Shown here one piece after another: positions 1-36,036 of a stretch of DNA of 36,036 nt. The stretch's first letter is position 1. Every line of letters starts with the position of its first letter. The notes beneath the pieces were generated by a model. That model was not told the DNA's origin. It did no database searches and saw nothing but the letters and a program-made list of their open reading frames with translations. The translations under genes and the position numbers were made by a program. Origin of the DNA: Solidesulfovibrio sp. (GTDB taxonomy: Bacteria; Desulfobacterota; Desulfovibrionia; Desulfovibrionales; Desulfovibrionaceae); NCBI RefSeq assembly GCF_029978005.1, contig NZ_JARKOZ010000134.1, forward strand, positions 1 through 36,036, in the 5' to 3' direction.

Positions 1-926
1 ACGCGCACGCGCCAAAGCCCCCGGCTCTCCCTTCGGATGGCCAGGGTCAGGGCGGCGGCCACGCTGCCAAGACCCGTGCCCGCCGTGACGAAGCCCAGGC
101 CCTGGGCCCCGTGCCCCAGCACGGCGTCCACCATCACCGGCCAAAGGATCATGAACGATGCACCGAAAAGGCTCGTCAGGCAAAGGCCGGCCAGGATGGC
201 TCGCATGGATCTGTCGCTCCAGGCATGGCGCAGGCCGGCGGCGATGTGCGCCCCCATGGGCTCCTTGGCCGGCCGTGCCGTCTGAACGGGCAGGCGCATG
301 AGGAGCAGGCTGGCGATGACGGCCAGGTAGCTTACGGCGTTGAGCATGAAGCACCAGCCCTCGCCCATGATGGCCACGAGCACCCCGGCCAGGGCCGGCC
401 CCAGCACCCGGGCACTGTTGAACATGGAGGAATTGAGCGCGATGGCGTTGTGCAGGTCCTCCTTGCCCACCATCTCCACCACGAAGGCCTGGCGCGTGGG
501 CATGTCCACGGCGTTGACCACGCCGAGAACCATGGCCAGCCCGCCGACCAGCCAGACCGTGGCCGCGCCGCTCAGGGTCAGGATGGCCAGCGCCAGGGCC
601 TGCGCCATAGCCGCGACCTGGGTGACGACCAGCAGCATCCGCTTGTCGCGGCGGTCGGCCAGGAACCCGCCCCATAGCCCCAACACGAAGACCGGCAGGT
701 GGGTGACGAACCCGACGGCCCCCAGGGCCATGGCCGAGCCCGTGAGCCGGTAGACCAGCCAGGACACGGCCACGGACTGCATCCAGGTGCCGATGAGGGA
801 AATGAACTGGCCTGTAAAAAAAAGTCTGAAATTACGGTGCTTGAATGACCGGACAAGCAGGGAGAGGGACTGCCGCGAACGCGGGCCCAACCCTGCGCGC
901 CACGCGCCCGTGGTATGCTGCGCCAT
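1..926 (-). CDS. MFS exporter, EntS/MFS_3-like (3' end beyond window)
   Basis: Reading the minus strand from the ATG at 926 gives about 308 uninterrupted residues that continue past base 1, so the C-terminus is missing. A short cytoplasmic leader ends in KHRNFRLFFTGQFIS, followed by repeated hydrophobic helices (GTWMQSVAVSWLVYRLTG, LPVFVLGLWGGFLADR, VVTQVAAMAQALALAIL and others). The loop GGFLADRRDKRMLL after the second helix is the classic MFS signature. The overall pattern resembles the MFS_3/EntS family of drug and siderophore exporters; the substrate cannot be read from the sequence. An AAGGA lies 12 bases before the ATG. The gene lies 111 bp downstream of marR on the same strand, so the two probably form a repressor-exporter unit. 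Confidence 0.85.
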   Translation of the reverse strand, partial: MAQHTTGAWRAGLGPRSRQSLSLLVRSFKHRNFRLFFTGQFISLIGTWMQSVAVSWLVYRLTGSAMALGAVGFVTHLPVFVLGLWGGFLADRRDKRMLLVVTQVAAMAQALALAILTLSGAATVWLVGGLAMVLGVVNAVDMPTRQAFVVEMVGKEDLHNAIALNSSMFNSARVLGPALAGVLVAIMGEGWCFMLNAVSYLAVIASLLLMRLPVQTARPAKEPMGAHIAAGLRHAWSDRSMRAILAGLCLTSLFGASFMILWPVMVDAVLGHGAQGLGFVTAGTGLGSVAAALTLAIRRESRGLWRVR

Positions 927-1037
927 GGGAAAATAGCATCCTTTGCCGGAAACGGGCGAACGCCAAAGCCTTGCGTCCCGAGGCGGCATGCGAAAACGGA
1001 AGGCCGCGACGGCGGCGGCCGTCGGGCGGCCCGACCC

Positions 1038-1517
1038 TCAGACCCTGGCGGCCTCGCGCGGGGCCGAGGCGTCCTGGGGAGCGGCTGCCGCGAACAGGCC
1101 GCGCAGGAGCCCAAGGCCCGTGGTCACCTTGGCCAGTTCCTCGGCATCGAGCCGGGCCAGTTTGGCGGAGAAATTGGCCTTGACCGCCTCACGTGCCTTC
1201 ATGAGCACGGTCCTTCCCTCCTCGGTCAGGAAAAGGCGCACCCGGCGGCGATCGGCGGGATCGGGCTTGCGGTCGATAAAGCCGCGAAACGTCAGGGCGT
1301 CCACCAGCTTGGACATGGAAGGCAGGGAGACGCCGATGTACTCCGCCAGATCGGTGAGGTTGGAGCCGGGGTTGTTGCGCAAAAAAGCCAGGGTCCGGAG
1401 TTCGGGAACGCGTAGGTCCGGCGCGGTGTGGCTGCGCATGGTCCGCCGCAGATCCTGCATGACCAGCGGCATGACATCCAGCAGTTCGCGGGCGCAGGCA
1501 TCCAGTAAGTCAGCCAT
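1038..1517 (-). CDS. MarR-family transcriptional regulator
   Basis: A 159-residue protein of normal MarR length. Residues 35-105 carry the winged helix: the region around LTDLAEYIGVSLPSMSKLVD is the helix-turn-helix, and DRKPDPADRRRVRLFLTEEG is the diagnostic wing with the conserved D-x-R-D-R-R pattern. Flanking helices would form the dimer interface. MarR proteins usually repress a neighbouring efflux gene and are released by small phenolic or toxic ligands. The MFS exporter just downstream on the same strand is the obvious target. A sigma70-like promoter and a short palindrome lie directly upstream, consistent with autorepression. The ligand is unknown. Confidence 0.92.
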   Translation of the reverse strand: MADLLDACARELLDVMPLVMQDLRRTMRSHTAPDLRVPELRTLAFLRNNPGSNLTDLAEYIGVSLPSMSKLVDALTFRGFIDRKPDPADRRRVRLFLTEEGRTVLMKAREAVKANFSAKLARLDAEELAKVTTGLGLLRGLFAAAAPQDASAPREAARV

Positions 1518-1529
1518 AGCGGCCCCCTT

Positions 1530-1576
1530 CTAATAGTTAGTTTTTGAAAGTATAGCCCCTTCGCCCGAAAGGTCAA
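1530..1576 (-). promoter_or_regulatory. Promoter and candidate MarR operator for marR-MFS
   Basis: On the minus strand, TTGACC (1571-1576) is followed by a 16-bp spacer and TATACT (1549-1554); each hexamer matches the sigma70 consensus at 5 of 6 positions. The predicted start is near 1541. Immediately downstream, CTAA-N3-TTAG (1530-1540) is a small inverted repeat covering +1 to about +11, where a repressor would block initiation. The promoter is seen directly; assignment of the palindrome to MarR is inference. Confidence 0.65.
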
Positions 1577-1581
1577 GGCCG

Positions 1582-3435
1582 TCATTCCCCCTCTTTTCGC
1601 GGCAATCCCGGCTCCATCCCGGGAGCGGGAGCAAGCCCCAGGGCGGCGCAGACCGTGGCGGCCAGCCGCGTTTGGGCCGCCCCTTCCCCGGGCGCGACCA
1701 AGGGCAGATTGGAAACCAGCGTCCCCGGCACGAAGGACGCGTCCACGCAGTGGTCGCCGGACCATTTCTGACGGTTGTCGGTGAGCGCCTCCCCGTCCGC
1801 GCCACCGATGGCCGAGGTCCAGGCCACCCGGTACGGCGGGCGAAGCCCCACCACCAGGTCCGGGGCCTGGCCAAGGTGCGGCCCGTCGTAGAGCGTCTCC
1901 CGGCCGTGCACGGCGGCGACCACCGAAGCGCCCGCGTCGTCGAGAGAGCGAAGGCGCGCGGCGATTTCCCCGGCCAGATCCCGGGCCGGCGCGCCGTCCG
2001 GCACCACGCCATGGCGTTCCCGGCCGGCGATGTTGCAGTAGATGGAGCCGAAGCCCAGGGCGTAGGCCCTGGTGCCCGACCAGTCCACGTGCTTGAAGAG
2101 CTCCCCGGCGTCGGCCGGATCGTGGGGCGCGAGCTTCATGTAGCCGGCCCGGATCAGCCAGGCGTTGAGGTTGACCGAGCGGGTGTAGGAGCAAAACCCG
2201 TGGTCGGAGCAGACGAAAAGGGCCGTGTCCTCCCCGGCCGCCTCCATGGCCAGCCCCACGGCCATGTCCATGCGGGCCATGTGGTCCTCGACCACGGACC
2301 CGAGCCGCCGGGCCAGCGCCGGGTCGTGGAGGGGATGGGCCGGGTCGTGCAGCCGCCAGAAGCAGTGCTGGATGCGGTCCGAGGTGTCGAAGACCACGGA
2401 GAGAAGCCCCTCCTTGAACCGGCCGAGCTCGTGGGCGAGCATGGCCTCGCGCTCGCGGGTCACGTCGTCGCAAAAAGAGAGGAAGGCCTCGTCCGACACC
2501 ACGCCGTCGGTGAGCCCCTTGGTCTCCTCGGGCATGCCGAGGGTGCTGTAGGGGCCGCCCAGGGCCTTCGCCAGTTCTGCGGCGTAGCCCTGGGGCGCGG
2601 CCACGGGCAGGCACGGGGCCTCGGGATCGACCTGGACCGGGCCGAGGTAGAGGGACAGGGGATCGAGGCGCAGCAGGAACAGGCGGGTGAGCCCGGTCGC
2701 GGTCCGGCCGTCGCCAAGATCGAAGGAGAGCCGCACATAGGGAGACCAGTCGCCCGGCGAGAGCGTCCCGGAGACCCTGTCGCAGGCGTAGTCGAGCCGA
2801 CCGTCGCGGCGCGTGAGCGCCAACCGGCACCGGGCCGGGGCGCGCTTGCCGGCAGCCATGGTCATGGGGCCTTCCACGGCCGCCTCGGCCCGGCCGTCTA
2901 CGAAGCGGAGCGTCTCGAACCGGCCGCGCCCGCCGACGGCGTCCGGGGCCTGCTCCACGTAGTTCACGTAATTGCCGAGGCGGCCCTTCACGTCCGGCGC
3001 GCCGAGGCCGGAGAGGATCGTCGCCCCGGCGAAGGCCGGCGGGTAGGTCACGGGCCAGCGCACGGCCGTCACCGGCAGGCCGGCCCGGGCGGCCACGTCG
3101 AAAAAGGTGGTCGCATCGTAGGCCGGGGCGGGCGGGCCGGCCGGCCCCCCGGGCCCGGGTCGGGTCAGGGACAGCCGGGGCAGGTAGGAACCGGCGTCGC
3201 GCACGATGAAGTCGTAGACGCCGTGGCGGCCGGGGTTGCCGCCCGTGGCCAGGCAGGTCCAGGCCACCGGGCTTTGGGCCGGGTTGGACGTGTGCAGGGC
3301 GGCGAAGACGCCTTGTGCGGCGAGCCTGGCCAGATGCGGCAGCCGGCCCCTGGCCATCATGGCCCGGCAAAGGCCCGGGTCGAGGCCGTCGATGCCGAGC
3401 ACCACGGCCTTGCGCACGATTCGCGGAATGCTCAT
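1582..3435 (-). CDS. Alkaline phosphatase superfamily phosphohydrolase/phosphomutase (COG3379-like)
   Basis: A 617-residue protein read from the ATG at 3435, preceded by GAGGGGAAAG. VVLGIDGLDP (residues 11-20) supplies the first metal-binding Asp16. QSPVAWTCLATGGNPGRHG (54-72) is the conserved segment that carries the nucleophile in this superfamily (Ser55/Thr60 are candidates). A C-terminal VCSDHGFCSY motif provides further metal ligands, followed by the typical VNLNAWLIRAGYM segment. The pattern fits predicted AP-superfamily phosphohydrolases or phosphomutases of the type I phosphodiesterase/nucleotide pyrophosphatase clan. No signal peptide is seen, so it is probably cytoplasmic. The substrate is unknown. 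The frame stays open about 600 bases upstream of 3435, but that part shows no family similarity and covers a receiver remnant on the other strand. It lies 64 bp upstream of marR on the same strand. Confidence 0.85.
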   Translation of the reverse strand: MSIPRIVRKAVVLGIDGLDPGLCRAMMARGRLPHLARLAAQGVFAALHTSNPAQSPVAWTCLATGGNPGRHGVYDFIVRDAGSYLPRLSLTRPGPGGPAGPPAPAYDATTFFDVAARAGLPVTAVRWPVTYPPAFAGATILSGLGAPDVKGRLGNYVNYVEQAPDAVGGRGRFETLRFVDGRAEAAVEGPMTMAAGKRAPARCRLALTRRDGRLDYACDRVSGTLSPGDWSPYVRLSFDLGDGRTATGLTRLFLLRLDPLSLYLGPVQVDPEAPCLPVAAPQGYAAELAKALGGPYSTLGMPEETKGLTDGVVSDEAFLSFCDDVTREREAMLAHELGRFKEGLLSVVFDTSDRIQHCFWRLHDPAHPLHDPALARRLGSVVEDHMARMDMAVGLAMEAAGEDTALFVCSDHGFCSYTRSVNLNAWLIRAGYMKLAPHDPADAGELFKHVDWSGTRAYALGFGSIYCNIAGRERHGVVPDGAPARDLAGEIAARLRSLDDAGASVVAAVHGRETLYDGPHLGQAPDLVVGLRPPYRVAWTSAIGGADGEALTDNRQKWSGDHCVDASFVPGTLVSNLPLVAPGEGAAQTRLAATVCAALGLAPAPGMEPGLPRKEGE

Positions 3436-3583
3436 GAGCGGGTCTTTCCCCTCGGTTGCGGTGTCACGGACATGCTTCTGATCGTGCTGCCGGGATACCA
3501 TGAAACCCGTTGCCTGCCCAGTCGGCCCGCTCTCGTCGCGAGGGCGCGTTTCGCGGCGGGCACGACACGGGCCCGGGCGGCAG

Positions 3584-3933
3584 GTCTGGCTCATCGACCC
3601 CGGCGTGCCGCGCCAGCTTCTGGGCGCGGACGGGAAGCCCTCGATTTGCTGGCCAGGCGGCGTTTCGACTGCATCCTGCTCGACGTCCTCATGCCCGGCA
3701 TGGACGGCCTGGAGGTGGCGCGGATCATCCGGACGTCGCCGGGATATGCGGCGGCGGCCGCCACTCCGATCATCGCCGTGACGGCCTTCGCCATGAATGG
3801 GGACAGGGAGAAATTCCTCGCCGCGGGCATGGACGACTACATCGCCAAGCCCATCGGCTTGGAGGAGCTCAGGGCCGTCATCGTCCGGGCGACCGCGGGG
3901 AGACGAACGGCGCAAGCGCCCGTGTCCCTGTGA
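3584..3933 (+). pseudogene. Decayed response-regulator receiver domain
   Basis: From about 3625 to 3933 one frame encodes the C-terminal two thirds of a receiver domain: GREALDLLARRRFDCILLD, the phosphoacceptor motif [19 protein letters not shown], the switch strand TPIIAVTAF and the conserved Lys motif DDYIAKPIGLEEL. The N-terminal acidic strand is absent from this frame. A fragment VWLIDPGVPRQLLGADG in the next frame (from 3584) looks like the start of a receiver joined, with an internal deletion and a frame change, to ADG-REALDLL. No good start codon or ribosome site precedes it. I read it as the relic of a regulator or hybrid kinase rather than a working gene. Confidence 0.6.
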
Positions 3934-4000
3934 AGACGCCGGGGCAAAGCCTGCGATCGCGCCTTGAAAGGCCAACCGTGACCGGCTTTGGCCGAACAGC

Positions 4001-4029
4001 TTGATCCGAAGCCCAAAACCAACTATCAT
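4001..4029 (+). promoter_or_regulatory. sigma70 promoter of selC
   Basis: TTGATC (4001-4006), a 17-bp spacer and TATCAT (4024-4029) match the sigma70 consensus at 4/6 and 5/6 positions. The predicted start near 4036 is about six bases before the mature tRNA 5' end, as expected for an independently transcribed tRNA. Confidence 0.65.
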
Positions 4030-4041
4030 GCACAGTTGGAC

Positions 4042-4135
4042 GGAAGCGTTTCGTCACCGGTGTGGCGCCTGGACTTCAAATCCAGTGTGCGGTCGAGAGG
4101 TCGCAGGTAGGTTCGACTCCTATACGCTTCCGCCA
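4042..4135 (+). tRNA. selC: tRNA-Sec (selenocysteine, anticodon UCA)
   Basis: The 94-base gene has an 8-bp acceptor stem (GGAAGCGT at 4042-4049 with ACGCTTCC at 4124-4131), discriminator G4132 and an encoded CCA (4133-4135). The anticodon stem CTGGA/TCCAG encloses the loop CTTCAAA with anticodon TCA at 4076-4078, which reads UGA. A long variable arm (about 4086-4107) precedes the T-arm loop GTTCGACTC. The long acceptor, UCA anticodon and long variable arm are diagnostic of bacterial tRNA-Sec. It is charged with Ser by SerS, converted by SelA and delivered by SelB; none of those genes is in the window. It implies that this organism makes selenoproteins, which in Desulfovibrionales are typically formate dehydrogenases or NiFeSe hydrogenase. 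Confidence 0.97.
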
Positions 4136-4188
4136 TCATTGAAGTTTCCCACCACTGTCCCGCTGCCGCCCGGCGCATGGCCGACGGC

Positions 4189-5705
4189 CTAGGCGGCCGC
4201 CGCCGAATCCCCGGGCGCGTGCCGGCGCGCCTCGCCCGCCGTGACCACCAAGCGTCCGATCTCCCGGCAGGCCTGCCGGGCCTGTCCGCCCATATCCTCG
4301 GCGCGTTCGGTCACGTCCATGGCGCACATGTTGAGCTCGAACCCCGTGGCACAGTGTTTTTCGGCCCGACGGGCGATCTCGTCCACGGCCCGCGAGGCGC
4401 TCTCCATGGCCGCAGCGATGGCCGTGAACTTCTCCGCCACGGACTCCACCAGGCCGCACGAAGCGTGGATGTCGCCGCCGGTGGCGGCCATGGCCGCCAG
4501 GGCCTGCTCGGAACAGGCGGTGACGGACCTGGCCGCCTCGCGCACCTCGGTCGTGGCGGCCAGGGTATTGGCGGCAAGCTTTCGGACCTCGTCGGCCACC
4601 ACGGCGAAACCCCGGCCGGCCTCGCCGGAGCGGGCCGCCTCGATGGCGGCGTTGAGCGCCAGCATGTTGGTCTGGTCGGCGATGTCCGTGATAAGCCCGG
4701 CCACGTCGCCGATGGCCCCGGCCCGGGCCACGAGCCTGGACAGGATGGCTTGCAGGTCGTCGTAGGACGCGGCCACCCGGCGGGAGACCGCCGCCGTGTC
4801 CCGGACGACGTCCAGACCCTCCCGGGCCTGCGTTTCGGCGGCCGTGGCCGCCTGGGCCGTTTCGGCCGCCATGGTGGCCACCACCCGCACGTTGTCGGTC
4901 ATCTCTTGCATGGCCTGTGCCACCTGCCCGGACTGCTCCCTGGACACGTCCATGGAAGCGGCCAGGGATTCGACGGCCGCTCCGACCTCCCGGGCCAGCC
5001 CCGCCAGGACGGCCGCCTCGGCCACGAGCCGGTCGTTGACGGCGCGGGCGGCGGCCTGTCCCGAGGCCAGGCGTTCGGCTTCACGCCGCGGCCCGGTCAC
5101 GTCCTCGAACACGCACAGCCAGCAATCCTCCTCCCAGGGCAGCCGCACCACCGCGACCCGGGCCAGGAGCCGCGCGCCGTCAGGGCCGGTCAGGCCCAGG
5201 CAGTCGCCCCCGAGCCGGCCGTCGCGCAGGTTCTCCCAACTGCCGGCGCTGGAATGGGTGCACAGGGCCTCCAGGGCGTCGTCGGTTCCGGCCGCCAGGC
5301 CCAGGTCGCCAAGGAACGCGTCCATGGCCGCGTTGCACCAGTCGGCCCGCCCGGGACAGACCACGGTCATGCAGGCGCAGGGCAGGCGCGCCAGAAGCTC
5401 CAGCGCCCTGCCCGCGCCTCGCCCACGGCGCGCACGTGCCGGCCCACGAGCCCCAGCAGACGATCCGGAGAATCGGCCTCGCCCTTCGGCGGCTCCCCGG
5501 GCAGCAGGGAGCGCAGCTCGCGCACGAGGGCCGTTTTCTCCATCCTGTGCGCGGCGAAGGCCGCCGTCTGGAAGGCCGCGCACAGGATGACCAGAGCCAG
5601 AGTCGCCGTGCGCCAACCGGCGTCCCACAGGACGACGCCGCCGGCGGCCAGGGCCAGCCCCAGGGAAACCAGGGTCAGACACGTCGCGCTCGGTTTCGGT
5701 TTCAT
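4189..5705 (-). pseudogene. Chemoreceptor (MCP) with PAS-like domain, interrupted by a single-base frameshift
   Basis: Read from the ATG at 5705, the first 100 codons encode two close transmembrane helices (about residues 8-29 and 34-52) and a linker ending in [13 protein letters not shown]. That frame then stops at 5367. The matching continuation, [16 protein letters not shown], is in another frame from 5406 to 4189 (405 residues). It has a PAS-like region and a full MCP signalling domain with the hairpin-tip motif [18 protein letters not shown] and [15 protein letters not shown]. One missing base near 5405-5410 explains the break. The intact protein would be about 505 residues with no clear HAMP domain. 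It lies 12 bp after the bacteriohemerythrin gene, so the pair is probably co-transcribed. It could be a true pseudogene or a sequencing error in a GC-rich run. Confidence 0.8.
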
Positions 5706-5717
5706 GCCGGTTCGTTC

Positions 5718-6125
5718 TTAATGAATGCCGCAGTTGTTGAGGAAGGGACCGTACTTCTTGTCCGTGCCTTTGATGTGGTTGACCAGCCAGCCCGAGAGGA
5801 AGCTCAGGATGTCCATGGACATGGCGCACTTGCCCTTGTTGCAGTCGCTTTCGACCTGCACCACCTTGGCCACGAACTTGTCATGCTCGGTCTTGTGGAT
5901 CTGGTATTCCGGATAATTGTTGCCCTTCATGTACTTTTCCTCGAGGGCGAAATGCGTGGCCGCGTACTGCTTGAGTTCCTTGACGATGCGCATGAGCACG
6001 GTCTCGGCCTTGCCGGACTTCATGGCGTCGTGCAGCTCGTTGACCATGTCCACGAGCTTGTGGTGCTGGTTGTCGATCTCGGCGATGTTCACTGAAAGGC
6101 GGTCACTCCATGCGAGCAAAGCCAT
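5718..6125 (-). CDS. Bacteriohemerythrin (single-domain O2-binding protein)
   Basis: A 135-residue protein starting at the ATG at 6125, chosen because GGAGGT lies 5 bases upstream and the family begins about ten residues before the first ligand motif. The di-iron ligands are all visible: His21 in IDNQHH, His58 and Glu62 in [11 protein letters not shown], His77 and His81 in [10 protein letters not shown], His117 in WLVNHIKG and Asp122 in GTDKKYG. Such proteins bind O2 reversibly and are used by microaerophiles and anaerobes for sensing, storage or delivery. The next gene is a chemoreceptor; Desulfovibrio DcrH is an MCP with a hemerythrin domain fused to it. A role in aerotaxis or oxygen protection is therefore plausible but inferred. 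Confidence 0.95.
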
Positions 6126-6173
6126 GACGTACCTCCAGGTTTGTCGGCCTGGCCGGGATCCGGCCAAGCCGGA

Positions 6174-6222
6174 ATATAGGATTAATTAAACTATTTTTAT
6201 CCTATATAAACGAACCCGACAA
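6174..6222 (-). promoter_or_regulatory. Hemerythrin promoter overlapped by a 9-bp inverted repeat
   Basis: On the minus strand TTGTCG (6217-6222) and TAAAAA (6194-6199) are 17 bp apart; each matches the sigma70 hexamer at 4 of 6 positions. A perfect inverted repeat, ATATAGGAT/ATCCTATAT (arms 6174-6182 and 6199-6207, 16-bp spacer), straddles the -10 element and the predicted start. Its position suits a repressor operator. The cognate protein is unknown. Confidence 0.5.
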
Positions 6223-6312
6223 GAAGTGAATGCGTCGCCAATCGTTAACATGCTAATAACAAAGGCATAAAATTTTCAAACTTCCCGACGGCCCGGGCTT
6301 TCGGCAAGACCG

Positions 6313-6341
6313 GTTGCGGCCAGGAGCGGCTTGGCCGCAAC
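6313..6341 (+). other. Leader hairpin upstream of the hybrid kinase gene
   Basis: GTTGCGGCC (6313-6321) pairs perfectly with GGCCGCAAC (6333-6341) around an 11-base loop. No T-run follows, so it is not an ordinary terminator. It lies in the 303-base gap between the divergent hemerythrin and kinase genes, about 90 bases before the chosen kinase start. Apart from this hairpin and the hemerythrin promoter, I see no further structure in the gap. Confidence 0.4.
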
Positions 6342-6428
6342 GGTCCCTTGACTAATGGGGCGGTCGTGACGACATTGCCCGAAACGACCGGCGCTTTTCG
6401 CGCCGCGCACCTTTTGCCGCGAGCAGCC

Positions 6429-9400
6429 ATGGCCCGACGGATCCTTCCCTGCCTTCTCCTCCTGGCCTGTCTGTGGCCGGGATCGGCCATGGCCGAAAAG
6501 CTCCGGAAAAACGTTCTTTATTTCAATTCCTACCAGAACGGCTACCAGTGGTCCGACGAGATACTCGCCGGCATCCGGGAGGCGTTTTCCCACTCCGACT
6601 TCAACGTGGACCTGCAGATCGAGTACATGGACTCGAAGAAGTACGCCGACCCGGTGCTGCGCGGCATGCTCCACGATTTCTACAAGCTCAAGTACCGCAA
6701 CACCCGTTTCGAGGTGATCCTGGCCTCGGACAACTACGCCTTCGACTTCCTGCGGGAATACCAGGACGAGCTCTTTCCCGGCACGCCGCTGGTCTTTTGC
6801 GGGGTCAACGACTTCCATCCGGAGTGGCTCGACGGCCATCCCAACTTCACGGGCGTGCTCGAGGAGCCCGACATCCGCGAGACCCTGGAGCTGGCCTTGC
6901 GCTTCCATCCCGACCGCCGCCGCCTGGTCGTCTTCGGCGACACTTCCGTGACCGGCGTGGCCATCGGCAACCAGTTGCGCGCCGTGGAGCCGTACTTCGC
7001 CGGCCGCCTGGCCTTCGAGTACCTGGACAACCTGAGCCTGTCGCAGATCCTCGACGCCGTGCACGACCTGCCCGCCGACGCCATGATCTTCCTCATCCCT
7101 TTCTACAAGGACACGGAAAAGGACGTCTATTCGGTCAACGAGGTGCTCGCGGCCATCCGGGGCAATTCCGACGTGCCCATCTACAGCGCCTGGCGCTTCA
7201 TGCTCGGCCACGGCATCGTCGGCGGCAAGCTCCACAGCGGCTTCGAGGAAGGTCGGCTCACGGCCGAAATGGCCGACAAGCTCCTGCACGGCGTGCCCCT
7301 GTCCGAGCTGCCCGTGGTCACGCGCACCGACGACGCCTACGTCTTCGACTACAGGGAAATGTTGCGCCTGGACATCACCACCGACAAGCTGCCTTCCAAC
7401 TTCAGCCTGATCAACGAGCCCTACCCGTTCTACCACATCAACATCGCCGTCTTCTGGACGGTGATCATCAGCGTCATCGTGCTGTGCTACGTCATGGTCC
7501 TGCTGGTGACCAACATCCTGCGGCGACGTCGTGTGGAGGAAACCATCAAGGATCAGCTCTCCTTCATGGAGACGCTGGTCAGCACCATCCCCATTCCCCT
7601 CTACTTCAAGGACGGGACCGGGTCCTACAAGGGCTGCAATCCGGCCTTCCGCTCCTGGTGCGGCCTGTCCGGCGAGACCTCCCGGTCCGAGGCCTGCGCC
7701 GGGGTCGGCGAGGCGCCGCTTTCGCGCTACCTCGACGCCGGGGACAGCCTGCTGTTGCGCGAACCCGGCGTGCGCGTGGGGGAGGCCACCATCATGACCG
7801 CCGACGAGGAGCCGCGCTCGGTCATCCTGCACCGGGCCGTCTACGCCAACGCCAAGGGCGAGATCGCCGGGCTCGTCGGCGTGCTCTACGACATTTCCGA
7901 ACTGCGCCACGCCGCCGAGCAGCTGCGCGAGGCCGAGGAGAAATACCGGGGCATCTTCGAGAACTCGGCGCTCGGCATCTTCCGCATGACTCCGGACGGC
8001 CAGACCGTGGACGTCAACCCGGCCCTGCTCAACATGCTCGGCGTGCGCGACCTGGACGAACTGGCCGCCCGGCGCGGCGACCTGGTGGAGGTGCTTTTCT
8101 CCGGCAACGAACGCTTCGAGGCCCTGCTCGCCTCGGTGGAGGACGAGAACGCCACGGTCAAGTTCGAGACCCGCTTCGTGCGGCCCGACGCCAGGATCAT
8201 CACCGTCAACGTCAACATGCGCCTGGTGGCCGACGCCGGCGGCTACCTCGCCTACGTCGAGGGCGTGGTCGAGGACGTGACCATGCGCCACGAGGCCGAG
8301 CGGGCGCTGCGCGAGTCCCAGGAGATGCTGCGCCTGGTCCTCGACAACATCCCCCAGCTCGTGTCCTGGAAGGACAAGGCCCTGCGCTACATCGGGGCCA
8401 ACCGGGCCTTCATCGAGTTCTTCGGCTTCGCCGACCTGGGGGAGCTCATGGGCCGCGACGACTTCGCCCTGCCGCTGAGGCGCGAGGACATGGACGCCGT
8501 GCGGGCGACCGACATCGACGTGATGCGCAACAACCGCACCGTGGCCGGCGAGCTGGCCGCCCGCAACGTCCGGGGGGCCGACGTGCTCCTGGAGATCAAG
8601 AAAGTCCCCCTGCACGACGACCGGGGCGCGGTGGTGGGCGTGCTCTCCACGGCCGAGGACGTGACCCAGAAGGTGAGCCTGGAGCGTCAGCTGCTGCAGT
8701 CCCAGAAGATGGAGGCCATCGGCACCCTGGCCGGCGGCATCGCCCACGACTTCAACAACATCCTCACCTCGATCATCAATTCCGCCGAGCTGGCGCTGAT
8801 GGACCTGCCCCAGGACGCCTCCATGGAGGACGACCTGCGCCGGGTGCTCAAGGCCGGCCTTCGCGGCAGCCGCCTGGTCAAGCAGATCCTCTCCTTCACC
8901 AGGCCGTCCCAGGCCGGGTTCGCGGCCATCAACGTGGTGGACGTGGTGGGCGAGGCGGCCGGGCTCATCAAGGCGTCCATGCCGCGCAACATCAAGATCG
9001 TGCTGAACCTGCCCGATCATCCCGTGCCCTGCCGGGCCGACCCGACCCAGCTCCACCAGATCGTCATGAACCTCGGCACCAACGCCTTCCAGGCCATGCG
9101 CGAAAGCGGCGGCGCGCTCAGCCTGACCCTGGCCGAGGACGATCTGGACGAGACCCTGGCCGGCCAGGTCGGCGTGCGCGCCGGTCGCCACGCCCGCATC
9201 TCCATCGCCGACACCGGCCCGGGCATTCCCCCCGAGATCCAGGACAAGATCTTCGACCCCTTCTTCACCACCAAGCAGAAGGGCGAGGGCACGGGCCTGG
9301 GGCTGGCCGTGGTGCGCGGCATCGTCAAGGGGCATCGCGGCGCGGTCCGGGTGGTCAGCCAGCCGGGGAGCGGCACGCGCTTCGACGTCTTCCTGCCGCT

Positions 9401-9835
9401 TCTCACGGAAACCGAGACCCCGGCCCTGCCCCCTGCCCCGGCCCCCAACCGCGGCCGGGACCGCATCCTTTTCGTCGAGGACGACGAGGACCAACTCCTG
9501 ACCATTCCGCGCGTGCTGGCCCAGCTCGGCCACGAGGTCTCGGCCTTCGGCGGCGGCGCGGCCGCCCTGGCCCGGCTGGCCGCGGACCCGGCCGCCTTCG
9601 ACGTGTGCATCACGGACTACGACATGCCGGACGTAAACGGCCTGGAGCTGGCCGGCAGGATCGCCGCCCTGGCCCCGTCCCTGCCCGTGATCCTGGTCTC
9701 CGGCCGCCTGGGCGACATCGAGGACCGGAAGATGGCCGGCAACATCAAGAAGATCGTGCTCAAGCCCTACAACCAGGCGATCATCTCCGCGGCCATCCGC
9801 GAGGTGCTCGACGCCAAGCCGCAAACCAAAGCCGC

Positions 9836-9839
<4 letters not shown>
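6429..9839 (+). CDS. Hybrid sensor histidine kinase with periplasmic ABC-substrate-binding-like sensor
   Basis: The start at 6429 is chosen because it begins a clean signal peptide (MARRILPCLLLLACLWPGSAMA); an in-frame ATG at 6348 is possible, and neither has a strong ribosome site. The 1136-residue protein runs in order as follows: periplasmic sensor (about 25-318, resembling the ABC_sub_bind family); transmembrane helix (339-363); three PAS domains (about 378-498, 503-623, 628-751); HisKA with His773 in GGIAHDFNNIL; HATPase with ADTGPGIP and GEGTGLGLAVV; and a C-terminal receiver with LFVEDDED and phosphoacceptor Asp1063 in CITDYDMPDVNG. Its stop overlaps the start of the NtrC-type regulator. 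It is the likely sensor for the downstream lactate/pyruvate operon; the ligand is unknown. Confidence 0.92.
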
Positions 9840-11257
<1,418 letters not shown>

Positions 11258-11302
11258 GCGCGGTGGGGAACGCCGCCATGGCGTGAAAAGGGCATTCTTG
11301 AT

Positions 11303-11322
11303 TGTGAAAACATTCACATTTT
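11303..11322 (+). promoter_or_regulatory. CRP/FNR-type palindrome or weak terminator
   Basis: TGTGA-N6-TCACA (11303-11318) is a perfect inverted repeat with the spacing of CRP/FNR-superfamily sites. It is immediately followed by TTTT (11319-11322), so its transcript could also form a small 6-bp hairpin with a U tail after the regulator gene. The two readings are not exclusive. The stem is AT-rich and would be a weak terminator; an operator seems at least as likely. Confidence 0.4.
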
Positions 11323-11562
11323 ATGCCACCATGATCTTCCAGGACCCACAGCCCATTAGCATTCTGAAATATCTTCTTTCCTGATCCCTTGCCGTTCGCC
11401 GTTGCGGTCAGACGATTTACGCCAGACGCATTTTTAGTCCTCGACGACCTGCCCTTGCGTCTTTTAGAACGAATCCTGCGGCCTGTTTTTTCCGTGCTAT
11501 CATCTGTTGATTGTGGCAACATTGCGGAGACCCTCACTCCGGTCCGGACCGTGCCGGGTTCG

Positions 11563-11691
11563 TCTGGTTTTTCGGACATGCGTTGTCGGTCTGAAAAACC
11601 GGACAGGCCCAAAAAGGGAGAATCCCTTTGCGATGTGTGTAATTTCGCGGTATTAGCCTGCCAGGCGGCATCTGGAAAATCGGATAGGCCC
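11563..11691 (+). promoter_or_regulatory. Three-copy enhancer site array for the sigma54 promoter
   Basis: Three copies of TCTG-N6-CGGAYA occur on the same strand at 11563-11578, 11590-11605 and 11671-11686, each with an A- or T-tract in the spacer. Copies two and three match over 21 bases (11590-11610 and 11671-11691) with three differences. The ends TCTG/CGGA form an imperfect inverted repeat, as expected for a dimer. They lie about 110, 190 and 215 bp before the predicted start at ~11787, typical of enhancer positions. Between them, AAAGGGA-gaa-TCCCTTT (11613-11629) forms a further small palindrome. The adjacent NtrC-type regulator is the natural binder; this is inference. Confidence 0.6.
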
Positions 11692-11760
11692 CCTGCGTCC
11701 GGAAGCCAGGCATGGGCCTCTGATCGACAACGCACCGAAGTCTTTTTGCCTTTTTACATG

Positions 11761-11775
11761 TGGCACGAGGATTGC
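11761..11775 (+). promoter_or_regulatory. Sigma54 (-24/-12) promoter of the lactate/pyruvate operon
   Basis: TGGCAC-N5-TTGC matches the sigma54 consensus exactly, with the -24 GG at 11762-11763 and the -12 GC at 11774-11775 correctly spaced. The predicted start is near 11787, giving a leader of about 58 bases before por. It needs an NtrC-family activator with GAFTGA, and one is encoded just upstream. The rest of the 587-base gap (11258-11844) is AT-richer than its surroundings and holds the palindrome at 11303 and the repeat array; I see no convincing gene in it. Confidence 0.9.
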
Positions 11776-11781
11776 CTATGA

Positions 11782-15486
<3,705 letters not shown>

Positions 15487-15504
15487 GCAAAAGCGAGAAC
15501 GAAC

Positions 15505-16884
15505 ATGGATAACCACCTGTCCCAGAAGTTCGAGGAAATCGTCGGCAAGGAAAACGTCCTGGCCAGCGAGGTGGACCGCCACAGCTACGCCTACGATGCG
15601 GCCGTCCTGCCCCCCAAGCTCCCGGCCCTGGCCGTGCGTCCCGAGACGCCCGAGGCTCTGGGACGGGTGGTTGCCGCCTGCAACGAGCTCGGCCTGCCGC
15701 TGACCGTGCGCGGCTCGGGCACCAACCTCTCCGGCGGCACCATCCCCTCTCCCGGGGGGGTGGTGGCCCTGACCGGGGCGCTCAACAAGATCGTCGAGAT
15801 CAACGAGGCCGATATGTACGCCGTGGTCCAGACCGGCGTGGTCACGGCCAAGTTCGCGGCCGAGGTGGCCAAGCGCGGCCTGTTCTATCCGCCCGATCCG
15901 GGCAGCCAGGCCGTGTCCACCATCGGCGGCAACGTGGCCGAGAACGCCGGCGGGCTGCGCGGCCTCAAGTACGGCGTCACCAAGGACTACGTCATGGGCA
16001 TGAGCCTCTATGACGTGGACGGGGAGCTCGTCAAAACCGGCTCCCGCACCGTCAAGTGCGTCACCGGCATGAACCTGCACGGCCTCATGGTCGGCTCCGA
16101 AGGCACGCTCGGGGTGTTCAACGAGATCATCCTCAAACTCGTGCCGCCGCCCAAGGCCAGCAAGGCCATGATGGCCATCTTCGACGACCTGCTCAAGGCG
16201 TCGGAGACCGTGGCCGCCATCATCGCCGCCAAGATCGTGCCGGCCACCCTGGAATACATGGACGACTTCACCATCAAGACCGTGGAGGACTTCGCCCACG
16301 CGGGGCTGCCCACCGACGCCAAGGCGCTGCTGCTCATCGAGGTGGACGGACACCCGGCCCAGGTCGAGGAGGAAGCCGCCGAGGTCGAGGCCATTTGCAA
16401 GCGCGTGGGCGCGACCCGCATCCACGTGGCCAAGGACGCGGCCGAGCGCAACAAGGTCTGGGAGGCCCGCCGGGCGGCCCTGTCCGCCCTGGCCCGGGTG
16501 CGCCCGACCACGGTGCTCGAGGACGCGACGGTCCCCCGCTCCCAGATCCCGGCCATGGTCGGGGCCCTGGAGAAGATCGCGGCCAAGTACCGGCTTACCA
16601 TCGGCACCTTCGGCCACGCCGGCGACGGCAACCTGCATCCGACCATCCTCACGGACAAGCGCGACCACGAGGAGTTCAAGCGCGTCGAGGCGGCCATCGA
16701 CGAGATCTTCGACGTGGCCCTGGGCCTTGGCGGCACGCTCTCCGGCGAGCACGGCATCGGCACGGCCAAGTCCAAGTACATGGCCAAGGAAGTGGGCATG
16801 GGCTCCATCCTCTACGCCAGGAAGCTGAAAAAGGCCCTGGATCCCAAGGGAATCCTCAATCCCGGCAAGATCACGGGGGAGTGA
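15505..16884 (+). CDS. FAD-binding lactate dehydrogenase, GlcD/Dld type
   Basis: A 459-residue flavoprotein of the VAO/PCMH family, of normal GlcD length. The FAD pyrophosphate-binding region is LTVRGSGTNLSGGTIPSPGG. The C-terminal FAD-oxidase domain has GTFGHAGDGNLHPTIL and SGEHGIGTAKSKY, which carry the conserved substrate-site His residues. It oxidises a 2-hydroxy acid, most likely D-lactate given the operon, and passes electrons to the Fe-S protein encoded one base after its stop. The order por-glcD-glcF resembles the lactate operon of D. vulgaris, where the homologue is DVU3027. Glycolate as substrate cannot be excluded from sequence alone. The ribosome site is weak (GCGAG). Confidence 0.93.
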   Translation: MDNHLSQKFEEIVGKENVLASEVDRHSYAYDAAVLPPKLPALAVRPETPEALGRVVAACNELGLPLTVRGSGTNLSGGTIPSPGGVVALTGALNKIVEINEADMYAVVQTGVVTAKFAAEVAKRGLFYPPDPGSQAVSTIGGNVAENAGGLRGLKYGVTKDYVMGMSLYDVDGELVKTGSRTVKCVTGMNLHGLMVGSEGTLGVFNEIILKLVPPPKASKAMMAIFDDLLKASETVAAIIAAKIVPATLEYMDDFTIKTVEDFAHAGLPTDAKALLLIEVDGHPAQVEEEAAEVEAICKRVGATRIHVAKDAAERNKVWEARRAALSALARVRPTTVLEDATVPRSQIPAMVGALEKIAAKYRLTIGTFGHAGDGNLHPTILTDKRDHEEFKRVEAAIDEIFDVALGLGGTLSGEHGIGTAKSKYMAKEVGMGSILYARKLKKALDPKGILNPGKITGE

Positions 16885-16885
16885 C

Positions 16886-18187
16886 ATGAGCGAGATGCGT
16901 GAACTGGTCGGCCTGCTCAAGCAGATCGACGACCAGCTTGTGGCCTGCATGCGCTGCGGCATGTGCCAGGCCGTGTGCCCCCTCTACGGGGAGACGGGAC
17001 TCGAGGGCCATGTGGCCCGGGGCAAGATCGCCCTGCTCGAATGCCTGGCCGACGAGGTCATCAAGGACCCGGCCGGGGTCAAGGAACGCCTGGACGCCTG
17101 CCTGCTGTGCGGCTCCTGCCAGGCCAACTGCCCGAGCGGCGTCAAGGCCCTGGACATCTTCCTCAAGGCCCGGGCCTTCCTCACGGGCTACTACGGACTG
17201 CCGCCGGTCAAGCGGGCGATCTTCCGGGGACTGCTGAAAAATCCCCGGCTGTTCGACTCCGTCATGTCCATCGCGGCCAAGTTCCAGGGCATCTTCACCC
17301 GCCCGGTCAACGACATGGTGGGTTCGTCTTGCGCCCGTGTGTTCTCCAACCTGCTGGAAGGGCGGCACTTCGCCCCCCTGGCCGGCACGCCCCTGCACGC
17401 GACCCAGGCCGAGCGCGACACCCCCCGCGGGCCGTCGGGCCTCAAGGTCGCCTTCTTCTACGGCTGCGTGGTGGACAAGATGTTCCCGCGCATCGGCGAG
17501 GCCGTGCTCAAGGTCTGCGACCACCACGGCGTGGGCGTGTACATGCCCCACGGACAGGCCTGCTGCGGCATCCCCGCCCTGTCCTCGGGGGACCGCGACA
17601 CCTTCGAGACTCTGGTCGCCGCCAACATGAAGCTCTTCGGCGATCAGGACTTCGACGTGCTGGTCACGCCCTGCGCCACCTGCACCTCGACCATCAAGAA
17701 GATCTGGCCGCTCATGGCCGAAGGCCTGCCCGAGTCGGTCCGGTTCAAGATCCGGGAGCTCGCGCCCAAGGTCAAGGACGTGAGCGCCTTCCTGGTCCAG
17801 GACCTCAAGGTGACCGACGGCCTGGCCGCCGGCGGCGGGGACATCGCCGTCACCTACCACGATCCCTGCCACCTGAAGAAATCCCTGGGCGTCTCCGCCG
17901 AGCCCCGGGCCTTGCTCGCGGCCAACCCGCGCTTCCGTCTCGTGGAGATGGAGGGCGCGGACTCGTGCTGCGGTTCCGGCGGAAGCTTCACCCTACAGCA
18001 TTACGACCTCTCCAAGCGCATCGGCAAGCGCAAGCGGGACAACATCGTCGCCACGGGAGCCTCCGTCGTGGCCACGAGCTGTCCGGCCTGCATGCTGCAG
18101 ATCGGGGACATGCTGTCCCAGGCCGGCGACAGGCTGGCCATACGGCATCCGGTGGAGATTTACGCGGAGACACTGGCCGGGCGCTAG
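16886..18187 (+). CDS. Fe-S electron-transfer subunit of lactate dehydrogenase (GlcF type, CCG domains)
   Basis: A 433-residue partner of the preceding flavoprotein, starting one base after its stop and using GGGGGAG as ribosome site. Two 4Fe-4S motifs lie at the N-terminus: Cys21, 24, 27, 31 (CMRCGMCQAVCP) and Cys72, 75, 78, 82 (CLLCGSCQANCP). The C-terminal half has two cysteine-rich CCG domains, seen as QACCGIPALSSGD and as YHDPCHLKKSLGV with SCCGSGGSF and TSCPACMLQIGD. This is the layout of GlcF and heterodisulfide reductase HdrD-like proteins. It probably moves electrons from lactate to a membrane quinone or another carrier. No membrane helices are seen, so attachment would be peripheral. 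Confidence 0.94.
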   Translation: MSEMRELVGLLKQIDDQLVACMRCGMCQAVCPLYGETGLEGHVARGKIALLECLADEVIKDPAGVKERLDACLLCGSCQANCPSGVKALDIFLKARAFLTGYYGLPPVKRAIFRGLLKNPRLFDSVMSIAAKFQGIFTRPVNDMVGSSCARVFSNLLEGRHFAPLAGTPLHATQAERDTPRGPSGLKVAFFYGCVVDKMFPRIGEAVLKVCDHHGVGVYMPHGQACCGIPALSSGDRDTFETLVAANMKLFGDQDFDVLVTPCATCTSTIKKIWPLMAEGLPESVRFKIRELAPKVKDVSAFLVQDLKVTDGLAAGGGDIAVTYHDPCHLKKSLGVSAEPRALLAANPRFRLVEMEGADSCCGSGGSFTLQHYDLSKRIGKRKRDNIVATGASVVATSCPACMLQIGDMLSQAGDRLAIRHPVEIYAETLAGR

Positions 18188-18223
18188 CCCGGTCGCACCA
18201 ACAAAGGCGAGCGAGGTAGCCTA

Positions 18224-20335
18224 ATGAGTTTTAAAGACAACATCCAGGCGCTATTCGCGCCCAAAACCGTAGCCGTCATCGGCGCCTCCGCCGCGCCGGG
18301 CAAGGTCGGCCATACGGTGGTGCACAACATGCTGGAGGCTGGGTACGAAGGGAAGCTCATCCCCGTGAACCCCAAGGCCGACGAGATCCTGGGCCTGCCC
18401 GTGACCAAGCGCATCGAGGACCTGCCCGAAGGCCTCGACCTGGCCGTCATCGTGGTGCCCGTGGCCGCCGTCGTGCCTTCCATGGAAGCCCTGGCGTTGC
18501 GCAAGGTCAAGGCCGCCATCATCATCACCGCCGGCTTCAAGGAAGTCGGCAAGGAAGGCTATGCCCTGGAGCAGAAGCTCATCGAGATCTGCACCCAAAA
18601 CGACATCGCCATGGTCGGCCCCAACTGCCTGGGTCTCCTCCGCACCCAGGACAACAACACCGCCTCCTTCGCCGCCGGCTATCCCGTGGCGGGCTCCATC
18701 GCCGTCTTCTCCCAGTCCGGCGCGCTGTGCACGGCCATCCTCGACTGGGCGCTCGGTGAGAACGTGGGCTTTTCCAAGTTCATCTCGCTCGGCAACAAGG
18801 CCGTGATCAACGAAGCCCACATGCTCGAATGCCTGCGCACCGACCCCAATACGTCCGTCATCCTCGGCTACATCGAAAACGTGGCCAACGGCCCGGACTT
18901 CATCGAGCAGGCGGCCAAGGTCACCCGCGAAAAGCCGGTCGTCATCATCAAGTCCGGCACCACCGCCGCCGGCGCCAAGGCGGCCTCGTCCCACACCGGC
19001 GCCATCGCCGGCTCCGACGCCGCCTACACCGCCGCCTTTCGCAAGACCGGCATCATCCGGGCGGGCGACATGGGCACGCTCTTCGACTTGGCCCAGGCCT
19101 TCTCCACCCAGCCCCTGCCCGAAGGCCCGGGCCTTTGCGTGGTGACCAACTCCGGCGGCCCCGGCATCCTCGCTGCCGACGCCACCGAGAAGTCGCCGCT
19201 GCTGCACATGGCGCGCCTGTCCAACAGCACCATTGACCGCCTCAAGGAATTCCTGCCGCCCTACGCGTCGCTCTACAACCCCATCGACCTCATCGGCGAC
19301 GCCCCGGCCGAGCGCTACCGCAAGACCCTGGAAGTGGTGGTGGACGACCCGCAGGTCCATTCCATCCTGATTCTGCTGACCCCGACCGCCTCGGCCGAGA
19401 TCATCGAAACGGCCGAAGCCATCATCGACGTGGCCAAGACCACCAAAAAGCCCATCTTCGTCAACTACATGGGCGGCCTGCGCACCAAGCCCGGCGTCAA
19501 GATGCTGGCCGAGGCCGGCATCCCCTGCTCCATCTACCCCGAGCCGCTGATCCAGAGCATCGAGACCATGTACAACTACTACCTGTGGCGGCAGACCCCG
19601 GCCCAGGAGTACCCGGAGATCCGTCGCAACCGCCAGAAGGCCAGGCTCGTCATCAACGAGGCCCGGGCCAAGGGCGCGACCGAGGTGGTGGAGTTCCAGG
19701 CCCAGGAAGTGCTGCGCGCCTACAACCTGCCGACGCCCAACACGGTCCTGGCCCGCTCCTCGGACGAGGCCGTGGCCGGGGCGGAGAAGATCGGCTACCC
19801 GGTGGTGCTGAAAATCGCCTCGCCGCAGATCTCCCACAAGTCGGACGTCGGCGGCGTCAAGGTGAACCTGGCCGACGCCGAGGCTGTGAAAAACGCCTTC
19901 TTCGACATCACGGCCCGGGCCCAGCGCCTGCGCCCCGAAGCCTACATCGCCGGCTGCCTGGTCCAGGAGATGGCTCCCAAGGGCTGCAAGGAGATCATCA
20001 TCGGGTTCAAGCGCGACGACCAGTTCGGCCCGCTCCTGATGTTCGGCCTGGGCGGCATCTACGTGGAGATCCTCAAAGACATCGCCTTCCGCCTGGCCCC
20101 GCTCGGGCGCGACGACGCGAAGAACATCATCCGTGAGATCAAGTCCTACATGCTGCTCAAGGGAGTGCGCGGCGAACCGCCGGTCAACTTCCAGGCCATA
20201 GAAGACATCCTGCTCACCATGTCCGAACTCTCCCTGGATTTCCCCGAGATCCAGGAGGCGGAGTTCAACCCCGTGCTCGTCAACGCCGAGAAGGCCGTGG
20301 TGGCCGACGTGCGCATCACCTTGAGCGCCCAATAA
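18224..20335 (+). CDS. ADP-forming acetyl-CoA synthetase, fused alpha-beta
   Basis: A 703-residue fused enzyme converting acetyl-CoA + ADP + Pi to acetate + ATP + CoA in one step. The N-terminal CoA-binding domain begins KTVAVIGASAAPGKVGHTVV. Succinyl-CoA-synthetase-like flavodoxin domains follow, with GPNCLGLL and SQSGALCTAILDWA. His257 in ASSHTGAIAGSD is the phosphorylated His, at the same number as in the archaeal alpha subunit. From about residue 475 a C-terminal ATP-grasp domain contains VVLKIASPQISHKSDVGGV and ends in EIQEAEFNPVLV. All key parts are intact. It sits in the lactate operon where D. vulgaris carries pta and ackA, so it is the likely site of substrate-level ATP formation. 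Other short-chain acyl-CoAs are possible substrates. Confidence 0.92.
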   Translation: MSFKDNIQALFAPKTVAVIGASAAPGKVGHTVVHNMLEAGYEGKLIPVNPKADEILGLPVTKRIEDLPEGLDLAVIVVPVAAVVPSMEALALRKVKAAIIITAGFKEVGKEGYALEQKLIEICTQNDIAMVGPNCLGLLRTQDNNTASFAAGYPVAGSIAVFSQSGALCTAILDWALGENVGFSKFISLGNKAVINEAHMLECLRTDPNTSVILGYIENVANGPDFIEQAAKVTREKPVVIIKSGTTAAGAKAASSHTGAIAGSDAAYTAAFRKTGIIRAGDMGTLFDLAQAFSTQPLPEGPGLCVVTNSGGPGILAADATEKSPLLHMARLSNSTIDRLKEFLPPYASLYNPIDLIGDAPAERYRKTLEVVVDDPQVHSILILLTPTASAEIIETAEAIIDVAKTTKKPIFVNYMGGLRTKPGVKMLAEAGIPCSIYPEPLIQSIETMYNYYLWRQTPAQEYPEIRRNRQKARLVINEARAKGATEVVEFQAQEVLRAYNLPTPNTVLARSSDEAVAGAEKIGYPVVLKIASPQISHKSDVGGVKVNLADAEAVKNAFFDITARAQRLRPEAYIAGCLVQEMAPKGCKEIIIGFKRDDQFGPLLMFGLGGIYVEILKDIAFRLAPLGRDDAKNIIREIKSYMLLKGVRGEPPVNFQAIEDILLTMSELSLDFPEIQEAEFNPVLVNAEKAVVADVRITLSAQ

Positions 20336-20356
20336 GAACCCCAGGAGGAACAATCC

Positions 20357-21421
20357 ATGATCGGTCTCTACATCGGGTCCACCCAAGGATATTCCGGCAA
20401 AAACCTCGTCACCCTGGCGCTCGGGCAGCAGTTCCAGCGCGAGGGCCTGCGCGTGGGCTACATGAAGCCCATCGGCGCGGTGCCCCACAAGGTGGAGAAC
20501 CAGATCGGCGACGAGGACGCCCACTTCATGCAGCAGGCCCTGGGGCTCTCCGAAACGCCCTCGCTGGTCACTCCCGTGGTCATCACCCGCGACTTCCGCA
20601 TGCGCGCCTTCCTGGAAGATTGCGCCAACCTGCTGCCCGGCATCGTGGACAGCTACAAGAAGCTCTCGACCGGCAAGGACCTCATGCTGGTCGGCGGCTC
20701 GGGCAGCTTCCTGTACTCCGGCAAATACTGCGGCGTGGACGGCGTGGCCGTGGCCCAGGCCCTGGGCACCAAGGTCGTGCTCGTCGACCGCTACCTCCAG
20801 GACTACAACTACGACTACCTGGCCGCGGCCAAGGAGGCGCTCGGCGACGATCTGGCCGGCGTCATCCTCAACGACGTGCCCGAGCACTTCCGCGAAGAGG
20901 CTGAGACGCTCATCGTGCCCTTCCTCAAACGCCGCGGCGTGGACGTGCTCGGCATCATCCCCCACGACCCCATCATGTTCGCCGTGCGGGCCGGCGACCT
21001 GGCCAACGGCCTGGGCGGGCGGCTCATCACCTCCGGCGGACGCACCGACAGCCTGGTGGTCAACTTCCTCATCGGCACCATGCAGGTGGAGAACTTCGTC
21101 ACCTTCTTCAAGCGGCACAAGGACGTGGCCATCCTGTGCGGCGGCGACCGCGCCGACCTGCAGCTGGTGGCCCTGGAAGGCGGCTGCGCGGCCCTGATCC
21201 TGACCGGCAACCTCTACCCCAACGACATCATCCTGGCCAAGGCCGAGGACAAGGGCATTCCGGTCATCGTGGTGCGCGACGACACCTTCTCCGTGGCCAA
21301 GAAGATGGAGCTCATGCTCACGCGCGAGAAGCTGCGCGACCGCTCGCGCATCGAGCACGGAGCCAAGCTCGTGCAGCAGGCCGTGAACATGGCCGCGCTC
21401 AAGAAGAATCTGGGAATCTAG
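20357..21421 (+). CDS. BioD-like P-loop / DRTGG protein (Pta N-terminal half only)
   Basis: A 354-residue protein with a strong AGGAGG 10 bases before the ATG. Residues 1-210 resemble the dethiobiotin-synthetase-like AAA_26 domain, with a modified P-loop GSTQGYSGKN (7-16), GYMKPIG (34-40) and LVGGSG (111-116). Residues 215-330 form a DRTGG domain, including CGGDRADLQLVAL (261-273) and IPVIVVRDDT. These two domains make up the N-terminal half of long (about 700-residue) phosphotransacetylases, where they act allosterically. The catalytic PTA_PTB domain is missing, and the stop is followed by hairpins, not a decayed remainder. A regulatory or assembly role for the adjacent ADP-forming synthetase is an inference; it has no predicted acetyltransferase activity. 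Confidence 0.88.
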   Translation: MIGLYIGSTQGYSGKNLVTLALGQQFQREGLRVGYMKPIGAVPHKVENQIGDEDAHFMQQALGLSETPSLVTPVVITRDFRMRAFLEDCANLLPGIVDSYKKLSTGKDLMLVGGSGSFLYSGKYCGVDGVAVAQALGTKVVLVDRYLQDYNYDYLAAAKEALGDDLAGVILNDVPEHFREEAETLIVPFLKRRGVDVLGIIPHDPIMFAVRAGDLANGLGGRLITSGGRTDSLVVNFLIGTMQVENFVTFFKRHKDVAILCGGDRADLQLVALEGGCAALILTGNLYPNDIILAKAEDKGIPVIVVRDDTFSVAKKMELMLTREKLRDRSRIEHGAKLVQQAVNMAALKKNLGI

Positions 21422-21428
21422 CGCCGAA

Positions 21429-21526
21429 GGCCCGGGGCGCGCCCGTCTCCGCGCACCCCGGGCCGCCGGCGCAGCCGACAGGCGGTTTCGGCCTTGTCCC
21501 GAGCCCTTTTGGCGACGGGCTCGGGA
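21429..21526 (+). other. Two strong hairpins between the DRTGG gene and the lactate permease
   Basis: GGCCCGGGG (21429-21437) pairs with CCCCGGGCC (21456-21464). Then TCCCGAGCCC (21497-21506) pairs with GGGCTCGGGA (21517-21526) around a 10-base loop. Neither is followed by a T-run, so they are unlikely to be full intrinsic terminators. They lie in a 141-base gap inside the operon and could be RNA-processing or stability elements. Confidence 0.55.
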
Positions 21527-21562
21527 GGGCCGGGCGAATATCAACCAAAAGGAGCATACAAC

Positions 21563-23197
21563 ATGTCGTGGGTCCAACAGTACCAACCGCTTGGAAGCTA
21601 TGGGCTTTCCGCCCTCGTGGCGGGAATCCCCCTGTACATGCTGTTCTACATGCTGGCCGTCAAACGCATGGCAGGCCACAAGGCCGCCTTCGCCGCCACC
21701 CTGGCGGCCGTCATCCTGGCCATCGTGGCCTGGGGCATGCCCGTGGGCCTCGCTCTTGACGCCACGGTCTACGGCGCGTTCATCGGCCTGTTTCCCATCG
21801 TCTGGATCGTCATCACGGCCATCTGGGTGTACAACATGACCGTCGAGTCCGGCGAGTTCAACATCATCAAGAACTCCCTGGCCCAGATCACCGACGACCG
21901 CCGGCTCCAGGCGATCTTCATCGCCTTCGCGTTCGGCTCCTTCATCGAAGGCACCGCCGGCTTCGGCACGCCCGTGGCCATCACCGCCGCCATGCTGGTG
22001 GGCCTCGGATTCAACCCCCTGTACGCCTCGGGCATCTGCCTCATCGCCAACACCGCGCCGGTGGCCTTCGGCGCCATCGGCATCCCCATCGTCGTCGCCG
22101 CCCAGGTCAGCGGCCTCGACATGATGAAGATCAGCGCCATCTGCGGCCGCCAGCTGCCGTTTTTATCCGTCATCGTGCCCCTGTGGCTGTCGGTGACCAT
22201 GTGCGGCTTCAAGCGCACCATGGAGGTCCTGCCGGCCGTCATCATCGCCGGCGTCTGCTTCGCCGGCTCCCAGTTCCTGGTATCGAACTACGTCGGCCCC
22301 TACCTGCCCGACATCATTTCGGCCGTCGTGACCATCATCGGCCTGGGCGCCTTCCTCAAGGTCTGGAAGCCCAAGAACATCTGGCACTTCCCGGACGAGC
22401 CGCCCGCGTCCCAGCGCGTCGTCGAGTCGGAGTTCTCCGGCGGCGAGATCCTGCGCGCCTGGATGCCCTACATCATCCTGGCCATCATGGTCTTTCTGTG
22501 GGGCATCAAGCCCATCCAGAACGTCCTCAACGCCATTTTCGCCCCGAGCCTCGACTGGCCGGGCCTGCACAACCTGGTCGTCAAGACCGCTCCCATCGTG
22601 GCCAAGGACACCCCCTACGCCGCGCAGTTCAAGTTCAACTTCCTGTCCACTCCGGGTACGGCCATCCTGATCGCCGGCCTGCTTTCCGTCCTGTTCATGC
22701 CCAAGTACGGCTACGACAAGGCCATTCCCTGCCTGTTCCGTACCATCAAGCAGCTGCGCTGGCCCATCGCCACCATCGCCATGATCCTGGGCCTGGCCTA
22801 CATCATGAACTACTCCGGCATGAGCTCGTCCATGGGCCTGGCCTTCACGGCCACGGGCGCGCTGTTCCCGTTCTTCGCCCCGATCCTCGGCTGGCTCGGC
22901 GTGTTCCTGACCGGTTCCGACACCTCGTCCAACGCCCTGTTCGGCTCCCTGCAAAAGACCACCGCCCAGCAGATCGGCGTCAGCCCCGAGCTGTGCGTGG
23001 CCGCCAACTCCTCGGGCGGCGTCACCGGCAAGATGATCTCGCCCCAGTCCATCTCCGTGGCCACCGCCGCTTCCAACATGGTGGGCAAGGAAGGCGACAT
23101 CTTCCGCTTCACCCTGCCCCACTCCCTGGCCATGCTCTGCTTCGTGGCCGTGCTGACCCTGCTTCAGGCCTACGCCCTGAAGTGGATGCTGCCTTAG
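21563..23197 (+). CDS. lldP: L-lactate permease family transporter
   Basis: A 544-residue integral membrane protein. The ATG at 21563 is chosen because AAAGGAG lies 8 bases upstream and MSWVQQYQPLGSYGLSALVA is a typical start for the family; an upstream in-frame start at 21494 lies within a hairpin region. About a dozen hydrophobic helices are visible. Family signatures include AFGSFIEGTAGFGTPVAIT, NTAPVAFGAIGIPI, MNYSGMSSSMGLAF, LTGSDTSSNALFGSLQ and GKMISPQSISVATAA. LctP-type permeases import lactate (and glycolate) with protons. It is encoded between the dehydrogenase genes, so it supplies substrate to both lactate-oxidising systems. In D. vulgaris the permease follows por directly; here it is sixth. 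Confidence 0.95.
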   Translation: MSWVQQYQPLGSYGLSALVAGIPLYMLFYMLAVKRMAGHKAAFAATLAAVILAIVAWGMPVGLALDATVYGAFIGLFPIVWIVITAIWVYNMTVESGEFNIIKNSLAQITDDRRLQAIFIAFAFGSFIEGTAGFGTPVAITAAMLVGLGFNPLYASGICLIANTAPVAFGAIGIPIVVAAQVSGLDMMKISAICGRQLPFLSVIVPLWLSVTMCGFKRTMEVLPAVIIAGVCFAGSQFLVSNYVGPYLPDIISAVVTIIGLGAFLKVWKPKNIWHFPDEPPASQRVVESEFSGGEILRAWMPYIILAIMVFLWGIKPIQNVLNAIFAPSLDWPGLHNLVVKTAPIVAKDTPYAAQFKFNFLSTPGTAILIAGLLSVLFMPKYGYDKAIPCLFRTIKQLRWPIATIAMILGLAYIMNYSGMSSSMGLAFTATGALFPFFAPILGWLGVFLTGSDTSSNALFGSLQKTTAQQIGVSPELCVAANSSGGVTGKMISPQSISVATAASNMVGKEGDIFRFTLPHSLAMLCFVAVLTLLQAYALKWMLP

Positions 23198-23214
23198 CCC
23201 CTCACTCCGAGTCG

Positions 23215-23254
23215 AACGGCCCGGCCCGGCGCATCCCGCGCCGGCCGGGCCGTT
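23215..23254 (+). other. Long GC hairpin between lldP and lutC
   Basis: The left arm begins AACGGCCCGGC at 23215 and the right arm ends GCCGGGCCGTT at 23254. Together they form about 17 base pairs with one bulged C and a loop of about five bases. No T-run follows, and lutC has its own good ribosome site (AAGGAG). It may lower or protect transcripts for the last two operon genes. Confidence 0.6.
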
Positions 23255-23276
23255 CCCGCATCACAAGGAGATCCCC

Positions 23277-23903
23277 ATGTCGACTCCCCCCGCCCTGGTC
23301 GACCGCCTCAAGGAGAAGGCCGGCCTCGTTTCGGCTGTGGTCGCCTCCGTCGCTTCCATGGACGAAGCCATCGCCTACGTGGCCGACGTGTGCGCCAACA
23401 AGGAAGCCTGTCAGATCCTGGCCTCGGGCTGCGACGCCCCCCTGTCGGACACGGCCGAGGCGCTTTGCGAAACGAAACAGCAAAAGATCGTCTGCGCTCC
23501 GGACCTGCCCGAGGAGGACGTGGCCAAGCTGACCGCCTTGTGCCAGGAGCGCGGCATCGCCGTCATCACCAAGGGCATGCGCGGCCGCCTCGGCGGCATC
23601 GACATCGCCGTGACCATGGCCGCGGCGGGCATCGCCGAAACCGGTACCGTGGTCGTGCGCTCCACCGACGAGGAAGTCCGCCTGGCCACCATGATCGCCG
23701 AGACGCACATCGCCCTGTTGCCCGAGAGCGCCATCGTGGCCGACTCCTATGATTTCGAGCCCACGCTCGTCTCCTGGATGGGCGAGCCGAACTACACCGC
23801 CTTCATCACCGGTCCTAGCCGCACCGCCGACATCGAACGCGTGCTGGCGCTTGGCGTGCACGGGCCCCTGGAGATGCACATCCTCATTCTGGAGGGCAAG
23901 TAG
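23277..23903 (+). CDS. lutC: LUD-domain protein of L-lactate oxidation (LutC/LldG-like)
   Basis: A 208-residue LUD (DUF162) protein with AAGGAG 7 bases before its ATG. The family region covers most of the chain, with LGGIDIAVTMAAAGIAETGT and the conserved VADSYDFEP and SRTADIERVLALGVHGP, which ends almost every LutC. LutC works with LutA and LutB as the non-flavin, Fe-S L-lactate dehydrogenase complex first described in Bacillus. Its gene is followed directly, with no gap, by the lutB-like fusion. The homologue in D. vulgaris is DVU3032. No Fe-S motif is present, as expected for this subunit. Confidence 0.93.
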   Translation: MSTPPALVDRLKEKAGLVSAVVASVASMDEAIAYVADVCANKEACQILASGCDAPLSDTAEALCETKQQKIVCAPDLPEEDVAKLTALCQERGIAVITKGMRGRLGGIDIAVTMAAAGIAETGTVVVRSTDEEVRLATMIAETHIALLPESAIVADSYDFEPTLVSWMGEPNYTAFITGPSRTADIERVLALGVHGPLEMHILILEGK

Positions 23904-26060
23904 ATGCAAGACGCCGCCAACCTGAGCGAATACCGCAAGCAGCTGCGCGAGGCGCTGGAGAACGAATTTCAGCGGGAGGCCCTGGACAAGTTCGCCGTGG
24001 CCTACCGCACGTCCCGGGCCAACGCCTTCGCCGGCATCGACGCCCCGGAGCTCATCAACGAGATCGCCGTGGCCAAGGACGAAGCCGTGGACCATCTGAT
24101 GGAGCTCTACGAGGAGTTCAAGCGCCACGCCGAAGCAGCCGGCACCAAGGTCCACCTGGCCGCCACCGCCCGCGAGGCCAACGAGATCATCGCCGCCATC
24201 GCCAAGGAGAACGGGGTCAGGACCATCGTCAAATCCAAGTCCATGACCGCCGAGGAAACGCACCTCAACGACCACCTCGAGGCGCAAGGGCTCGAGGTCA
24301 CGGAAACCGACCTCGGCGAATGGATCATCCAGCTGCGCCACGAAGGCCCCACCCACATGGTCATGCCGGCCATCCACCTCTCCCGCTACCAGGTGGCCGA
24401 CCTCTTCACCGAAGTCACCCGGAAGAAGCAGGACGTGGACATCCAAAAGCTCGTGAAAGTCGCCCGGCGCGAGCTGCGGCCGAAATACTGCCAGGCCGAC
24501 ATGGGCATCTCCGGGGCCAACTTCGCCATCGCCGCCACGGGCAGCATCGGCATCATCACCAACGAGGGCAACGGCCGCCTGACCACCACCCTGCCCCGCG
24601 TCCACGTGGCCCTGGCCGGCATCGACAAACTCGCCCCCACGCTCCACGATGCCCTTCGCATCATCAAGTGCCTGCCCAAAAACGCCACAGGCCAGAACCT
24701 GACTTCCTACGTCACCTGGATCACCGGCGCGGTGCCCTGCGCCGTCGGTCCGGAGGGCAAGAAGGTCCATCACGTGGTCTTCGTGGACAACGGTCGCCTG
24801 GCCATGGCCAAGGATCCGCTGTTCAAGCAGGCCCTGCGCTGCATCCGCTGCGGCGCCTGCGCCAACGTCTGCCCCATCTACCGCCTGGTCGGCGGCCACA
24901 AGTACGGTCACGTCTACATCGGGGCCATCGGCCTGGTCGCCACCTACTTCTTCCACGGCCGGGACAAGGCGAAAAACCTGGTGCAGAACTGCCTCAACTG
25001 CGGCGCCTGCAAGGCCGTGTGCGCCGCCGGCATCGACCTGCCGACCATGATCAAGGAGGTCCATGCCCGCATCCAGGACGAGGAAGGCCATCCGCTGTAT
25101 TCCTCGGCCGCCGGCATGGTGCTCAAAAACCGCACGCTCTTCCACACCATGCTCAAGTCCGCCCGGGTCATGCAGAAGCCCGTGGCCGGCGGCGGCTACC
25201 TGCGCCACCTGCCCATGTTCCTGTTCAAGGACCACGACTTCCGCGCCTTGCCCGCCATCGCCGACGAGGCCTTCCGCGACCGCTGGGAAAAGATCCGGCC
25301 GCGCGTGGCCAAGGCCGACATCAAGGTGGCGCTGTTCTCGGGCTGCGTGCAGGACTTCGTCTACCCCGAGCAGATGGAGGCGGCCGTGGCCGTCATCGCG
25401 AGCAAGCCCGGCGTGGCCATGGAATACCCCATGGGCCAGTCCTGCTGCGGGTTGCCGCTCATGATGATGGGCGAGAAAAAGGCCGGCCGGGAGCTGGCCG
25501 CCCACAACATGAACGCCATCGACGCCGCCGGGTTCGACTACATCGTCACCCTGTGCGCCTCCTGCGCCTCCTATCTCAAGCACGGCTACCAGCGGCTGTT
25601 CGCGGACGATCCGGCCATGGCCTACAAGGCGGCCCAGTTCGCCCACCGGGTCATGGACTTCAGCTCCTTCGTCCATGACGTGCTGGGCATGGACCAGGAA
25701 GCCTTCACCGGGCCGTCCAAGGACGTCACCTACCACGCGCCCTGCCACCTGTGCCGGGGATTGGGCGTGACCGAGGCCCCGCGCGAGCTTTTGCGCGACG
25801 CCGGGCTCAACTACCTGCCGGCTGCGGAAGAGGACGTGTGCTGCGGCTTCGGCGGCACCTTCTCGGTCAAGTTCCCGGAGTTGTCCAAGGAGCTCTTGCA
25901 CAAGAAGATCAACAACCTCAAGGCCACCGGTGCCACGGCCATGGCCACGGACTGCCCGGGCTGCATCATGCAGATCCGCGGCGGCTTCGAGCATGAGGGC
26001 ACGACCTTCGAGGTCCGCCACGTGGCCGAATACCTGGCGGCGCGACTGAAGCGCGGCTAG
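23904..26060 (+). CDS. Fe-S L-lactate dehydrogenase subunit, LutB-LutA-like fusion
   Basis: The 718-residue protein starts immediately after the lutC stop; GGAGG in the end of lutC is its ribosome site. Residues 1-300 are a LUD domain (region NEGNGRLTTTLPRVHVALAG). Two 4Fe-4S motifs follow: Cys313, 316, 319, 323 (CIRCGACANVCP) and Cys363, 366, 369, 373 (CLNCGACKAVC). The C-terminal third adds two CCG domains (GQSCCGLPLMMMGE; APCHLCRGLGV with VCCGFGGTFSVKF and DCPGCIMQIRGGF). LutB proteins are about 475 residues and LutA about 240, so this looks like both in one chain. With LutC it should oxidise L-lactate to pyruvate. The last gene of the operon, it is followed by a strong terminator; the D. 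vulgaris counterpart is DVU3033. Confidence 0.93.
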   Translation: MQDAANLSEYRKQLREALENEFQREALDKFAVAYRTSRANAFAGIDAPELINEIAVAKDEAVDHLMELYEEFKRHAEAAGTKVHLAATAREANEIIAAIAKENGVRTIVKSKSMTAEETHLNDHLEAQGLEVTETDLGEWIIQLRHEGPTHMVMPAIHLSRYQVADLFTEVTRKKQDVDIQKLVKVARRELRPKYCQADMGISGANFAIAATGSIGIITNEGNGRLTTTLPRVHVALAGIDKLAPTLHDALRIIKCLPKNATGQNLTSYVTWITGAVPCAVGPEGKKVHHVVFVDNGRLAMAKDPLFKQALRCIRCGACANVCPIYRLVGGHKYGHVYIGAIGLVATYFFHGRDKAKNLVQNCLNCGACKAVCAAGIDLPTMIKEVHARIQDEEGHPLYSSAAGMVLKNRTLFHTMLKSARVMQKPVAGGGYLRHLPMFLFKDHDFRALPAIADEAFRDRWEKIRPRVAKADIKVALFSGCVQDFVYPEQMEAAVAVIASKPGVAMEYPMGQSCCGLPLMMMGEKKAGRELAAHNMNAIDAAGFDYIVTLCASCASYLKHGYQRLFADDPAMAYKAAQFAHRVMDFSSFVHDVLGMDQEAFTGPSKDVTYHAPCHLCRGLGVTEAPRELLRDAGLNYLPAAEEDVCCGFGGTFSVKFPELSKELLHKKINNLKATGATAMATDCPGCIMQIRGGFEHEGTTFEVRHVAEYLAARLKRG

Positions 26061-26087
26061 GCCCGCGTCGGCCGATCACGCATTGGC

Positions 26088-26124
26088 AAAGGCCGCGGCT
26101 TCGGTCGCGGCCTTTCCATTTTTT
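26088..26124 (+). terminator. Intrinsic terminator of the lactate/pyruvate operon
   Basis: AAAGGCCGCG (26088-26097) and CGCGGCCTTT (26106-26115) form a perfect 10-bp stem with an 8-base loop, followed by six T bases (26119-26124). It lies 27 bases after the last operon gene. Confidence 0.93.
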
Positions 26125-26204
26125 CATGGGCCGCCCTTGTGCGGCCCTTGTCCCCACCGCTTGCCGGCGGTACAAGACCGCACGATCCCCCTTACGGAGG
26201 TCCC

Positions 26205-27098
26205 ATGCCCACCCACGCCTCTCCCGCGCGACGCCTTGCCCCCTGCCTTGCGGCCTTCGGCTGCCTGGTCCTTTTCGCCCTGGCCGGCTGCTCCGGCGAC
26301 AACATGCGCGCCAACCTGGCCGTGTTGCAGCAAAAGCAGCAGCTCATCGCCGGCATCCGGGCCGGCCTGCTCATGGCTGTGGACCAGGAGAAAAACGCCC
26401 TGCTCTCGCCGAGCCAGACCGAGGCCAGGCAGTTCCTGGACAAGGCCAAGGACGGCATGGCCGGGGTGAAGCAGGACATGGGCAAGCTGACCCAGCTCGT
26501 GGAGGAGACGGACAACGCCAAGGAAACCGCCGCCCTTCGCGCCGTGGCCGAGGATTTCCAGGACATGGCCAGCCTGGACGCCAGCCTGCGGGGACTGGCC
26601 GGGCGCAACACCAACCTGCGCGCCGCCCAGCTGTCGCGCACCGAGGCGGCCCTGGCCGTGAGCCGGCTGCAGCAGGCGCTGACCCCGGCCATCGACGCCG
26701 ACGACTGCCAGGCCGGACGGGACGCCCTGCGCGTCGTCACGGCGGCGCTTTCCGTGCTGTCCCTGCACGCGCAGCACATCGACGAGAAGACGGTCGCCGG
26801 CATGGACTCCCTGGAAGCGGCCATGAACCGGCAAAACGCGCGGGCGCAAGGGGCGTTCGAAAGGCTGTCGGCCCTTTCCGTCCCCACGATCGCCGCCGCC
26901 CTGCCGACGGCCCGAGCGGCCTACGAAGACTTCTGGCGGGTGACGCGCGAAGTGCTCGTCCTGTCGCGCGAGAACACCAACATCGAGGCCGTGGCCCTGT
27001 CCATGGGCAAGAAGCGTCTGGTCACGGCGAAGGCCCTGGCCGACCTCGACGCCTTGCAGAACGTGGTGGCGGAAAAGGAATTCACGGCCACGCGCTAG
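26205..27098 (+). CDS. Lipoprotein resembling a chemoreceptor four-helix sensor domain
   Basis: A 297-residue protein starting at 26205 (GGAGG five bases upstream). A signal sequence ends in the lipobox LAGC with Cys29, followed by Ser-Gly, predicting a membrane-anchored lipoprotein exposed outside the inner membrane. The rest is almost entirely helical and Ala/Leu/Gln-rich. Segments such as DQEKNALLSPSQTEARQFLD and SRENTNIEAVALSMGKKRL resemble the periplasmic four-helix-bundle ligand domains of Desulfovibrio chemoreceptors, but there is no second membrane helix, HAMP or signalling domain. It could be a binding or accessory component for a chemoreceptor, or an independent sensor. I do not know its ligand. 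It follows the operon terminator and probably has its own promoter. Confidence 0.8.
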   Translation: MPTHASPARRLAPCLAAFGCLVLFALAGCSGDNMRANLAVLQQKQQLIAGIRAGLLMAVDQEKNALLSPSQTEARQFLDKAKDGMAGVKQDMGKLTQLVEETDNAKETAALRAVAEDFQDMASLDASLRGLAGRNTNLRAAQLSRTEAALAVSRLQQALTPAIDADDCQAGRDALRVVTAALSVLSLHAQHIDEKTVAGMDSLEAAMNRQNARAQGAFERLSALSVPTIAAALPTARAAYEDFWRVTREVLVLSRENTNIEAVALSMGKKRLVTAKALADLDALQNVVAEKEFTATR

Positions 27099-27182
27099 CG
27101 CCGCCCACGATGCCGCGCCCGCCGGCCAATGGCCATGGACGTGAGCGACGCCGGGCGCATTGCAAGGCCCATGAAAACACGT

Positions 27183-27890
27183 TCAGCCCCGTGGAGCCTC
27201 GCTTTTGGGGCACGAAGCGCGCAGGTGGCACATGGCGCAGCCGCCGGCGTAGGGGGCGTGGGTCATGACGGCGTACTGCACGCTGACGCTGCCGGCGTCG
27301 TTCCAGACGAGCCCCAGATGCTCCAGGCGGCGCTTGAGGTCTCGGTCCGGCGTCGGCAGGGGCGCGCACGAACCGGCCTCGATCTCCGGAACGTACTGGG
27401 CCGCCGCGCCCATGACCATGGACACGGCCAGGTTGTGCAGGGCGAAGCCTTCGGAAGGCGACCGAGTCCAGGCCTCTTCCACCAGCCCCTCGGCCGCCGG
27501 CTCCAGGAAGAACAACACCACGCCGCGCCGCGAGCCCGGGGCGGCGAACCGGTAGCCCTTGAGGTGCTCCCTGAACGTCTCCCAGTGGTCGAGGCACAGG
27601 TCGCACTGGGCCTGTTCCACCTTGGCCGCTCCGGAAACCTTCAGGAACAAAAAAAGATCGAACTCAGGATTGGGAGAGAGCTTCTCCACGCGCAGCTTGC
27701 CCAAAAACGCCTCCAGCGATGAATTCGACCGTCTGTATCCCAGGCAGCGGCCGATCTCAAGCCCGGCTCCGGCTTCGCGCACGCGCCGCGCCTTGTCCCA
27801 AGGACAATCCCTCGTCAGGACGTTTGCCTGCCTCGTGAACATGTTTCCACTAAAGCCACGAAATATCGTCGACCGATATTGTTCCTCCAT
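27183..27890 (-). CDS. Hypothetical protein with Cys clusters
   Basis: A 235-residue protein that I do not recognise. It has no signal peptide or clear membrane helix. Two cysteine groups stand out: QCDLCLDHWE near residue 95 and a C-terminal GGCAMCHLRASCPKS, which could bind a metal or Fe-S cluster. Central segments are hydrophobic (RRGVVLFFLEP and LHNLAVSMVMGAAAQYV). The start is uncertain: the ATG at 27890 has no good ribosome site, and a second ATG at 27842 would place the 19-bp palindrome at 27862-27880 in its leader. It is divergent from the chemoreceptor gene at 28172. Base composition is more AT-rich near its start than at its end. Confidence 0.6.
   Translation of the reverse strand: MEEQYRSTIFRGFSGNMFTRQANVLTRDCPWDKARRVREAGAGLEIGRCLGYRRSNSSLEAFLGKLRVEKLSPNPEFDLFLFLKVSGAAKVEQAQCDLCLDHWETFREHLKGYRFAAPGSRRGVVLFFLEPAAEGLVEEAWTRSPSEGFALHNLAVSMVMGAAAQYVPEIEAGSCAPLPTPDRDLKRRLEHLGLVWNDAGSVSVQYAVMTHAPYAGGCAMCHLRASCPKSEAPRG
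27862..27880. promoter_or_regulatory. 19-bp near-perfect palindrome (possible operator)
   Basis: AATATCG-TCGAC-CGATATT has perfect 7-bp arms around a 5-bp centre. It lies at the 5' end of the divergent hypothetical gene and about 290 bp before the chemoreceptor. A dimeric regulator could bind here; none is identified. Confidence 0.4.
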
Positions 27891-28171
27891 TTCAGGCCAA
27901 AGATGTCATGCTTGATATTTCATCGTGCAGCAAACAAATACTGCCGCCTGGACTTGCTTTTTTTCTTTCTCCGGAATAATAATAGCGAGGTTTCTTTTCC
28001 CGCCTGGTTCCTTGCCGTATCCATGGCGACCGTGCAGTGAGTCGTACACAGCATACTGTTGTACTTTTTGCTGAATGTCCCAATATGGATGACGCGCTTC
28101 TGTTTCCTCCGATGTCCGGTCTGCCGCCCGAAACAATGCGCCATATCCGCAAGGAAACACCAGGAGGCACC

Positions 28172-29980
28172 ATGTTCTTGAAAATGCGACTTTCCACAAA
28201 GCTCGTCTGCGCCTTCGGACTTCTCATCGTCATTCAAATCACTGGAATCGTCACAGCACTTATGCTTCTGGGAAGCATTAATACCAGCGTCGATGATCTC
28301 AACACGAATTGGCTGCCTAGCATAGATTCCATATCGATAGTTGACCATGAATTGCAAACCCTGCGCAGGTGGGAAATCCTGCATGTGCTTTCCACAAACG
28401 ACGACGACATACGCACCTACGACAAGATGATCGTTGACAAGAAGACAGACTTAAGCAGGGCGCTAAGCAAATATGAATCCTTGATCAGCTCGACAGAGGA
28501 AAGAAATATTTACAATACGTTTCAATCAAATCTCAATAAATACTATACAGTTTCTAACAAGCTCCTCGAACTGTCCAGAAAAAACGACACCGAGAATGCG
28601 AAAAAGCTGACGGAAGGTGAGTCGCGTCAAACATTCAATGAGGCCATGGACAAGCTGAAGCAGCTTGTGGAACTCAACAAGAAAGGTGGTGCCGATTCCG
28701 CCGTCGCCGCCAACAATGACTACCAGCGGGGCCGTGTCATCCTCATCGGCCTCCTTGTCGTCGCCACGCTCCTCGGCGTGATCGTATGCCTCGCCATTCT
28801 GCGCGGCGTGGCCAACCAACTCGGCGAGGACCCGGGTTACCTGCACGACGTGGCCAGCCGCATCGCCGGCGGCGAGATGGATATCCGCTTCAAAGAGCAC
28901 AAGGGCGAGGGCGGCGTGTTCGCCGTGCTCAAGCAGATGGTGGCCAACCTCAAGCTCAAGATCGACGAGGCGGACAGGAAAAGCGCCGAGGCCGCCGACG
29001 AGGCCGCCAAGGCCAACAAGGCGACCGAAGCCGCGGAAGCCGCCCGCCTGGCCGCCGAAAACGCCAAGACCGAAGGCATGCTCCAGGCCGCCGACCGCCT
29101 CTCCTCCGTGGTGCACATCGTTTCCTCGGCCTCCGAGGAACTCTCGGCCCAGATCGAACAGACGAACCAGGGTGCGGACCAGCAGTCCCGCCGTCTGTCC
29201 GAGACGGCCACGGCCATGGAAGAAATGAACGCCACCGTGCTGGAAGTGGCCCAGAACGCCTCCCAGGCCGCCGACACCTCGGCCAAGGCCCGGTCCAAGG
29301 CCGTGGAAGGCTCCGAGGCCGTGGGGCGGGTCGTTTCCTTCATGGAGCGCGTCAACGAAAATTCGCGCCAGTCCCTGGAGGACATGGGCATGCTCGGCAA
29401 GCAGGCCGAGAACATCGGGCAGATTCTCAACGTCATCTCCGACATCGCCGACCAGACGAATCTTTTGGCCTTGAACGCCGCCATCGAGGCGGCCCGGGCC
29501 GGCGAGGCCGGGCGCGGCTTCGCCGTGGTGGCCGACGAAGTCAGAAAGCTCGCCGAAAAGACCATGACCGCCACCAAGGAAGTCGGCGACGCCATACGCG
29601 GCATCCAGTCCGGGGCGCGCAAGAACTACGACAACGTGGAACAGTCCGTGACCGCCGTGGGCGAGGCGGCCTCCCTGGCCGCCGCCTCCGGCGACATCCT
29701 GCGGGAGATCGTCGATCTCGTGGACACCTCCGCCGACCAGGTCCGCTCCATCGCCACGGCCTCGGAACAGCAGTCCGCCTCCAGCGAGGAGATCAACCGC
29801 TCCGTGGAGGAGGTCAACCGCATCGCGGCCGAGACCATGGACGCCCTGCGTCAAGCGGCCCAGGCCGTGACCGACCTGGCCCAGCAGGCCCAGGAACTTT
29901 CCAGCATGGTCCAGGAGATGCAAGGGTCCGGAAGCACGACCTCCCTTGGCGGAGGCAGACGTCCGCGCGCCTTGACCTGA
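28172..29980 (+). CDS. Methyl-accepting chemotaxis protein with AT-rich sensor half
   Basis: The 602-residue receptor starts at 28172 (CAGGAGG six bases upstream; upstream in-frame ATGs lack such a site). Transmembrane helix 1 is residues 11-34. The periplasmic part (35-185) is a four-helix-bundle-like domain including [20 protein letters not shown]. Helix 2 is 188-210, HAMP about 211-265, and an Ala/Glu-rich coiled coil follows. The signalling domain has the tip [20 protein letters not shown] and [18 protein letters not shown]. It senses an unknown ligand and controls CheA. The coding sequence for residues 1 to about 165 is much more AT-rich than the remainder, which matches the genome; this suggests a sensor domain acquired by recombination. 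Confidence 0.94.
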
Positions 29981-30237
29981 TTCTCCAGGTCTTCCCGTCC
30001 CGCCGGCCGACCGCGCGCCGGCCGACGGATCTCTTGCGGGGAAGGCGGCCGGTTCGCGCCAAAAGCGTTTTCCGGATGACAAGGCCGGCCGGCCTGTGTA
30101 TATGCTGCCGCAACGGTCTCCCGCGTGCCTCGCAAAATCGGGCTGACCGTGAAACGCCAATGGACCGGCCACCTATCGCATTCTGCGCGGCCCCGATATC
30201 CCCCTCACTCCACACATTCCCCTTCACAGGAGACGCC

Positions 30238-30900
30238 ATGACGACCAAGGAAGCCCCCACCGGGGCCATATTGCAGCGTGACCAGCAGACCTACGCCATC
30301 GTTCCCCGCACTCCGGTGGGGCTCATCTCCCCCGAGGTTCTCGAAGCCCTCAACATTGTGGTCAAAAAGTACGCCATTCCCATCGTCAAGATCACTTCCG
30401 GCCAGCGCCTGGCCCTGGTCGGGGTCAAAGCCGAGGACGTGGACGCCATCTGGAAGGATCTGGGCACGGACGTGGGCCAGGCGCTCGAGCTTTGCGTGCA
30501 CTTCGTCCAGGCCTGCCCGGGCACGAGCGTGTGCAAGTTCGGCGTCCAGGATTCGCTCGGCCTCGGTCTGGAAATGGAAAAGCTCTTCGTCGGCCGCGAC
30601 CTGCCGGGCAAGTTCAAGCTCTCGGTCTCGGGCTGCCCGTTTTGCTGCTCCGAAGGCTTCGTGCGCGACCTGGGCGTGCTCGGCAAGAAATCCGGCTGGA
30701 CCGTCATCTTCGGCGGCCATCCCGGAGCCAAGCCGCGCATCGGCGACATCGTGGCCGAGGACCTGGCCAAGGAAGAGGTCATCGCCCTGACGGAAAAACT
30801 CCTGGCCTACTACGCGGCCAACGCCAAGAAGCGCGAGCGCGCCGCCCGGTTCGTGGAGCGCGTGGGCATCGACGCCGTCAAGCAGGCCGTGCTGGGCTGA
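30238..30900 (+). CDS. Small assimilatory-type sulfite reductase (siroheme-4Fe-4S)
   Basis: A 220-residue protein with AGGAG seven bases before the ATG, the size of the low-spin assimilatory-type sulfite reductase of D. vulgaris (about 220 residues) and far smaller than DsrAB subunits. Cluster ligands follow the family pattern: Cys93-X5-Cys99 (CPGTSVC) and Cys133-X3-Cys137 (CPFCC), the latter shared with siroheme. An N-terminal ferredoxin-like half (LISPEVLEALN to SGQRLALVGV) precedes the cluster region. It reduces sulfite to sulfide in vitro in its relatives; the physiological role is uncertain. Cys136 inside the second motif is an extra cysteine. It appears monocistronic, ending at a bidirectional terminator. 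Confidence 0.93.
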   Translation: MTTKEAPTGAILQRDQQTYAIVPRTPVGLISPEVLEALNIVVKKYAIPIVKITSGQRLALVGVKAEDVDAIWKDLGTDVGQALELCVHFVQACPGTSVCKFGVQDSLGLGLEMEKLFVGRDLPGKFKLSVSGCPFCCSEGFVRDLGVLGKKSGWTVIFGGHPGAKPRIGDIVAEDLAKEEVIALTEKLLAYYAANAKKRERAARFVERVGIDAVKQAVLG

Positions 30901-30916
30901 GCCCGTTTCGACGCAA

Positions 30917-30957
30917 AAACGCCCCGGCCGCGACAAGCGACCGGGGCGTTTCGTTTT
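30917..30957. terminator. Bidirectional terminator between convergent genes
   Basis: AAACGCCCCGG (30917-30927) and CCGGGGCGTTT (30941-30951) form a perfect 11-bp stem with a 13-base loop. T-rich sequence follows on the plus strand (to 30957) and on the minus strand (complement of 30915-30919). It ends the sulfite reductase and the convergent DUF255 gene. Confidence 0.9.
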
Positions 30958-30967
30958 GTCGGCAGGG

Positions 30968-33061
30968 TCATTTCGCGCCGAGCAGTTCGAGCATGGCCGC
31001 CGGATCGGTGGTCGGCGGCTGGCAGGAGCCGGCCCGGCAGACATGGGCCGCGGCCTTGCCCTCCACGGACAACTGGTAGCGGGAGAACGGAGCCAGGAAA
31101 ACGATCTCCGGATCGTCCCCGTCCGGTCGCAGCAGAACTGCCACCTCCGGCAGGTAACGGTCGAAGAGGGCCCGGGCCAGGGCGTGCGTGTCCGGGCTGT
31201 CGGGGTCGCCGGCGAGGGTCGTTTCCGCCGCCGGGGCAAGCAGTTGCGACAGGCCGCACAGGAAGAAGCTGAAGGCCGACGGCCGCTCGGTCAGGCGTTC
31301 GGCGAAGCGCTCGCCAAGGCCTTGCGCCCGCTCCATGAAGGCCTTCTCGCCAGTGAGGCGATGGAGCGTGGTCAGCACGAAAAAGGCCACGCTGTTGCCC
31401 GAGGGCACGGCCGCGTCGAAATAGGTCTTCTGGCGCAGAAGCAGCTCCTCCCCGTCGTCCGGGGTGAGGAAAAATCCGCCGTCGTCCCCGGCGAAATGGG
31501 CGATCATGGCCCGGGTCGCCTCCACGGCCCGCCGCAGGAAGGACGGGTCGAACACGGTCTGGTAGAGTTCCAGGAGCCCCCAGGCCAGGCAGGCGTAGTC
31601 GTCGAGCATGCCGGGCACGCCCGCGACGTCGCCGCGCAGGCGATGGAGCAACCGCCCGTCGGCAAGGCCCAGCCGGGCCAGGACCGCCTCGGCCGCCGCG
31701 CGCGCCCGACCGGCGAGCTCCTCGTCGTCGAAGGCACGGGCGGCCTTGGCCAGGGCGGCGATCATGAGCCCGTTGCCGTCGGCGAGCACCTTGTCGTCGC
31801 AAAGGGGCCGTACCCGCTTCTTCCGGGCGGCCAGCAGGGCCGGGCGACAGCGTTCGAGGCGCTCGGCCAGCTCCCCGGCGCTCAGGCCATGGCGCGCCGC
31901 CGTTTCCGCCGGGGGCTCGGCCACAAAAGGGATGTTGCTTCCCGTGGCCGCGCCCGTGGCCTCGTCGCGGTAGTTGCCCTGCTCCTCGATGCCGTAGGCG
32001 TCGCAGAAAAGCGCCGCGTCGGCCTCGGGCAGCACGGCCCGGATTTCCGCCGCCGTCCAGACGTAGAACTTCCCTTCCACGCCCTCGCTGTCGGCGTCCT
32101 CGGCGCTGTAGAAAAGCCCCTTGGGGCTGGTCAGGTCGCGGCGGACGTACTCGAAGATCTCCAGGGCCGTGCGCCGAAAGTCCGCCTCGCCCGTGGCCTG
32201 CCAGGCCTCGACATAGGCCATGGCGCAAAGGGCCTGGTCGTAGAGCATCTTCTCGAAGTGCGGCACGAACCAGCGCGCGTCGGTGCTGTAGCGGTGAAAG
32301 CCGAAGCCGACCTGGTCGAACACGCCGCCGCGGCGCATGGCGGCCAGGGTTGCACGCACCATGCGCAGGCACTCGTCGTCGCCGGTCCGGCGGTACTCGC
32401 GCAACAAGAACAGCAGATTGTGAGGCGCGGGGAATTTCGGCGCGCCGCCGAAGCCGCCGTTTGCCGCGTCGAACATGTCAGCCAGTTCCTTGCGCGCGGC
32501 GGCGAGGTCCTTTTCGCCCGGGGTCGCGCCCGGTCCGGCCTCGCCGCCGTCCACACGGTCGCGCACGGCGGAAAGGATCTGGGCGGCGTTGCCGATCACG
32601 GCCTGGCGGTTGCCCTTCCAGGCCATGTGCACGCGTTGCAGCAGCTCCCGCATGCCCGTGCGGCCGAAGCCGGACTCCTTGGGGAAATAGGTGCCGGCGA
32701 AAAAAGGCTGGCCGTCCGGGGTGAGAAAGACCGTGAGCGGCCAGCCGCCGCGACCGGTCAGGGCCTGGCAGAAGGTCATGTAGAGCGTGTCGAGGTCGGG
32801 CCGCTCCTCCCGGTCCACCTTGACGGCCACGACCGTCGCCCGCATGAGCGCCGCGATGTCCTCGTCCTCGAAGCTCTCGCGCTCCATGACGTGGCACCAG
32901 TGGCAGGTGGAATAGCCGATGGAGAGGAAGATGGGCTTGTCCTGGGCCTTGGCCTCGGCGAAGGCCCCCTCGCCCCAGGGAAACCAGTCCACGGGATTGT
33001 AGGCGTGCTGCTGGAGGTAGGGGCTCGGTTCGTGGATCAGACGGTTGGCTTGGCGAGACAT
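30968..33061 (-). CDS. DUF255 thioredoxin-like protein (YyaL/SPATA20 family)
   Basis: A 697-residue protein read from the ATG at 33061, which has GGAGG six bases upstream; an in-frame ATG 44 codons earlier lacks family similarity. The N-terminal thioredoxin-like domain starts with the family hallmark [21 protein letters not shown] and has a CxxC active site, Cys53 and Cys56, in [10 protein letters not shown]. It continues with [13 protein letters not shown] and [16 protein letters not shown]. The remaining 500 residues form an alpha/alpha-barrel-like region resembling N-acylglucosamine epimerase folds, with [20 protein letters not shown] and [11 protein letters not shown]. Its biochemical role is not established. 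Full length, no disruption, no signal peptide. Confidence 0.93.
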
Positions 33062-33219
33062 GGCGTCCTCCGTGCTTCCTTGTACCAGGGAAGCCCGGAT
33101 TTGCAACACGTGCGCCGCAAAGGACTCGATGTCCCGGCGGGATGGTCTTGCCCCTTGAACCTTTGCCGGTTCCGGGATATGCGAAAGGATCAAATTGTGA
33201 AATCGGGAGCAATCGATCC

Positions 33220-33597
33220 ATGGCTGGGAAAACGGTGCTTCTGGTCGACGACGAGACGGGGCTGACGGCCGTACTGGCCAAGCGCCTCGCCTCCCGGGGC
33301 CTGACCGTCAAGACGGCGGCCTCCGGCGAGGAAGGGCTCGCCGCCCTGCGCGCGGACGGCGACATCGCCCTGGTCGTGCTCGACATCAACATGCCGGGCA
33401 TGGACGGACTGGAAACGTTGCGCGAACTGAAGGCCCTGCGCCCCGAGGTGGAGGCGCTCATCCTCACCGGATACCCCTCCGTCGAGGCGGCCCTGGAGGG
33501 CATGCGCCTCGGCGCGTACGAGCTTTTGTCCAAGCCCATCGAACTCGATGCGCTCCATGCGCGGGTGATGGAGGCGCTGTCCAAAAACGCCCGCTAG
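33220..33597 (+). CDS. Single-domain response regulator (CheY-like)
   Basis: A 125-residue receiver domain with no output domain. The start at 33220 gives the usual KTVLLVDDE beginning and has GGGAG about 11 bases upstream. The acidic pair is Asp10/Asp11, the phosphoacceptor Asp55 in [12 protein letters not shown], the switch Thr83 in ALILTGYPS and the conserved Lys105 in LLSKPIELD. It could act in a phosphorelay or on the flagellar motor; no kinase gene is adjacent. It is divergent from the DUF255 gene and 140 bases before the next gene on the same strand. Confidence 0.92.
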
Positions 33598-33659
33598 CGC
33601 CGGGTCCTCGAAGCACGTATGCACGTTGAGGCGTCCGGCGGTCGGCCGGGTCTTCGCCT

Positions 33660-33715
33660 TTGCCCTGGTACGGGCAATATTCAACCCGCGTCGGGCCACG
33701 GCCACGCCGACGCGG
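33660..33715 (+). other. Inverted repeats in the leader of the beta-helix gene
   Basis: TTGCCC-N6-GGGCAA (33660-33677) is a perfect 6-bp inverted repeat with operator-like spacing. It is followed by a strong hairpin, CCGCGTCGG (33686-33694) with CCGACGCGG (33707-33715). The hairpin ends 11 bases before the ribosome site of the gene at 33738 and could affect its translation or mRNA stability. Confidence 0.45.
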
Positions 33716-33737
33716 CCGGTTTCGCGGAGGTCTGGGG

Positions 33738-35183
33738 ATGAGGCAGCTGCAACGCATCCTGGAAAACATCATCTCGCGCACGAACATCAACCTGCGGCGC
33801 AGCGCCATCGACGTGGGCCCCTACGTCCACGGCGCGGTCCCCCAGGAAAACTACGCCCAGTTCTACGCCTTCTACGGCATCACCACCGAGCATCCCCTGT
33901 TCTTCAACTTCCAGTGCTCCTCCCTGGCCGGCTCCTACTTCTTCGGAAAATGCGACGTGCAGCATTCCGTGCTCTACAAATGCGACGTGCGCGGCGACGA
34001 GCTCAAGTCCGTGACCAGCGGCTTCAGCGTGGACAACGTCTGCCTGCGCCTGCACAGCGACGAAGTGATCCGCATCGTGGACAGCTTCCTGCACAAGGCG
34101 CTCATCCACAGCTTCAGCCACGACCCCGAATTTCCCGAGGAATTCCTCATCAAGAACACGGTCGCCCTGTCCTACGCCAACATCCACGGCGCGCCGGTCA
34201 TGGGCTCCTTTCTCGGCCCCTTCTGCACCATCGACCTGTGCACCGTGCAAAACAGCTCCATCGGGGCCTACGCCTACGTCCAGGTCTGCGACCTGGCCCC
34301 GTCCATCGTCGAGCCCGGGCATATCTGGATACGCAACAAGGCCGGCGACGAATTCAGCTACAACTACGACGCCGACGTGCTCGCCAAATACGTGTCCATC
34401 GCCCCGGGCGAACGGGCCAGGGGCGTGTTCATGGACTTCGTGGAAGGCCGCAAGCGCGACTTCGAGCGCGTCTTCGGCTTCCTCTACGCCTCTCGGCCCG
34501 AAACCTACGCCCCGGGCTCGTTCGTGTCGCGCTACGCCGTGGTCAAGGGCGAAACCAGCATCGGCGAGAACGTGCTGGTGGCCCAGCGCGCCTACCTGGA
34601 GAACGCCCGCCTGGGCAAGGGAGCCAACGCCCAGGAAAACAGCTACGTGGTCGATTCCGTGCTCGAAGGCTACGACGTCACCGCCCACGGAGCCAAGATC
34701 ATCGGCAGCCACCTGGGCAAGAACGTGTTCGTGGGCTTCAACTCCTTCCTGCGCGGCGCTCCCGACGCGCCGCTGGCCATCGGCGAAGGCTCGGTGGTCC
34801 TGCCCCACACCATCATCGACCTCGAAGAGCCCGTCACCCTGCCGCCCCTGCACGTGGTCTGGGGACACGTCAGCCGCCAATCCGACCTGGCCACGCAGTC
34901 CGTGTCCATCGAGGACTTCGCCAAGGTGGACGGCCAGGCCACCATCGGGGCCATGACCTTCACCGGCAACGGCGAACGCTTCATCCGGGCCTTCCAGAAC
35001 CGCATCCACCACATCCTGGAAGCCAACGGAGCCTACTACGACGGCGCGACGAACCAGGGGCACGCCCAGAAGACCAAGAACATCACCTACAACCTCATCC
35101 AGCCCTACGTCGAAGGCGGCTTCAAGGGGGTCTACCCCAACATGCGCATTTTCCCCCTGTGCGCCGACGACCTGTCCATGTAG
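33738..35183 (+). CDS. Left-handed beta-helix (hexapeptide-repeat) protein, possible transferase
   Basis: A 481-residue protein starting at 33738 with GGAGGT seven bases upstream. Loose hexapeptide-like repeats run through it, for example VMGSFLGPFCTIDLCTVQNSSIGAYAYV in the middle and GETSIGENVLVAQRAYLENARLG later, ending with IIGSHLGKNVFVGFNSFLRG. This pattern indicates a left-handed parallel beta-helix as in acyltransferases and sugar-nucleotide enzymes. I see no nucleotidyltransferase domain, and the conserved catalytic His of acetyltransferases is not obvious. The helix appears in two blocks, separated by a helical insert (MDFVEGRKRDFERVFGF). It is probably cytoplasmic; the substrate is unknown. 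Confidence 0.75.
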   Translation: MRQLQRILENIISRTNINLRRSAIDVGPYVHGAVPQENYAQFYAFYGITTEHPLFFNFQCSSLAGSYFFGKCDVQHSVLYKCDVRGDELKSVTSGFSVDNVCLRLHSDEVIRIVDSFLHKALIHSFSHDPEFPEEFLIKNTVALSYANIHGAPVMGSFLGPFCTIDLCTVQNSSIGAYAYVQVCDLAPSIVEPGHIWIRNKAGDEFSYNYDADVLAKYVSIAPGERARGVFMDFVEGRKRDFERVFGFLYASRPETYAPGSFVSRYAVVKGETSIGENVLVAQRAYLENARLGKGANAQENSYVVDSVLEGYDVTAHGAKIIGSHLGKNVFVGFNSFLRGAPDAPLAIGEGSVVLPHTIIDLEEPVTLPPLHVVWGHVSRQSDLATQSVSIEDFAKVDGQATIGAMTFTGNGERFIRAFQNRIHHILEANGAYYDGATNQGHAQKTKNITYNLIQPYVEGGFKGVYPNMRIFPLCADDLSM

Positions 35184-35205
35184 ACGCGCCTTCCAACCGC
35201 TCCCG

Positions 35206-35238
35206 AACGCCCTGCCGCCGCGTGCGCCGGGGCGTTTT
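35206..35238 (+). terminator. Intrinsic terminator after the beta-helix gene
   Basis: AACGCCC (35206-35212) pairs with GGGCGTT (35230-35236) around a 17-base GC-rich loop, with four T bases at 35235-35238. The stem is moderate and the T-run short, so termination may be partial. Confidence 0.6.
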
Positions 35239-35282
35239 GCATTCCTTGAGGCTTTTGTTGCCAAACCGCTCCGCCTGTCGCA

Positions 35283-35317
35283 TATACTGGAGGCAGGCTT
35301 GACATTTCCGTCAAGCC
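35283..35317 (+). promoter_or_regulatory. Promoter and TTGAC-N6-GTCAA operator before the DJ-1/PfpI gene
   Basis: GGCTTGAC-N6-GTCAAGCC (35296-35317) is a perfect 8-bp inverted repeat whose core TTGAC-N6-GTCAA is the motif I recall for HcpR, a CRP/FNR-family regulator of nitrosative and redox genes in sulfate reducers. TATACT (35283-35288) is a good -10; TTGCCA (35258-35263) could be a -35 with a long 19-bp spacer. The palindrome would then cover about +1 to +22, a repressing position. Confidence 0.55.
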
Positions 35318-35337
35318 GCAAACCCAGGAGCGACGTC

Positions 35338-35856
35338 ATGAACGCCAAGAAAGCCCTCATCATATCGGCCGACAATTTCGAAGACAGCGAACTGCTCTAC
35401 CCCCTCTACCGCCTGCGCGAGGCCGGCTTCCACGTGGACCTGGCCGCCCCGGCCGCCGGCCCCATCACCGGCAAGCACGGCTACGCCGTCACGGCCAACC
35501 TGGCCGTGGACGCCGTGGAATCGGCCGGCTCCTGCGGCTACAGCCTGCTCGTCCTGCCCGGCGGCAAAGCCCCGGCCATACTGCGTGCCATTCCCAAGGT
35601 CATCGACATCGCCACGGACTTCGCCTCCTCCGGCATCCCCATGGCCGCCATCTGCCACGGGCCGCAAATCCTGGTCACAGCCCGGCTGTTGCGGGGCCGC
35701 CGCGCCACCTGCTACAAGACCGTGGCCGACGAACTCAAGGAAGCCGGCGCGCTCTACGAAGACGCCCCCGTCGTCGTGGACGGCAACCTCGTCACCTCCC
35801 GCATGCCCGACGACCTGCCCGACTTCATGCGTGAAGTCATGAGGAAGGTGGGATAG
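35338..35856 (+). CDS. DJ-1/PfpI family protein
   Basis: A 172-residue protein starting at 35338 with AGGAG eight bases upstream. The nucleophile elbow AAICHGPQ places Cys106 and His107, and NFEDSELLYP places Glu18, the conserved acidic partner; these match the numbering of human DJ-1. Family members include proteases, glyoxalases or deglycases and redox-responsive chaperones, and sequence alone does not choose between them. RLREAGFHVDLAAP and LLVLPGGKAPAILR are typical of the PfpI group. It has no signal peptide. A redox-type operator in front of it would fit a stress role. Confidence 0.93.
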   Translation: MNAKKALIISADNFEDSELLYPLYRLREAGFHVDLAAPAAGPITGKHGYAVTANLAVDAVESAGSCGYSLLVLPGGKAPAILRAIPKVIDIATDFASSGIPMAAICHGPQILVTARLLRGRRATCYKTVADELKEAGALYEDAPVVVDGNLVTSRMPDDLPDFMREVMRKVG

Positions 35857-35909
35857 GGGCGAGAAGGAGAGAGGAAGGACGAGGGAGAAGAGGAAGATGC
35901 CTCCGGCGG

Positions 35910-35934
35910 CCGGGAGGGGGTGACCCCCTCCCGG
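35910..35934. repeat. Strong intergenic palindrome (REP-like)
   Basis: CCGGGAGGGGG (35910-35920) and CCCCCTCCCGG (35924-35934) form a perfect 11-bp stem with a 3-base loop, within a sequence beginning CCTCCGGCGGCCGGG. Similar GC-rich hairpins recur between genes in Desulfovibrio genomes, so this may be a dispersed element; there is only one copy in this window. Past it, to the end at 36036, I see no gene. Confidence 0.5.
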
Positions 35935-36036
35935 ACCCTCCCCGACGGGGCGGGTGGAGAGGCGTGTGGGAACGGTGGACGGCGGGGCGTCGGTCGTTGT
36001 GGTCGCCAGCGGCGAAGCGCCGCATTGAAGAGATTG

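Follow-up and report, generated by a model that had tools for sequence, protein, structure and literature searches.

Which enzyme makes acetate in a lactate gene run that holds no phosphotransacetylase (Pta), and what role might a protein with the domains of half a Pta play beside it? The window, which is the whole 36,036-nucleotide stretch of DNA analysed here, belongs to a Solidesulfovibrio-like genome (224 contigs, 96.3% complete) and contains a lactate (luo-type) run in the order por, dldA, dldB, ACD, PtaN, lactate permease, lldG and lldH, all on the forward strand. Pyruvate:ferredoxin oxidoreductase (por, 11845–15486; Pfam) opens the run and is followed by a dldA-like FAD subunit of D-lactate dehydrogenase (15505–16884; Pfam, order shared with relatives) and a dldB-like iron–sulfur subunit (16886–18187; Pfam). 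The next two genes encode a fused ADP-forming acyl(acetyl)-CoA synthetase of 703 aa, here called ACD (18224–20335; Pfam, NCBIfam, PDB relatives), and, 21 bp beyond its stop codon, PtaN, a stand-alone BioD-like P-loop and DRTGG protein of 354 aa (20357–21421; Pfam, AlphaFold model) that is 95% identical to the PtaN of S. alcoholivorans. A lactate permease (21563–23197; Pfam PF02652, 602 bits), an lldG-like LUD-domain subunit of L-lactate dehydrogenase (23277–23903; Pfam) and lldH, the large subunit of quinone L-lactate dehydrogenase (23904–26060; NCBIfam NF045670, 1098 bits, cut-off 800), complete the run. Upstream of por, on the same strand, lies a response regulator with a sigma-54 activator domain (9845–11257, start approximate; Pfam), whose domains occupy residues 1125–1510 of a longer open frame (6473–11254) and which is a candidate LurR-like protein by its position and domains.

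ACD carries CoA_binding_2, Succ_CoA_lig, Ligase_CoA_2 and ATP-grasp_5 domains in a single chain (Pfam). Its coordinates, strand and domains agree with the original prediction of a complete fused synthetase with CoA-binding and ATP-grasp parts and His257. This residue is the histidine of the SSHTGA motif and, in the numbering of the archaeal enzyme, is what we take to be the phosphohistidine; H538, the second candidate, is presumably the second histidine of the ATP-grasp part. The protein scores under every NCBIfam equivalog cut-off (TIGR02717, 545 bits against 567; NF045493, 665 against 1300; NF045494, 498 against 1200) and is therefore placed in the general family, with no named equivalog; its PDB relatives are 8wzu, 4xyl and 2csu.

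Neither acetate kinase nor Pta was detected genome-wide. The single PTA_PTB match (29 bits) falls in a protein that NCBIfam identifies as plsX (379 bits, cut-off 243), and the full-length pta and ackA that might have served lactate growth from elsewhere were thus not found in this 96.3% complete genome. Because both enzymes are missing from the search, ACD is the evident ATP-forming acetate route, making acetate and ATP from lactate-derived acetyl-CoA in this organism; the operon and the absence of ackA and Pta point to the reaction acetyl-CoA + ADP + Pi → acetate + ATP. ACD-like genes of the genome were considered down to E 1e-110. A second stand-alone PtaN (C178), 52% identical to that of the window, sits without an ACD at the flagellin–rnc place discussed below.

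PtaN matches AAA_26 (58.9 bits, cut-off 27) and DRTGG (89 bits, cut-off 25.2), and its sole further Pfam match is a sub-threshold CbiA that overlaps the AAA part. It thus has the domain order of the N-terminal half of Pta and nothing of PTA_PTB, as had been proposed; it is followed by the lactate permease gene, so no Pta remnant lies behind the PtaN stop, again in line with the proposal. By Pfam, then, the AAA/P-loop and DRTGG half of class II Pta is present while its PTA_PTB catalytic domain is absent. PtaN belongs instead with the stand-alone family of DVU3031, having about 354 aa, AAA and DRTGG domains only, and a place among stand-alone proteins in clustering; for this comparison we scanned a member from a luo operon of the pta–ackA type (L191) and took DVU3031 itself from its published description.

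The AlphaFold model of PtaN (pLDDT 88.5) resembles dethiobiotin synthetase BioD and the A. fulgidus AF1212 DRTGG structure (2ioj). The P-loop GYSGKN spans residues 11–16, and Lys15, Lys37-Pro38 and Asp54 are conserved. These residues and the BioD fold would fit an enzyme in its own right, an ATP-dependent ligase or kinase of BioD type acting in the same pathway. We consider this improbable, since PtaN reaches only 22.4 bits against the dethiobiotin synthetase family TIGR00347 (cut-off 83.3), a likeness of fold rather than membership; since residue 16 is Asn, not Thr or Ser, in all 69 aligned Desulfovibrionales proteins (the window PtaN and 68 relatives); and since a regulatory role is ascribed to its homologue, the N-half of class II Pta (PMC12724200). 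An Asn after the P-loop Lys also means that Mg-nucleotide binding may be altered in PtaN. The P-loop GK is retained in 118 of 121 ACD-linked PtaN as against 26 of 40 PtaN without ACD, and is also present in the N-halves of fused Pta (13/13), in PtaN of pta–ackA operons (5/5) and in weakly matching stand-alone proteins (5/5). It is not peculiar to ACD partners. Of the 14 PtaN that lack it among those without ACD, eleven fall in a group that has an uncharacterised 269-aa protein in the same region. At residue 37, Arg replaces Lys in 11 of 13 fused Pta N-halves.

The shared domain order, together with a related operon that has pta in the same slot, had led to the proposal that the gene is the N-half which remained when a pta in this slot was stripped of its catalytic half. 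A quick tree of 87 representatives (LG+G4, with L005 representing the window) speaks against it, as seven fused Pta N-halves and all stand-alone PtaN fall on opposite sides of a branch with SH-aLRT 99. Within the stand-alone side, DVU3031-type proteins lie inside a Desulfovibrionales group of 25 rows with SH-aLRT 100 (15 with ACD, eight without and two from pta–ackA operons). Moreover, stand-alone PtaN coexists with a full pta in five related operons, and no Pta catalytic half occurs in the regions of the 82 matches of at least 80 bits outside this genome. Pairwise scores separate the window PtaN from 19 fused Pta of 296 genomes (42–55 bits) and unite it with those 82 stand-alone matches (at least 80 bits), although seven divergent stand-alone matches reach only 41–49 bits and a divergent stand-alone group (L180–L184) scores as low as fused Pta. 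Unless the tree is wrong, descent of PtaN from a former local pta is refuted, and we regard that origin as barely credible.

Is PtaN then tied to ACD beyond this one genome? Counting as upstream an ACD on the same strand and at most 1.5 kb before PtaN, we find it in 62 of 80 named loci and in 60 of the 82 regions of a phylum-wide sample, where the latter number covers all 82 matches of at least 80 bits outside this genome, from 296 genomes, and leaves out seven weaker stand-alone matches (five of them fetched), six short ones and one fragment. Four loci are common to both sets, and ACD is upstream in 117 of 156 cases once identical PtaN are merged. Most pairs are tightly spaced, with a stop-to-start gap of 100 bp or less in 56 of the 62 named loci and 56 of the 60 phylum-sample pairs (medians of 43 and 4 bp, respectively). 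PtaN lacks an upstream ACD in 40 of 162 cases in all and in 22 of the 82 phylum-sample regions; five of the 40 have less than 1.5 kb of upstream DNA. Around fused Pta, a small control, ACD occurs in none of the 13 regions fetched (of 19 fused Pta found). The co-occurrence of stand-alone BioD–DRTGG genes with fused ADP-forming synthetases, which the original prediction had named as a check, is thus conserved, and the view that the ACD and PtaN genes form a conserved couple is strongly supported.

The reverse survey, in which ACD was searched independently in the 296 genomes with scoring limited to three candidates in each, found an ACD match in at least 189 of them. By coordinates, 41 of the best 50 ACD matches adjoin PtaN. 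Among the best 34, a cut chosen after inspection where unpaired matches begin, 33 are paired with PtaN (including one pair 1.2 kb apart and the partial, in-frame L149) and the 34th (L205) ends at a contig edge; beyond them the matches are a mixture. The next 19 ACD matches without PtaN have none nearby in the fetched regions (L221 with only 1 kb of downstream DNA), and ACD chemistry therefore does not need PtaN. On a tree of 84 ACD representatives the paired or unpaired label switches twice, but this count is biased, PtaN having been the route by which the paired members were collected. Seven assemblies contain two or three pairs, 16 loci in all; for 12 of these, the locus that is closest by PtaN also ranks among the five closest by ACD. 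ACD and PtaN distances correlate at 0.71 over 115 pairs, a value that shared ancestry alone could yield. Apparent ACD–PtaN fusions at L110, L120, L121 and L127 were rejected, as the two genes there differ in frame, the stop of one overlapping the start of the other by 4 bp. L149 is the only in-frame ACD–PtaN, from one genome of the sample, and is not used as evidence of fusion because the ACD tail and the BioD domain are missing.

We propose that ACD and PtaN may constitute a two-protein module at the acetyl-CoA/acetate step, with PtaN as a nucleotide-binding sensor that tunes ACD in trans, and put the probability of this reading at about one in two. ACD would form acetate and ATP from lactate-derived acetyl-CoA, the BioD-like P-loop domain of PtaN would bind a nucleotide, and its DRTGG domain would sense the energy or CoA/redox state. 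PtaN would then act in trans by contact with ACD, in the way that the homologous half of class II Pta acts from within the same chain. That PtaN may be a nucleotide-responsive trans regulator is argued by analogy with two systems. Class II Pta is reported to depend on its homologous regulatory half for oligomerisation and full activity, and to respond differently to pyruvate when DRTGG is mutated (PMC12724200); a pyrophosphatase binds AMP and Ap4A through its DRTGG and CBS domains, according to the title of a paper cited in PMC13039410 (structure 3l2b).

Other acetate enzymes also occur in front of PtaN. Five regions (L191–L195, from Desulfovibrio sp. A2, Nitratidesulfovibrio liaohensis, a Desulfovibrio MAG and two Halodesulfovibrio) have the order dldA, dldB, pta, ackA, PtaN, lldG, lldH, with por, cut by the region edge, ahead of the run in all five and a permease match between por and dldA in four, L195 lacking it. 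Their PtaN are 48–51% identical to that of the window. A search for a separate ACD in six genomes (those of L191–L195 and L036) found none, the only ACD-like frames being of 919–962 aa (920–962 aa in the five with pta–ackA) and 30–33% identity. The flagellin–rnc place of Desulfovibrionales holds ACD followed by PtaN in 35 non-redundant loci and only PtaN in 19, one of the latter being the second copy of this genome. CoA-transferase precedes ACD–PtaN in nine loci, and at L102 an AMP-forming acetyl-CoA synthetase (AMP-ACS) takes the ACD slot, 109 bp upstream of PtaN and itself preceded by CoA-transferase.

Because the enzyme ahead of PtaN varies while PtaN stays, PtaN can be read as following the acetyl-CoA/acetate step, and it may track that step rather than one enzyme. 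PtaN would then be no subunit of ACD and would serve whichever enzyme is present, be it ACD, Pta–AckA or AMP-ACS, a reading we hold tentatively and judge somewhat unlikely. The changing occupant of the slot, the CoA-transferase shared by the L102 and ACD arrangements, the flagellin–rnc loci with and without ACD, and the reported importance of DVU3031 for growth on L-lactate (2023, PMC10102598) are in its favour; yet a single genome shows AMP-ACS in the slot, nine further AMP-ACS neighbours are 0.4–4.8 kb from PtaN (two on the opposite strand, two in ACD-containing loci), and PtaN alone at the rnc place may be mere decay. Rather unlikely, too, is the fuller version in which PtaN is an exchangeable free sensor subunit, enzymes swap before it, and in class II Pta the same type of sensor has become covalently attached.

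Archaeal evidence, from plasmid records and published papers, extends the ACD–PtaN module that we favour. PtaN matches occur in 13 plasmid records, ten of them haloarchaeal, and nine of these ten list both ACD and PtaN under the match, with a 4-bp gene overlap in all four annotated haloarchaeal records opened. The pair scanned (L185) has the same AAA and DRTGG domains and no Pta catalytic half. The tenth plasmid, of Natronococcus (L188, unannotated), has PtaN and no ACD match; an AMP-ACS gene lies on the opposite strand at a distance of 369 bp. Conserved adjacency in related bacteria and haloarchaea suggests a working pair. It also bears on whether PtaN could instead serve the L-lactate dehydrogenase LldGH, in assembly or regulation, rather than an acetate enzyme. 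This we consider highly improbable: lldG does directly follow PtaN in the pta–ackA operons, but of the 60 phylum-sample pairs only 10 have lactate genes in the DNA fetched around them (at most 6 kb to either side) and 50 have none, and no such gene is annotated beside the haloarchaeal pairs in the four records opened.

A 2021 J Bacteriol paper reportedly treats the Haloferax volcanii protein and may already contain data on it. For H. mediterranei, plasmid-borne ACD alone is reported to restore growth on acetate. The haloarchaeal ADP-forming synthetase HFX_0998 is reported to adjoin a 364-aa 'putative PTA', HFX_0997, which is upregulated by glucose; the pair is described as widespread in haloarchaea and the function of HFX_0997 as undetermined (2024, PMC11784441). 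Among bacteria, a 2015 study described a putative ADP-forming acs standing in place of ack and pta in the luo operon of six species, and called the DVU3031 homolog uninvolved in lactate oxidation and usually absent (Vita 2015, PMC4481167); in 2019 DVU3031 was named 'pta-N', of unknown function (PMC6456213). The available text of the luo-operon papers makes no link between acs and the DVU3031 homolog (PMC4481167, PMC6456213, PMC10102598), and we found no paper on a PtaN-type protein as a regulator of ACD in the open-licence literature. The claim that the pairing had not been described therefore holds for the regulatory idea, whereas the haloarchaeal adjacency (PMC11784441) and the substitution of acs for pta–ack (PMC4481167) are already in print.

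A free-standing counterpart of the regulatory half of class II Pta makes the poorly understood function of that half testable in trans and with an enzyme whose fold differs, and the pair offers a direct hypothesis for DVU3031 and HFX_0997, both from culturable organisms. It also calls into question the label 'phosphotransacetylase' that such proteins carry in records. If one P-loop/DRTGG protein does control ACD, AMP-ACS or Pta in trans, bacteria and archaea would share a novel type of allosteric control.

Among known systems, the N-terminal regulatory half of class II Pta has a BioD-like P-loop domain followed by DRTGG, as in PtaN; it is joined to a PTA_PTB catalytic half and forms a separate clade, whereas PtaN is free-standing. 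The D. vulgaris luo operon contains por, permease, dldA–B, lldG–H and a stand-alone AAA and DRTGG gene, as the window does, but its acetate step is pta plus ackA, where the window has ACD directly before PtaN. The original prediction rightly placed pta and ackA in that slot and overlooked the same stand-alone gene, DVU3031, beside them (PMC4481167). HFX_0998/HFX_0997 is the same gene pair by size and position, and HFX_0997, labelled PTA in its paper, would correspond to the stand-alone PtaN here, the domain comparison having been made on L185. Archaeoglobus fulgidus has in AF_1212 a DRTGG protein (PDB 2ioj) like the DRTGG part of PtaN, and its AF_1211 is listed as an acetate–CoA ligase (PMC8359953); consecutive locus tags suggest that these two genes, too, are neighbours.

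Ten loci of one PtaN group that lacks the fused ADP-forming synthetase (ACD) carry a 269-aa protein downstream of PtaN on the same strand (L135-L138, L143, L144, L153, L157, L161 and L163). The PtaN of this group is missing the P-loop lysine, and the two neighbours scanned, from L153 and L137, have no Pfam match. A further group of stand-alone AAA+DRTGG-like proteins (L180-L184, 365-376 aa) is highly divergent, with no ACD found nearby within the fetched regions. At locus L149 (G134:C9), a single 944-aa open frame joins ACD and a DRTGG part and contains no BioD domain; this frame may reflect a natural fusion, a deletion or an assembly error.

In the window itself, a Pfam/NCBIfam scan showed a 704-aa ORF (28786-30900) to be nitrite/sulfite reductase-like in its C-terminal part, with no family match for the N-terminal 480 residues. 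The 769-aa ORF at 30956-33265 (+ strand) has neither Pfam nor NCBIfam matches and may not be a real gene.

The source genome encodes a second stand-alone PtaN (G000:C178:22183-23241; L002, L004), 52% identical to the window PtaN. Comparison with the loci of relatives places this copy at the flagellin-rnc place, where relatives carry ACD-PtaN, whereas the ACD slot at the C178 copy is empty.
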